From: Clostridia bacterium
Lineage (GTDB): Bacteria; Bacillota; Clostridia; Oscillospirales; RGIG577
Direction of reading: 5' to 3'
Length of the DNA: 52,835 nucleotides
Assembly: GCA_017405765.1 (NCBI GenBank)
Contig: JAFQZS010000009.1
Coordinates: 1 to 52,835, forward strand
The notes under the pieces are model-generated. The model searched no databases. It was not told where the DNA came from and saw nothing but the letters and a program-made list of their open reading frames with translations. Position numbers and translations under genes: made by a program. This document shows, one piece after another, positions 1 to 52,835 of this stretch. Position 1 is the stretch's first letter; each line of letters starts with the position of its first letter.

Positions 1-304
1 GCCGCCGCCCTTGACATGCATTCCGTTCCCGCTTATACTGCAAGAAAGGGAGGCCGGAATAATCCGCCCTCCCGCAATATATTATTTTTGCTCTGTTTTA
101 CACCATGCTTCGGACTTTACACAAATTTTGGGACAGACCCTACCGGTACGCAGTTATTCAAAAAAGTCCGAGCTTAACCGCGAGAGCAACCGAATACTTT
201 CCTTGACGGCACGCCGCTTTTTCGGTCGTGTCTGTTGTGCTTTGATATTTTTACTGCGTTTTCAACAGAATACACGTTCTTCTCAAACTACCTTACATAT
301 TTTG
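1..304. other. Leading region without a recognised gene
   Basis: I see no convincing gene here. The only long plus-strand reading frame (11-349) runs into the hairpin at 305-341, has no ribosome binding site and has an unprotein-like composition. A hairpin at 48-73 may end a gene lying to the left of the window. Confidence 0.5.
48..73. terminator. Hairpin, possible terminator
   Basis: Inverted repeat with arms GGGAGG-C-CGGA and TCCG-C-CCTCCC around an ATAA loop, with one C/C mismatch. The sequence after it is AT-rich but has no clean T-run, so the terminator role is uncertain. Confidence 0.4.
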
Positions 305-341
305 AGGGGCTGTAGCGATTTTTTATTTCGCTACAGCCCCT
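305..341. terminator. Strong hairpin at the 3' end of the RES gene
   Basis: Perfect 13-bp inverted repeat (AGGGGCTGTAGCG / CGCTACAGCCCCT) around an 11-nt A/T loop. It lies just beyond the stop codon of the minus-strand RES-domain gene and would end that transcript. A related hairpin with the same loop type occurs at 20396-20433, at the far end of the accessory island. Confidence 0.6.
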
Positions 342-367
342 TTCGCTAGGTCTATGTTTTCTGCGTA

Positions 368-1501
368 TCAGCATTTTGCAGTATATTGTTCAAACTGTCC
401 GAAAGCAAGTTGCTCTTTTTTTCTTGAATCGTTTCTATCACTCCATGTCACAAATAGGAACTTATCAAATTCATAAAAATCCGTTTCTCTGTAAGGATAT
501 TGTCGTGCATAATTCCCGATATTCGTTATAAGTCCTGTATTTACAGATCTTAATTCATAATCTTTATATTTCAAAGATGGATTTAAGCGTTTATAAACCG
601 CAAAGTTAAATGCATCATCCATTTTAATATGATTTAAAATGGATGGCTTTTTGTTCGCGTAATCTACAAATAACGCAAGATTGATGGCACAAAGTGCAAA
701 CGCTTCATCATGGACTCTTTTTGAATAATAAGCGACGCCGTCATATCCCAATTTTTTGCATGCCATCATAATTGATTGAGAAATAACATATTCAGATTTA
801 AATGTTCTTTCTGCTTCTGTTACTCTGTAAGAAGTTGCAATTGACAGCATGATTAGCTTTAGCCAACAATGAACCCTATTTTCTTCAAATTCATTGAGCC
901 TCGTAAAATCTCGTATCATAACAGCTAAATTAAGTATTTTCTGTTGGCCTTCAAGAACAACGGGAGACACATTGAAACTTGTTTCTGCCGGAAATCCAGT
1001 TTCGATCCAACATCCATAAGATGAATTTGCCAAATAAAAACTTGGATTACCTGGGATGCTGAACCTGTAATTTCCAGTCTTTGCGCGCATCTCTTCCGGA
1101 AGGAATAGCATTTCTTTTGCAGAATATGTTTGGGACGGATTCCCCAATCTACATCTAAATAGTTGAAGTTCTTTATTATGAGGTCCGTAAAATGCAAAAC
1201 TTTGGTTAAGCTTACTGACCGCGAATGGATTTTCACCTACATCTTTTATCAAGTTTTTTATAATAATATTGCATTTTGCTATGTCTGCTCTGTAATAGCA
1301 ATTAATCGCTTCAATTATTTTATCTTTGTATTTTTTTATTATTCTAATGCTTTCTTCATCTGCTCCGGCTTTAATGGCCTGGTTCAATACAATAGAATAC
1401 TTTTTAGATAACTCTTCTTTGTACTCAATATCTTTTGCAATTACAAATGGGCCATATAATTCTTTGCAGATAAAACCGTTGTTTAGCCAAAAAAGGCTCA
1501 T
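368..1501 (-). CDS. RES-domain protein, probable NAD+-consuming toxin
   Basis: 377 residues. About residues 112-275 look like a RES domain: FRCRLG (113-118), GNYRFSIPG (143-151), FYLANS (155-160) followed by a conserved-looking Glu167, then a helix, YDGVAYYS and Ser260. R116/R118, E167 and S260 are candidates for the name-giving Arg-Glu-Ser set. Characterised RES toxins have an ADP-ribosyltransferase-related fold and degrade NAD+. This protein is longer than typical 150-230-residue RES toxins and has a helical N-terminal region of about 110 residues, perhaps HEPN-like (inference). It starts at ATG with AAGGGATG upstream, 50 bp behind the HTH gene, so it is likely the third gene of that operon. 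Confidence 0.65.
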   Translation of the reverse strand: MSLFWLNNGFICKELYGPFVIAKDIEYKEELSKKYSIVLNQAIKAGADEESIRIIKKYKDKIIEAINCYYRADIAKCNIIIKNLIKDVGENPFAVSKLNQSFAFYGPHNKELQLFRCRLGNPSQTYSAKEMLFLPEEMRAKTGNYRFSIPGNPSFYLANSSYGCWIETGFPAETSFNVSPVVLEGQQKILNLAVMIRDFTRLNEFEENRVHCWLKLIMLSIATSYRVTEAERTFKSEYVISQSIMMACKKLGYDGVAYYSKRVHDEAFALCAINLALFVDYANKKPSILNHIKMDDAFNFAVYKRLNPSLKYKDYELRSVNTGLITNIGNYARQYPYRETDFYEFDKFLFVTWSDRNDSRKKEQLAFGQFEQYTAKC

Positions 1502-1551
1502 TACCTACATCCCTTTTCCTAAAATATGTTCTTTGCATTTATTGCTCTTTT

Positions 1552-2202
1552 TCAGTCCATCGGCTTTTCCAAGAGATCCTCCACCGTACAGCCGACCACA
1601 CGCGAGAGCTTATATATCGTCTGCGCTTGGGCTTTATCGATGTCGTTTACGCGCTGCTCGTACATTTGGATAGATCGGAGGCTGACGCCGGATATCTTCG
1701 CAAGCTCTGACTGTGACAGTCCTCGACTTTCCCGCAGCTTTTTCAATCTGCATTCCGGCAATGCCATCGCACACTTCTCATCCATCGTCTCGATGAACTT
1801 GGAGATGTCCATCTCGTGATACACCGAGTACATAGAGATAATATCGGACAGTTTCACATGCTCAAAGATATCCTTGAAGCGCTTCCCACTGTGCCACTGA
1901 TACTCCGCCAGCGCCCAGCCTGACCAATACTCAGGAGAAAGCCCTTCGGCATATTTCGGCTCCGGCAGCTTTTTCTTTTTGTAGGTTGCCTCCACGACTA
2001 CCCTCGCAAGTTCAATGCCGGACATTCCTGCAAGGATTGCTGGGTTACCCCGCTCGAACTGTTCAGCATACCCGGAGGAGAGAAAGATGGATGCGACCCA
2101 ATCCGCTTTCAAGCCACAGTCGTTGATCAGATAATCGAAGAACTGAGACAGACGATCCTTGGCGTCACTCAAATAAGATTCTCTGTATGCGCGGGTCATC
2201 AT
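1552..2202 (-). CDS. XRE-family HTH protein, probable antitoxin and autorepressor
   Basis: 216 residues. Residues 152-212 form a clear XRE/Cro helix-turn-helix (RLKKLRESRGLSQSELAK, then SLRSIQMYE, then VEDLLEKP). The first 140 residues are an unrecognised, mostly helical domain and may be the toxin-binding part. The start ATG follows GAGGAGATGG and overlaps the 3' end of the DUF3990-like gene by 38 bases, so the two are translationally coupled. Gene order (ADP-ribosyltransferase-like gene, HTH gene, RES gene) and the palindromic operator in the upstream promoter suggest it represses the cassette. That it neutralises one or both partner proteins is inference. Confidence 0.7.
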   Translation of the reverse strand: MMTRAYRESYLSDAKDRLSQFFDYLINDCGLKADWVASIFLSSGYAEQFERGNPAILAGMSGIELARVVVEATYKKKKLPEPKYAEGLSPEYWSGWALAEYQWHSGKRFKDIFEHVKLSDIISMYSVYHEMDISKFIETMDEKCAMALPECRLKKLRESRGLSQSELAKISGVSLRSIQMYEQRVNDIDKAQAQTIYKLSRVVGCTVEDLLEKPMD

Positions 2203-2851
2203 TTGCCATCTCCTCTCTCAAAATATCCAGCACAAATATGTCGTTCCGATAGGATCTGCTTTTAGCGATCTCGGTTACATATGTCTGTCTTGCATTCGCG
2301 TCCCGTTCAAAGAACTTTGGGTAATAAACTGTTTTAGCTACCGGCTCTGCGTCAATGAAATGGATCTGCCCGAATGCCTTTTCAGACACAATAACGGTTT
2401 GCAGACTCAGTTTGCCCAGCGTCAAGGCACGGTTCAGGCTGCGCAGCGGCAAGGTGTTTTCCACGAAGGATTCTGCATACTGGAAATAGGAATCGTTTGC
2501 ACGGTAACCTACGATGACGTCGTAAGCCGCGGTGTCGATTGCGAAATGCTCGATCAAATACTCTCTGGCGTCAATGGCAATCGGAGAGCGAAGGCGGAAG
2601 GTTCTGTTTTTCAGCAGAATGGCGATCCAGTTCAGAACAGTATGGTTACCGTCGGACAGATTCAAGACACGGAGCCCATCCATATCTAACTCATAACGAT
2701 TTACAAAACCGTCCTTTTGATTCTTACATGCCCATTCCTTTGCCATATCCTCGATCCGGGTGCAATAGAAACCCAGCCCGTAGTCATTATGAGTATTCCC
2801 CTGTGACAGTTCCGGAGTTTCAACGATTTGATTACTTCCATGAAACAACAT
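2165..2851 (-). CDS. DUF3990-type ADP-ribosyltransferase-fold protein, probable toxin
   Basis: 228 residues from the chosen ATG. The N terminus MLFHGSNQIVETPEL, followed by GLGFYCT (26-31) and a beta strand RYELDMDGLRVLNL, is the signature of DUF3990 proteins, which belong to the ADP-ribosyltransferase fold group (HGS and Y/F-C-T strand motifs). I chose ATG at 2851, preceded by GGAGAAG; a TTG four codons upstream, behind AGGAG, is also possible. It is the first gene of a three-gene cassette with the HTH and RES genes. Toxin activity and the target are inferred from the family and context. Confidence 0.6.
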   Translation of the reverse strand: MLFHGSNQIVETPELSQGNTHNDYGLGFYCTRIEDMAKEWACKNQKDGFVNRYELDMDGLRVLNLSDGNHTVLNWIAILLKNRTFRLRSPIAIDAREYLIEHFAIDTAAYDVIVGYRANDSYFQYAESFVENTLPLRSLNRALTLGKLSLQTVIVSEKAFGQIHFIDAEPVAKTVYYPKFFERDANARQTYVTEIAKSRSYRNDIFVLDILREEMANDDPRIQRILFE

Positions 2852-2875
2852 GATCTTCTCCAAAGCAGACCACTC

Positions 2876-2928
2876 CTATCATTGGGATGATACGTCTGAA
2901 TTATATCATTCCAATGATAGTTTGTCAA
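2876..2928 (-). promoter_or_regulatory. Consensus promoter with duplicated palindromic operator
   Basis: Read on the minus strand, the -35 TTGACA (2928-2923) and -10 TATAAT (2905-2900) are both perfect consensus with a 17-bp spacer. The spacer and -10 overlap the palindrome TATCATTGGAATGATA. A second near-copy with one mismatch follows at 2892-2876, around the transcript start. The two copies also form a 17-bp inverted repeat. This layout fits strong repression by the HTH protein encoded in the operon. Confidence 0.8.
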
Positions 2929-3055
2929 CTGCCGCCGGAAAAACGTAATTGTTTTTCTTCGCTGCTATGGCGCAGGCTTTGAGGCTACAACATTTCGATG
3001 TCGTTCCCTCGCCTTTTTTCAGACGGTTTCGGATAAGGAGCAAATCTGCTTGTTT

Positions 3056-4183
3056 TCATCGTTTCTTTCTGAACTGATCGCTTGATTTGAAATTATAAAT
3101 CGGTTTGATTTGCTTTTCAATTTTCACAGTTTCACCGATCGCGTTGATAATACTGTCAGGATCCTTATACGCCATAGGGCATTCGTCCAGAGTGTCGGAA
3201 TCAACAGATGTTGTGAATATACCTTCCATCTCCTTTTTGAAGGCAGACACGGTGAAACGTTCCTCGGCTTCTTTTCTGCTGAAAAGGCGACCTGCTCCGT
3301 GCGGCGCGCTTTGATTCCATTCGTCATTTCCAAGCCCGGTGCAGATAAGCGACCCGTCGCGCATATTGAGCGGGATCAGGAGCCTTTCGCCCGCCTTTGC
3401 AGATACGGCCCCCTTACGCAAGATCATATTGTCCATATCGATATAATTGTGTACTGTCGTAAAGAAATCCTCTTCATGCAGCTTCATTTTGTCAATGATC
3501 TCTTCGCGGATGATCCGTCTGTTCAAAGCGGCGAAACGCTGCATAAATTCCATATCGTGCAGATAATCATCCCGCTCCTTATCCGCAAGGTATGCTAATT
3601 CATAAGGTACTTCCGTCTGACTTTTTCCGCCGAGTGAACAGTACGCCCTTTTCTGATAGTGTTGGGCAACTTGGAGTCCGGGATTCCGGCTGCCGGTGTG
3701 GATCACAAGATACAAGTTTTCTTCCGTGTCACGGTCAATTTCAATGAAATGATTGCCTCCTCCAAGCGTGCCTAGACTTTCTTTTATGCGACGTTTGTCC
3801 AGTTTCGGAAGACACAACAATTCTTCAAGATCTATCCGCCCGTGTCCTCGATGCGGCCTTGCCCGAACGTCTCTGCCGTGAGGAATGTTTTGCCGGATAA
3901 ATGAATCAAGTTTTGGAAGATCGATGCGCTTTTCTTCCAGCTTTACAACATCCATCCCGCAGCCAATATCAACGCCGACGATATTCGGCACTACGTATTC
4001 TCCTACAGTCATCGTCGTGCCGATGGTGCACCCTGCCCCGGCATGAACATCTGGCATGACCCGTATCTTTGCGCCTTTGACGAACGGCTGATCGCACATG
4101 GCCTTTATCTGACCTTCCGCTGAGGATTCAATTTCTTCTGTAAATACTTTTGCAGTTGCATACGCTCCCTGTATTTCAAACAT
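3056..4183 (-). CDS. rtcB: RtcB-family RNA ligase
   Basis: 375 residues, at the short end for RtcB proteins. RtcB joins RNA 2',3'-cyclic phosphate or 3'-phosphate ends to 5'-OH ends using GTP and Mn2+. The active-site blocks are present in order: PDVHAGAGCTIGTTM (44-58), GVDIGCGM (70-77; Asp72 and Cys75 as metal ligands), GGGNHFIEI (141-149), VIHTGSRNPG (160-169), VHNYIDMDN (244-252), PLNMRDGS (271-278) and SAPHGAGRLFSR (292-303), where His295 would carry the guanylate. The gene begins the WYL-linked island and lies 69 bp downstream of the PolC-like gene on the same strand, with no obvious promoter of its own. No archease or RtcR-type regulator is next to it. Function as an RNA repair ligase is well supported; its substrate is unknown. 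Confidence 0.9.
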   Translation of the reverse strand: MFEIQGAYATAKVFTEEIESSAEGQIKAMCDQPFVKGAKIRVMPDVHAGAGCTIGTTMTVGEYVVPNIVGVDIGCGMDVVKLEEKRIDLPKLDSFIRQNIPHGRDVRARPHRGHGRIDLEELLCLPKLDKRRIKESLGTLGGGNHFIEIDRDTEENLYLVIHTGSRNPGLQVAQHYQKRAYCSLGGKSQTEVPYELAYLADKERDDYLHDMEFMQRFAALNRRIIREEIIDKMKLHEEDFFTTVHNYIDMDNMILRKGAVSAKAGERLLIPLNMRDGSLICTGLGNDEWNQSAPHGAGRLFSRKEAEERFTVSAFKKEMEGIFTTSVDSDTLDECPMAYKDPDSIINAIGETVKIEKQIKPIYNFKSSDQFRKKR

Positions 4184-4252
4184 AGTATTCCTCCGTGATC
4201 TGAAACATTGGCTCAGTTTATATAGTTTTACGCTCTCGGTTATCGTGTAAAA

Positions 4253-6685
4253 TCAAATATCTGCGTCCCTACTTATCGCTTCATTTATAATTGTGACAGT
4301 TTTTTCATCATCCCGATCATTTCCGTATATCGAAAGGTACGTTTTATAGTATTCTTTCGGGTAATGAAGCTTGTACCAAGCGAGTCGTATGTCGTTGATC
4401 ATATATGCAGCTGCGTGAGCTTTCGGAAACATATATCGGATCATTCTCAAACTCTCGATATACCATTCGTGCACTCCATGCTCGAGCATATCGTTTATAA
4501 TCTCCTCTGTTAAGATTTGATTTGCTCTGCCCTTGCGGGTAGCCTCCATTATTTTGAACGAAGTTTCTTTATCAAGTCCTTTCTTCATCAGATAATTCAT
4601 AATGTCGTCCCGTACGGCGGCGACGTCCGATAGCGAGCAGATTCCGTTGCTTATCAATTCCTGCGCATTGTCAAGCCATACGCCCGTTCCGTGAGAGAGA
4701 CCGGAAATTTTGGTAAGATCGGAAAAGTTTCTTGGTTCGCATAATTTTAACATCTGTCGAACAAACGGATCATCCGTTTCCGGAAGAGACAGCGTTCCCG
4801 TGTTGCATTCGAATTCTGCAGATGTTGCACCAAGCGCATCAAAAGAAGTATACAGGCTGTAGACGATCGGATCGTTCATTGGAATATCGCTGACTTTTAC
4901 ACCGGTGGTCTCCTCTAAATGATGGATCATATCAAAAACGGAATGCCCTAATATATCCATCGTAAGACAGCTGTCAAAAAGCCCATAAGCATGAAAATGT
5001 GTGGAAACTTTTTCATGTTCACTATCGCTGGCGGGATACTGAAGCGGGGTAAAATCCTCGGCGTCGAACCCGTCCGGGATTATTATTAGTGCTCCCGGGT
5101 GGCGTCCGGTGTTGCGTTTTATACCGATCAGACCTTGTGCCAACAAAGCGACTTCTTCTTCATTTATTGTTAAGTTGTGGTCTTTTATATAGAGATCGAC
5201 ATATTGTGTAGCGGTTTTTTCTGACATAGTAGAAATCGTACCCGCAAAAAAGACGTGGTCTCTTCCAAACATAGTGCGCAGACAGTTTTGCGCAAACGAT
5301 TGATATTCTCCCGCAAAATTCAAATCGATATCCGGGACCTTATCTCCATTTAATCCTGCAAAAGTTTCAAAAGGAACGTTATGCCCGTCGCCGTTCATTT
5401 TTGAAGAGCAAATCGGGCAGGCTTTATCAGACAGATCAAAGCCCGATCCTATTGTACCGTCTGCAAAAAACTCAGTATGCTTACAGGAAGGACAAACGTA
5501 ATGCGGCGCCAGAGGATTGACCTCGGTTATCCCGGCAAGAAAAGCGACAAGTGAAGAGCCGACAGAACCGCGAAATCCGACATGCCAGCCGTGCGCTTCG
5601 GAATCTTCAACCAGGCGTTTGGCAATAACATAGATAACCGAGAATCCGTTTTCAATGATTGTTTTAAGCTCATATCCAAGACGGTCGCTCACAACACCAG
5701 GTAACGGATCTCCGTAGATCCTTTTTGCACGAGAACGAACGCACGCTTGCAGTTCATCATCCGAACCGTCAATATGAGGGAGAAACATACTATTTGGAAT
5801 CGGCTGTAAAACTTCTATACTATCGGCGATGCGGCTCGGATTGATCACGACTACTTCGTGTGCTTTTTTCTCCCCCAGATAAGAAAACTCGTCAAGCATC
5901 TCATCAGTTGTCCTCAAATACAACGGTGCCTGATCATCGGCGTTCTTCGCACCGCGTCCATGCATAAGAATGCGGCGATAGACTTCGTCTTCGGGGTCGC
6001 AGAAGTACACGTTTCCAGCGGCGCAAACAGGAATGTTTAATTCCTCTCCCAAGCCAACTGCAACTCGGTTGTATTCCATAAGTTGCTCTTGCGTTATCGT
6101 TCTGTCGTTTTCAAACACAGAACGGTATGTATCGATCGGTTGTATCTCTAAATAGTCGTAGTATTCTGCAATTCTGCGAAGTTCTTCCCGCGGTTTCTCA
6201 TCAATCACGGCTCGAAACAGTTCTCCAGACGTGCAACACCCGATAAACAAACCGTCACGCAATTCGTTCAATTTTTCCTTTGTAACGCAGGGCGTGTTCT
6301 TGTAAAGGTTTTTAATATGCGACCACGACACCAGTTTATACAGATTCTTCAGTCCTTTTTGACTCTTAGCCAAAAGAACTGCGCAAGACTGAAAACCCGT
6401 TTCGGCGTCACGTATAATCGCTTCCATGCCGTAAATCACTTTGATTGGCGTTCCCTTATTCGCAAGCTGTTCGGCAATTCGAAATGCCTCGGGAAACGCC
6501 TGTACCACATAATTATCTGTGATGGCGACCGCTTTATGTCCAAACTCAACTGCACGACAGATCAACGCTTCGGGAGAGGATACTCCATCCATGGCTGACA
6601 TTTTGGTGTGCAGATGCAGCTCGACTCTTTTTGTGTCAGCATTATCTTTTCGTTCAGTTCGGGCTTTGTAAAGACTATATTTCAT
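4253..6685 (-). CDS. Miniature PolC-like DNA polymerase III alpha subunit
   Basis: 810 residues from the ATG that follows GGGAGGAAACCTCA. Full PolC is about 1430 residues. Present: a PHP domain (HLH at 24-26), the four-cysteine zinc site (C398, C401, C423, C426), FRGSVGSS (371-378), and the palm with PDIDLNF (Asp452, Asp454) and MDILGH (Asp577), matching the three catalytic aspartates of PolC, then the fingers with FPKAHAAAY. Missing: the N-terminal OB region, the DEDD 3'-5' exonuclease normally inserted in PHP, and the C-terminal helix-hairpin-helix and clamp-binding tail. The PHP motif TDH is TDN here. It looks like an active polymerase core without proofreading or clamp contacts, so an accessory repair or defence polymerase rather than the replicase. 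It is probably co-transcribed with rtcB from the promoter at 6896-6924. Confidence 0.85.
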   Translation of the reverse strand: MKYSLYKARTERKDNADTKRVELHLHTKMSAMDGVSSPEALICRAVEFGHKAVAITDNYVVQAFPEAFRIAEQLANKGTPIKVIYGMEAIIRDAETGFQSCAVLLAKSQKGLKNLYKLVSWSHIKNLYKNTPCVTKEKLNELRDGLFIGCCTSGELFRAVIDEKPREELRRIAEYYDYLEIQPIDTYRSVFENDRTITQEQLMEYNRVAVGLGEELNIPVCAAGNVYFCDPEDEVYRRILMHGRGAKNADDQAPLYLRTTDEMLDEFSYLGEKKAHEVVVINPSRIADSIEVLQPIPNSMFLPHIDGSDDELQACVRSRAKRIYGDPLPGVVSDRLGYELKTIIENGFSVIYVIAKRLVEDSEAHGWHVGFRGSVGSSLVAFLAGITEVNPLAPHYVCPSCKHTEFFADGTIGSGFDLSDKACPICSSKMNGDGHNVPFETFAGLNGDKVPDIDLNFAGEYQSFAQNCLRTMFGRDHVFFAGTISTMSEKTATQYVDLYIKDHNLTINEEEVALLAQGLIGIKRNTGRHPGALIIIPDGFDAEDFTPLQYPASDSEHEKVSTHFHAYGLFDSCLTMDILGHSVFDMIHHLEETTGVKVSDIPMNDPIVYSLYTSFDALGATSAEFECNTGTLSLPETDDPFVRQMLKLCEPRNFSDLTKISGLSHGTGVWLDNAQELISNGICSLSDVAAVRDDIMNYLMKKGLDKETSFKIMEATRKGRANQILTEEIINDMLEHGVHEWYIESLRMIRYMFPKAHAAAYMINDIRLAWYKLHYPKEYYKTYLSIYGNDRDDEKTVTIINEAISRDADI

Positions 6686-6895
6686 TGAGGTTTCCTCCCA
6701 TATCATTTTCTTGTTCCAAAATTCATAAAAACGGTCCCGGTATTACCATGACGATCCCGGCAATTATGGTTTAGCTGCTTTTTTATAACATTTCCCAATA
6801 GAAGATCCGATAAATACAAACATACCTTATTTTCGCAGCTTTTTATGATCCGGCATCACGTATTCCATCGCTTTTATGCTCCTGATTTGCGGCTA
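6686..6895. other. Intergenic leader of the PolC-like gene
   Basis: There is no gene between the PolC-like start and the divergent promoter region. The stretch would be the 5' untranslated leader of the PolC-like/rtcB transcript, about 200 nt. It contains the repeated TCCCGG elements and the partial inverted repeat AGCTGC...GCAGCT, but I recognise no known riboswitch. Confidence 0.4.
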
Positions 6896-6955
6896 AATAT
6901 ATAATACCATATAAAATGCACCATTTTTGGTTCCTGATATAAGCTTTAATATTGA
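6896..6955. promoter_or_regulatory. Divergent promoters with the shared GGTGCA operator
   Basis: Minus strand (toward the PolC-like gene): ATGGTG at -35 (6924-6919), 17-bp spacer, TATATT at -10 (6901-6896). Plus strand (toward the DUF2779 gene): TTGGTT (6927-6932), 17 bp, TATTGA (6950-6955). The core ACCATTTTTGGT is palindromic and serves both directions. The same GGT(G/A)C element sits at the -35 of three other promoters in the island. Confidence 0.6.
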
Positions 6956-7008
6956 TAAAGCTCATATTGTCATGTTAAAATGAAAGCAGCGCCGCAGTGG
7001 AGGTTATT

Positions 7009-8505
7009 ATGCTTAATTTTTCCAAATCCAAATATTGCGGTCTTTGGCAATGCCCGAAGATCGCATGGCTCCAAAAGTATAAGCCGGAAGAAATGCACAT
7101 AGAAAGTGACGTTACGGCACGTCTTGCGGCAGGCAACGAAGTCGGCGATCTTGCTATGGGGATTTTCGGTGATTATGTTGATGTCACATCATATGAGGGA
7201 GAAAAGATCGATCTTTCCAAGATGATCGATAACACACGCATTGAAATGTTGAAAGAAACGCCTGTAATATGCGAAGCATCGTTTGCTTATGAGGGATTAT
7301 ACTGCGCCGTTGATATATTACGGCGGGAAAACGGCGGCTGGGCTATCTATGAAGTAAAAAGCTCTACTCATGATGACAAAGAAGTCTATTACGCCGACGT
7401 ATCTTATCAAAAATATGTGTTGGAGCACTGCGGCGTAAAGGTGACCGGAACATATTTAGTATATTTGAACGGAGCGTATGTTTTTGACGGAGAACTTAGG
7501 CTTGACGAGTTGTTTCGTATAACTGACATATCTGATAATATTAAGAGCGAATGGGCTCAGATAGAAGCGAATATCAAAACCGCTCAGGTAATGTTGGAAA
7601 GTGCCGAAGAGCCTGCTCTCGATTTGTCTGTTCGCTGTAAGTCGCCTTACATGTGCAATTTCTGGGGATATTGCACACGCGATTTGCCTAAACCGTCTGT
7701 TTTCGATCTGTATAACTTATTCTTTGCAAAAAAACTTGCCTGCTACAAAGCAGGGCTCATTTCCTTTGAATCGCTGGAACGCTCCGGACGGATCAGTAAT
7801 GACAAGCAAATGAGGCAAATTGATTTTGCGCTTCATAAAAGGGAAACTCATATAGACAAGCAAAACATCAAACGCTTCTTGAACGGTCTGTCATATCCCC
7901 TGTACTTTCTCGATTTTGAGACGATGCAGCCGGTCATTCCCAAATATATAGGAACGAAGCCGTATGCTCAAATTCCTTTTCAGTATTCTCTGCATTACAT
8001 TGAACATGACGGCGGCGAGCTTCTGCACAAAGAGTTCCTCGCCGAGCCTGGGACCGATCCAAGGCGAGCTCTTGCAGAAAGGCTATGCGAAGATATCCCG
8101 ATGAACGTATGTATCACGGCGTATAACAAAACTTTTGAATGCACACGCATCAAAGAACTTGCCGAGATCTTCCCGGATCTTTCCGAGCACTTGCTGAATA
8201 TATGTGATCATATAGTCGATCTGCTTGTTCCGTTCCGGTCCGGCTGGTATTATAACCGTGCAATGGGCGGAAGTTTTTCGATCAAGAGTGTGCTTCCGGC
8301 GATTTTTCCCGATGATCCGTCGCTTGATTATCATAACCTTGAAGGCATTCATAACGGCGGTGAAGCGATGAACGCTTTCCCGGCGATGGAAGAAATGACG
8401 GCCAAAGAGCAAAAAATAACGCGCCGAAATCTGCTCAAATACTGTGAACTCGACACCTATGCAATGGTCAAGGTGTGGAAGGAATTGAGACGGGCAGCAG
8501 AATAA
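7009..8505 (+). CDS. DUF2779 protein: Cas4/RecB-like nuclease fused to a DEDD exonuclease
   Basis: 498 residues. The N-terminal half has the RecB/Cas4-type PD-(D/E)XK pattern: Asp102 (VDIL) and EVKSS (Glu115, Lys117). It is followed by Cys210, Cys216 and Cys222, which with Cys10 could ligate a Cas4/AddB-like [4Fe-4S] cluster. The C-terminal half is a DUF2779 domain with the exonuclease signature YFLDFETMQP (Asp302, Glu304) and a late CELDTYAM block carrying the last acidic residue. The predicted role is DNA (or RNA) end processing. The start ATG is preceded by GGAGGTTATT; an upstream in-frame GTG at 6997 is less likely. It is the only plus-strand gene of the island and shares its promoter region with the PolC-like gene. 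Confidence 0.75.
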   Translation: MLNFSKSKYCGLWQCPKIAWLQKYKPEEMHIESDVTARLAAGNEVGDLAMGIFGDYVDVTSYEGEKIDLSKMIDNTRIEMLKETPVICEASFAYEGLYCAVDILRRENGGWAIYEVKSSTHDDKEVYYADVSYQKYVLEHCGVKVTGTYLVYLNGAYVFDGELRLDELFRITDISDNIKSEWAQIEANIKTAQVMLESAEEPALDLSVRCKSPYMCNFWGYCTRDLPKPSVFDLYNLFFAKKLACYKAGLISFESLERSGRISNDKQMRQIDFALHKRETHIDKQNIKRFLNGLSYPLYFLDFETMQPVIPKYIGTKPYAQIPFQYSLHYIEHDGGELLHKEFLAEPGTDPRRALAERLCEDIPMNVCITAYNKTFECTRIKELAEIFPDLSEHLLNICDHIVDLLVPFRSGWYYNRAMGGSFSIKSVLPAIFPDDPSLDYHNLEGIHNGGEAMNAFPAMEEMTAKEQKITRRNLLKYCELDTYAMVKVWKELRRAAE

Positions 8506-8514
8506 TAAAAGTCA

Positions 8515-8727
8515 TTACTGCTTTGATTTTGCATATCTTTGCCGCATATCCCACCTAACGATCCATTCCGCGATCCCGATCCTTCGCGATATGTAAGGAC
8601 AGAGAAGAAGAGCATTTTCCTCCTTATATTTTTCAACGAGGCTATTAACGGCGGCGTTGATCCCTTTACATGAAACGCCGCCGTTTTCCTGCAATACGGA
8701 TTCAAATTCATAAATCATAGTTTTCAT
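8515..8727 (-). CDS. Small hypothetical protein, third gene of the protease operon
   Basis: 70 residues, helical and charged, with no recognised motif and no membrane segment. Its ATG overlaps the stop of the preceding gene as ATGA, a classic coupling arrangement, and this is the main reason to accept it. It ends 10 bases from the stop of the convergent DUF2779 gene. Function unknown; it may work with the degenerate ATPase and FtsH-like protease encoded upstream. Confidence 0.55.
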   Translation of the reverse strand: MKTMIYEFESVLQENGGVSCKGINAAVNSLVEKYKEENALLLCPYISRRIGIAEWIVRWDMRQRYAKSKQ

Positions 8728-9452
8728 TTAGCAATCCTTATTTGATGCATGATCAACAACTTTTGCCGATCGATTTTATGATAGTATTTTTTGATCAAGT
8801 TGACATTATCCGGCGACGGATCTTTCACTAACAACGGCTTCCCCTCATAATGCAGATCACGCATTTTCCCGAAATCATCCCAAAAGCAAACCGTATCGAT
8901 AAAACGTATTGCACAGTTATCCTCGTCTGCTGCTGCGGCGGATCTTCGATTCAAATGATCCTTTAGGCACCTTTTAAACGAGCTTGTAGCTCCCATTCCA
9001 TCGGTAGCACGAGCAAGCTCACTTGTGCGGTTGCATTCCTCTTTTGCTTCATACCGCTCCAAACCGTAATTCGCCCCGCTTTTTGATCCATCAAAAAAGG
9101 ATATCTTATTTTCCTCCTCGCAGCGTCTCATAACTGAAGAGTAGTCGTAAGCCGCTTCTTCTACTGTCCCGTCTTTATTGACTCGAACTGCTGATATCTT
9201 TGTCGAAACGACGTTCGATTTGACCTGATATTTCAAATTATCAACGATCACTTCGGCATACAGTTTTGTACATTGACCCGCCGCGACCGGCGGGTCAATG
9301 TCATCTGTTGAGGCGTACAGCAAAAGGATCCTAACAGCTGAAGCTAACGCGTGTGAGTCACATGTTTCGATCAGCGCAACTGTTTTAGGAAGCTGCATAT
9401 CAAAATGCGTGATCGATCCGAAATTATCGATCGTGAGCCGTTTGATATACAT
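8724..9452 (-). CDS. Truncated RecF/SMC-like protein with a degenerate P-loop
   Basis: 242 residues. The first 50 residues (IKRLTIDNFGSITHFDMQLP, then a strand and a helix) resemble the start of RecF/OLD/YhaN-type ATPases, where a GxxGxGKS P-loop should follow. Here that place reads ETCDSHALAS, so nucleotide binding is probably lost. No Walker B or signature motif is apparent in the rest. It starts 9 bases after the FtsH-like gene ends and overlaps the next small gene. It could be a structural or sensing subunit that kept the fold but not the ATPase. The family link is suggested by the N terminus only. Confidence 0.5.
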   Translation of the reverse strand: MYIKRLTIDNFGSITHFDMQLPKTVALIETCDSHALASAVRILLLYASTDDIDPPVAAGQCTKLYAEVIVDNLKYQVKSNVVSTKISAVRVNKDGTVEEAAYDYSSVMRRCEEENKISFFDGSKSGANYGLERYEAKEECNRTSELARATDGMGATSSFKRCLKDHLNRRSAAAADEDNCAIRFIDTVCFWDDFGKMRDLHYEGKPLLVKDPSPDNVNLIKKYYHKIDRQKLLIMHQIRIAK

Positions 9453-9461
9453 GGTCCCGGA

Positions 9462-10766
9462 TCAGATTACGACTGGGATGACCCGGCAGCTGTGCTTGAT
9501 GCGGCCGATATCTGCCGCGGTGAGGATCCCTTTTTCAGACAGTTCGGACGCAATGGATTCAAACAAATCATGGTTGACAGACAGGATCTCTTTTGTTTTT
9601 CTGTACCATCGTTCCAATTCGGACGATACCGCCTGTTCCTGTTTCGATCTGAGTTCCGAAGAATCGTCGAAACCGTTGCTGTGTAAACTGAAGCCGCATA
9701 CACAGTTCTCTGTAACAAGATCCCAAACAGAACCGAATGCATGATCAAGATCGTTCGAAGACCCGACGTCAACGATCCCGTATTTCTGCTCCAATGCCGC
9801 TATGCCTCCAAGCGATCCGCAAATATGTGCATATCTGGTTTCTGTAGAATGCCTTGCATTGCTTCGATAGTATGAAGTAAATCCGCTGGACTGCCCTTCG
9901 CTGCTGTAAGCCGAGATAAGCGTCACGGTACCGGGATCCAATACTTCTGCAACGGTTGCATGGCCCGCTTCATGATACACGATACGCGCTCTTTTATCTT
10001 TTCCATTTGAAAGATCTGTTTTAGGTGCGGCAACGTTCATCACTTCATTAGGCACATCATAAACAGTATGCAGGCACGCTTTCATAAAATGCTCCATCGT
10101 TATTGCATCTGAGCGTTCAAAGCCTGCGTAAAGCCCGGCTTCATTGATGACAGTCTCCAGTTCTGCACAGGAACGGTCGTCCATGATTTTTGCAACTACG
10201 GCGGCGTCAATGTCGCCGACAAATTTCTTATTTTTTATGTAATGGTTGATGATCTTCACCGCATCTTCACCGCGAGGATTATTAACTTCGATCACACGAT
10301 CAAACCGTCCGGCGCGAAGAAGCGAACGCGGCAGAGCGCGAAGACTGTTTGCAGTAGCGAGGACAAATACTTCCTTTCCCTTGATATCGTCAATACACGA
10401 CTGAACGGTAACGTATTCTTCCGCATCGGGGTGACGATCGTCTCCGTTTGTGAACTTATCCATATCGTCAAGAAACACAATGGAAGGCGCTGCGGCTTTT
10501 GCATCCGTAAACGTCTTTTTAATTGCCTTGATGAAATCACCGTTGGGCTTATCTTTACGGCAGATGAAAGCCTTACGTCCGCTTTCGGCGATCACAGCGC
10601 TTGACATCAGCGTTTTTCCGACTCCGGGATCTCCGTGAAGCAGAAGTCCGCGCGGAGAAGTTACGCCCAGCTTTTTATACACTTCGTTATTTGCAAGAAC
10701 GTCGCTTATCTGTATAAGTTCCCGTTTGATCGCTTCGTAGCCGATGATCTTTTCAAACTCTTTCAC
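9462..10766 (-). CDS. Soluble FtsH-like AAA+ zinc protease
   Basis: 434 residues from the chosen GTG. AAA+ module: Walker A GDPGVGKT (45-52), Walker B IVFLDDMD, sensor ATANS and arginine finger region LRAGRFDR. Protease module: the zinc motif YHEAGH (His265, Glu266, His269) and a downstream SSNDLDHA supplying Asp340, as in peptidase family M41. FtsH proteins are about 600 residues with two N-terminal transmembrane helices; this one has none, so it should be cytosolic. Start choice: AGAGAGG lies 8 bases before GTG 10766, whereas the ATG at 10787 would sit about 4 bases from the predicted transcript start. It is the first gene of a three-gene operon. Confidence 0.8.
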   Translation of the reverse strand: MKEFEKIIGYEAIKRELIQISDVLANNEVYKKLGVTSPRGLLLHGDPGVGKTLMSSAVIAESGRKAFICRKDKPNGDFIKAIKKTFTDAKAAAPSIVFLDDMDKFTNGDDRHPDAEEYVTVQSCIDDIKGKEVFVLATANSLRALPRSLLRAGRFDRVIEVNNPRGEDAVKIINHYIKNKKFVGDIDAAVVAKIMDDRSCAELETVINEAGLYAGFERSDAITMEHFMKACLHTVYDVPNEVMNVAAPKTDLSNGKDKRARIVYHEAGHATVAEVLDPGTVTLISAYSSEGQSSGFTSYYRSNARHSTETRYAHICGSLGGIAALEQKYGIVDVGSSNDLDHAFGSVWDLVTENCVCGFSLHSNGFDDSSELRSKQEQAVSSELERWYRKTKEILSVNHDLFESIASELSEKGILTAADIGRIKHSCRVIPVVI

Positions 10767-10797
10767 TTTCAAAACCTCTCTTATCATTCTTATTTCG

Positions 10798-10835
10798 TAG
10801 ATATATTATCGTTTGTAGCGCACCTGATTTGGTGC
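10798..10835 (-). promoter_or_regulatory. Promoter of the FtsH-like operon with GGTGC operator
   Basis: Minus strand: CAGGTG (10826-10821) at -35, 17-bp spacer, TATCTA (10803-10798) at -10. The -35 belongs to the perfect dyad GCACC-N6-GGTGC (10820-10835). Its geometry is identical to the other three island promoters carrying this element. Confidence 0.6.
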
Positions 10836-12857
10836 TTAAGAAGCAAATCCTATAGTACGTTTCTTTAACTCGCTTTTTACAGCCGGGATCTCTATATCTT
10901 CATCTTTAAGGGACATAAGCGTTTTTGCGTCTACGAGATCCGGATCCATTGCGAGAATTCGGTTTGCCTGATTCATTTTAGATATTTCAAGCAGATTTCT
11001 GACGAATCTTCCGTTGCCGAAATCCGTCCTTGTTCTTGCGCTTTCAAACACGACCGACAACTTTTCAATCGCCTTGTCTGTTAAAGTAATTCCTTTTGAT
11101 CTTCCTATCATCTTTGCTATCTCGCACAGTTCTTCTGTAGTGTAATCCGCGAAGGGCACATGGAAGGCAATGCGTGAACGCAAACCGGGATTCTTATTCA
11201 GAAACGACTCCATTTCATCGGGATAACCTGCAAAGATCACAACAAGATCCTCCCTGCGGTTTTCCATTTCCTGAACGATGGTATTGATCGCTTCATCACC
11301 GAACAATCCGGCGCGGCCATCCACAAGCGAATACGCCTCGTCAATAAACAGTACGCCGCCCATCGCCGCTTTGAATTTGTCTTTTACGATCTGTGCCGTC
11401 CAGCCGACGTATTTTCCGACGAGATCGCTTCTGCCCACCTCAACGAGCTGACCTTTGGAAAGCAATCCGTTTTCCTTCATGATACGGGCAAAAAGCCGCG
11501 CGACAGTCGTTTTGGCAGTCCCGGGATTCCCGGTGAACACCATATGCATTGACGGACGATCCTGCTTGACGCCTTTATCCTTATATATCCGTTGAAGCTT
11601 GTAATAATTCAACGCTTTGCCTATGACGGCTTTTGCGTCTGCAAGGCCGATCATCTCGTTAAGGTCGTCATACGCTGTACCGCGAGCGACTTCCTTTATC
11701 GTTTCTTTACGGCAAACCTGAATATCTTTATACTGCGGGAAAACGGACGTCTTCATTTTATCGTTGTACCATTCGTTGAACATGGCGCGAAGTTCATCAG
11801 GCAAATACTGTTTTTCGGGTTCCAAATCTTTATACAGCTTCTTGTCAGGTCTTATGTGGTTATCCCCGCAAAGCATTTTCAAATATTCTGTTGATTTTTC
11901 AATGTCGGCAAGATCCTCTTTGATCTCCACGATTCCAATGGAACCGAGGTTTTCACAGAATAGTTTTTTTACCTTTTCGCAGGTGCGCGGCAAGCAGAAT
12001 ATTGTCAACACCTGATTGCGGTATTTCATCATTGTTTCGCAAAGAGCCAAGATTGTTTCCATCTCGCTGTTTGCGTAATCGTCGTCATCGGAATCATCTT
12101 TTGCCATATAACGAACCAGGATCGCACCTCCAATACAGCTCTTATACAGAGCATCATATACGATGTGCGAAAAATTCCGCCCCGGAAAAAAATCAATGAA
12201 GCAATAACGGCGACTCTTGATACGATCATTGTCATACAGTGCCTGAAGAAGTGTGTGCGATAACTCTTTGCGAGTATCCCGGTCGTCGGTTTCAATCATA
12301 TAATGCACAGGATGACCAAAAGCTTTAGTATTTGTCTTTTTGGAGTAGATCCTGTCAAGCTCCGGGCGCAATGTTTCTTCCGCAAGGAGCTTTCTTGAAG
12401 ATTCATACAACGAGGATCTATCCGTTACCTCGCCGAGCAGGTTTTCACCATATTCGATTCCATAATTATATCCGCTGATCTTATCAAGATCAAAACGCTC
12501 AAGAACATCATCATCGTCCTCGATATAATTGCAGCGGTCTGCGCTACTGAGAAGATTCTTCATGGAAGAAAAGGTGATCTCATATACATCCAGGTCCTTG
12601 GCGATAATACCGAGATATTTGAAATAAGAACGCGCCAACTTTTTGGCATCGATCGACGAAGGGGAAATGATCCCACATGTGATCTCATTGAGACCGAGAT
12701 TGGAAATAAAGCAGTATGTCCCTTTTTTGTATCGCTCATTGTAATCTTCGCTTTTTCCCGCAATTTGTCTTGTTCGTTCTTCTTTTACTCTTCGATCATT
12801 GTTTCCTTCCACCCATTTTTCATCGCCAAGCATTGCGGTGGCTTTATAAAACAACAT
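10836..12857 (-). CDS. CbxX/SpoVK-type AAA+ ATPase with a large N-terminal region
   Basis: 673 residues from ATG 12857, which follows GGGAGGTAATAAT; an ORF extension to 12992 would cross the promoter. The C-terminal 270 residues are a complete CbxX/CfqX-family AAA+ domain: Walker A TGNPGTAKTT (about 442-451), GRSDLVGKYVG, Walker B GVLFIDEAY, AGYP, and the arginine-rich GNGRFVRN. The N-terminal 390 residues are unrecognised; a middle part (RYCFIDFFPG, then ILVRYMAKDD) may be a degenerate second AAA-like domain. Relatives act as remodelling chaperones or in secretion. Here it is a single-gene unit with its own copy of the shared operator. Substrate unknown. Confidence 0.75.
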   Translation of the reverse strand: MLFYKATAMLGDEKWVEGNNDRRVKEERTRQIAGKSEDYNERYKKGTYCFISNLGLNEITCGIISPSSIDAKKLARSYFKYLGIIAKDLDVYEITFSSMKNLLSSADRCNYIEDDDDVLERFDLDKISGYNYGIEYGENLLGEVTDRSSLYESSRKLLAEETLRPELDRIYSKKTNTKAFGHPVHYMIETDDRDTRKELSHTLLQALYDNDRIKSRRYCFIDFFPGRNFSHIVYDALYKSCIGGAILVRYMAKDDSDDDDYANSEMETILALCETMMKYRNQVLTIFCLPRTCEKVKKLFCENLGSIGIVEIKEDLADIEKSTEYLKMLCGDNHIRPDKKLYKDLEPEKQYLPDELRAMFNEWYNDKMKTSVFPQYKDIQVCRKETIKEVARGTAYDDLNEMIGLADAKAVIGKALNYYKLQRIYKDKGVKQDRPSMHMVFTGNPGTAKTTVARLFARIMKENGLLSKGQLVEVGRSDLVGKYVGWTAQIVKDKFKAAMGGVLFIDEAYSLVDGRAGLFGDEAINTIVQEMENRREDLVVIFAGYPDEMESFLNKNPGLRSRIAFHVPFADYTTEELCEIAKMIGRSKGITLTDKAIEKLSVVFESARTRTDFGNGRFVRNLLEISKMNQANRILAMDPDLVDAKTLMSLKDEDIEIPAVKSELKKRTIGFAS

Positions 12858-12890
12858 ATTATTACCTCCCTGTCTCATCGTGTATTTCAT

Positions 12891-12930
12891 CTTACGGTAT
12901 AATGATACCGTAAGTAATGCACCAAAATCG
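12891..12930 (-). promoter_or_regulatory. Promoter of the CbxX-type gene: GGTGCA operator plus a 10-bp palindrome
   Basis: Minus strand: TTGGTG (12925-12920), 17-bp spacer, TTATAC (12902-12897). Overlapping the -10 is a perfect inverted repeat, CTTACGGTAT-AATG-ATACCGTAAG (12891-12914). Upstream of the -35 the sequence ACCTCCCGATT closely matches the same position at the helicase-operon promoter. Confidence 0.65.
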
Positions 12931-12961
12931 GGAGGTAATGATTTTAAGAAAAAGCAATTTG

Positions 12962-14302
12962 TCAGACGGTGATTCTTGCTATTTTTCCCCAAGGCGGATT
13001 GACTTCTTCATTGTTTAACAGCCACAACACTGGGATCCCCATAGACAGTTTTTCCTTCGGAAACGGCGCAAAACCGTCTGTCAGAATTATGATACTTGCC
13101 GGGAGCTTATCCTGCATATGTTTGTGGACGTACTCAAAAATTATTTGAAAGTCCGTTCCTCCGCCGCCTGCAGGCTTTATGATTTTAAACTCTTCAAGTG
13201 ATGTAAAAGGTTTTGGTTCAATAATTGCCGCATCAAAGAACCCAAGCCACCCTTTCAGTTTACCGTCAAACTGATCGATAGCTCCTTTAACTTCTGAATA
13301 CGCAGCAGTAATCATATCGTCAGACATACTTCCGGATGTATCAATCATAAACAGAATATCTTCAACCAGATCGTCTTTGTCATTAAAGTCGGGCAAGAAA
13401 AATGGGCTCTCGTCGAAACGTCTGTCGGGCGGAGTAAAAGAGTAGTCCACAATTTCTTCCTGAACAAAATCGTTCAATATCATACGCCAATCTGTTTGAG
13501 GTTTGCGTAATTCTTTGAATAATCGTTCCGCGAACAACGGGAGAAGGCCTCTTTGATTAGACGGATCGCGAATAGATATCGCTTCACAAGCATCTTCAAA
13601 ACGTTTGACCCAAACGTCTCTGAGGGTATCGTCTTCTTTCTCCATTCCCCAACGAGTGTGATCATCCCAAACTGCCGGAGCATCTGTTTTCTTGTCTTGT
13701 TTTTGTTTTGCTCGCCCCAAAGCACTGGGGGGTGCGTCTCCTTCTTCGGCTCCTTTTGCGTCTCCTTCTTCATCTCCTTCTTCGGCATAGCCTCCCGACT
13801 CGCCCAAGGTTCCAATCAAAGCAGGTTTTGGTTTCCTGTTTTTGGGAGGCGGCGGAAGCATTCCGTAGATCTGTTCTGCAGTGTACTCATATCCTTCTTT
13901 CCCATCTGGAGCTACGTGCATGGATTCCCCATATTTTTTCAGAGTGATCGCCTTTCGATTCATATTATTTGACAACAGAATATTTGAGTTGACAACGATA
14001 TCACAGGCAATGTTAAATTGTTCGTTATCACGATTTCCTTGACGCATACAGTGTTGCAAAACGACGTGAAGTATCTCATGCATCATAATGAAATCAAGTT
14101 CCGAATCACTGAGTTCGTCCAGAAACTTCGGTCCGAAGAATATCCGGCGTCCGTCTGTGGCGGCTGTTTCACAGTTTTCATCAATCGAATAAATCATGTG
14201 CATTAACAGCAAGCCGTAGAAGCCATTGTTTATGAGCAGGCGCATGCGCGACATCAGGAGTCGCTTCATATATTCTTTTTTCTTTTCATCTGACAGAACC
14301 AT
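12962..14302 (-). CDS. VWA-like protein with a putative metallopeptidase domain (DUF2201 type)
   Basis: 446 residues. The N-terminal region has a zinc-metallopeptidase-like HEILHVVLQH motif (75-84). A low-complexity acidic linker (about 150-200) follows, and then a C-terminal von Willebrand A-type domain with the MIDAS motif DTSGSMS and a later ILTDGFAPFP. This two-domain arrangement is typical of the VWA partner of MoxR AAA+ ATPases, which together act like metal-chelatase or protein-remodelling machines. The start overlaps the MoxR gene by 17 bases behind GGGAG. It is the last gene of a four-ORF operon with the SNF2 helicase; transcription comes from 18.8 kb. Whether the HExxH motif is proteolytic is unknown. 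Confidence 0.8.
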   Translation of the reverse strand: MVLSDEKKKEYMKRLLMSRMRLLINNGFYGLLLMHMIYSIDENCETAATDGRRIFFGPKFLDELSDSELDFIMMHEILHVVLQHCMRQGNRDNEQFNIACDIVVNSNILLSNNMNRKAITLKKYGESMHVAPDGKEGYEYTAEQIYGMLPPPPKNRKPKPALIGTLGESGGYAEEGDEEGDAKGAEEGDAPPSALGRAKQKQDKKTDAPAVWDDHTRWGMEKEDDTLRDVWVKRFEDACEAISIRDPSNQRGLLPLFAERLFKELRKPQTDWRMILNDFVQEEIVDYSFTPPDRRFDESPFFLPDFNDKDDLVEDILFMIDTSGSMSDDMITAAYSEVKGAIDQFDGKLKGWLGFFDAAIIEPKPFTSLEEFKIIKPAGGGGTDFQIIFEYVHKHMQDKLPASIIILTDGFAPFPKEKLSMGIPVLWLLNNEEVNPPWGKIARITV

Positions 14303-15251
14303 TCATCAAACTCCCTTTTGTCTGCAGCCATTTACTGAACTCCGGAATAGTCATCAATGTCTGCTTGAAGTCTTTTTCGATGTACATATAGTCTTTAAGC
14401 AGAACCGCGCTGAAATCCGGGGGCATTTTGTCTGCGTAACGAATTGAATTGGCGATCCGCCCAATATTATCTTTATGAGCACGCGCATAACAAGTCATTG
14501 AAGCGGTCAGGGCGTACATAGCGTCTGTATTTTGAGGCATCTTTGGCATTTTCCCGTCGAATATATCTTCAATTGACGGCAAATCATCACTGCCTGGATC
14601 AAATCCCATAAGATAATTCTGCCTGAATGATAGAAATCCGATCACTTTATCATTGATACTGGAAGTAATTGCCCACTCTTTCCACGATTTGAAGCTTCCT
14701 TCAACTTCAATATGCATAAGACGGTTTGCCAGAGCTTTCGGCATTTTGAATGCAACCGATTTGTCTGTTGTACGGTTACCGGCTGCGATAACGATGCAAT
14801 TGTCCGGGAGCTTATGTTCTCCGACAATTCGATCCAGCGTTATCTGATATGCGGCGGCTTGAACAGACTGAGGCGCAGCAGAGATTTCATCAAGGAACAA
14901 GATATTTACCAAATTGTCCGATGGATCCATCTGAAAGATCTGCGGTTTCAGCCAAACTGCAAGTGTTTTATCCGCATTTGAAGTGGGGATACCTCTAAGA
15001 TCTATCGGGTTAAACAGAAGAAGTCTTACGTCGGTTACGTGAACGTCTTTCTTTGTGGCGTTTTTAATCTCTTTGGCTATCTGTCTGACAGCCTGAGATT
15101 TACCTACGCCCGGAGGGCCCCAAAGCATAACGGAGGGCATGGTTTTGATGGGTAATCCGTTGTTGATGACGGTGCTGTAGGCGTGACTTAGTTTATTGAC
15201 CATTTTTCCAACTGTCATTGAGGGTATATTCGTTAGTTTAACGTCGCTCAT
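14286..15251 (-). CDS. MoxR-family AAA+ ATPase
   Basis: 321 residues. Walker A GPPGVGKS (45-52), Walker B ILFLDEIS, then a sensor-like IAAGN and the arginine-bearing [14 protein letters not shown]. This is the AAA_5/MoxR pattern. Its ATG overlaps the helicase stop (ATGA) and its end overlaps the VWA gene, so helicase, MoxR and VWA proteins should be made together. MoxR ATPases usually work on or with a VWA protein to activate or remodel a target complex; here the target may be the helicase (inference from the operon). Confidence 0.85.
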
Positions 15252-17551
15252 TTTTTGTTCACTCCCAACTTCTTATCAAGTTCTTCAACTTTTTTCTTAT
15301 AGGTTTCAATCTTGTCTGCGTAGCTCTCGTCTTTAGCCAACTCAAACCGTATATCGCGTTCTTTTTCTTTCAACTTTTCAAGATTCATCTTCAGTTTGAT
15401 CAGGTGCTCTTCGAGAGAATCCAGATAATTGTCAATACGTATCAGATTACCTATATCCGTATCTCCGAGTTCAACGTAGTATTTTCCGCTCCTTTTAAGC
15501 CAAACATATGGCTTTTCACTTGTCATGTTTGCGGGAAGGACAATATCAAATCCCCAATATGACATAAGTGTTTTTTCTTTTGTCTCCAGCATGTTATCCT
15601 TAATCGCAGTACCGATAAACTCACGAAGAAGCTTTCGTTTTTCCGCCTCCTCTTTTTTCAACTTGTTGTCTTCAACAGGAGGATTGAACTTCTTCCATTC
15701 CGCGTAATATGCAATATCCAAACCGCAGTTTTCTATAAGCTTGATTTGGTTTTCTATTTGACCGGGGATCCCAAGCAACTCTTTTTCAAGCCGGATCCTC
15801 GACTCGACAAGTTTGCGTTGAAGAGTCAAGTATCGGGTCAATTCGTTAGCGGCTTCAACACGTTGTTTTACAAGCGGATCACCTACGGCAAGCGCCTTTA
15901 CTTCTGCATAATCAAGGACTGTATCTTCAATTTCAGCACCGCTTCGCTCGGTAAGCGATCCGGAAAGCAATCCGGAAATAAAGCGCTGCTTCGTTTCAAG
16001 AAGCTGCCATGAATATGCGTCAAAGCTTCCTACCGTGATATAACGGTAGATATAAACCTTTCCGCATGTATTTCCCTGACGAAGGATCCTTCCTTCACGC
16101 TGCGTCATATCTGCCGGTCTCCACGGAACATCAATGTGATGCAGCGCAATAAGGCGCTCCTGAATGTTGACGCCGAGCCCCAGTTTGAACGTTGAACCGA
16201 TCAAGACTCTGATATCGCCGCTTCTGACCTTTGCAAAAAGCAGAGATCTTTTTACTTCGGTTTCTGCATCGTGGACAAAGGCAATCTTGTCAGCCGGTAC
16301 GCCAAGCAGAACAAGCCTGTCTCTCAACTCAGAATAGATATTAAATCCGGTCTTTGGTGTTGAAGTATCGCAGAAAATGATTTGAGCGCTCTTATTTGCA
16401 TAGGTCTTGAAATATATGTCCGCTACGTTTTCGGAGCAACGAGCGACCTTTGACAGATAGGTAAACGTCGCCGAAGAATCGACAAGTCTTAAGTCCAATG
16501 CCGCCTTTCTGCCGTCGGTAGTGATCTTCAGCATATTGTCTTCTTTCCTGCTCACTCGCCCTCGCCTTACGTCATCCGCCCTTGTAGATATATCTGCCAG
16601 ATAAGCAGCAAATGCCGGAGTCTTCGAGACAAGTGCATCGTTGTATCCGTCAAATGCAGGAATACCTGCTGATTCATCAACCTGATGAAAATCGGCAATT
16701 GATGAAAGCAGAGATGCAAGTTCGGGAAGGTTATGAAACTTTACAAATCGTGTTGCAAGACGATAAGTACTTGTGTCCACGTCAATTTCAAATTCTGTAA
16801 CTCTCTCAGCGAACATTCCGATCCAGCTGTCAAAGCTTTGCAAATCAAGCATTCCAAGCTCACCGCTCTGAAGATACTGCTGCATGATATATGCGTCGGT
16901 GATGGAGTTGCTAATAGGTGTTCCGGTGGCAAGCACAACGCCCTTGCCATCATTCTTTTTCTGCACCATATGAACTTTGTCCATCATATCCCGGCATCGT
17001 TTAGAACCGGTGCTGTTTATGCCGAGAACATTATTCGCTTTCGTTTCAAGCGGAACATTTTTGAAATTGTGCGCTTCGTCAATGAACAGTCGTGTAATTC
17101 CAAGTTCGTCAAAATAGACGGCGTCGTACATATCATCAATGGCAATAGCAATTTCCGAAAGCGCTTTATTGATAGCTTCTTGCTTTTTCTTCAGCTTTGA
17201 CGTAGCTTTGCCTTTTTGGTTTAACACATTTGCCACGTTCTCTTTTTTTGCTTCTAACTCTTCATGATAATAGTCCTTTGAGAGAGGTATCTTTTCAAAG
17301 CAACTGTAAGCCATGATTATACCGTCATAATCAAGATCTCTTATTTGTTTAAGTACGTTTTCACGCTTTTGCGGTGTAAAAGTTTTAGGATCAACACAGA
17401 GCAGTTTTGCATTCGGGTACATCAGCGTAAAAGTATTCCGCCACTGACCGACGATATTGTTGGGTACTACATACAGGTTTTTCTTTGATAGCCCCATTCT
17501 GCGCATTTCCTGTCCTGCCGCTATCATGACATAAGTCTTTCCGGCGCCCAC
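15248..17551 (-). CDS. SNF2-family helicase, C-terminal part (frameshifted from the upstream ORF)
   Basis: 767 residues from a GTG that is almost certainly not a real start, because it lies inside helicase motif I (AHDVGAGKT). Motifs in order: [19 protein letters not shown] in [19 protein letters not shown], then the second RecA lobe with [12 protein letters not shown] and [12 protein letters not shown] coiled-coil C-terminal tail of about 200 residues follows. In the frame just upstream the sequence continues as PNTLLAHDV, joining the preceding ORF's [12 protein letters not shown] if one C is restored near 17574. The intact protein would be about 1170 residues, resembling the SNF2 helicase part of large helicase-methylase proteins of integrative elements, but without the methylase. 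Confidence 0.8.
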
Positions 17552-18774
17552 ATCGTGAGCCAGAAGGGTGTTAGGTGTAATATGATGCGTGCGACCGCGT
17601 CTTTCTGATAAGGATACAACTGCACAGCAGGCGACATGCCCGGAAACTCAAGGAATGAACCATCAAATAGTCTTCTTCGGACACAACTGAAATTGTTTTC
17701 AAAAATGATTTCAAGTCTTTCTTTTCTTGCGTCGTCTTCCCAAACCCATTTTTGAAACTCTTTTATGAGTTTCTGTTGCTTTTCAATTGCCGCCACCGTC
17801 TCTGCTTTGTTGATAACTCGCTTTTTACCGGAGTTGTTGGTAGGGCAACTTATTTCGTCGGTAACAGCGACGCTTTTCATGTTAAGAGTTTTTTCGAGGA
17901 TATGAAGAGCTTCCATTTTGTCGGTTCCATATGTTTTTCTGACGCCGACACTGTGATTGTATCTTGATTTGCACGGTATTTCCCAAGTTCCGGTGATCTC
18001 ATCATGTATTGTTTTCCACGATCCTGTTATTTCATCTTTATTGTAACAACTCCAACCGTGCTTGAATGGATCTCCGAACAAATGAAGTATAAAATCATCA
18101 ATAATATCAGCCGGAACCCAAGGAGATCCGAGCGTGATATAAATATCCTTCGTTGCAACTGTAGGGGGAAGGAGCTTCTCAATTGCTTTTATATTGTCGG
18201 AAAAATATCCGTTATACTCTTTATTTGCCTCTTTTGCGGATTTCCACTTCCGCATAAGATTTCCGGACAGGTATTCTTCCGCAGTTTCCCATCCCTTATA
18301 GAAATACTCACCCCACGTATCCGGATTTTGATAGATTGCCCCTTTGAGAGTGCTGATAACAGTCTTATAGTCTGAACCTGTAATCGAAGAAATGTATTCA
18401 ATATCTACTTTTCCGAGTGTGGTCAGACTGATTATCAAAGCATCAGGAATACTGTCCGTGTGTACGCCTTGCGCACGGACATCCGAATTAAACACGTTAT
18501 TCCAGTCCAAAGGAAGGTCCATGCAGGTTACTTCCTGTATATGGGCTTCTTTGAGTTCTTTTTCTTCGCGTGCTTTACGTTCAGCTTCCTCGCGTTCACG
18601 CTTTTCTTTTTCCTTCTTCTCTCGACATTTGGCACGAGACTGCCATTCTTGAAGCTTTCCGATTGCGGCTTCGAGTTCATCACTCGAAAAATCAGCCCCA
18701 GCTGCACTAGACATTTTCAAAATATCAAATATACTGAGTTGTTCAAACTTGTTATCCGACTTATTGTCACTCAT
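17524..18774 (-). CDS. SNF2-family helicase, N-terminal part
   Basis: 416 residues, first ORF of the helicase operon. It has a charged coiled-coil segment (about 45-75), a middle domain with [18 protein letters not shown] and [20 protein letters not shown], resembling the region that precedes the SNF2 motor in large helicases of mobile elements, and then the motor entry motif [13 protein letters not shown]. The last 17 residues (LHLTPFW...) are off-frame. The reading frame breaks at about 17574-17575, where GG on the plus strand should be GGG to keep the frame into motif I. This is a deletion, a programmed shift or a sequencing error; no classic slippery heptamer is visible. Confidence 0.75.
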
Positions 18775-18797
18775 ATATAGCCTCCCTGCCCGTACTG

Positions 18798-18837
18798 ATA
18801 ATAATTTAACTTATGGCATGTACCAAATATGGGAGGT
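18798..18837 (-). promoter_or_regulatory. Promoter of the helicase-MoxR-VWA operon with GGTACA operator
   Basis: Minus strand: TTGGTA (18826-18821), 17-bp spacer, TATTAT (18803-18798), then GCAGGGAGG as ribosome binding site before the ATG at 18774. The block ACCTCCCATATTTGGTACAT aligns with ACCTCCCGATTTTGGTGCAT at the CbxX-type promoter. Confidence 0.65.
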
Positions 18838-18851
18838 TGCCTTTGAGCATT

Positions 18852-18883
18852 AAAAAAGGACCGTGAAATCACGATCCTTTTTT
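18852..18883. terminator. Bidirectional terminator hairpin
   Basis: AAAAAAGGA-CCGTGA / TCACGATCCTTTTTT, an almost perfect inverted repeat with A-run and T-run on either side. It would end the WYL regulator transcript before the helicase operon promoter. Confidence 0.7.
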
Positions 18884-18930
18884 GGGTTGTCGGAGTTTTA
18901 GTATGAGACGGTTCTGATATTACGTCAGGT

Positions 18931-19044
18931 TTAAACAAAATAACAAATTGAAGTGAGTTCTTTTTCAACATCCGCATATGCTATTTTGTTCTTCTTGGTG
19001 CCATCCGAGAATACAAACCTAAAACAATTGTCATCTTCGCACAT
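18931..19044 (-). CDS. Possible small protein gene downstream of the WYL regulator
   Basis: A 37-codon frame (MCEDDNCFRFVFSDGTKKNK and so on, ending ICYFV) reads like a real beta-rich peptide. The same frame continues upstream as KDDKERIKV without a start codon. A better start, AAAGG followed by ATG at about 19065, is one base out of frame. The gene may therefore be a slightly longer one with a one-base lesion, or a remnant. Low confidence. Confidence 0.25.
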   Translation of the reverse strand: MCEDDNCFRFVFSDGTKKNKIAYADVEKELTSICYFV

Positions 19045-19104
19045 TACCTTAATGCGCTCTTTATCATCCTTTATTCTCTGTACACTCCTTGTTAGAGTTG
19101 TTAT

Positions 19105-20124
19105 TTATCTGTTCTGCTTTTCCCCAATGTCGGTATCAGACCTCTTCTTATACTTCTCCGAACCGTTCTCCAAAGCCTCTCTCATTCGGTCGCGCAGAGA
19201 TTCCGGCGAAACGATCTCAACATGATCGATATACTGCATAGCCCAGTGTTCCATTGCCATTGGGCTGACTTTTACCGAAACCTTAAGCTGCTTTTCTCCA
19301 TGTTTACTAATACGGATATCCTTGCCAAACCAGTCGATGATCTGATCGATGATGTAGTCTTGTGCGATAAATTCGACCCGTTCCGGTTTGTCGGTGTACA
19401 TATAAGGGAGTGCTGTTGCCAATTCTTTATAATTGATACCGTTTTCATGTCCTTCAACCGAAGTGATCGGAACGAGTTTATCCTCGGTTATGGTCATATT
19501 GGTGATCCGATCGAGGCGGTAATAGGCCATGTTTTTCCAATATTCATTGCGTGCCATAAGATAGTAGCGCTGATTATGCAAAATAAGCTGATAGGGGCTT
19601 GCGTGGTGCGTCCTAGTCTTATGCAGTTTTTTATCTGTGCCGTATTTGTTGTAGTCAAAGCGTATTTGCCGTTTTTGTTCTATGGCTTCATCGATGATCT
19701 CAATATTATAGAAAAGCGCCTGATTCTCGGTTTTATCCCAATCGTTTACCTTATGAATGTGCTTTACATGCGATCTGAAATACATGCTTGAAAGAGAACA
19801 AAGCTTATCGATAAGATCTTTGGAATACTTCGGTGCAATATGTTTGCTTGAAAGCACACCGTCAATAAGGATGCGAAGCTCGGCGTCGGTAAAATCTCGT
19901 TCATCAAGATAACTGCCGGCGCGTCTTGACTCAATTTCAAACCCGGCTTCCCTAAGCAATGAGATATTCCTGCTTATTGCTTTCCTTTCGATAACAATGC
20001 CGTAGTCGCTGTTAAGATAATGTGCAATATCCGCTTGCTTCAGCGGATGATCGTAATCGCTGTATGTCTTAAATATCTGCAGCATGCGTATCAACGCAAG
20101 TTTTTTCGGCTCTAAACTCTCCAT
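19105..20124 (-). CDS. WYL-domain transcriptional regulator
   Basis: 339 residues. N-terminal winged helix-turn-helix (about 10-65: KLALIRMLQIFKTYSD, QADIAHYL, KAISRNISLLREAGFEIE). Central WYL/beta domain with IRFDYNKYG and HASPYQLILHNQRYYLMA, where YQLILHNQRYYL is this protein's version of the WYL core. The C-terminal extension has IDWFGKDI and the final RDRMREAL segment. WYL regulators sense a nucleic-acid-type or other ligand and control DNA-damage or phage-defence genes in several bacteria (for example PafBC). The start ATG follows TTTGGAGG. Its location next to the island and the shared operator at five promoters make it the likely master regulator; this is inference. Confidence 0.85.
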   Translation of the reverse strand: MESLEPKKLALIRMLQIFKTYSDYDHPLKQADIAHYLNSDYGIVIERKAISRNISLLREAGFEIESRRAGSYLDERDFTDAELRILIDGVLSSKHIAPKYSKDLIDKLCSLSSMYFRSHVKHIHKVNDWDKTENQALFYNIEIIDEAIEQKRQIRFDYNKYGTDKKLHKTRTHHASPYQLILHNQRYYLMARNEYWKNMAYYRLDRITNMTITEDKLVPITSVEGHENGINYKELATALPYMYTDKPERVEFIAQDYIIDQIIDWFGKDIRISKHGEKQLKVSVKVSPMAMEHWAMQYIDHVEIVSPESLRDRMREALENGSEKYKKRSDTDIGEKQNR

Positions 20125-20155
20125 GTTGAACCTCCAAATTTATTTTATGCTTGTT

Positions 20156-20184
20156 ATTGTACTATATTTGGTGCATAAAATCAA
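20156..20184 (-). promoter_or_regulatory. WYL regulator promoter with the operator inverted inside the spacer
   Basis: Minus strand: TTGATT (20184-20179), 17-bp spacer, TACAAT (20161-20156), a near-consensus promoter. The spacer contains TTATGCACCAAATAT, the shared ATTTGGTGCATAA element in the opposite orientation to that in the target promoters. Binding here should block the promoter, which suggests autorepression. Confidence 0.6.
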
Positions 20185-20311
20185 GATATGGTTATTAAAT
20201 TATGTTCCGTTTTTGTCGCAAAAGCTAAGATGAATAATATTTATTCCATCAAAATGACAGTATAAACTGTCACTATAGGCTGCAGCGAAACAGTCCCTAA
20301 AAAGCAAGAGA

Positions 20312-20339
20312 CCGAGGCGGCTGAAGACAGTCGCCTCGG
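20312..20339. terminator. Terminator-like hairpin
   Basis: CCGAGGCG / CGCCTCGG arms with a 12-nt loop, flanked by T- and A-rich sequence. It could end a transcript from either side. Confidence 0.55.
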
Positions 20340-20395
20340 TTTCTCGTTTGTGGTAAAATATTAGTGTGAAACAAAAATCACCGCAAAAAGAAAAC

Positions 20396-20433
20396 AAAAA
20401 AGCCGCAGCGATTTTCATTTCGCTGCAGCTTTG
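20396..20433 (-). terminator. Terminator of the cysS-mrnC operon
   Basis: On the minus strand AAAGCTGCAGCG...CGCTGCGGCTTTTTT: a GC stem with an A/T loop and a terminal T-run, starting about 10 bases after the mrnC stop. Confidence 0.8.
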
Positions 20434-20442
20434 TTGATATTT

Positions 20443-20871
20443 TCATAAGTCCATTTTCACGATCTTCATGAACAGCTCGCGTATGCGTTCGTGCTTGCCC
20501 GTGATATAGAGATACCCGAACACCGCCTCGAAGCCCGTCGCCTTCTTATATACTATAACTTCAGTATTCTTCGGCACGGTCGCAGGCTTTGCGTTTCGTC
20601 CCCTGCGGAATACGTCGGCCTCGTCCTCGGTAAGCTCGTCCGCCATCGCGTCGTATATGGCGCTCTGCGCCGCCGCCGAAACGAATCTTTTCGCGCGGCG
20701 GCTCAATATATGCGAAGGCAGGCTTTTTTCGTGTATGAGGTGCTCGCGCACCATCGTTTCATACACGGCGTCGCCTATATACGCAAGCGTCACCGGTGCG
20801 TAATTGCGCGCCTCGGCGTCCGTTTTCGGCGCGTAGAGGGATATGCCTGTTACGCGTTCTCGTATTTCCAC
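20443..20871 (-). CDS. mrnC: Mini-ribonuclease III
   Basis: 142 residues, the usual size. It is an RNase III catalytic domain without the dsRNA-binding domain, used in Firmicutes for 23S rRNA 3' maturation. Hallmarks: LAYIGDAVYE near residue 30 (catalytic Asp), FVSAAAQS, the second half RRGRNAK and the GFEAVFGYLYITG block with its catalytic Glu. The GTG start is preceded by GGAGGGCGTTAA and overlaps the 3' end of cysS, an association common in Firmicutes. Transcription comes from the cysS T-box promoter and ends at the hairpin at 20396-20433. Confidence 0.92.
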   Translation of the reverse strand: MEIRERVTGISLYAPKTDAEARNYAPVTLAYIGDAVYETMVREHLIHEKSLPSHILSRRAKRFVSAAAQSAIYDAMADELTEDEADVFRRGRNAKPATVPKNTEVIVYKKATGFEAVFGYLYITGKHERIRELFMKIVKMDL

Positions 20872-22256
20872 TTAACGCCCTCCTTCGTATCGAGAAGGAT
20901 TATGCCGCGCGATTTCAGCTCGTCTCTTATCTCGTCGGCGCGGGCGAAATTCTTCGCCTTTCTCGCCGCCTGGCGCTCGTCTATAAGCGCCTGTACTTCA
21001 TCGTCTATTGAAGCCGTTTTTTGGGTCACGCCGAGCCCCAAAACGCCGCAAAGCTCGTCGTACATGCTCTTTGCCGCTTCTATGGCAGTTTTGTTTTTCG
21101 TGTCGAGATTCATATAAGTGTTTATCTCGCGCACAAGGTCGAATATCACGCTTATAGCGTCGGCGGTATTAAGATCGTCGTCCATCGCCTCTATAAAGCG
21201 TTCTCTGAATTTTTCAAGGCCGTCTATGAATTCGCGGTCGCGTTCGTCGGGATCTGCGTCCACAGGCGCTTTTAATACGTATTCCATGTTCTCGCGGCAG
21301 TTGTAGAGTCGCTCAAGCGACGCTTTCGCCATCTCTATGGTGTCCGCCGTATAATTTATCGGGCTCTTGTAATGCGCCGAAAGCATAAAGAAGCGTATCG
21401 GCTCGTAGCCGTATTTTTCGGCCACGTCGCGCACGGTGAAGAAGTTCCCTAAAGACTTTGACATCTTCGTATTGTCCACGTTTATATAGCCGTTGTGCAT
21501 CCAGTAATGCGCAAATTCCACGCCGTTTGCAGCTTCCGACTGCGCTATCTCGTTTTCATGGTGCGGGAACACTAGGTCCTTGCCGCCGCAGTGTATGTCT
21601 ATCGTCTTGCCCAAAAATCTGTTTGCCATTGCCGAGCATTCTATGTGCCAGCCGGGACGACCTTTGCCCCACGGGCTGTCCCAGTAGGGCTCTCCGGGCT
21701 TTGCCGCCTTCCAAAGCGCAAAGTCGGCCGGATCGCGCTTTACGTCGGTCACTTCGATCCTTGCGCCCATGTCGAGGTCTTCAAGCGGCTGATGAGACAG
21801 CTTTCCGTATTCTCTGAACTTTCTCGTGCTGTAATATACGTCGCCGCCGCTTGCGTATGCGTAGCCGCGCTCGATAAGCGTACTGACGAGCTCTATTATC
21901 GCGTCTATATTCTCCGTCGCCTTCGGATGCACCGTTGCCGGACGGATGCCGAGTCCCTTCGCATCAATATAATACTCGTCGATATACTTCTTCGCCACCT
22001 CGGCCGAGGAAATGCCCTCTTCGTTGGCCTTTTTTATTATCTTGTCGTCAACGTCCGTGAAATTCTGCACGAATTTAACGCCGTAGCCGCGATATTCAAG
22101 ATATCTGCGCAAAGTGTCGAATATGATGAACGGGCGCGCGTTGCCTATATGGAAAAAGTTATATACCGTAGGACCGCAAGCGTAGATCTTTACTTCGTTT
22201 TTGTCCATCGGCACGAATTCTTCTTTTTGGTTTGTAAGCGTGTTGAATACTTTCAT
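20850..22256 (-). CDS. cysS: Cysteinyl-tRNA synthetase
   Basis: 468 residues, class I aminoacyl-tRNA synthetase that charges tRNA-Cys. It has the N-terminal [18 protein letters not shown] (HIGH-type motif as HIGN), the zinc ligands Cys/His within HIECSAMA and [11 protein letters not shown], and KMSKSLGN. The C-terminal helical region ends with [23 protein letters not shown] is preceded by GGGAGGTATATAA. Expression is controlled by the cysteine T-box leader directly upstream, and mrnC follows with a short overlap. Confidence 0.97.
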
Positions 22257-22279
22257 TTATATACCTCCCTGTGTTTTAA

Positions 22280-22531
22280 TAAAAAAACCGCCTCCGTATA
22301 CACAGAGGCGGCATAAATATACCGCGGTTCCACCCTGATTTATAACTTAAACTTAGGCTAAGACCTGTAACGCGGTCAAACGTGGCGGGCTACTTAAGTT
22401 TCACCCGTCCGGCTCCCGAATGCACTTCACGGACCGCCGAGCCTTTCGCGCCTTTCACCACGCGGGCGCGCTCTCTTTGCAGGCGGCATTGTCCGCTACT
22501 CTTTCGTTCATCGCCTTTTGTCATTATTATG
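22280..22531 (-). promoter_or_regulatory. T-box riboswitch, probably cysteine-specific
   Basis: The minus-strand leader of cysS contains the T-box sequence AGGGTGGAACCGCGG (22336-22322), an early GAACGAAAGAGTAG segment typical of stem I base, and a terminator CCGCCTCTGTGTATACGGAGGCGG followed by seven T (22312-22280). A TGC triplet in GAAGTGCATTCGG is a plausible cysteine specifier codon. Uncharged tRNA-Cys should stabilise the antiterminator and switch cysS-mrnC on. Confidence 0.93.
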
Positions 22532-22537
22532 TATTAA

Positions 22538-22566
22538 AGTATATACGGTTTTTTAAAAAAATGCAA
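22538..22566 (-). promoter_or_regulatory. Promoter of the cysS T-box transcript
   Basis: Minus strand TTGCAT (22566-22561), a 17-bp T6A6-containing spacer, TATACT (22543-22538). It places the transcript start near 22531, just before the T-box stem I. Confidence 0.7.
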
Positions 22567-22569
22567 GCG

Positions 22570-23124
22570 TCACTTTACCATTTTTAAAAGCGCCCTGTTC
22601 TTATAAAGATAATCCACGCCCGACGCCACGGTTATCACAAGCACTATGACGTTCAATACGAGATTTACGCTCACGGGGCCTATACAGAGATGGCGCCAGC
22701 CGAAAATAAGCAGATAAATTATAACTACCATCTGCACGGTAGTCTTTACCTTGCCGAAATAGCTCGCCGCAATAACGCGACCCGAGGCCGCCGCAACGGT
22801 GCGCAGCGCCGTAACGATAAGCTCGCGCGCAATTATCACAGTCACCATCCACGCAGGCGTAAGCGACGCGTCCACGAAGCCTATAAAGGCCGCCGCAACG
22901 AGCAGCTTATCCGCAAGCGGGTCGGCGAACTTGCCGAAGTCGGTCACCTGGTCGTACTTTCTTGCAATATATCCGTCGAGAAAATCCGTCACGGAGGCAA
23001 CAATGAATACGACGCAGGCCGTATAATATGACCATTCCTTCTGCACGAAGAAAAACAGCATAAAAACAGGGATCAGTATTATCCTGAAAAAGGTAATCTT
23101 ATTTGCAGTTGTAATGGTGATCAC
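22570..23124 (-). CDS. pgsA: CDP-diacylglycerol-glycerol-3-phosphate 3-phosphatidyltransferase
   Basis: 184 residues from the chosen GTG. Makes phosphatidylglycerophosphate, the first step to phosphatidylglycerol and cardiolipin, in the membrane. The CDP-alcohol phosphotransferase motif D-G-x2-A-R-x8-G-x3-D-x3-D is present as DGYIARKYDQVTDFGKFADPLAD with one extra residue in the spacing, and four to five hydrophobic helices are visible. The longer ORF start at 23226 would overlap rimO by 68 bases and add a Thr/Pro-rich stretch, so it was rejected. The GTG at 23124 is acceptable; GAGGTGAT just over it is also placed for an unusual ATT start. Commonly found next to rimO and recA in Clostridia, as here. 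Confidence 0.92.
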   Translation of the reverse strand: MITITTANKITFFRIILIPVFMLFFFVQKEWSYYTACVVFIVASVTDFLDGYIARKYDQVTDFGKFADPLADKLLVAAAFIGFVDASLTPAWMVTVIIARELIVTALRTVAAASGRVIAASYFGKVKTTVQMVVIIYLLIFGWRHLCIGPVSVNLVLNVIVLVITVASGVDYLYKNRALLKMVK

Positions 23125-23158
23125 CTCACATTCTGATGCGTCCGGCTTGCGGGACGTT

Positions 23159-24517
23159 TTACTTCCCGCTTTCGTCGGGGGCGTTGTCGGCGTCGCGGCC
23201 GTACAAGTCGTGTTCGTCTGCGTCAAGTATGAGAACGTTCACTATGTCTCCGGGCTTAAGCTCCGAAAGCGAACCGAAATATACGCAGCCGTCAATATCG
23301 GGCGATTCGGCGTAAGTTCGGCCGTAGTAAAGGTTCATCTCGTCGTCAAAGCCGTCCGTCATGACCTCCTCGGTCGTGCCGATGCGTTTACTTAGCTTCT
23401 CTTTCGATATGGCGGCCTGCGCCTCCATCAAGGCTTCGGTGCGCGCCGTCTTTACTTCGTCGGGTATCTGCGCGCGCATATGATAGGCGTCCGTTCCCTC
23501 CATAGGCGAGAACGGGAACGCGCCCAAACGGTCGAATTTTATCTTCTTTACGAACTGCATAAGCGCCTCGAACTCCTCGTCTGTCTCACTCGGAAAGCCC
23601 GTTATGACAGTCGTGCGTATCACCGCGTCGGGAAGAATTCTTCTTATATTGTCGAAAAGAATCTCCAGACGATATGGATTTCCCAGGCGGCTCATCTTTT
23701 TAAGTATGCGCGTCTCCGAATGCTGTATCGGTATGTCGAAGTAATGAACTACCTTGTCGCAGCCGCGTATTATCTTAAGAAGGTCGCCGTGTACCCTTTC
23801 GGGATACATATACTGAAGGCGTATGCGTTTTATGCCGTCTATCTCATTCAAAAGCGGCAGAAGGTCGCGTATTTTATATTCGTTGTAAAGGTCAATGCCG
23901 TATTTCGTCACGTCCTGCGCTACAAGGATTATCTCTTTCACGCCGCGCTCTGCAAGCATCTTCGCTTCCTCGACTATCTCCTCAACGGGGCGGCTTCTGT
24001 ATATGCCTCGTATCTCCGGTATAAGGCAGTAGGAGCAGGTGTTGTCGCATCCGTCGGCTATCTTTATATAGGCGTAATGTCCCGGATTCGTAAGCACGCG
24101 TTCCTTCGAGACGGCGACTTTGTCGTTCTTGTCCTCAAAGCTGTCGTACTGCTCGCCAGCAAAGGCCGCCTTTACGGCGTTTACTATCATGTCGCCGCTT
24201 CCCACGCCCAAGAACGCGTCCACCTCAGGGAACTGCTCTCGTATCTCCGTTTCAAAAAGTTCACAAAGGCAGCCCGACACTACGAGGCCGCGCGCGCTGC
24301 CGCTCTTTTTATATTCCGCCATTTCAAGTATCGTGTCAATGGCTTCTTTCTGCGCTTCCTCTATGAAAGCACACGTATTTATAACTATAACGTCCGCGTC
24401 GGCGGCGTCTCCCACGATCTCAAATCCCGCGCCCTTGATAAGCGCAAGCATGCTTTCAGAATCGCACAGGTTCTTCGGGCATCCGAGCGATACGAGCCCC
24501 ACTCTTATCTTTTCCAT
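23159..24517 (-). CDS. rimO: Ribosomal protein S12 methylthiotransferase RimO
   Basis: 452 residues. Radical SAM enzyme that adds a methylthio group to an aspartate of ribosomal protein S12. N-terminal UPF0004 domain with GLVSLGCPKNLCDSE, NTCAFI and SGCLCE (three cluster cysteines), then the radical SAM motif CDNTCSYC, RSRPVEEIVEEA and TTVITGFPSET, and a C-terminal TRAM domain. The start at M-E-K-I-R-V-G (24517) matches the family; an upstream ATG at 24607 was rejected because it overlaps recX. pgsA follows after 34 bases. Confidence 0.95.
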   Translation of the reverse strand: MEKIRVGLVSLGCPKNLCDSESMLALIKGAGFEIVGDAADADVIVINTCAFIEEAQKEAIDTILEMAEYKKSGSARGLVVSGCLCELFETEIREQFPEVDAFLGVGSGDMIVNAVKAAFAGEQYDSFEDKNDKVAVSKERVLTNPGHYAYIKIADGCDNTCSYCLIPEIRGIYRSRPVEEIVEEAKMLAERGVKEIILVAQDVTKYGIDLYNEYKIRDLLPLLNEIDGIKRIRLQYMYPERVHGDLLKIIRGCDKVVHYFDIPIQHSETRILKKMSRLGNPYRLEILFDNIRRILPDAVIRTTVITGFPSETDEEFEALMQFVKKIKFDRLGAFPFSPMEGTDAYHMRAQIPDEVKTARTEALMEAQAAISKEKLSKRIGTTEEVMTDGFDDEMNLYYGRTYAESPDIDGCVYFGSLSELKPGDIVNVLILDADEHDLYGRDADNAPDESGK

Positions 24518-24539
24518 GACTACCCCCACATCATATTTT

Positions 24540-25154
24540 TTAAAATATTTCCCCCAGCGCTTCGCGTATATCTTTGTATTCGTGGCCCGAACGCAGAAGA
24601 TAAGCAAAGAATTTATCGTAATCCATATCCTTTTCGTTTCTGACGGTCTTTAGCTTCTTTTTCGCAAGCTCAAGCGCTAAGGCCGTCATATCCTCGGGAG
24701 CTTCATTGTCGGCGGCGTCGAGAGCCGCTTCCCGGTCTACGCCCTTTTTCATAAGCTCCATCACTACGCGCCGCCTGCCGTACAGTTTTTTATTATATAA
24801 ATAATACGCAAGCTTTTCGGCATATGCCTTGTCGCTGATAACGCCCTCGTCGGCAAGCTCCTCTACGGCCGCCTCGGCCGCCGCATCGTCAAAGCCTGCC
24901 CGCATAAGGCGTTCGGTGAGCGCCTGCTTTGATTTGTCGGCATGATCGAGAAGATTCAGCGCCTTTTTCTTTGCGGCGCGTATATTCTCGGCCTGTGTGA
25001 CGCGCGCAAGCGTGTCCTCGTCAAGCTCGTCTCCCAAAGAAAGTCCGAACGTATCCCACACCTCGCGGCTCACGCCTATTACGAATCTGCCGTCGGCAAA
25101 TATGTTTCTTCTGTTCGGATCTCCCTTTTGCGGTTCTATCGCTGTGATCATCAT
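24540..25154 (-). CDS. recX: Regulatory protein RecX
   Basis: 204 residues of the RecX type, with three helical repeats (ALNLLDHADKSKQALTERL, GVISDKAYAEKLAYYLYN, GRRRVVMELMKKGV). RecX binds and restrains RecA filaments. It starts 10 bases after the recA stop, the usual operon order. Confidence 0.9.
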   Translation of the reverse strand: MMITAIEPQKGDPNRRNIFADGRFVIGVSREVWDTFGLSLGDELDEDTLARVTQAENIRAAKKKALNLLDHADKSKQALTERLMRAGFDDAAAEAAVEELADEGVISDKAYAEKLAYYLYNKKLYGRRRVVMELMKKGVDREAALDAADNEAPEDMTALALELAKKKLKTVRNEKDMDYDKFFAYLLRSGHEYKDIREALGEIF

Positions 25155-25164
25155 AGCCTAAATC

Positions 25165-26247
25165 TTATTCGTCATCGTCTGCGGAAATATCTACCGATAC
25201 CTCTGCGCCTTTTTTGGATCCCGCCTTCTTTGCGCCCTTTTTGGGCGAAGAAATATTTTTAAGCGCCTCCGGGTCGGCCATTACCTTCTTTTCTATTTCG
25301 GCATAAAGCTCGGGATTGCTCTTTATGTATTCTTTTGCGTTGTCGCGTCCCTGTCCCAGTCTCAGCTCCCCGTAGGAATACCATGAGCCGCCTTTTATAA
25401 CTATGCCCAGTTTCTCCGCAATATCGAGAAGCTCGCCCTCGCGCGAGATGCCCTTGCCGTATATCATATCGAACTCCGCCTCGCGGTACGGAGCCGAGAT
25501 CTTGCTCTTTACTACCTTTACCCTGGTGCGGTTTCCTATTACCTCGCTGCCGCTCTTTATCGGCTCTCCGCGGCGCACGTCAAGACGTACCGACGAGTAA
25601 AATTTAAGCGCCATGCCGCCCGTCGTTACCTCGGGATTGCCGTATACAACGCCGATCTTCTGACGAAGCTGATTTATGAATATCACGGCCACGTTCGCCT
25701 TATTTATGTATCCTGCAAGCTTTTTAAGCGCCTGCGACATCATACGCGCATGTCTGCCCACATGAGTGTCGCCCATGTCGCCGTCAAGCTCTGCATTCGA
25801 TACGAGCGCCGCTACAGAGTCTATCACAATGGCGTCGATGGCGTTCGAGCGCACAAGCGCCTCTACTATCTCAAATGCCTGCTCGCCGCTGTCTGGCTGG
25901 GAAACGAGCAGCGAGTCCATATCAACGCCTATCGCCGACGCATATTCGGGGTCGAGCGCGTGTTCCGCATCGATAAATGCAACTATACCGCCCTGCTTCT
26001 GAGCGGAAGCAAGTATATGCAGCGCAACGGTCGTCTTGCCCGACGATTCGGGACCGTATATCTCGGTTATTCGTCCGCGCGGTATACCGCCTCGCCCCAA
26101 AGCAAGGTCTATGGTAAGCGAGCCCGTGGGTATCACCTCAACGTCCTCCACTCTGTCCTCGCTCATTTTTATTACCGTACCTTTGCCGTATGTCTTGTCA
26201 AGCTGGCTTATTACAGTATCAAGCACCTTCTGTTTATTGGGATCCAT
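25165..26247 (-). CDS. recA: Recombinase RecA
   Basis: 360 residues. Walker A GPESSGKT (about 65-72), Walker B region with VIDSVAALV, the L1/L2 DNA-binding loops around [19 protein letters not shown] and [15 protein letters not shown], and NQLRQKIGV. The C-terminal tail is Lys/Ala-rich and then acidic, as usual. SD GGAGAAAAGAGC precedes ATG. No obvious SOS box was identified in the 29 bases separating it from prmC, so it may be read through from upstream genes or have a promoter inside prmC. Confidence 0.98.
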
Positions 26248-26276
26248 GCTCTTTTCTCCGTTTCATATTATTTTTG

Positions 26277-27113
26277 TCATTCATTGCGCGCGCTGATTAT
26301 CCGCATATTGCCTGACAGATCGGCGTACATGCGCGCATCCTTATATCCGTTTTCGTTAAATATTTTTACTATGCTTTCGCATATCTTTTTTCCGCCGCAT
26401 TCGTCGCCGCTCTCAAAAAGCATAACGCCTCCGTGCGAGAGCGCATCCTTAAAGCGGCGCGTGATCATATTATAGAACATAAGCCCGTCTTCTCCGCCGA
26501 AAAGCGCGAGCGGCGGCTCATGATCCCTGACCTTACGTTCAAGCATATCGCGGTATCCGTCTTTAATATACGGCGGATTCGACACTATAACATCGAAGCT
26601 TTCGGGCGAAAGCTCGAGCGTTCTTACGTCGCCCAGGATAAAATCGGCATTAAGCCCAAGCGCCTGCGAATTTCTTTTTGCAACATTCAGCGCGCCTTCG
26701 GACACGTCGCAAAGCGCGACGCTTGCAAGCGGTCTTTCGTGCGCTATCGAAAGGCCGACGCATCCGCTTCCCGTACAAAGGTCAAGCACGCGGCAGGGCG
26801 CGTCATAAGGTATATGTTCAAGCGCTCGCTCCACAAGCTGCTCCGTTTCCTGACGCGGGATAAGCACATCGGGCGTTACGATAAAATCAAGACCGTAAAA
26901 ACCCCGCCTCCCCGTTATATACGCCGAAGGCTCGCCGTCGGCGCAGCGCCGCACCGCCGAAAAAAAGTCGTCCCTTTTCTTATCCGAAAGCTCGTCGCGG
27001 TATTTACTTATGAGACCCGCCGCATCCGTATTTAAAACATGCATCATAAGCAGGCGCGCGTCCGGCCTTTCCGTAATGCGCTCCGAAAGCGCAAGCGCCT
27101 CTCTTACCGTCAC
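26277..27113 (-). CDS. prmC: Peptide chain release factor N5-glutamine methyltransferase
   Basis: 278 residues. Methylates the GGQ glutamine of release factors RF1/RF2. SAM-binding motif VLDLCTGSGCVGLSIA and the catalytic NPPYIKDGY are present; the N-terminal helical domain includes YITGRRGFYGLDF. GTG start overlaps the DUF1385 stop as GTGA. DUF1385-prmC pairing is common in Clostridia, often with prfA, which is not seen here. Confidence 0.95.
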   Translation of the reverse strand: MTVREALALSERITERPDARLLMMHVLNTDAAGLISKYRDELSDKKRDDFFSAVRRCADGEPSAYITGRRGFYGLDFIVTPDVLIPRQETEQLVERALEHIPYDAPCRVLDLCTGSGCVGLSIAHERPLASVALCDVSEGALNVAKRNSQALGLNADFILGDVRTLELSPESFDVIVSNPPYIKDGYRDMLERKVRDHEPPLALFGGEDGLMFYNMITRRFKDALSHGGVMLFESGDECGGKKICESIVKIFNENGYKDARMYADLSGNMRIISARNE

Positions 27114-28270
27114 CGTCCGCCGTCCTCCGGCGCGTCCGGCGTCGCTTCGTCGGCTTCGGCTGCATTGGCTTCGGCTGTGTCTGCATCGGCTTCGTCGGCT
27201 TCGGCGGTTTCGGATGCTGCTTCGCCCGCGTCTGCCGCCGCTTCGTCAGCTTCGCCGTCGGGCGGTCTCTCTGCGCCTTCCTTTTTCTTCGGCTCCGGCA
27301 TTATAAGAAGCTCTTCTTTTTCATCATCGGTAAGGTCTTCTCTTACAAGATTTATGGCGCGTATCGCCACTTCTATCATATCCGGGTCGGGCTCCTTCGT
27401 CGTAAGCCTTTGAAGCCAAAGCCCCGGCGCGGATATTATGCGCGTAGCCAAATTATCATACTTGCCGGCAAGACGTATCACCTCATAGCTTAACGCCATA
27501 ACGACCGGCATCAAAAGTATTCGGCAAAGGCTCCTTTGAAGAAGGTTGTCCCACCTTAAGAACGAGAACACGATTATGCTGATTATCATTACTATAAGCA
27601 GAAAGCTTGTGCCGCATCTCGGGTGAAAACGCGGATATTTCTTTACGTTTTCCACCGTCGGTTTTTCTTTATGCTCATAACAGAATATTGTTTTATGCTC
27701 CGCGCCGTGATACATGAAAACGCGCTTGATATCAGGCGTTTTCGACACTGCCCAAATGTAGAGGATGAATATCACCAGCCGCACCATGCCCTCAAGCAGG
27801 TTCTTGCCCACCACAGGAAAGCTCTCCCCCACCGTACCGACAAGGAACGTGGGCAAAACGACAAAAAGCCCCAGCGCAACTGCAAGTCCCAAAACGAGCG
27901 ACACCGCCATAAGTATGCCGCCAATCTTATCGCCCAGCTTTTCCTCCATGAACGTCTCAAACTTTGACGGCTTATAATCCGGGTCGTCGAGCTCCTCAAA
28001 AAACGAAGCCGAATAATTTATAGCGCCTATACCGCTCACGAGCGAATCTATAAAAGCATAGACGCCGCGTATGAACGGCAGCTTGAATACGGGCATACGT
28101 TCCTTCAGGCCGCCCTTTAAAGACTCTACCTTCTGCGCAAACGTATTGTCCGGCTTTCTTATGACATACGCCATGCGCTCGGGACCGCGCATCATTATGC
28201 CCTCAATGAGCGCCTGTCCCCCGATACTTGTATATTTTATTTTTTCCTTTTTTTCTTTCAATTTTGCCAC
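27110..28270 (-). CDS. DUF1385 membrane protein with a long acidic Ala/Glu tail
   Basis: 386 residues. GGQALIEGIMMRGP near the N terminus is the DUF1385 signature. Several transmembrane helices follow (GGILMAVSLVLGLAVALGLF, LVIFILYIWAV and more), and MYHGAEHKTIFCYE and FHPRCGTSFLL are typical family blocks. Molecular function is unknown. The last 65 residues are an Ala/Glu/Asp-rich repeat-like tail (DEAAADAGEAASETAEADEA) not expected in the family. The GTG start has a weak ribosome site; a TTG four codons in, behind AGGTGG, is possible. Confidence 0.85.
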   Translation of the reverse strand: MAKLKEKKEKIKYTSIGGQALIEGIMMRGPERMAYVIRKPDNTFAQKVESLKGGLKERMPVFKLPFIRGVYAFIDSLVSGIGAINYSASFFEELDDPDYKPSKFETFMEEKLGDKIGGILMAVSLVLGLAVALGLFVVLPTFLVGTVGESFPVVGKNLLEGMVRLVIFILYIWAVSKTPDIKRVFMYHGAEHKTIFCYEHKEKPTVENVKKYPRFHPRCGTSFLLIVMIISIIVFSFLRWDNLLQRSLCRILLMPVVMALSYEVIRLAGKYDNLATRIISAPGLWLQRLTTKEPDPDMIEVAIRAINLVREDLTDDEKEELLIMPEPKKKEGAERPPDGEADEAAADAGEAASETAEADEADADTAEANAAEADEATPDAPEDGGR

Positions 28271-28364
28271 CTGTACGATTTAAAATTATCCGTCATTATA
28301 TTATATCAAATGTGGTTTCGCTTTTCAATACAAAAGGTCGGCTGTATAATAATTTTAAAATTCG

Positions 28365-28970
28365 TTAATATCCTAGGCTTTCTTTGATCAATACCACTTC
28401 ATAATTGCCGCCTATGGGCTTTTGCCACATGACGCACAGCGCCTTGCATATCCTGTCGGGGCTTTTGCAGTCATAGCAGCGGTCGGCCTTTGCTGCGCAC
28501 GGCGTTTTTAAACTCATGCGCGCCGCGTTCTTCGGCGCGGCCACGTTTCTTGCCCGCGCTATCGCGTCCTCAAGGCCTTTTTCGACTTTGTTTTCACCAA
28601 GCACGAAATATACCTTTTCGTGACCGTAGAGCATGGCGGCAACGCGGTTGCACGTGCCGTCTATGTTTACTATCTCGCCCGCCTCGGACACGGCGTTCAC
28701 CGAAGAGATATAGATATCGGCCGCATTTGCTTTCATGCGCATATTTTTAACGCTTTCGCCCTCGGGCACGCGCCAGTGCCAAAGCACCTCGTTATTCTCT
28801 TTAAGCTTTTCATAAAGTCCCATTTCTTCAAGCGTAACAGAGCCTCCGAAGCCCACACATTTATTTTGTATCTTACTTCTAAGATAGCCGGCCGCCATCT
28901 CCTTTGTATCAAAAAGCGATACATCGTATCCCAAAGCTTCCAGATTTTCTTTTAAAACGGTCACATCCAT
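28365..28970 (-). CDS. LUD-domain protein (LutC/DUF162 family)
   Basis: 201 residues. The pattern CVGFGGSVTLEEMGLYEKL and ISSVNAVSEAGEIVNIDGTCNRVAAMLYGHEKV is characteristic of stand-alone LUD-domain proteins related to LutC and to the C-terminal part of LutB, which take part in lactate oxidation. No lutA or lutB is near, so its role is open. CDCKSPDRIC-like cysteines near the C terminus (CYDCKSPDRICKALC) could bind a metal cluster. Start ATG follows GGAGTTTAAAAG. Confidence 0.85.
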   Translation of the reverse strand: MDVTVLKENLEALGYDVSLFDTKEMAAGYLRSKIQNKCVGFGGSVTLEEMGLYEKLKENNEVLWHWRVPEGESVKNMRMKANAADIYISSVNAVSEAGEIVNIDGTCNRVAAMLYGHEKVYFVLGENKVEKGLEDAIARARNVAAPKNAARMSLKTPCAAKADRCYDCKSPDRICKALCVMWQKPIGGNYEVVLIKESLGY

Positions 28971-29100
28971 CTTTTAAACTCCTTAATATTACCTTTTTTG
29001 TATCTTTTATGGCCTATAATTATTTTACACTTAAAGATGTGCTCTTGCAAGGGGCTTCACGCCGTGATACCATAAGCATATAGAAAAGGAGGCGCAGGAT

Positions 29101-29673
29101 ATGGAACTTAAGGATTTTTTGTCTGCAATGAACGAGGGGCGCGAAGTTGATGCGGGAAGCGAGCTCCACCTTTTTATGCACCAGCTTTCCGAAGAGGCGC
29201 AGAGGATAACGGCAGAGCTTAACTCCTCGTTCCACACAGCCGTGGAGATACGCGGCCTTATGCGCCGTCTTACGCTCACCGAGATAGACGACACCTTTAC
29301 GATGTTTCCGCCGTTTTATACTGACTGCGGTAAAAATATACATATAGGAAAGAACGTATTTATAAATTCAGGATGCAGTTTTCAGGATCAGGGCGGCATA
29401 ACCATAGGCGACGGCTCGCTTATCGGGCACAATGTGGTGCTTGCCACGCTAAACCACGCCGAAGACCCAAAAAAGCGCGCAAATCTTCTTCCCTCTCCAA
29501 TAACGATAGGGCGCGACGTTTGGATAGGCTCAAATTCAACCGTTCTTTCAGGCGTTACGATAGGCGACGGCAGCATCGTTGCTGCAGGAGCCGTAGTTAC
29601 GCGCGATGTGCCGCCCATGACAATTGTCGGCGGCGTACCCGCGAGGGTCATAAGAAAAGTTAAAAAAGATTAA
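29101..29673 (+). CDS. Sugar O-acetyltransferase of the maltose/galactoside type
   Basis: 190 residues. Left-handed beta-helix built from hexapeptide repeats ([54 protein letters not shown], then [22 protein letters not shown]), with the N-terminal helical Maa domain and the likely catalytic His in LATLNHAED. Transfers acetyl from acetyl-CoA to a sugar hydroxyl. Good Shine-Dalgarno AAAAGGAGGCGCAGG upstream. It is divergent from the LUD gene. Confidence 0.92.
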
Positions 29674-29693
29674 AAAATATTTCTAAAAAGAAT

Positions 29694-29722
29694 TTGACAA
29701 TCAATAAGCGTTATGGTAGAAT
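29694..29722 (+). promoter_or_regulatory. Promoter of the tRNA-Ser region
   Basis: TTGACA (29694-29699), 17-bp spacer, TAGAAT (29717-29722), placing the start about 10 bases before the first tRNA. Confidence 0.75.
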
Positions 29723-29738
29723 GATATAGCCGTTATGC

Positions 29739-29825
29739 GGAGAGGTGTCCGAGCGGTTTAAGGAGCCGGTCTTGAAAACCGGTGACGCGCAAGCGCCGCG
29801 AGTTCGAATCTCGCCCTCTCCGCCA
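29739..29825 (+). tRNA. tRNA-Ser (anticodon TGA)
   Basis: 87 nt including encoded CCA. Acceptor arms GGAGAGG / CCTCTCC, anticodon stem-loop CCGGT-CTTGAAA-ACCGG with anticodon TGA, a long variable arm (GACGCGCAAGCGCCG) as expected for serine, and the T-loop GTTCGAATC. Confidence 0.97.
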
Positions 29826-29880
29826 ACACCTAAAAAAAAGAATTATGCGGCTATTTAAGTTATGAAGGGATGATGCCTCG

Positions 29881-30105
29881 GTGGATATAGCTAAACAGAT
29901 AATCGCAGTAGTCATCCTCGGTTGGAGCATATGGTACATAGCAAAGCCGATAAACGTAATAAAGGGCGGCCAGTTTGAGAAGCATCTCTACAAGCGTCCC
30001 AACCGCACTCGCATAATCTGGGCAATCAGGATAACGGGCATTTTAGGCGTAGGAGTTGCGATATTCCTGTTTTTCAGCGATTATTTCCTTGGTTTGATGA
30101 ATTAG
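29881..30105 (+). CDS. Small membrane protein between two tRNA-Ser genes
   Basis: 74 residues from a GTG. Two hydrophobic helices (IIAVVILGWSIWYIA and IWAIRITGILGVGVAIFLFF) separated by a basic, hydrophilic loop (EKHLYKRPNRTR), ending LGLMN. No recognised family. The upstream AAGGGATGATGCCTCG gives only a weak ribosome site. It is probably transcribed with the flanking tRNAs. The codon pattern and topology look real; function unknown. Confidence 0.6.
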   Translation: MDIAKQIIAVVILGWSIWYIAKPINVIKGGQFEKHLYKRPNRTRIIWAIRITGILGVGVAIFLFFSDYFLGLMN

Positions 30106-30131
30106 TTTAAATATATAGAAAACACATATTC

Positions 30132-30223
30132 GGAGAAGTACTCAAGTAGGCCGAAGAGGCGCCCCTGCTAAGGGTGTAGGTCGGGAAACCGGCGCGGGGG
30201 TTCAAATCCCCCCTTCTCCGCCA
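30132..30223 (+). tRNA. tRNA-Ser (anticodon GCT)
   Basis: 92 nt including encoded CCA. Acceptor arms GGAGAAG / CTTCTCC, anticodon stem-loop CCC-CTGCTAA-GGG with anticodon GCT, long variable arm (GTAGGTCGGGAAACCGGCG), T-loop GTTCAAATC. Confidence 0.96.
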
Positions 30224-30250
30224 TCAAAAGGGTACGAAAAAGATGTGCCC

Positions 30251-30287
30251 GGCAGAAAGCCCGATTTTATCGGGCTTTTCTGCTGCC
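30251..30287 (+). terminator. Terminator after the tRNA-Ser pair
   Basis: GGCAGAAAGCCCGA / TCGGGCTTTTCTGC hairpin with a TTTTA loop, 28 bases beyond the second tRNA. Confidence 0.7.
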
Positions 30288-30394
30288 CAAATGCCGTTTT
30301 TCGTAGTTTCAAATTCGTAGATGAAAAAGCGGCTTTTCCCTTTAAAGATAGATACGGATTCAAGTAACAACTGAATACAGTTGTTGCCCTCGCA

Positions 30395-30433
30395 GCCAAT
30401 CGTTTTGAAAAGAAACGATTGGCTCTTTTTTTA
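30395..30433. terminator. Terminator hairpin with T-run
   Basis: Perfect 11-bp arms GCCAATCGTTT / AAACGATTGGC followed by CTCTTTTTTT on the plus strand. It sits at the edge of the IS3 remnant. Confidence 0.75.
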
Positions 30434-30838
30434 TTTCACAGACAAGGATGAAGACCATGATCTTTTCAGATTCACCCCATCAAAAAGCATTGGAACGGAT
30501 GATGACAGCCATTCCGAGATTTCGGCCCAAAGAAGGCGGCATAATGGTGCTTCACCATTTTGAGTACATGACAGAAATGTGCAACTGTCGACACTGACCA
30601 TATTACAATGGAAAAAGAAAATGCACAGCCAGCCAGTATCCATGCTTTGAGGAACGGATCGCTGCCGGATACTGATAAACCCCATATCCCGCATCAATTC
30701 GGATACCATCTCTCTTGAAGCACGGATCCCGCTTTCCTTCATGACGGCACAGAGCTTTGCAGCGCCAAATATCTGGCGGCTGTCGTCGTAGTAGCGAGAT
30801 GTAATGATGGACTTCTCGCTTTCAGTGTATTTGTTCAT
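30431..30838 (-). pseudogene. IS3-family transposase remnant
   Basis: The first 59 residues (from ATG 30838: IFGAAKLCAVMKESGIRASR, then REMVSELMRDMGFISI) match the HTH_21 region that opens IS3-family OrfB transposases. After ISIRQ the reading frame continues as a Cys/Ser-rich stretch that does not resemble a transposase, and no DDE catalytic core follows. No partner OrfA or terminal repeats were found. This is a truncated, inactive fragment. Confidence 0.65.
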
Positions 30839-30991
30839 GCTATCAACTCCTTCAAAAATAGAGTGTAGCACAACCAGTTTGATATTTTATCCTGATGTCA
30901 GATTTTCTCATGTTTGTCGCAATCATAGCGGCATTTTCAAGATAATTTCTTTCGGCCTCTTGAAAAACAGAGAGAAACGCGGTATTATTAT

Positions 30992-31007
30992 GGTAAAGAA
31001 ATTTACC
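30992..31007 (+). promoter_or_regulatory. Palindrome upstream of marR, candidate operator
   Basis: GGTAAA-GAAA-TTTACC, 21 bases before the MarR start codon. The position suits autoregulation by the MarR-family protein. Confidence 0.4.
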
Positions 31008-31027
31008 GTAAAGGAATTGACCTAAAG

Positions 31028-31492
31028 ATGAGTGTCGTGGCGAAAGAGAATAAGAAGAACGCATATCTATACTGCAAGTTTCGTGATGAGCAGTTTGCCT
31101 TGTATGATGAATACGCCAAACGTCACGGCATGCTGATGAAGACGCTGCTGGTAGTCAACGCGCTTTACTATGCGCAGGAGGGGTTGACGCAGACGAACAT
31201 CTGCGGGCGCACCTTCCAATCAAAGCAGACGGTCAATCTGATCATCAAGAACCTGCTTGCGGAGGGTTATGTAACGGTAACGGAGGTGCCGGAAAACAAG
31301 CGAAACAAGATCGTTTGTATGACAGAAGCAGGGCGCGGATATTGCGAAAAGGTCGTGCGTCATATCACGTGGGCAGAGGATACGGCAATGTCCATGTTTA
31401 CGCCGGAGGAACAAAAGACGCTCATTGATCTGTCCCGTACGTTTACAAAGAATCTGACCATGCTGATGAACCAGGAAACGGAGGAAAACTGA
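31028..31492 (+). CDS. MarR-family transcriptional regulator
   Basis: 154 residues with a winged helix-turn-helix: LTQTNICGRTFQSKQTVNLIIKNLLAEGYVTVTEV followed by the wing NKRNKIVCMTEAGR, the usual MarR pattern. It starts an operon with the nitroreductase (1-base gap), radical SAM and MutM genes, so it probably controls them in response to a small oxidising or phenolic ligand (inference). The codon use here is richer in CTG/GCG than the flanking core genes, suggesting transfer. Confidence 0.85.
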   Translation: MSVVAKENKKNAYLYCKFRDEQFALYDEYAKRHGMLMKTLLVVNALYYAQEGLTQTNICGRTFQSKQTVNLIIKNLLAEGYVTVTEVPENKRNKIVCMTEAGRGYCEKVVRHITWAEDTAMSMFTPEEQKTLIDLSRTFTKNLTMLMNQETEEN

Positions 31493-31493
31493 A

Positions 31494-32120
31494 ATGGATT
31501 TCTATGATGTGATCGATCAAAGAAGGACTGTAAGAGAATTCCTTGACAAAGAGGTCGATTTTGAGGCGATCCGGCGCATTCTGGAAGCAGGCAACAAAGC
31601 GCCGACGTGGAACCACAACCGCAACTGGAGCTATATCGTACTGCGAACCGACGAGGAAAAAGAATGCGCTTTTGAGTATGCTAAGAAGATCGCGAACAAA
31701 TTCGATGCTGATGCGTATTTGAACAGGCCAAAGCCCTATCCGACCACGCTTGCGCAGAAAATGTACGCCTACGCGATGCCAAGGCAGTTCACCATGCTCA
31801 AGAACGCACCGTACGTGATCGTTCCCGTGTTCAAATGCAAGGATCCAAACGGCGCATACGTGTCCAAGCTGAATCCGTTTTCTACGATCTGGTGCGTGAT
31901 CGAGAACATCTTCCTCGCAGCAACTGCCGAAGGACTCGCCTGCTCCATGCGGATTCCGCTCAATGAAGAGCATGATATTGTAAAAAAGAAGCTCAAGGTG
32001 CCTCCGACGTATATGATACCTGTGTTTATCGGTATCGGATACGCCGATCCGGATGAAACGGTGCTGGAGCAGAACGTAGCAGACCTTGACAAGCAGATCC
32101 ATTACGGCAGGTGGAAGTAA
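31494..32120 (+). CDS. Nitroreductase-family flavoprotein
   Basis: 208 residues. The N-terminal FMN-binding signature DVIDQRRTVREFLDKEV and the helix AIRRILEAGNKAPTWNHNRNW are typical of the nitroreductase family, FMN enzymes that reduce nitro compounds, quinones or flavins with NAD(P)H. A middle insertion (PYPTTLAQKMYAYAMP) and the C-terminal MIPVFIGIGYADPDE block also fit. Second gene of the MarR operon. Confidence 0.85.
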   Translation: MDFYDVIDQRRTVREFLDKEVDFEAIRRILEAGNKAPTWNHNRNWSYIVLRTDEEKECAFEYAKKIANKFDADAYLNRPKPYPTTLAQKMYAYAMPRQFTMLKNAPYVIVPVFKCKDPNGAYVSKLNPFSTIWCVIENIFLAATAEGLACSMRIPLNEEHDIVKKKLKVPPTYMIPVFIGIGYADPDETVLEQNVADLDKQIHYGRWK

Positions 32121-32121
32121 T

Positions 32122-33006
32122 ATGGAACCGATCATCAGAGAAATCAAAGTCAAAAGCGTACTCACCAAGTCCAATCTTCCGGTAAGCGACTATTCGGTCA
32201 ATCCCTATGTGGGCTGTACACATGCCTGCAAGTATTGCTATGCCAGCTTTATGAAGCGCTTTACCAATCACGTTGAGCCGTGGGGCAAATTTCTGGACGT
32301 GAAATACTGGCCGGAGATCAAGCGCCCTGAGAAGTATGACGGGAAAGAACTGTTCTTCGGCTCGGTGACCGATCCGTACAATCCGCAGGAGGAAATCTAT
32401 CAGCGTACACGCACGCTGCTGGAGCAGCTTCAGGACAGCGGGATCAAGCTCAGCATTCAAACGAAATCCGATCTGGTGCTGCGAGATCTTGATCTCATCA
32501 AAACCTTTCCCGGCGCAAGAGTCGGCTTCTCCATCAATACGCTGGATGAAGCTTTCAAGGACGATATGGACAGCGCCGTTAGCATTGAGCGCCGCATTGC
32601 GGCCATGAAGACGCTGCACGACGCAGGCATCCGTACCACCTGCTTCATCTCGCCGATCTTTCCCGGCATCACGGACTGCGAGGCAATCATAGACCGAGTA
32701 AAAGATCAATGCAATCTCGTTTGGCTGGAAAATTTGAATCTGCGCGGCAGCTACAAGGCTGTGATTCTCGATTATATAAGAGAGAAACGCCCTGATCTCG
32801 TACCGCTGTACGATGAGATCTACAATCACGGCAGCCGCCTGTATTGGGAAGCGCTTGACGCGAGCGTACGCGAATATGCTGCTGCAAACGAACTTGATTA
32901 CGTGCGCAACGACGACAGTATGAAAAATCCCTTCGAAGCGCCGCCTGTGATCGTCAATTTCTTCTATCACGAAGAAATCAAAAAATCCGCGAAGAAAGGG
33001 AAATGA
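32122..33006 (+). CDS. Radical SAM protein of the SplB-like family
   Basis: 294 residues. Radical SAM motif CTHACKYCY near residue 30, preceded by NPYVGC, then ELFFGSVTDPYNPQE, a family block of the SPL/Rv2578c-type radical SAM proteins, and VGFSINTLDEAF. The start ATG sits one base after the nitroreductase stop; the ORF extension to 32086 lies inside that gene. Spore photoproduct lyases repair thymine damage, but this smaller relative group has no proven substrate. Its place next to a DNA glycosylase gene suggests a repair role (inference). Confidence 0.8.
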   Translation: MEPIIREIKVKSVLTKSNLPVSDYSVNPYVGCTHACKYCYASFMKRFTNHVEPWGKFLDVKYWPEIKRPEKYDGKELFFGSVTDPYNPQEEIYQRTRTLLEQLQDSGIKLSIQTKSDLVLRDLDLIKTFPGARVGFSINTLDEAFKDDMDSAVSIERRIAAMKTLHDAGIRTTCFISPIFPGITDCEAIIDRVKDQCNLVWLENLNLRGSYKAVILDYIREKRPDLVPLYDEIYNHGSRLYWEALDASVREYAAANELDYVRNDDSMKNPFEAPPVIVNFFYHEEIKKSAKKGK

Positions 33007-33009
33007 GCT

Positions 33010-33843
33010 ATGCCGGAGCTGCCGGAAGTTGAAACCGTAAAAAGGATTATAGAACCGCAAATTAAGGGACAGAGAGTTCTGGCGGTCGATCTCCGCAATC
33101 CGCAGGTGATAGCTCACCCCGAGAGCGAGACGTTCACCGCGCTTCTCACGGAAAGAACGATCGCGGGAATGAGCCGCAGAGGGAAGTTTCTGTCTGTGGA
33201 TATGGACAATGGAGATCGGCTGTTTCTTCACCTGCGCATGACGGGTCAACTCCTTGTGACGCCGCCGGATTATCCCGAAGAAAAGCATACGCATTTGATT
33301 ATCAACCTTTTAGACGGAAAACAGATCCGTTATATCGACGTGCGGCGTTTCGGACGGCTTTGGTATATAAAAAACGGCGAAGACGTCTCCGTTACAGGGA
33401 TCGATAAGCTTGGTCTTGAGCCGGATGACGAACGACTGACCGCAGACTTTTTGAAGGCAAAACTCAATAAAAAGAAAAAGCCGATCAAGGATATGCTGCA
33501 CGATCAGACGATCATTGCCGGGATCGGCAACATCTATTCGGATGAAATCCTTTTTGCTTCCCGCATCTACCCGAAAAAGAAGTGCTATGACCTTACCGAC
33601 GCGGAATGGGAAATACTTGCCGAAACTATTCCCAAGACGGTCGTCTATTACACAGAGAAAAACGCAATTACCCCGGAAGAGTATCTTAACGGCAAAGGTA
33701 AGGAGTATCGCAATACGCCGTTTCTGAAAGCTTACGGTCACGCCGGGGAGTCATGTCCACAATGCGGAACTCTTTTTGCAAAAATCACAGTTGGAGGACG
33801 AAGCAGCACGTATTGCCCGCTCTGCCAAATCAGTGCACAATGA
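33010..33843 (+). CDS. mutM: Formamidopyrimidine-DNA glycosylase
   Basis: 277 residues. N-terminal PELPEVE with catalytic Pro1/Glu2 after Met removal, the H2TH region with the DNA-binding GIGNIYSDEILF, and the C-terminal zinc finger CPQCG...YCPLCQ. Removes oxidised purines such as 8-oxoguanine and nicks the abasic site. It starts 3 bases after the radical SAM stop and ends the MarR operon. Near-complete family length. Confidence 0.95.
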   Translation: MPELPEVETVKRIIEPQIKGQRVLAVDLRNPQVIAHPESETFTALLTERTIAGMSRRGKFLSVDMDNGDRLFLHLRMTGQLLVTPPDYPEEKHTHLIINLLDGKQIRYIDVRRFGRLWYIKNGEDVSVTGIDKLGLEPDDERLTADFLKAKLNKKKKPIKDMLHDQTIIAGIGNIYSDEILFASRIYPKKKCYDLTDAEWEILAETIPKTVVYYTEKNAITPEEYLNGKGKEYRNTPFLKAYGHAGESCPQCGTLFAKITVGGRSSTYCPLCQISAQ

Positions 33844-33945
33844 AAACGCAGTAAGATCGAGTAATATCCATATTTCCAAGGATTTGAATCTATCTGTCAA
33901 AAACGCGGATCCATCTTTTACTTACCCCATAGCCAGAATCACATG

Positions 33946-33990
33946 ATCCGAACCTTATCCTTATAGGAGACGGGTTCGGATTTGTGTTTT
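33946..33990 (+). terminator. Terminator after mutM
   Basis: ATCCGAACC and GGGTTCGGAT arms with a 17-nt loop, followed by TTGTGTTTT. Confidence 0.55.
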
Positions 33991-34106
33991 CTCAAAATGT
34001 CCGCGCTTCCGGGGGCCGGAGAGAAAGAAGCGCTGCTGTTCATATCAATAAGCTTAAACCTCCGACCGGCAGCGCCCACATTTTTTTCAGGCTTCACAAA
34101 AAAGAC

Positions 34107-34146
34107 GAGCGACGATACCCAAAAACGGATACCGCCGCTCTTTTTT
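34107..34146 (+). terminator. Hairpin with T-run
   Basis: GAGCGACGATACC / GGATACCGCCGCTC, paired with some G-T pairs, then TTTTTT. No gene lies directly before it on the plus strand; it may be a second terminator or the remnant of a lost gene. Confidence 0.5.
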
Positions 34147-34258
34147 CTTCTTTTATCTTCTCAGGCGTATTGCTCTATGGCGAAACGCTCAAATGTAAAA
34201 AGCATCCGCCTGCCGCCGTAGCGGCAAGCTCGCGAGCAAGGACCAAACGGTCGAAGGG

Positions 34259-37200
34259 TCATTCGGAGCATTTAAGCGCTCCTTTGATCGGCGCGGAATT
34301 CTTGTCAAGCGCAAACAGCCTGTAATGATCCGCTCCGTTATTCACCTCGATCGTCCCCTTAACTTGGGCGCCCCGCGGCGCCTCGGTCATAGCCGTCCCC
34401 AAAAGCTTCCCCTCCGCGTCATACCAGGCCGCGATCAGCTTTGCCGTGCCGCTGCCCGGGAGGTTGAGTTGATATGTTAATATAGTGCCGCTGACAGATG
34501 CGTGATCGCAGCCGATCTCCACCAGGGCGGCGGCAGTCTCTCCGTCTGTAACGGCGCCGCTCGAAAACTTACCGCCCGCCGGTAAAATGAGCTCACAGTC
34601 GTAAAGCTCGACGCCGCCGGCGGCAAATCCGCAGATCGCCCCGCTTTTTCCGGAGGCGGTCACGTTGGAGGCCCAAAGCGCCAGACGGTTGTTTTCGCCT
34701 GTTTGGGCGCTGATAGCGTACTTGCTGCCTTCGACGGTCAGATCCATATTCGACACGGTGAGGGTGCTGTCCGAATCAACTAAAATTCCCCGTCCGGAGA
34801 ATTTGCCGGTGGAGATGACCGTCAGCGGCCCGCCGCTGAGCGTTGTGTCGCCGCCCAGATCCAGGCAGATAAATTTACTTGTTTTCAGAACCGTTCCCGG
34901 CGCTGCAAGTATCCTGAGTTCGTCGATATCGCTTGCAACAATGGTTTCATTTGACTCCAGGCTGCCGCTTATATTCAGCACATTGCTCTCCTCGTCATAG
35001 GAGAATTTCCCGTCGCCCAGAATGTCCGTCTGATTTTGATCCGTCACCTGTATGCCGTTGACCGACAGATCATATTTTGTATGCCAGGCTGTAATGGTCG
35101 CATGGGTCAGCAGATTGCGGTTCTCGTCCACAAGGCACAGATTCGAGTCGGACTCCACAGGCAGCGGTTCCTTTACCTGCCCGTAAACGGGGTCGGTGAT
35201 CGCAGCGTGATCAAGCCCGATGCTCCAAAAGCCGTACATCGCTCCAGTCCCGCTGTCGATATCCACGTTGGAGCGGATGATCCTGGCGTGGGGCGTGCCG
35301 GAGCCGTCGGAGACAATACCCTTTTTGTCGGCTGTGATCTTCAGATCCAGATTAAGAAGCTCTATCAGCGTCCCTTCGCTCACGATGCCGTTCTCCTGGG
35401 TCTTAAGTGTCAGCTTTCCGGTCCCCCGGATAGTCATGGGCGCGCAGGTACGGATACAGTCCGTGCGGCTTCCCAGTATGCTGTCCGTATCCACCTGAAC
35501 GACAAGATTCGGCATCCCGTTCGAAATCACAGGAGAATTCGAGGCGATGGAATAATAGTCCCCGTGGACGGAAAGGGTGACGCCGCCGTCGAAGGAGAAG
35601 ACGCCGTCGCCCAGGATATCCCGCATGTTACCGGTGGTGACCCGGGTCCCGTCCACATACAGATCAAAGGAGTCGGCCAGGCGGAAGACGAGCTTTTCCG
35701 CGTAATTGCCGAAGCTCTGAGCCTGCGTTATGGCCGTGGGGTTCAGAGTCAACGTAAATGCGTTGGCAGTGATCGAGCAGCCGGATACCTTCCGGAAGAG
35801 CACAAAGCTCCCTTCGGGTAAGGTCGCTATCACATCGAAGTTTCCGTCGTTGTCCAGATCCAGATACATTTCGCTGCCGTCCTTGGAGATGTTCCACTTG
35901 ATCTGATGTGCGTTCACAGCTCCCATCAACGTGTGAAGGATCACGTTGTCAAAATCCTTCTTGGGTACCAGAGCCTGTCCGCCGCCCACGTATACAGTGT
36001 AGGAGGATAGAGGGCGTCCCGGCACGAAGGTCGAGACGTTTACCGTATGGTACTGAACGGTACCGTCACTGCAGAGGAAGCGAAAGCGGGCGGAGTAACT
36101 GCCCACCTCGGAGGGCCGGCCCAGGATACAGGGGGGCTCGCTTATGCTGCAGCGCCAGCTCATCCCGGGCGGGAGAGCCCCGCTCAGCAGGTCCATCTGC
36201 ACCACGGCGGAGGGATCCTGCGCCGCCAGATCATAGTGATATTCATTATAGGTGCTTGCCAGAAAGCTCTCGCTTGTCTCCAACTCCTTGCCGGGGACAT
36301 GGACCCTGACGTTATGGTATATCTCCTTGCCGTTTTTCAGCACGATGCGCCATAGGGACGCATACCACCCGGGAATGATTGGCTTGCCCTGAAAGCTCAG
36401 GCCGGTTTCCTTGTCGTAAACGATCTCCATCCCCGGCGGGATCTCTCCGTCTATCTTCCGGTAACCAAAGTTATCTGCCGTATCCCAGTAGTCAAACGTA
36501 AGCGTCTGCTCCGTTCCGGCCTCGGCGAGCAGGGTTTCTTCAGTTGTTTGATCGTTCGTCCTGTCTATAACCAGGATCTCCGCCCGGCGGTTCCCCTTGG
36601 CGCCGCCTTTGAAGGTCACGTTGAAGAAAGCTTCATAGTATCCGGGGACGTCGCCCACATTGCCGCACAGGGCGGGGATATCTTCTCCGCCATATGTCTT
36701 CGTTTTGATCTCGAGCGTACCCGGAAGGCTGCCGCCGATAAGCTCAGTTTTCACAGCGTTAGGGAAGAACTGTTCGATCTCTTGGCCGGTCTCGCAGGAT
36801 ATGTGGATATTTCCGCTGTCTGTCCCTCCGCCGGCCAGAGACAGCCGCCAGGTGGATCTGACGGTTTGGGGCTGATCCCGATGCCCCTCCGCCGGATAGG
36901 GATCCTCCGGAGAACAGAACAGCAGGAAGGCGTCCATGTTTTCGCGCGCCCTCTCTTCCGAAAGGTTGTAGTGGTATGGATCCCAACAAATCGAGCCAAG
37001 GGAAGTGAGGTTTTCCCGGGTGTAATCGTTCAGATTTAAGTTTTCAAGCACATATTGGCACGTCTGTTCCTTCATGTATCGGGCGATCCCGGCTCCGTCC
37101 ATTCCCCGGGTCAGGGCCTCGGCCAGAAATCTCAGGTGCAAATTGTTGGTTGTAAATGTGACAGGCTGGGAATAGCCGTAGACTACCTCCACCCCGGCCT

Positions 37201-38182
37201 CCCGGAGGGGGCGGCACAGGCCGTCGTTCTTCATGCCCATACAGCAGTTCAGGCCGAACAGTCCGGTGACCACCTCGCCCTTCACATGGTTGACGATGAC
37301 GGCGCCGTCGATGCAGCATTTCTCCCATCCGAAGATGAAGACGTGATAGTACTCGTCCCCGTTAGGAGCGGTGACCTTTGCCCCGTCTTTTTCCCAGTCG
37401 ATGCCTGTCCTGTTCGTCAGAGTGAGATACGCGGTGTTGCCCGGCGCGGCGACTAGTTCAAAAAGAGTGTTGTCCGTGCTTCCGTGTGTGTCGAAGAAGA
37501 TCACGCCGTTTTCGGTCAAAGCCTTGGCTATCTTATCGATGGTGACGTCTGTGCCATAATAAAAGGTACACTTTCCGCCGGTGGCCTGTGCGATCTGCAG
37601 ACCCCGGTAATAGACCGATTTTGTAAATCTTTCGTCATAGTTGGGATAGTAGGGGCTGAACACCGCCACGTCGGGGTCGGTGGTGGTCCCGCCCATGAGA
37701 ACGACCTCCTCCGAAGCGCTCTTTGTGCGGGCGGCCTGGGCCTCTTCTAGGGCGGCGATCTTTGCATCCAAGGCTGACGCATCCTCCAACGCCTCCGTGT
37801 CCTCCTGCTCCCGGCCTCCATTGAGCTGGGCCCGCAGATCCGGGGAGTAGCCGTAGACCACGCCGGAGGTGTCCTTCCAGAAGAAAAACGCCCCGCGGCG
37901 TATGACGCTGCCCGGCTCATAATCGGCTCTCGCGGTGACCAGGGCCTCCACCTGTTCGGACAGGGAGGCGTAGTATTCCGGGTTTTTGGCCGGATCCGTC
38001 CCGTCTTCCATGAGGTGTGCGGCCTCTTCTATGCCGGCCTGCTCCAGTTCCCCAATGGCGGTCCACACGTCGCCGTCGTCTATCTTTCGATCATCATCCG
38101 CCAAAGCCCACGTAGGCAGAAGCACTATAAGCATAAGAAGCGCCGTCAATCCTGCAATGATTCGTTTCCGGATCCATGTCAT
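34259..38182 (-). CDS. Large secreted protein with a possible clan-CD cysteine peptidase domain
   Basis: 1307 residues from ATG 38182 (SD AAAAAGGAGG). Signal peptide KRIIAGLTALLMLIVLLPTWALA at the N terminus. Residues 165-400 contain GVIFFDTHGS (His233-Gly234) and, 80 residues on, GLNCCMGM (Cys313/Cys314): the H-G and x-C spacing of caspase/gingipain-type clan-CD peptidases. Around 600-760 come two Ig-like modules of the He-PIG type (GEIPPGM, GALPPGM). Then two copies of a repeat with DLYVDGTRVTTGNMRDILGD and DLSVNGIQVTDQNQTDILGD, typical of extracellular proteins of gut Clostridia. No sortase signal or transmembrane anchor is visible at the end. The peptidase assignment is a motif-based inference. 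GC is higher than in the left island. Confidence 0.7.
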   Translation of the reverse strand: MTWIRKRIIAGLTALLMLIVLLPTWALADDDRKIDDGDVWTAIGELEQAGIEEAAHLMEDGTDPAKNPEYYASLSEQVEALVTARADYEPGSVIRRGAFFFWKDTSGVVYGYSPDLRAQLNGGREQEDTEALEDASALDAKIAALEEAQAARTKSASEEVVLMGGTTTDPDVAVFSPYYPNYDERFTKSVYYRGLQIAQATGGKCTFYYGTDVTIDKIAKALTENGVIFFDTHGSTDNTLFELVAAPGNTAYLTLTNRTGIDWEKDGAKVTAPNGDEYYHVFIFGWEKCCIDGAVIVNHVKGEVVTGLFGLNCCMGMKNDGLCRPLREAGVEVVYGYSQPVTFTTNNLHLRFLAEALTRGMDGAGIARYMKEQTCQYVLENLNLNDYTRENLTSLGSICWDPYHYNLSEERARENMDAFLLFCSPEDPYPAEGHRDQPQTVRSTWRLSLAGGGTDSGNIHISCETGQEIEQFFPNAVKTELIGGSLPGTLEIKTKTYGGEDIPALCGNVGDVPGYYEAFFNVTFKGGAKGNRRAEILVIDRTNDQTTEETLLAEAGTEQTLTFDYWDTADNFGYRKIDGEIPPGMEIVYDKETGLSFQGKPIIPGWYASLWRIVLKNGKEIYHNVRVHVPGKELETSESFLASTYNEYHYDLAAQDPSAVVQMDLLSGALPPGMSWRCSISEPPCILGRPSEVGSYSARFRFLCSDGTVQYHTVNVSTFVPGRPLSSYTVYVGGGQALVPKKDFDNVILHTLMGAVNAHQIKWNISKDGSEMYLDLDNDGNFDVIATLPEGSFVLFRKVSGCSITANAFTLTLNPTAITQAQSFGNYAEKLVFRLADSFDLYVDGTRVTTGNMRDILGDGVFSFDGGVTLSVHGDYYSIASNSPVISNGMPNLVVQVDTDSILGSRTDCIRTCAPMTIRGTGKLTLKTQENGIVSEGTLIELLNLDLKITADKKGIVSDGSGTPHARIIRSNVDIDSGTGAMYGFWSIGLDHAAITDPVYGQVKEPLPVESDSNLCLVDENRNLLTHATITAWHTKYDLSVNGIQVTDQNQTDILGDGKFSYDEESNVLNISGSLESNETIVASDIDELRILAAPGTVLKTSKFICLDLGGDTTLSGGPLTVISTGKFSGRGILVDSDSTLTVSNMDLTVEGSKYAISAQTGENNRLALWASNVTASGKSGAICGFAAGGVELYDCELILPAGGKFSSGAVTDGETAAALVEIGCDHASVSGTILTYQLNLPGSGTAKLIAAWYDAEGKLLGTAMTEAPRGAQVKGTIEVNNGADHYRLFALDKNSAPIKGALKCSE

Positions 38183-38533
38183 GGGAAATGCCTCCTTTTT
38201 GTCTTTTTGTCCGTTCTGCGCAATGTGCCCACAGGGGACGCATCGATCCAACCGTTTAAAAACAGCGGCTTTACCCGCCGCCAAATACGATACGAGCGCA
38301 TCGGTTTATGGATATGTCAAGAATAGTATACCTGTTATTTTCACATTTTTCAATTATCATATCATGATGTGAACCAATCAAAGCGGCGGCGTAAAGATCA
38401 TCTTTGAAAAACCTTTCACAAGACGGCACGGGCGACCTGCCGAAAAGCCTCTCGGATGGCTGCGCCTAGTTTTATTCGCCTCTTTTTTCTCTGCGATTTC
38501 TTTCATGGCGAAAAAATCTATTTTTCTTCATTT
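38183..38533. other. Intergenic region
   Basis: There is no gene between the secreted-protein start and the DUF2249 promoter. It contains the promoter area of the minus-strand secreted protein, but I cannot name a convincing -35/-10 pair. Confidence 0.4.
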
Positions 38534-38576
38534 TGTGGTTATAACCACATACTTCTTTCGTTCGTTATTCTATAAT
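38534..38576 (+). promoter_or_regulatory. CRP/FNR-type palindrome and promoter of the DUF2249 operon
   Basis: The 16-bp perfect palindrome TGTGGTTATAACCACA (38534-38549) is centred at 38541.5. A TATAAT -10 lies at 38571-38576, so the start should be near 38583 and the palindrome centre at about -41.5, the position of class II CRP/FNR-family activators. The -35 itself (CATACT) is poor, as expected for an activated promoter. Confidence 0.65.
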
Positions 38577-38634
38577 TCAATCAGAAGGCAAGAGATGACC
38601 GAAAAACGAGTCATAAGGTAAAGGAGGCATAACA

Positions 38635-39321
38635 ATGAGCTATACAAAATGGAAGGATAAAACGGAAGGCTTTAAAAAAATCGATGTAAGAGGCATTCAG
38701 GGGAATTTCTTTGCGGGACTAAAAAAACAGGCCGCTTCTGTGCCCGCAGGCTCCGGAATTGAAGTTATCCAGAGCTTCGATCCGATACCGCTGTATGAAG
38801 TAATGGAAGGGCTCGGATTTGAGCATTATACCGAGCAAAAGGGCGACGCCGAATATCACGCTTACTTCTATCGCACGGCAGTGAAAACGGAAGAAAATGA
38901 TATACCCATGCGCCCGGCGGCTCTTACAAATATGCCGCTTATCGATGAAAGGCTCGGCAATATCTCCGTCGGCTTTTGGGACCTTACATGGAACGACGAA
39001 AAGCGTCATCTGCCGTATGAGATACGCCTGCTTTTATCGCTTACAAACGCCGTAGGTGCAGGCAGAATGCGCCAGGCAACGCGCGAGCTTGTCAAGGCAT
39101 ACATACATGGGCTTGACAGCGCGGCGCTTGACGATGTGTTTGAGCTTATTGCATGGAATCAGGGCATAGGCTATTTCAGCTCGGAGATAGGTCCCTCAAC
39201 CTTATTCGCGGCATATAAGACGATAAAGAACATGGAAAAACGAGGCGCCGAGCGCAAGGATATATGCGAGGCTCTGAAAGAAAAGTTCGGCGAGAAGAAT
39301 CCCGACGTTAAGGTGATGTGA
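38635..39321 (+). CDS. DUF2249-domain protein
   Basis: 228 residues. The N-terminal 75 residues (IDVRGIQGNFFAGLKKQA, then IEVIQSFDPIPLYEVMEGLGFE) are a DUF2249/TusA-like domain, often found with redox and nitrosative-stress genes. The C-terminal 100 residues (LLLSLTNAVGAGRMRQATRE, EIGPSTLFAAYK) resemble no family I can name with confidence. It starts the operon with the cupin and ferredoxin genes; SD AAAGGAGGCATAAC. Confidence 0.7.
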   Translation: MSYTKWKDKTEGFKKIDVRGIQGNFFAGLKKQAASVPAGSGIEVIQSFDPIPLYEVMEGLGFEHYTEQKGDAEYHAYFYRTAVKTEENDIPMRPAALTNMPLIDERLGNISVGFWDLTWNDEKRHLPYEIRLLLSLTNAVGAGRMRQATRELVKAYIHGLDSAALDDVFELIAWNQGIGYFSSEIGPSTLFAAYKTIKNMEKRGAERKDICEALKEKFGEKNPDVKVM

Positions 39322-39323
39322 GC

Positions 39324-39974
39324 ATGAAGGAAAAAATCGGAGAGGTATTCTCCATAGCAAAGGACAATCAGCCCGTATCCGGCTGCACGATATCCAAAAC
39401 CATATACAGCGGGGCAAACGATATTACTTACTTTTCTCTGGCAAAAAACACCGATATAAGCGCGGAGATATATCCCTATCACAAACTGCTTATAGTGGCG
39501 GACGGCAGCATGGAGGCGTATGGAAGCGATCTAAAGAAGTCTCTGACAACAGGCGACTGCTTGATCACCCACATCAATACGCCGGTGGGCATAAGAACAT
39601 CCAAAGGCGCTGTTTATACGGAAATATCGGTAAGGAGGGATGATGCGATGAACGAAGCGATCAAAGCAGGAGAAGTTTTTAAGCTGGCGGATCTTGTTCC
39701 CTATGTAGACGGAAAGATCGTCAACATGGACGTACTGCATAATGACAAGATGAAATTCGTGGTCATGGCGTTTGACGAGGGCACGGGGCTTCCCGAGCAT
39801 GCGGCTCCCAAAGAGGCTGTGATCTTCGCGCTCGACGGCGAGGGTATAATAGGCTACGAAGGCAGGGAACATTTCATAAAGGCGGGCGAAAACTTCTCTT
39901 TTGCCAAGGGCGGAATGCACTATGTAAAGGCGGCAAAGAAGTTTAAAATGGCGCTTTTATTGACATTGGAATAA
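39324..39974 (+). CDS. Double-cupin protein
   Basis: 216 residues with two cupin-like halves. The second is the clearer one: MAFDEGTGLPEHAAPKEAVIFALDGEGIIGYEGREHFIKAGENFSF-type sequence with HAAP and the late GGMHYVKA histidine. The first half lacks several of the metal-binding histidines. It starts 2 bases after the DUF2249 stop. No enzymatic function is evident; it could be a sensor or storage protein in the same redox-linked unit. Confidence 0.7.
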   Translation: MKEKIGEVFSIAKDNQPVSGCTISKTIYSGANDITYFSLAKNTDISAEIYPYHKLLIVADGSMEAYGSDLKKSLTTGDCLITHINTPVGIRTSKGAVYTEISVRRDDAMNEAIKAGEVFKLADLVPYVDGKIVNMDVLHNDKMKFVVMAFDEGTGLPEHAAPKEAVIFALDGEGIIGYEGREHFIKAGENFSFAKGGMHYVKAAKKFKMALLLTLE

Positions 39975-40001
39975 CAAAACAGGCATAAGGAGGTCAAGAT
40001 C

Positions 40002-40187
40002 ATGAAATACATAGTAAACGAAGCATGCATAGGATGCGGACTCTGCACGGCGTGCTGCCCCGAGGTATTCGCCATGGGCGCGGGCGGCCTTGCCGTCGCC
40101 ATTGATACGGATGTGCCCGAGGAAAATCTTGCCGCCGCAGCCGAAGCGAAAGACGGCTGCCCCGCCTTGGCCATCGAAGAAGCGTAA
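40002..40187 (+). CDS. [4Fe-4S] ferredoxin
   Basis: 61 residues with one cluster: CIGCGLCTACCPEVF supplies three cysteines (Cys10, Cys13, Cys16) and DGCPALAI supplies the fourth. Such monocluster ferredoxins carry single electrons at low potential. The second cluster motif of clostridial 2[4Fe-4S] ferredoxins is absent. Third gene of the DUF2249 operon; SD AAGGAGGTCAAGATC. Confidence 0.85.
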   Translation: MKYIVNEACIGCGLCTACCPEVFAMGAGGLAVAIDTDVPEENLAAAAEAKDGCPALAIEEA

Positions 40188-40220
40188 AAGCAGACGTCTT
40201 TCAAGCGCACATTTTAGAAA

Positions 40221-40250
40221 GATCCCCTGTCGGCTCTCCGACAGGGGATC
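40221..40250. terminator. Perfect terminator hairpin between convergent genes
   Basis: GATCCCCTGTCGG-CTCT-CCGACAGGGGATC, 13-bp perfect arms, usable by the ferredoxin operon and the Nudix gene. Confidence 0.8.
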
Positions 40251-40267
40251 AAATTATTCTGTATTGT

Positions 40268-40876
40268 CTATTTTCGCAAAAGCTCAATGAACTGATAAAG
40301 AAGCTCCGCCGTCAGTCCCCATATTGCGCCGCAGGGACTGTCGTAGAAGTAGAATATGCGGGTGGCATAGGCGAAGGGATAATTTTTTCCGCCGGGTATC
40401 TCGTCATACGGGAAGTCGTCGCCCGGCTGCACCTGAAGCCTCCCCTTATATATCTTCGGCGGCGTGTTGATAAGATGCGAAAGCGGCAGCGAAAATACGC
40501 GCTCCACCTCCGTGGGCTCCGCGCCGCCCTTGTAGTCGTGCAGAAAGCCCAAAAAGGAGTGGACTTCCTTTATGCCGCGCCCCGGAAGGATATGGAGCGG
40601 CGCGATAAGCTCGATATTCTCCTTCGGCAGAAGAAGCTCCTCCGACGTTTCGCGCACGGCCGCCTCTGCGGGCGTTTCCCCCGCCTCCGCGTGTCCCCCG
40701 GGGAAGCATATCTCGCCGCCCTGCGGAATATGGCTCTCCCGCTTTTCAAATACAACGTGAAGCCCTCCGTCCTTCTCTATTATCGGCACAAGCACCGAGG
40801 CTACGGACGTTTTTTTCGGCCTTATAAGCTCCGCCTCGTGTCCCGTAAGCCTTTGCCGTATATCTTTAAGTTCCAT
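40268..40876 (-). CDS. Nudix hydrolase, CoA pyrophosphatase-like
   Basis: 202 residues from ATG 40876 (SD AGGTGG). The Nudix box GGHAEAGETPAEAAVRETSEELL fits GX5EX7REUXEEXGU. The preceding IPQGGEICFPGGHAE is the longer signature of the NudL/CoA-diphosphatase group (PROSITE UPF0035 type). Probably cleaves CoA or related nucleotide diphosphates. Stand-alone gene. Confidence 0.88.
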   Translation of the reverse strand: MELKDIRQRLTGHEAELIRPKKTSVASVLVPIIEKDGGLHVVFEKRESHIPQGGEICFPGGHAEAGETPAEAAVRETSEELLLPKENIELIAPLHILPGRGIKEVHSFLGFLHDYKGGAEPTEVERVFSLPLSHLINTPPKIYKGRLQVQPGDDFPYDEIPGGKNYPFAYATRIFYFYDSPCGAIWGLTAELLYQFIELLRK

Positions 40877-41088
40877 ATATGCCACCTCGATCGAGTTGAT
40901 AATAATATATTATCACTTCCCGCGCGTAAAATCCACATTCACGGATCATAAATATGCGAAAAAGGGCCGCCCATCGTTGAAAGTCTCCCCTTCGTGTTTT
41001 GCATCATAATATATATTTCCGGGATCGGTTGTAATTTTCACGATTCCGTGATATAATATAAACAGCCGCAAATCAAGGGGGTATTTTT

Positions 41089-41268
41089 ATGCCGGTATTG
41101 TCCCGATTTTACGGGATCATTATTCGAATGTATTTTCAGCAGGCGGAGCATGATCCGCCGCATATCCACGCCATTTACGGTGAGGATATGGCCGCGGTTG
41201 ATATAAAGACGGGCGAGGTGCTGGAAGGCCATCTGCCGCCGAAGGCGCTTGCCATGGTACGGGAATGA
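41089..41268 (+). pseudogene. DUF4160 gene interrupted by an in-frame TGA
   Basis: The ATG-started frame (LSRFYGIIIRMYFQQAEHD, PPHIHAIYGEDMAAV, GEVLEGHLPPKALAMVRE) is a DUF4160 protein. TGA at 41266-41268 stands where the family has Trp (E-W-A). Reading on, the same frame gives ADIHKNELLHMWE and ends at TAA 41343, the expected length of about 84 residues. The two-gene DUF4160-DUF2442 unit is a predicted toxin-antitoxin-like pair. Either a nonsense mutation has inactivated it or the sequence has an error (TGG to TGA). Confidence 0.7.
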
Positions 41269-41355
41269 GCGGATATCCATAAAAACGAGCTTCTGCATAT
41301 GTGGGAGACGCAGGAGTTTCGGCCCCTTTCTCCCCTCGAATAAGGAGTTGATACT

Positions 41356-41790
41356 ATGTTCCATAAGGTGAAAACGGTCAACGCTCTGCCGGACTATCGT
41401 CTGAGCGTTCAGTTCGTGGAAGGCGTGACCAAAATATATGACGTAAAGCCCCTGTTTGATAAATGGGCGCCGTTTAAAGCTTTGAAGGATTCGCCGGAGC
41501 TGTTTTTCTGTGTAGAGGTCGACGCGGGCGGCTACGGCGTCATCTGGAATGATGATATTGACCTGTCCTGCGACGAACTGTTTGAAAACGGCGAGGCTGT
41601 CAAAACGCCGTTTGACGGGCTCATGGCCTTTACCGACGCTACCCGGCTTTGGGGTCTCAATGAAAGCACTCTTCGCAAGGCCATCGCCTACGGCAAGCTT
41701 GTAAACGGCGTGGACGCCTGCAAATACGGTAAGCAGTGGGTGATTTCCACCGAGGCCATGAAGCGGGAATACGGCCAGCCGAAACTGTGA
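41356..41790 (+). CDS. DUF2442 protein with a C-terminal helix-turn-helix
   Basis: 144 residues. The N-terminal half (VKTVNALPDYRLSVQFVEGV, WNDDIDLSCDELFENGE) is a DUF2442 domain, the partner of DUF4160 in predicted toxin-antitoxin units. The C-terminal 60 residues (AFTDATRLWGLNESTLRKAI, YGKQWVISTEAMKREYG) look like a MerR/excisionase-like DNA-binding helix-turn-helix. Twelve bases separate it from the end of the extended DUF4160 frame, with AAGGAG as ribosome site. Confidence 0.75.
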   Translation: MFHKVKTVNALPDYRLSVQFVEGVTKIYDVKPLFDKWAPFKALKDSPELFFCVEVDAGGYGVIWNDDIDLSCDELFENGEAVKTPFDGLMAFTDATRLWGLNESTLRKAIAYGKLVNGVDACKYGKQWVISTEAMKREYGQPKL

Positions 41791-41820
41791 ACGGATACTA
41801 TACCGAAATCAAAGCGGACA

Positions 41821-41853
41821 AAACCGGCGCGGCCGTCACGGCCGCGCCGGTTT
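41821..41853. terminator. Strong GC hairpin terminator
   Basis: AAACCGGCGCGGCCGT / ACGGCCGCGCCGGTTT, a 16-bp perfect repeat ending the DUF2442 unit and facing the convergent flavoprotein gene. Confidence 0.8.
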
Positions 41854-41924
41854 CATATCTTTGTTAAGCCGTAATCTTCCGCGTCAAAGCATCTTCACCG
41901 TGAGTCGGCTTTTTCCGCCTTGAC

Positions 41925-42494
41925 TCACGCAAGCAGCCAGTCAACGATATCGTCGGCCGCCTTAACGTAGTCGGGGTTCTCCATAACGCTGCCGGGCACG
42001 CCTACTCCGCCCGCAACGTATGCCTTATAATCAACGAATCCCGCCATCGCAAAGCATCTGAGATCCTCGTCGAGAGCCTTTACATAAACGTCCGCAGGGC
42101 CCACGCCGCAGCAGAGATAGCCCGCTATCTTCTTGTCCTTGCGGCTTGCCATGGAGAAATCGGAGCGCTTGAAATTCATAAACGAATACGTTCTGTCAAG
42201 AAACGCCCGAAGCTGCGCGGGGAAGCGGCCGTAATGCACGGGGCCTAATATCACCATCGCGTCGCACTTGTCTATCTCGGGGATAAGCGCGGTAAAGTCG
42301 TCCTTCTGAATGCAGAAGGGCTCCTCCTTCTTCTTGCAGGCGTCGCACGCCATGCACACGCGCACATCCTTTTCGCCCACGTTGAACTCTACGACCTCGG
42401 CTTTGCCCGCAAGCTTCCCTGCCATATACGCTTCAAGCGCATACGAATTTCCCTTTTTCCTCTTACTTCCGTTCACGATAAGTATTTTTTTCAT
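41925..42494 (-). CDS. Flavodoxin-fold protein of the iron-sulfur flavoprotein type
   Basis: 189 residues. Flavodoxin-like N terminus KILIVNGSKRKKGNSYAL (FMN phosphate loop), the compact cysteine motif CMACDACKKKEEPFC (CxxCxxC and a fourth Cys), as in archaeal and clostridial iron-sulfur flavoproteins, and VILGPVHYGRFPAQLRAFLDRTY. Likely an FMN protein that moves electrons to or from ferredoxin-type partners. A second, more distant relative lies at 43478-43996. Confidence 0.85.
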   Translation of the reverse strand: MKKILIVNGSKRKKGNSYALEAYMAGKLAGKAEVVEFNVGEKDVRVCMACDACKKKEEPFCIQKDDFTALIPEIDKCDAMVILGPVHYGRFPAQLRAFLDRTYSFMNFKRSDFSMASRKDKKIAGYLCCGVGPADVYVKALDEDLRCFAMAGFVDYKAYVAGGVGVPGSVMENPDYVKAADDIVDWLLA

Positions 42495-42627
42495 ATTTCA
42501 TCTCCCTTTCGCTTTATAAGTCGTCCGAAACGCCGCAGGAGCGTCTGCGGCGCGTGTATATTTGTAATATATCATAATTCAGGATTTTTTGTCAATTTTC
42601 TTTTGTAAAATATTTGCAAAAATAAGC

Positions 42628-42672
42628 AAAAACGCCTCTTTTGCCCGCAAAACGGATCGTGAGGCGTTTTTT
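42628..42672 (-). terminator. Terminator after the lipoprotein gene
   Basis: On the minus strand AAAAACGCCTC...GAGGCGTTTTT with a 22-nt loop directly after the lipoprotein stop, followed by a T-run. Confidence 0.7.
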
Positions 42673-42681
42673 CACTTTGTC

Positions 42682-43338
42682 TTACTGTTCGCCAATGGGG
42701 ATTATATCGGTTATTTCCGATCTTTCGCCGAGGTCCGTATAAATGTATACGAACGCGTTCGCGGGGTCGCCGTTTTCATTCTCGGTCTGACAGAAGAAGC
42801 AGTAATTCATGCCGCCTACTACCTGCTGGGACACGAGCGCAAGCGGTATGAACGGCGCGCCCTCGTGATCCTCAAACGCGCGGTCGAATATCGCGTGAAG
42901 CTCGTCCGTCACTACGGGCGACTCGGGGTCTCCCCATCCGCCCGACTCGTTTCCGGAGGAAACATGCGTTAGCACTCCCGTATCGGCCATTCTCGACAAA
43001 AGCGGCACGCCGGAGTCGTCCTCGGTAAGGTACACTAGCATAAACGTCTCCGGCTGTTCGCCCAAAAACTCTACGCGCGCAAGGAAAGCCGTGCCCGACG
43101 ATGTTTCGCCGAAATATGCCACGGGCGTCAAATGAACGCCAGCCGCGCCCTCAAACGCCTTTTCAAAGTCTGCGCGAAGCTGTGCCGATATTTCGGGCGG
43201 AGCCGTCTCGGTCGAGCCGTTTTCCGTATCGGTCGTCTCGGATGTATCGCTTGCGGGCGTCTCGTCGCCGTTGTTTGAGCAGGCCGCAAAAGCGAATACC
43301 ATTGCAAGCGCCAATATAAGCGCAATAAGTTTTTTCAT
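42682..43338 (-). CDS. Putative lipoprotein
   Basis: 218 residues from ATG 43338. Signal peptide KKLIALILALAMVFAFAAC with a lipobox-like FAFAAC, then a Ser/Thr/Asp-rich linker (ETPASDTSETTDTENGSTET) and a globular part of about 160 residues (HLTPVAYFGETSSGTAFLAR, GMNYCFFCQTENENG). No recognised domain. It should be exported and lipid-anchored. Confidence 0.75.
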   Translation of the reverse strand: MKKLIALILALAMVFAFAACSNNGDETPASDTSETTDTENGSTETAPPEISAQLRADFEKAFEGAAGVHLTPVAYFGETSSGTAFLARVEFLGEQPETFMLVYLTEDDSGVPLLSRMADTGVLTHVSSGNESGGWGDPESPVVTDELHAIFDRAFEDHEGAPFIPLALVSQQVVGGMNYCFFCQTENENGDPANAFVYIYTDLGERSEITDIIPIGEQ

Positions 43339-43477
43339 AGATTTATGCCTTCTTTCAAAAAAATTGTTTATTATGAACTCCATGCCGTCTCTACGAGATA
43401 CTACGGGCAGATTTCATATTCCTTATCAGACATAGGCTTCTTAAGCATCTATGTTTATAACGTCATGCGTATTTTGT

Positions 43478-43996
43478 TTATGAGATCGACGCGCCCAACG
43501 CTTTTGCCGCCGCCTCTTTCCCGACGCCAAGCACTTCTCCGAGATTTGTCCAGCCAAGATTGCGCTCGTATGTCTCATACCATCTTGTTGCCTGGCTGTA
43601 ATCAGAACCGCCCGCAGTCATGAGCAGCACGCTCTTTCGAGGAAAGGCGCCGTAGCCAAGATTCTTCAATTCGGCATAGAGCCTGTCAGCTGCCGTTTTA
43701 AGCGTACCCGTGATCGTCCAAAAATAGACCGGTGAAGCAAACACTATAACGTCTGCCGTGCGAAACGCCTTGTTGATCTCAGCCATATCATCTTTTTGAA
43801 CGCACGGATTTTCGCTGCCTTTAGGAGCTCTTGCACAACCGTTACATCCGAGGCATCCGTGGATCTCCATGTCTTGAAGATAAAACTCTGTCACCTCATT
43901 GCCCGCGCTTTCAGCGCCGTATGTGAAAGCCTTCACCAGCGCGTATGTATTTCCGTTCTTTCTTGCCGCTCCGTTTAATATCATAATTTTTGCCAT
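43478..43996 (-). CDS. Second iron-sulfur flavoprotein-like reductase
   Basis: 172 residues. MILNGAARKNGNTYALVKAF (FMN loop), CLGCNGCARAPKGSENPC (CxxCxxC and a fourth cysteine after 10 residues), VIVFASPVYFWTITGTLKTAADRL. Same family as the gene at 41925 but with a longer cysteine spacing and a shorter C terminus. Its specific partner is unknown. Confidence 0.85.
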   Translation of the reverse strand: MAKIMILNGAARKNGNTYALVKAFTYGAESAGNEVTEFYLQDMEIHGCLGCNGCARAPKGSENPCVQKDDMAEINKAFRTADVIVFASPVYFWTITGTLKTAADRLYAELKNLGYGAFPRKSVLLMTAGGSDYSQATRWYETYERNLGWTNLGEVLGVGKEAAAKALGASIS

Positions 43997-44081
43997 ACTT
44001 ACGCTCCTTCAAAAAAATTCACCTACATTGTACCATAAAGACGTATGCGCGCGTAAAAAAATGCATTTATTTAAGAAAAAA

Positions 44082-46850
44082 CTATTTTGCTCTTCGTGCA
44101 AGCTCGGCGTACATGCGCATAAGCGCGGATACGCAGTCCGTCTCGGTAAAGCCCTTTACGGGGAAGCCGTAGGCCGCCATGACTGCGCGGTCGTTGTCCT
44201 GATGCGCGCGGCGCAGCGCCGCCGTCATCGACGCCTCGTCGTACAAGTCGGCAAGGCTCGATTCGGGATTAAGCTCTCGCGCGTCAAGTATCGCCTGCGC
44301 CGTTTTCTCGATTTTCGCCTTCTGTTCCTCTGTCGGCGACGGCCACGGGAAGTTGTTGTAGACGATCGTATTGGAATAGCGGTAATCGCTTTTTAGCCTG
44401 CCGCACACGGCGCGCATCCACGCCATGTGGACGTTGGAGGTGAGAACGCCGAAATGATAAAGCTTTGCGTCGGGGATAATTAAAACAAGATTGCTTGCTA
44501 CTGTCTCCGGAGATAAAAATCCTATCGGAACATACTTTCTCTGCTCCGAAGACACACTCGGAACAATAATATACGTATGTTCAGTATGTCTGTTTTCCGT
44601 AAACAGTGTCGGTTTATCTGCCCATTGTCTTGTTGAGGCTTTTGTGCTGGCAAGGCGTGTATTTCTTACGTTTTCAACTCTCTCACGAACAGGCCTGCAC
44701 TTTTTTATAAATGCAGGGGATGCGCCTACAAGCCAAAGACAATAACGTCTCTTATTGTTAATGTATTCATCGGCCCCTATAAAAGCCCGTATATATTGCT
44801 TGGCTTCGGGTGCTTCTGAAAGTAAAGCATCCTTTTCTTCCGGAGAAAGTATTAAATTACCTCCATCTGTCGGTTGGCTGCCTTTACACATTGCGGGGAC
44901 ATCGCAAAGAGGCTTGGAACGCTTTTCTATAAATACTGTCGGGGCATTCAGCAAATATGCATTTATATTGTCAACGAGCTGTATTCTATCGGAGCTTTGC
45001 AACCGTTTTTTATTTGAATTAGGCAATGTACTAAAACCTACAATCACACAATGCACATGCGCCTTGATACTTGCCTCACTGTCCCAACGAAACGTTCGGT
45101 GTGCAAAGTCAATATGTATATTAAACCTGTCGTAAAGCGGCTTCCATACGCCCGCGACCTGCTCGCCCTGCGTTATGGAATTGGTAGACACAAACGCCGC
45201 TCTCACATCAGTGCCTTCCATGTAATCAGCTGCTTTATAATACCACCCTGCAACATAGTCTATATTTTTTCCCATGCCTGAATTAAGTGATTTTAAATCC
45301 TCTTTCTGAAAAGACGTTTGGTATGCATACCCCACGAACGGCGGATTGCCCATGATATACTTAACCTTCTCTTTCGGCACGACCTTTTCCCAATCCATGC
45401 GCAGGGCGTTGCCCTCCGTTATGTTGGCGTAGCTTCTAAGCGGCAGAAACTCAAGGCTCATATGTACTACGTCCTCGGTCTCCTTCATCATTTGGCTCTC
45501 AGCTATCCACAGCGCCGTTTTTGCCACCGTTACGGCAAAGTCGTTTATCTCAATGCCGTAAAACTGACCTATCGACACCTTTATCGGGTTTATCGTCTCG
45601 TTTCCGAAGGAAAGCTGACCGTAATTGAGCAGGGATATGACCTCGTTTTCAAGCCGCCGCAGAGAAATATACGTCTCCGTAAGGAAATTGCCGCTTCCGC
45701 AGGCGGGGTCGAAAAAGCACGGGTGCGACAGCTTCTCCTGAAATTCTCTGAGGCGCTTTTCGCGCGTTTTCGTTACGGTTATAGTCTTTATTTCCGAAAG
45801 CTCCGCCTTTAGATCGTTTAAAAAAAGCGGATCTATGACTTTATGTATATTTTCTATTGACGTATAATGCATTCCGCCCTTCCGGCGTGTTTCGCGGTTT
45901 AAGGTGCTTTCAAACAGCGCGCCGAATATCGTGGGGCTTATCTGTGACCAGTCGAAGTCGGCGCTTGCTTTTTTCAGAAGCACGTTTTTTATTTCTTCCG
46001 TAAACTGCGGTATTTCTATTTCTTTTTCGGCAAAAAGTCCCCCATTTACGTACGGAAAAGCCGCAAGCGACGGTTTTAAATACGGGTCCCTCTTCTCAAC
46101 AGGTGTATCGAGCACGTAAAAAAGCTGTTTTACGTGCTCGCGCATATCCTCCGGATCGTATTTTACAAGATAATCGTGAAACATCGTATGCCCGCCGAAA
46201 ACGCCGGCATCTTCGGCGTATAGGCAAAAAACGAACCTCACGCACAGCATATTAAGGCTTCTTTGCGCTTCGGCGCTGTCGGGGTCCTTGTACTGCTTTA
46301 AAAGCGCATCGTATAAAACGCCCACAAGCTCGCCCGCCTTAATGGAGACCTCCATCTCCTTTTTTATATACTCTTTTCCTATGTCCGTAAGGAAGTAAAG
46401 GCGCTGATACTCCTTTTCGAGATCAGAAAGCTCTACTATCTCGGGCGGGTCGTTGGGTCGGTTCATATCGTGTATCTGAAACTCCTTGAAGTTCGATACG
46501 ACTATCCAGCGCGGCTGCCTGTTAAACGGCATATAGCCGGCGTAACGGCGCGCCTGCCCGAACGGCGTAAGTATGCTGCCGTCCGACTGCTTATAGCCCT
46601 TGCTTAGGTCGATGTTTATGCCCTTTTGTTCTATGAGCACGCGCGTTTCTTCGATATATGCGTCAATAAAGCTGGTGTGATCCAATTTTACGGGCATCTC
46701 GAACGATATAAATTGAGCGGGATTATCCACGCCGTATACCTTTTGTAAAAGCTCTATCCAAAATACCGCCGTGTCCTGTTTTTCGTCTCCGCGATCCTTC
46801 CAATGCTCCGAAAAGCTTTTGGCGGCGGCGCGGCGTTCTGCGTCCGTCAT
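44082..46850 (-). CDS. Type IIL (MmeI-like) restriction-modification protein
   Basis: 922 residues; MmeI itself is 919. N-terminal endonuclease-like region with FIDAYIEETRVLIEQKG, matching a PD-(D/E)XK pattern (Asp, then E-Q-K), a helical connector, then the adenine methyltransferase with FFDPACGSGNFL (motif I, about residue 379) and NPPFVGYAY (motif IV, about residue 497), and a target-recognition domain. A single protein would cut and protect DNA; no separate restriction gene is needed. It lies between a flavoprotein gene and an FAH hydrolase gene, on the minus strand, with no mobility gene adjacent. No frameshift is visible, so it is probably active. Confidence 0.85.
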   Translation of the reverse strand: MTDAERRAAAKSFSEHWKDRGDEKQDTAVFWIELLQKVYGVDNPAQFISFEMPVKLDHTSFIDAYIEETRVLIEQKGINIDLSKGYKQSDGSILTPFGQARRYAGYMPFNRQPRWIVVSNFKEFQIHDMNRPNDPPEIVELSDLEKEYQRLYFLTDIGKEYIKKEMEVSIKAGELVGVLYDALLKQYKDPDSAEAQRSLNMLCVRFVFCLYAEDAGVFGGHTMFHDYLVKYDPEDMREHVKQLFYVLDTPVEKRDPYLKPSLAAFPYVNGGLFAEKEIEIPQFTEEIKNVLLKKASADFDWSQISPTIFGALFESTLNRETRRKGGMHYTSIENIHKVIDPLFLNDLKAELSEIKTITVTKTREKRLREFQEKLSHPCFFDPACGSGNFLTETYISLRRLENEVISLLNYGQLSFGNETINPIKVSIGQFYGIEINDFAVTVAKTALWIAESQMMKETEDVVHMSLEFLPLRSYANITEGNALRMDWEKVVPKEKVKYIMGNPPFVGYAYQTSFQKEDLKSLNSGMGKNIDYVAGWYYKAADYMEGTDVRAAFVSTNSITQGEQVAGVWKPLYDRFNIHIDFAHRTFRWDSEASIKAHVHCVIVGFSTLPNSNKKRLQSSDRIQLVDNINAYLLNAPTVFIEKRSKPLCDVPAMCKGSQPTDGGNLILSPEEKDALLSEAPEAKQYIRAFIGADEYINNKRRYCLWLVGASPAFIKKCRPVRERVENVRNTRLASTKASTRQWADKPTLFTENRHTEHTYIIVPSVSSEQRKYVPIGFLSPETVASNLVLIIPDAKLYHFGVLTSNVHMAWMRAVCGRLKSDYRYSNTIVYNNFPWPSPTEEQKAKIEKTAQAILDARELNPESSLADLYDEASMTAALRRAHQDNDRAVMAAYGFPVKGFTETDCVSALMRMYAELARRAK

Positions 46851-46865
46851 TTCGTCTTCTCCTTG

Positions 46866-47741
46866 TTATGCGTTATATCCTTCGGGCGTTTCCACGATAT
46901 TCGTAAGTCTGCCTATGCCCTCGATCTCGCAGACGACCTCGTCGCCGGGATGAAGCGTTTTAGGCGGATCGAAGCCCGCGCCCACACCTGCAGGCGTGCC
47001 CGTCGAGATTATCGTGCCTTTTTGCAGCGTTATCATCTGCGAAAGCTCCGATATTACGTAAGGTATATCGAATATCTGCTTCGAGGTGTTGGAGGACTGG
47101 CGAAGTTCTCCGTTTACATAAGAACGGATATTTAGATTATTGTAGTCCAAATCGTTCTTTGTCACGACGCACGGCCCCATCGGGCAGTATCCGTCAAGGC
47201 TCTTGCCGGCATACCACTGAAGGTGGCGCTGCTGAATGGTGCGCGCCGTCACGTCGTTGAGTATAGTATAGCCGAACACATAGTCGAGCGCGTTATCACG
47301 CGATACGCGCTTCGCCGTTTTGCCGATGATGAGCGCAAGCTCCACCTCGTAATCGAGACGGTCGTCAACGTCGCCGTGCCACGGAATGATCCCCCTATCG
47401 CCCGTCGCACGGTCTACGCGCTTTCCGAAATATGCGGGATATTCGCGCGGGCCGTTGAAATCAGCCGCCTTGAAGCGCGCCGACTCCTCGGCATGGTCGA
47501 GATAATTCACGCCCAAGCAGATTATATCGCGCACGGGCTCGGGTATGGGCGCAAGAATGCGCGCCTTATCGTAAGCGATATTCTCGCCCGTGTAGAACGA
47601 GCGTATCTTCTTCTCCTCCATGCCCATTATCTCCGTAAGCGACGTAAGTCCCTCAAGCACGCCTATCGTATTCCCCTCGGGGGCGGCGTTCAAAATGCCT
47701 ATGCCCGTTTTTTTCATGTATTCATACGTTACAAGCTTCAT
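46866..47741 (-). CDS. Fumarylacetoacetate hydrolase family protein
   Basis: 291 residues from ATG 47741 (SD GGGAGG). The conserved blocks ICLGVNYLDHAEES, DYEVELALIIGKTAKRV, FGYTILNDVTAR, GMCPMGP-type GYCPMGPCVV and IISTGTPAGVGAGFDPP are all present, with the metal-binding Glu residues in YEVELA. FAH proteins act as hydrolases or decarboxylases/tautomerases on acylpyruvate-type compounds; the specific substrate cannot be read from sequence. It starts 15 bases upstream of nothing else on its strand. Confidence 0.9.
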   Translation of the reverse strand: MKLVTYEYMKKTGIGILNAAPEGNTIGVLEGLTSLTEIMGMEEKKIRSFYTGENIAYDKARILAPIPEPVRDIICLGVNYLDHAEESARFKAADFNGPREYPAYFGKRVDRATGDRGIIPWHGDVDDRLDYEVELALIIGKTAKRVSRDNALDYVFGYTILNDVTARTIQQRHLQWYAGKSLDGYCPMGPCVVTKNDLDYNNLNIRSYVNGELRQSSNTSKQIFDIPYVISELSQMITLQKGTIISTGTPAGVGAGFDPPKTLHPGDEVVCEIEGIGRLTNIVETPEGYNA

Positions 47742-47891
47742 ATTTCCTCCCAACCGTGCAAAGATCCTGCACTGACACGCGGCGTATTTCTTTTTCTTTT
47801 ATTTTACCAACTCGGCCGCTAAAAGTAAATATATACCGCCCGCCTTGTTTTTTATAACTAAAACGGGTATACTTTTTAAAGAGGTGACGAC

Positions 47892-48155
47892 ATGGAGTTT
47901 AAATATGAGAACGAACGAATTTACTCGCTTGATGAAAACGGCCGCCTTGCGGCTGAGATAACGTTTCCGGCTCACGGCGATACGGCGGTGATAGATCACA
48001 CGTTCACCGACCCTTCCCTGCGCGGGCAGGGCGTTGCCGACAGACTTGTAAGAGAGGCGCTCCGCGTCATAAGAGCGCGCGGTCTCAAGCCTGCCGCGAC
48101 CTGCCCTTACGCCGTTAAATGGTTTGAAAAGCACCCCGAGGAAATAGGGAAATAA
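47892..48155 (+). CDS. Small GNAT-fold acetyltransferase (YidJ/GNAT_2 type)
   Basis: 87 residues. VIDHTFTDPSLRGQGVADRLVREAL carries the acetyl-CoA loop in the short GNAT domain, and KPAATCPYAVKWFEKHPEE is the typical family ending. Substrate unknown. SD AAAGAGGTGACGAC. Confidence 0.88.
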   Translation: MEFKYENERIYSLDENGRLAAEITFPAHGDTAVIDHTFTDPSLRGQGVADRLVREALRVIRARGLKPAATCPYAVKWFEKHPEEIGK

Positions 48156-48174
48156 AAGGCGTGGCGCCTTTTTG
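48156..48174 (+). terminator. Terminator after the GNAT gene
   Basis: AAGGCG / CGCCTT hairpin followed by TTTTT, directly after the stop codon. Confidence 0.6.
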
Positions 48175-48229
48175 TATTACATCGGGGGCGTATACGCGCC
48201 TCACACTATAAGCGCGCGAACTCCGACAA

Positions 48230-48265
48230 AAAAGGCGCGGGCGAATTAAATCGTCCGCGCCTTTT
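48230..48265 (-). terminator. Terminator of the secreted amine-oxidase-like gene
   Basis: Minus-strand AAAAGGCGCGGACGA / TCGCCCGCGCCTTTTTT with an ATTTAA-type loop, right after the stop codon at 48268. Confidence 0.75.
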
Positions 48266-48267
48266 AT

Positions 48268-49773
48268 TTAATATTTTATCCACTCAACTTCCGGCGTCGA
48301 ACCTGTTTCTTCAACATAGCAGGTATATCCCACGACGCCCGAGAACATCACGCGCCGCGCGTATTCATATACGCCGTAGTCATAATCGTCAACGAATACG
48401 CCGTTTTGGAGCACCTTTCCGTCAAAGTATGACACGGTATAAGCGTAGACGTCGCCGTTCTGACAGCTCATCACTGCGTATACGTCCATATCCGACGACG
48501 TATCGTCCGCCGCATGCGAAAGCTTAACGATGCATTCGTCAGTTCCGTCGTTGTTTACGTCAGCCCATGCATAATACGAGGGCGTAAGCGGTTTTTTTGA
48601 GTAGTTGTCGGCAGGTCCGCCCGCATCCAACGCCTCATCGAAGCGCATATATCCTCCCTCGTCTCCGTATGCGTCGGAGCATAGGAAGAAAAGCTCGCCG
48701 TTATTATTTATCGTATCCATTATCTGTGCGCGCGCCGTGCCGTCGTCGGCCCACTTCGGGCATTCGTATCCCTGCGCGCTTTGGAGCACATCGCGGTACT
48801 GAAGTATCGGAAGCTCTATATCTATGCGCCAGTCGTCCAATATTTTGGATCCAGCCACCAGATCCTTAAGCGGCGTATAATCGCCTTCGCCTATATCCTC
48901 TTCAAATAAGCCATATGCTACTTTTATCTCGCCGTTCTCCAAAGAGATCTTCGACAAAGACGCGTATCCCATATGTCCCCAATAGAGAGCGCATGCATTT
49001 TCGCCCGGCCATGAATAAAGCGACGTATGACCGCACTCTATCTCGCCTGCAAGCTTCATCTCGTCGTTCTTATACGTATATATCTTCATATAGCGTCCCG
49101 CTTCGGCAAAGCCGTAATGCATGAACAGTTCGGGCACGCCGTCCTTGTCGATATCGTAAAGCTGATACGATACGGCGTCGTTCTCATCGTAAGTCAAAAA
49201 CGAGCCGCCGATATTATCATAACGCGCCGAAGATACAGCCTCGCGGTACGAGCTCATCCAGCCCGCGTCGCCGAGCGCGTCGGGCGTCGATATGCGGACT
49301 TTTGCAGCCGCCGCGTCGTAATCAACGTAGAAACCGAGCGTCATGCCGAGGTCGCGCAGCTTGAAGTAGTTGTTGCCCCCTATATTATAGGCCGTCATAT
49401 CCACTTCCCTGCCGTTTATCGTCACACGCTGACTGCTCTTTACGCACGTTGACGACATACCTTCTCCCGCTTTGTTCTCATTGCCCTGCGCCTCGTAGCT
49501 TTGGCCCTTCGTAACGGTCACAACATGGTTTGCCTCGTCGTATCCCACGTCGAACTGCGACGACGTGCCGCCTACCATCGCCGCAACGTCTCTCAATTTA
49601 AAATAATTGTTGCCGTTGATATTGTAAGCCTGAGTCTGCACTGTTTGGCCGTTCACCGTAAGGCCCTGCTTTGTCAGCGTTACGGCGTCGGCCGCCTCGG
49701 CCCCGTATCCCAAAGCGGCCGGAGCTATCACCATAAGCGCGGACAATATAACTGAAATTATCGTTTTTTTCAT
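48268..49773 (-). CDS. Secreted protein with two copper-amine-oxidase-N-like repeats
   Basis: 501 residues from ATG 49773. Signal peptide KKTIISVILSALMVIAPAALGYGA. Two stalk-type repeats follow: NINGNNYFKLRDVAAMVGG at about residue 55 and NIGGNNYFKLRDLGMTLGF at about 130, as in copper amine oxidase N-terminal-like domains of Clostridia surface proteins. The C-terminal half has calcium-loop-like LYDIDKDGVPELF and WADVNNDGTDECIV (FG-GAP-like), suggesting a beta-propeller-type domain. The catalytic part of an amine oxidase is absent. Likely a secreted or surface adhesion/structural protein. Confidence 0.8.
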   Translation of the reverse strand: MKKTIISVILSALMVIAPAALGYGAEAADAVTLTKQGLTVNGQTVQTQAYNINGNNYFKLRDVAAMVGGTSSQFDVGYDEANHVVTVTKGQSYEAQGNENKAGEGMSSTCVKSSQRVTINGREVDMTAYNIGGNNYFKLRDLGMTLGFYVDYDAAAAKVRISTPDALGDAGWMSSYREAVSSARYDNIGGSFLTYDENDAVSYQLYDIDKDGVPELFMHYGFAEAGRYMKIYTYKNDEMKLAGEIECGHTSLYSWPGENACALYWGHMGYASLSKISLENGEIKVAYGLFEEDIGEGDYTPLKDLVAGSKILDDWRIDIELPILQYRDVLQSAQGYECPKWADDGTARAQIMDTINNNGELFFLCSDAYGDEGGYMRFDEALDAGGPADNYSKKPLTPSYYAWADVNNDGTDECIVKLSHAADDTSSDMDVYAVMSCQNGDVYAYTVSYFDGKVLQNGVFVDDYDYGVYEYARRVMFSGVVGYTCYVEETGSTPEVEWIKY

Positions 49774-49805
49774 ACTTTGCACCTCGCTCTTTTGTATGAA
49801 CGCCA

Positions 49806-49831
49806 AAGGGAGCCGCAAAACGGGCTCCCTT
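49806..49831 (-). terminator. Terminator of the first SDR gene
   Basis: AAGGGAGCC / GGGCTCCCTT hairpin with a GCAAAAC-type loop just after the SDR stop on the minus strand. Confidence 0.7.
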
Positions 49832-49852
49832 ATCAGCTTTATGATATAATAA

Positions 49853-50677
49853 TTATCTTCTGATGCCGCCCGAGTCAACGATAACTGCGTTGCCCGTGAT
49901 CTCGCTTGCAGCGTCGGAAGCGAGGAACAGTACCGCGTAAGCGATATCCTCAGGCTTCTGCGGACGACCGAGCGAGGTGTTGGCTGCCAGTCTCTTAACT
50001 ACGTCTTCTTCAGTCTTGCAGTCGCCGAAGATCATCGGATATCTGTCGATAAGCTCCTGACCTGCGCCCACGTACATATTGGTGAAGATAAAGCCGGGGC
50101 ATACTGCGTTTACGTTTACGTTCGACTTGCCGAGCTCAACGGAGCAGGACTGCGTGTAGCTGATTATAGCAAGCTTCGACGCGTTGTAATGCGGCATTGC
50201 CGCTGCCGGAGCGTATGCTGCCTGCGACGAGATGTTTACTATCTTGCCGCTCTTCTTCTCCTTGAAGATCGGAACGAAAGCCTTAGTTACGGTAACGGTA
50301 CCGATAAGGTTAGTTCCTACAAGGCGTCTCCAATCGGCCAGGTCGATGTTTGCCATCGGCGGACCCATTTTGCCGGGACCCGTCGTAACGCCTGCGTTGT
50401 TTACGAGGATATCAACAGTGCCGAAATCCTTAACGATAGCTTCCTTCGTAGCTGCTACCATTTCTTCGTTGGTGATATCGAGCTTGTAGAACTTAGCCTT
50501 TACGCCTTCGTCCTGACACATTTTTTCGGTTTCCTTGGCAAGCTCTTCCTTGAGATCGCAAATAGCCACGTTAGCGCCGGCCTTTGCGAACTGAACTGCC
50601 ATAGCGCGGCCCAAGCCTGCAGCGGCGCCGGTTATAACGGCCACTTTGCCCGGAAAACTGAATTTCACGTTCTGCAT
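49853..50677 (-). CDS. Short-chain dehydrogenase/reductase, copy 1
   Basis: 274 residues, classical SDR. Cofactor motif TGAAAGLG, an Asp at the end of beta-2 (AICDLKEE) pointing to NAD(H) preference, NNAGVTTGPG, and the catalytic Ser and Tyr with YNASK (Ser 13 residues before Tyr, as in FabG). Closely related to the next SDR. Substrate not readable; it could be a sterol, sugar or bile-acid-type alcohol. SD AGGAGG. Confidence 0.93.
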   Translation of the reverse strand: MQNVKFSFPGKVAVITGAAAGLGRAMAVQFAKAGANVAICDLKEELAKETEKMCQDEGVKAKFYKLDITNEEMVAATKEAIVKDFGTVDILVNNAGVTTGPGKMGPPMANIDLADWRRLVGTNLIGTVTVTKAFVPIFKEKKSGKIVNISSQAAYAPAAAMPHYNASKLAIISYTQSCSVELGKSNVNVNAVCPGFIFTNMYVGAGQELIDRYPMIFGDCKTEEDVVKRLAANTSLGRPQKPEDIAYAVLFLASDAASEITGNAVIVDSGGIRR

Positions 50678-50788
50678 ATTAATTAACCTCCTGTCTTATA
50701 TATAACCTCTCGTTCGAGATGCGGTTACTTTAATTTAAGTATATCACGTTCTTTTCGGATTTAAAAGAGTTTGGGCGATATTTCCGAA

Positions 50789-51616
50789 TTATCTTCTTAC
50801 GCCGCCCGAATCGACGATGATCGCGTTGCCCGTTATCTCGCTTGCGGCGTCGGAAGCAAGGAACAGTACGCAGTAAGCGATGTCCTCCGGCTTTTCGGGA
50901 CGTCCCAAAGACGTGCTTACGCGCGCAAGCTTCGTTACTACCCCTTCCTCGCTCTTGCAGTCGCCCAAAAGTCCCGGGAACTTCTCTATAAGCTCGTTGC
51001 CCGCGCCGTAGTAGATGGGCGTATATATGTATCCGGGGCATACGGCGTTTACGTTTACGTTGAACTTGCCGAGCTCAACGGAGCACGACTGCGTATAGCT
51101 TACTATCGCAAGCTTTGACGCGCAGTAATGCGGCATGGATACGGTCACGTTGTAAGCCGTCTGCGACGATATGTTTACTATCTTACCGCGCTTCTTCTCC
51201 TTTAAGATGGGGGCGAACGCCTTAGTCACTGTGACTGTGCCGATAAGGTTCGTGCCAATTAAACGCTTCCAGTCGTCAAGGTCGATGTTTGCCATCGGCG
51301 GGCCCATCTTGCCGGGAGCCGTCGTAACTCCGGCGTTGTTTACTAGTATGTCTACCGTGCCGAAATCCTTTAAAATCGCCTCCTTGACCTGTGCCGCCAT
51401 CTCCTCGTCGGTGATGTTCAGCTTGTAAAACTTCGCCTTAACGCCCTCTGCTTCGCAAAGCTTCGCAGTCTCTGTCGCAAGCTCCTCTTTAAGGTCGCAT
51501 ATTGCCACATTCGCGCCCGCTTTTGCAAACTGCAGCGCCATAGCGCGTCCCAAGCCCGCAGCCGCGCCCGTGATCACTGCGACCTGGTCCTTAAAATCAA
51601 ATTTGATGTTTTCCAT
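50789..51616 (-). CDS. Short-chain dehydrogenase/reductase, copy 2
   Basis: 275 residues. TGAAAGLG, AICDLKEE, NNAGVTTAPG, NISSQTAYNV and YCASK (Tyr, Lys). Its sequence matches copy 1 over nearly the whole length, with the same ending SDAASEITGNAIIVDSGGVRR, so the two arose by tandem duplication. SD GGGGG before ATG. Confidence 0.93.
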   Translation of the reverse strand: MENIKFDFKDQVAVITGAAAGLGRAMALQFAKAGANVAICDLKEELATETAKLCEAEGVKAKFYKLNITDEEMAAQVKEAILKDFGTVDILVNNAGVTTAPGKMGPPMANIDLDDWKRLIGTNLIGTVTVTKAFAPILKEKKRGKIVNISSQTAYNVTVSMPHYCASKLAIVSYTQSCSVELGKFNVNVNAVCPGYIYTPIYYGAGNELIEKFPGLLGDCKSEEGVVTKLARVSTSLGRPEKPEDIAYCVLFLASDAASEITGNAIIVDSGGVRR

Positions 51617-51735
51617 TGAATGACCCCCTGCTCTGTTAAAGAGTTTGATTTGTATTGCTATTGTATCATACCTTATTGTAAAAGTGAATGATTTTATACG
51701 AATTCCATAAAAATTACTCCCGCCGGAGCAAAAAA

Positions 51736-51761
51736 ACGCGGGGCGCTTTTGCGCCCCGCGT
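51736..51761 (-). terminator. Terminator of the third SDR gene
   Basis: ACGCGGGGCGC / GCGCCCCGCGT hairpin with a TTTT loop; on the minus strand it follows the SDR3 stop and is trailed by a T-run. Confidence 0.85.
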
Positions 51762-51783
51762 CACAGCGTAAAACTGTATTTTG

Positions 51784-52623
51784 TTATCTTGTTACGATAC
51801 CGGAGTCAACGCATACATACTGACCCGTTATCTCCTTTGCAGCGTCGGAGCAAAGGAACAAAGCTGCGTTTGCCAGGTCCTCCGGAGTCTGTGCTCTGTG
51901 GAGAGACGACATATTTACGGCAAGCTTCATCATTATCGACTTCGGATCGTTCGTATCAGCGAAGAACTGCGGTCTTAAGTCTTTAAATCCCTGTGCGCCG
52001 TGCTCATACATGGGAGTATATACGAAGCCGGGGCAGATAGCGTTTACGTTTACGTTGTAGGGGCCCATATCTGTCGATACGGACTGAACAAGATTGATAA
52101 CGCCTGCCTTGGATGCGTTATACTGCGGCTGCAGCGAAGTGGACTCGAAAGCGGCGATAGATGCGGTGCATACTATCTTGCCTTCCTTCTTTTCGGCAAA
52201 TACGTCGTAGAACGCCTGTATAACTCTTACCATGCCGAAAAGGTTGATGTCGAACATGCGCTCCCAGTCGGAAACGAGTACGTTGGTAAACGGAGGGCCT
52301 AAGCACGGAGTCTTGTCAGGCTTGTAGCCGTAGCTTACGCCTGCGTTGCTGAGTAAGAAGTCGATCGTGCCGAACTCCTTCATAACGCCTTCCTTCATAG
52401 CGGCAACGTCCTCGTCCTTCGATACGTCGCACTTGAAGAATGCGGCCTTTCTGCCTAGAGCCTTTATTTCTTCAACGGTAGCCTTACCTTTTTCCTCGTT
52501 ATAGTCGCATACGGCTATGTCTGCGCCCGCCTTTGCGAATTCCATTGCGATCGCATGACCTATACCGGTTGCGGAACCGGTAACAACGGCTACTTTTCCG
52601 CTGTAATCATATGATACCTTCAT
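51784..52623 (-). CDS. Short-chain dehydrogenase/reductase, copy 3
   Basis: 279 residues. TGSATGIG, AVCDYNEE (Asp after beta-2, NAD(H)-type), LLSNAGVSYGYKPD and the catalytic Ser and YNASK (Ser 13 before Tyr). It is more distant from copies 1 and 2 (insert PDKTPCLGPPF in the loop after NAG) but has the same C-terminal theme DAAKEITGQYVCVDSG. SD AAAGGAGG. Confidence 0.93.
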   Translation of the reverse strand: MKVSYDYSGKVAVVTGSATGIGHAIAMEFAKAGADIAVCDYNEEKGKATVEEIKALGRKAAFFKCDVSKDEDVAAMKEGVMKEFGTIDFLLSNAGVSYGYKPDKTPCLGPPFTNVLVSDWERMFDINLFGMVRVIQAFYDVFAEKKEGKIVCTASIAAFESTSLQPQYNASKAGVINLVQSVSTDMGPYNVNVNAICPGFVYTPMYEHGAQGFKDLRPQFFADTNDPKSIMMKLAVNMSSLHRAQTPEDLANAALFLCSDAAKEITGQYVCVDSGIVTR

Positions 52624-52666
52624 CAGTGTACCTCCTTTTTATTATGAGATTTTCAAATCTGCAAAC

Positions 52667-52835
52667 TTATCTGCGGATTATACCGGAGTCTACGTTGAGC
52701 TCCTGTCCCGTGATCTCCTTCGAGCCGTCGCTGCACAGCCACATTACCGCATTCGCCATGTCCTGCGGAGTCTGCGGACGCTTGAATACCGACTGGCTGG
52801 CAAGCTTCTTCATTATGGATTCGGGATCGTTTTCA
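52667..52835 (-). CDS. Short-chain dehydrogenase/reductase, copy 4, partial (5' end outside window)
   Basis: The last 56 codons of a fourth SDR, ending KEITGQELNVDSGIIRR. The FKRPQTPQDMANAVMWLCSD segment matches copy 3 more closely than copies 1 and 2. The start lies beyond the right edge. Confidence 0.9.
   Translation of the reverse strand, partial: ENDPESIMKKLASQSVFKRPQTPQDMANAVMWLCSDGSKEITGQELNVDSGIIRR

Follow-up and report, generated by a model that had tools for sequence, protein, structure and literature searches.

A mobile AAA+/VWA/SNF2/RtcB/PolC gene cluster and its probable DriD-type WYL activator, with a predicted operator at the regulator's own gene

The window analyzed here is a 52,835-nucleotide stretch of DNA from a Clostridia bacterium (contig JAFQZS010000009.1 of assembly GCA_017405765.1). 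It carries a gene on the minus strand (19105..20124) for a 339-aa WYL regulator with a wHTH-WYL-WCX domain layout (Pfam WYL, 2e-12; WCX, 6e-7). Also on the minus strand are genes for the N-terminal (17524..18774) and C-terminal (15248..17551; Walker A VGAGKT) parts of an SNF2 helicase, which form one continuous ORF at related locus L034, a MoxR-type AAA+ ATPase (14286..15251), a DUF2201 metallopeptidase-like protein with a VWA domain (12962..14302), and a SpoVK/CbbX-like AAA+ protein (10836..12857). These are joined on that strand by genes for an FtsH-like AAA+ protease with one AAA domain and Peptidase_M41 (9462..10787), an unassigned 242-aa protein (8724..9452), an 817-aa PolC-like protein containing PHP and Pol III alpha regions (4253..6706), and an RtcB-like RNA ligase (3056..4183). 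A DUF2779/Cas4-like nuclease is encoded on the plus strand (6997..8505). The AAA+/VWA/SNF2/RtcB/PolC genes appear to constitute a mobile cluster of a defence- or repair-like nature. WYL proteins are among the most common regulators found near bacterial defence genes.

An earlier note had proposed that a common motif occurs at five places in this window. The motif is indeed present at all five. It is found on the minus strand as ATGGTGCAT (near 6916, PolC-like promoter), CAGGTGCGC (near 10817, FtsH-like promoter), TTGGTGCAT (12917, SpoVK/CbbX-like promoter), and TTGGTACAT (18818, SNF2 operon promoter), and on the plus strand at 20167, where it is reversed relative to the WYL gene. However, the motif as described is only half of the full shared element, which is the 20-bp inverted repeat ATGYACC-N6-GGTRCAT. 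The −35 position lies in the middle of this repeat, whose shorter form is GYACY-N6-GGTRC. The GGT(G/A)C arm, which the note had assigned to −35, is instead located at about −28 to −24. Likewise, the ACCTCCC(G/A) sequence reported upstream of two promoters is present but is not a separate element, as its CTCCC portion is the poor, degenerate left arm of the dyad at these two sites.

Each of the four cluster sites can be drawn as a predicted operator–promoter on the minus strand. For the SNF2-MoxR-VWA operon (18803..18835), the arrangement is CTCCC-atattt-GGTACAT-N9-TAAATT, and corresponding sites lie 5′ of SNF2 at five related loci (L034, L041, L070, L079, and L149). The SpoVK/CbbX-like gene (12902..12934) has CTCCC-gatttt-GGTGCAT-N9-TATCAT, with counterparts in L070, L081, L140, and L141, and the FtsH-like gene (10803..10835) has GCACC-aaatca-GGTGCGC-N9-TAATAT, with counterparts in L033, L142, L143, and L146. 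At the PolC-like gene (6901..6933), GAACC-aaaaat-GGTGCAT-N9-TATTAT is observed, a site also precedes the PolC-like gene of L139, and on the opposite strand of the window dyad TTTAAT is located 9 nt beyond it, toward the DUF2779 gene. The gene for the 242-aa protein, which lies 3′ of the FtsH-like gene, is likely co-transcribed after it, and the RtcB-like gene is probably co-transcribed with the PolC-like gene. A distant homologue (28%) of the 242-aa protein has its own site in L132, as does the RtcB-like gene in L131. As a separate observation, in read-through transcripts the ACCTCCC of the SpoVK-like leader can pair with the ribosome-binding site, a feature not seen in L140.

The −10 hexamer of these sites, TANNNT, starts exactly 9 nt past the GGTRCAT right arm and 12 bp past the TTGGTG hexamer, whereas the note had given a spacing of 17 bp. 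In a tally of 34 related loci (536 kb, 152 dyads), TANNNT is present at offset 9 for 33 dyads, and no other offset accounts for more than 11. Offset 14, which corresponds to the 17-bp position, accounts for 8. A match of at least 5/6 to TATAAT occurs 26 times at offset 9 versus 0–7 times at other offsets, and shuffled sequence yields only 0–2 cases of TANNNT at offset 9. Among the 33 composite sites, the best −35 match is 0–2/6 in 28, which is lower than in shuffles. The target promoters thus are without a −35 box.

The 10-mer TTTGGTGCAT was rejected as evidence: With one mismatch allowed it has 6 matches in the window versus 3.7 expected, which is no enrichment, and its 113 matches in the genome versus 71 for a reversed control indicate only mild enrichment. 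The statistical case is derived from the composite (dyad, N9, and TANNNT) and its conservation, not from this 10-mer. The composite is rare genome-wide, which goes against the refuting possibility raised in the note that the motif might be frequent upstream of unrelated genes.

Sites are located 4–262 nt 5′ of start codons in the same gene families of different genera (SNF2, 6; FtsH-like, 4; SpoVK-like, 3; WYL, 6; DNA ligase, 2; NADAR, 2). When scored with a leave-one-locus-out matrix, most loci of WYL-bearing genomes reach 20–40 bits and shuffles are mostly below 13 bits. No site (3–6 bits) is found with this matrix in L035, L040, and L043, which are homologous clusters with no close WYL gene adjoining. 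Orthologues of the WYL protein with 55%–78% identity are encoded in 17 other genomes of the order (394 searched), and the composite is present in 7 of 18 WYL-positive genomes versus 11 of 376 others (Fisher p 3e-6). Some of the composite matches (G000:C47:103487, G001:C95:3085, and G328:C7:1150990) resemble terminators, with a hairpin and then a run of T. Leaving these out weakens the order-wide association to p 3e-4, and the G000 match is still counted within the 33 composite sites. A further comparison gives 21 composite matches in 19 WYL-positive genomes versus 3 in 19 others. Some of the tested loci were also used to build the motif, an overlap that is addressed by the leave-one-out and order-wide tests.

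We infer that the WYL protein binds the dyad and that this binding activates the target promoters. The preferred reading, to which we assign a probability of about three in four on comparative evidence, is that in gut-type Clostridia a DriD-type WYL activator controls the mobile cluster and has an operator at its own gene. Under this reading the protein, probably as a homodimer, would recognize ATGYACC-N6-GGTRCAT at promoters of the SNF2-MoxR-VWA operon and the SpoVK-like, FtsH-like, and PolC-like/RtcB genes, and at other loci also those of DNA ligase and NADAR genes. At these promoters the dyad is centered near −31.5, astride the place usually taken by the −35 box, and it ends 9 nt before a good −10. 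The dimer could then flank region 4 of sigma-A and recruit RNA polymerase to promoters that have no −35 box, as DriD does in Caulobacter.

At wyl itself, the arrangement is different. The observation in the note that the element lies reversed inside a good promoter spacer was confirmed: The plus-strand motif at 20167 is within TTGATT-N17-TACAAT on the minus strand (20156..20184), whose spacer and −10 lie under the dyad. The predicted self-operator, GCACC-aaatat-AGTACAA, together with a possible second −10 (20142..20174, minus strand) has the same layout in eight orthologues, where TTGnnn-N17/18-TACAAT is found within the dyad. Since the dyad covers the spacer and −10 of this promoter, self-repression is expected, and a bound dimer would shut the promoter off. 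The possible second −10, TAAAAT (20147-20142, minus strand), is 9 nt past the dyad and may permit WYL-dependent transcription of wyl. In the eight orthologues this second hexamer matches TATAAT in at least 4/6 positions, and TANNNT is at offset 9 in 6/8 promoters versus 0–2 at other offsets. However, only 17–22 bp separate the end of this hexamer from the start codon, which gives a leader of ∼10 nt. A tentative proposal, which we consider less likely than not, is that the dyad bound by the WYL dimer acts as a promoter switch, turning the standard promoter off and the second one on so that supply of the regulator changes from constitutive to signal-dependent. Among close WYL orthologues, no clear site by wyl itself is evident in L131, L132, L135, and L145. 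This, like the two poor CTCCC left arms in the window, weighs against the preferred reading.

The arrangement at wyl also fits a competing explanation, in which the WYL protein acts at every site as a repressor of the BrxR/CapW type and a dyad over the −35 region blocks RNA polymerase until a signal relieves the block. Defence-associated BrxR and CapW do repress, and binding to inverted repeats has been demonstrated for BrxR (PMC9122601, PMC9122588). Moreover, the dyad plainly covers the standard promoter of wyl. An operator over an otherwise complete promoter, which is the BrxR/CapW trait, is seen at wyl and not at the target promoters. However, because the latter have no −35 box, they would need help to fire. 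A strict 9-nt phase is what one expects for an activator, since a repressor can act from sites at many positions, and in L047 a single dyad is flanked on both sides by −10s at offset 9 (6770/6785). We consider repression at all sites unlikely, also because activators are the best structural matches.

These structural matches come from a Foldseek search with an AlphaFold model of the WYL protein, in which DriD (1.8e-13, over the full length) and PafBC (3e-11) precede the repressors BrxR/CapW (about 1e-6). The N-terminal helical HTH region has high confidence in this model. With a pLDDT of 68 and a pTM of 0.34, the quality of the model is middling, and this ranking is therefore supportive only. 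A phmmer search of the PDB with the single WYL sequence gave no match, the protein shares very little sequence identity with DriD, and a WYL profile search reaches DriD and PafC weakly (E about 0.004 for DriD). Residues such as R203 and the stretch DKKLH are invariant in the 17 orthologues.

Alternatively, another regulator common to these genomes could bind the dyad, with the WYL gene being merely one target. WYL is itself a target, a perfect dyad is found at a NADAR gene in G002, whose closest WYL protein shares only 45% identity, and some matches come from genomes that lack a close WYL. Against this are the strong co-occurrence of the dyad with the WYL clade, its presence in the wyl promoter even where few cluster genes are left (L146, L147), and conservation of the recognition helix. 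The HTH stretch ERKAISRNIS is conserved among the orthologues. We judge a separate regulator to be very improbable. The activation and self-repression suggested by the note have the best comparative support of these readings, which comes from the fixed −10 phase, the promoters without a −35 box, the operator over the wyl −10, the co-occurrence with the WYL clade, and a geometry and structure like those of DriD. Three refinements are needed, namely that the site is a dyad, that the 9-nt distance is counted from its arm, and that wyl may carry a second, WYL-dependent start.

The closest parallel is DriD of Caulobacter crescentus, a WYL activator with a 20-bp pseudo-palindrome that overlaps −35 sequences matching in only 1–2/6 positions (PMC12340889; PDB 8tp8, 9pfv). 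Both proteins have a wHTH-WYL-WCX layout, and DriD is the best Foldseek match. Both have a palindrome of ∼20 bp centered on the −35 position at a fixed distance from the −10 (18.5 bp for DriD and 19 bp here, from our alignment), poor −35 boxes, and a site in their own upstream region. In contrast, the DriD operator is ATACGAC-N7-GTCGTAT, with a spacer of 7 rather than 6, its targets in Caulobacter are core genes for repair or death and not, as here, a mobile AAA+/VWA/SNF2 cluster, and only here does the operator cover the −10 of the standard wyl promoter. With such low sequence identity, the clostridial protein would be like DriD in how it works and not an orthologue by sequence.

PafBC, an actinobacterial WYL activator, acts by sigma adaptation through a −26 element that substitutes for the −35 box (PMC11804915), and one arm of the dyad here lies at a similar place, about −28 to −24. 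However, PafBC is a heterodimer in which PafB alone reads the −26 motif (PMC11804915), whereas the dyad here is symmetric and only one WYL gene is found at E 1e-25 or better in its genome. SiwR of Mycobacterium smegmatis is a WYL homodimer whose 19-bp imperfect palindrome is located between the −35 and −10 elements, with a conserved GGA at −26 (PMC10693628). These features recall the homodimer predicted here and its site, but SiwR has a single neighbouring operon, different targets, and a different sequence. BrxR and CapW also are WYL regulators adjoining defence genes, with BrxR inverted repeats and self-repression as predicted for wyl (PMC9122601, PMC9122588), but they are repressors with a weaker structural match and without a fixed phase to a −10 lacking a −35 box.

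Single-stranded DNA is the ligand of DriD and PafBC, and the signal for this regulator is presumably single-stranded DNA produced by damage or phage. The regulon is probably phage- or damage-responsive and unstudied. To our knowledge, the characterised defence-linked WYL regulators are repressors, and WYL activators have been characterised from Caulobacter and from actinobacteria. A literature search of open-licence papers found no description of a regulon under a WYL activator in Clostridia, and as far as we searched a DriD-type regulon would be new for this group. If the preferred reading is true, WYL signalling in these bacteria would serve to activate a mobile AAA+/VWA/SNF2/RtcB cluster, and ATGYACC-N6-GGTRCAT-N9-TANNNT would be a readable promoter code that can be searched for more members of the regulon.

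The cluster also resembles the FtsH subsystem of MoxR-vWA ternary conflict systems, in which MoxR, vWA, and FtsH-like genes occur together (PMC7159879); WYL is mentioned in that paper in the reference list only. In that subsystem the FtsH component carries two AAA+ domains and has different partners (PMC7159879), whereas the protein encoded here has one AAA domain plus Peptidase_M41 and is accompanied by SNF2, SpoVK-like, PolC-like, RtcB, and DUF2779 partners.

All five copies of the GGT(G/A)C element reported in the earlier note are present in the window. Four lie on the minus strand upstream of the genes for the PolC-like, FtsH-like, SpoVK-like and SNF2 proteins, and the fifth lies in reversed orientation within the promoter of the gene for the WYL-domain regulator (WYL; 19105-20124, minus strand). 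The bare 10-mer as such is unremarkable. With one mismatch allowed, it is found six times in the window (3.7 expected) and 113 times across the 2.17-Mb genome, versus 71 for a reversed control.

The upstream sequences of relatives reveal a dyad, GYACY-N6-GGTRCAT, whose right arm is GGTRCAT and which has a -10 hexamer at a constant distance beyond it. Dyads with no more than one mismatch were collected from 34 loci (536 kb), and the offsets from right arm to -10 were tallied from -4 to 29 nt. Of 152 such dyads, 33 have TANNNT at offset 9, compared with 0-11 at any other offset, and hexamers matching TATAAT at five or more positions number 26 at offset 9 versus 0-7 elsewhere. Eight Markov shuffles yielded 38-77 dyads each, with TANNNT at offset 9 in only 0-2. 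The 17-bp spacing proposed earlier is equivalent to offset 14, where TANNNT occurs in only eight cases. The positions of the sites hold; the spacing and extent of the element require correction. If the -10 is taken as -12 to -7, GGTRC of the right arm occupies -28 to -24 and the left arm -39 to -35, which puts the centre near -31.5. Between the PolC-like and DUF2779 genes, the dyad (6916-6955) has -10-like hexamers 9 nt out on either side (TATTAT and TTTAAT) and may therefore serve both directions. Locus L047 is arranged in this way too, a single dyad with a -10 at offset 9 on either side lying before two divergent genes.

All 33 offset-9 sites lie 4-262 nt upstream of a start codon. When two further sites of L081 are included, the recurring downstream genes are SNF2 (6 loci), WYL (6), FtsH-like (4), SpoVK-like (3), NAD-dependent DNA ligase (2) and NADAR (2). 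Judged from sequence, this placement matches that of a regulon. A leave-one-locus-out matrix added sites before the genes for RtcB (L131), PolC-like (L139), FtsH-like (L142) and SpoVK-like (L070, L140) proteins and a homologue of the 242-aa protein (L132). With this matrix, homologous clusters lacking a close WYL gene alongside have no site (L035, L040 and L043 reach 3-6 bits). Searches of the whole L035 and L040 genomes gave no WYL match at 1e-25; in the L043 genome, a different contig encodes a close WYL protein with its own site. The L031 cluster, from a genome without the WYL clade, has a perfect palindrome at position 565, GTGTACCGTTTTCGGTACAC, immediately upstream of a TTGACA box, an arrangement unlike most others.

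Close WYL orthologues (55-100% identity) are present in 18 of 394 genomes of the order, including that of the window. Of these 18, 7 contain the strict composite GYACY-N6-GGTRCAT-N9-TANNNT, versus 11 of the 376 others (Fisher p 3e-6; 3e-4 once terminator-like matches are removed). A relaxed composite gave 21 matches in 19 WYL-positive genomes (reversed control 5) and three in 19 other genomes (reversed control 1). In the window's own genome (G000), a very relaxed composite gave 10 matches versus 7 for the control; three are cluster promoters and one is a known terminator-like hairpin. Two identical matches, on contigs C47 and C12, include a NADAR gene promoter. Composite-like promoters at G000:C47 ~97419, 99347 and 104110 and at G000:C12:17828 (L077) precede a DUF6557 gene, a NADAR gene and a small ORF; at C12, the sequence is identical to that of the NADAR promoter. 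These extra promoters are possible trans targets of WYL.

The -35 boxes of the target promoters match at only 0-2 of six positions in 28 of 33 cases, which is poorer than shuffled sequence. These poor boxes, the strict phase to the -10 and one symmetrical case point to activation. At WYL itself, eight orthologues (the window, L034, L139, L140, L141, L142, L146 and L147) have a TTGnnn-N17-TACAAT promoter, with the spacer N18 in L139 and N17 in the other seven. In all eight, the dyad spans the spacer and the -10, its right arm GGTACAA sharing bases with TACAAT, so binding should exclude RNA polymerase and WYL would repress itself. The proposal that WYL activates the cluster and represses its own gene is supported in refined form. 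TANNNT also occurs at offset 9 beyond this dyad in six of the eight orthologues (other offsets 0-2) and could represent a second, WYL-dependent promoter. Only 17-22 bp separate the end of this candidate -10 from the start codon, which would leave a leader of ~10 nt.

An AlphaFold model of WYL (pLDDT 68, to be used with caution) most closely matches DriD (1.8e-13) and PafBC (3e-11), followed by WYL1, BrxR and CapW. Published DriD sites in Caulobacter are 20-bp pseudo-palindromes that overlap the -35 position at a constant distance from the -10, and their -35 boxes match at one or two of six positions (PMC12340889). When the printed didA, bapE and driD promoters are aligned on the conserved G reported at -14, the centre-to-(-10) distance for DriD is 18.5 bp, with its -10 chosen by inference, versus 19 in the present dyads. 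SiwR (PMC10693628) and PafBC (PMC11804915) likewise act via the -26 region. The evidence supports a DriD-type WYL activator with self-repression in Clostridia that would control a mobile conflict-like cluster. By analogy with DriD and PafBC, we infer that its ligand is single-stranded DNA.

Besides WYL, the minus strand of the cluster encodes an SNF2 helicase (in two frames), MoxR, a DUF2201/VWA protein, a SpoVK/CbbX-like AAA protein, an FtsH-like protease, a 242-aa protein of unknown kind, a PolC-like protein and RtcB; a DUF2779/Cas4-like gene is on the plus strand. No PADLOC model places the whole set in a known defence system; partial matches are to helicases of DISARM, Zorya and others, to WYL and to an IetA-like AAA protein. 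Gene content, mapped by tblastn (SNF2, MoxR-VWA, RtcB and nuclease-like genes, with NADAR and ligase partners), favours a conflict or damage response. With the VWA protein as query, homologues turned up in 9 of the 393 remaining genomes of the order, and a class-wide sample added 8 more genomes. They are scattered across genera, as expected for a mobile cassette. Cluster copies in L149 (G107) and L047 (G346) are decayed, with SNF2, VWA and MoxR truncated; they retain WYL and intact operator-promoters, some before small lipoprotein-like genes. The window's SNF2 gene, a single ORF in L034, is split within 17524-17600 by a frameshift of one base near 17585, on the upstream side of Walker A; this may reflect sequencing error or real inactivation.

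In the SpoVK-like leader (12858-12938, minus strand), ATTACCTCCC overlaps the left arm of the dyad and complements GGGAGGTAAT, the ribosome-binding region. In the computed fold of read-through RNA, a strong hairpin hides this region (z -5.3), as if to stop translation of read-through transcripts; the arrangement was not found at the L140 homologue. Adjoining the cluster, RES-domain, Xre-like HTH and DUF3990 genes (368-2863) look like a toxin-antitoxin type module.
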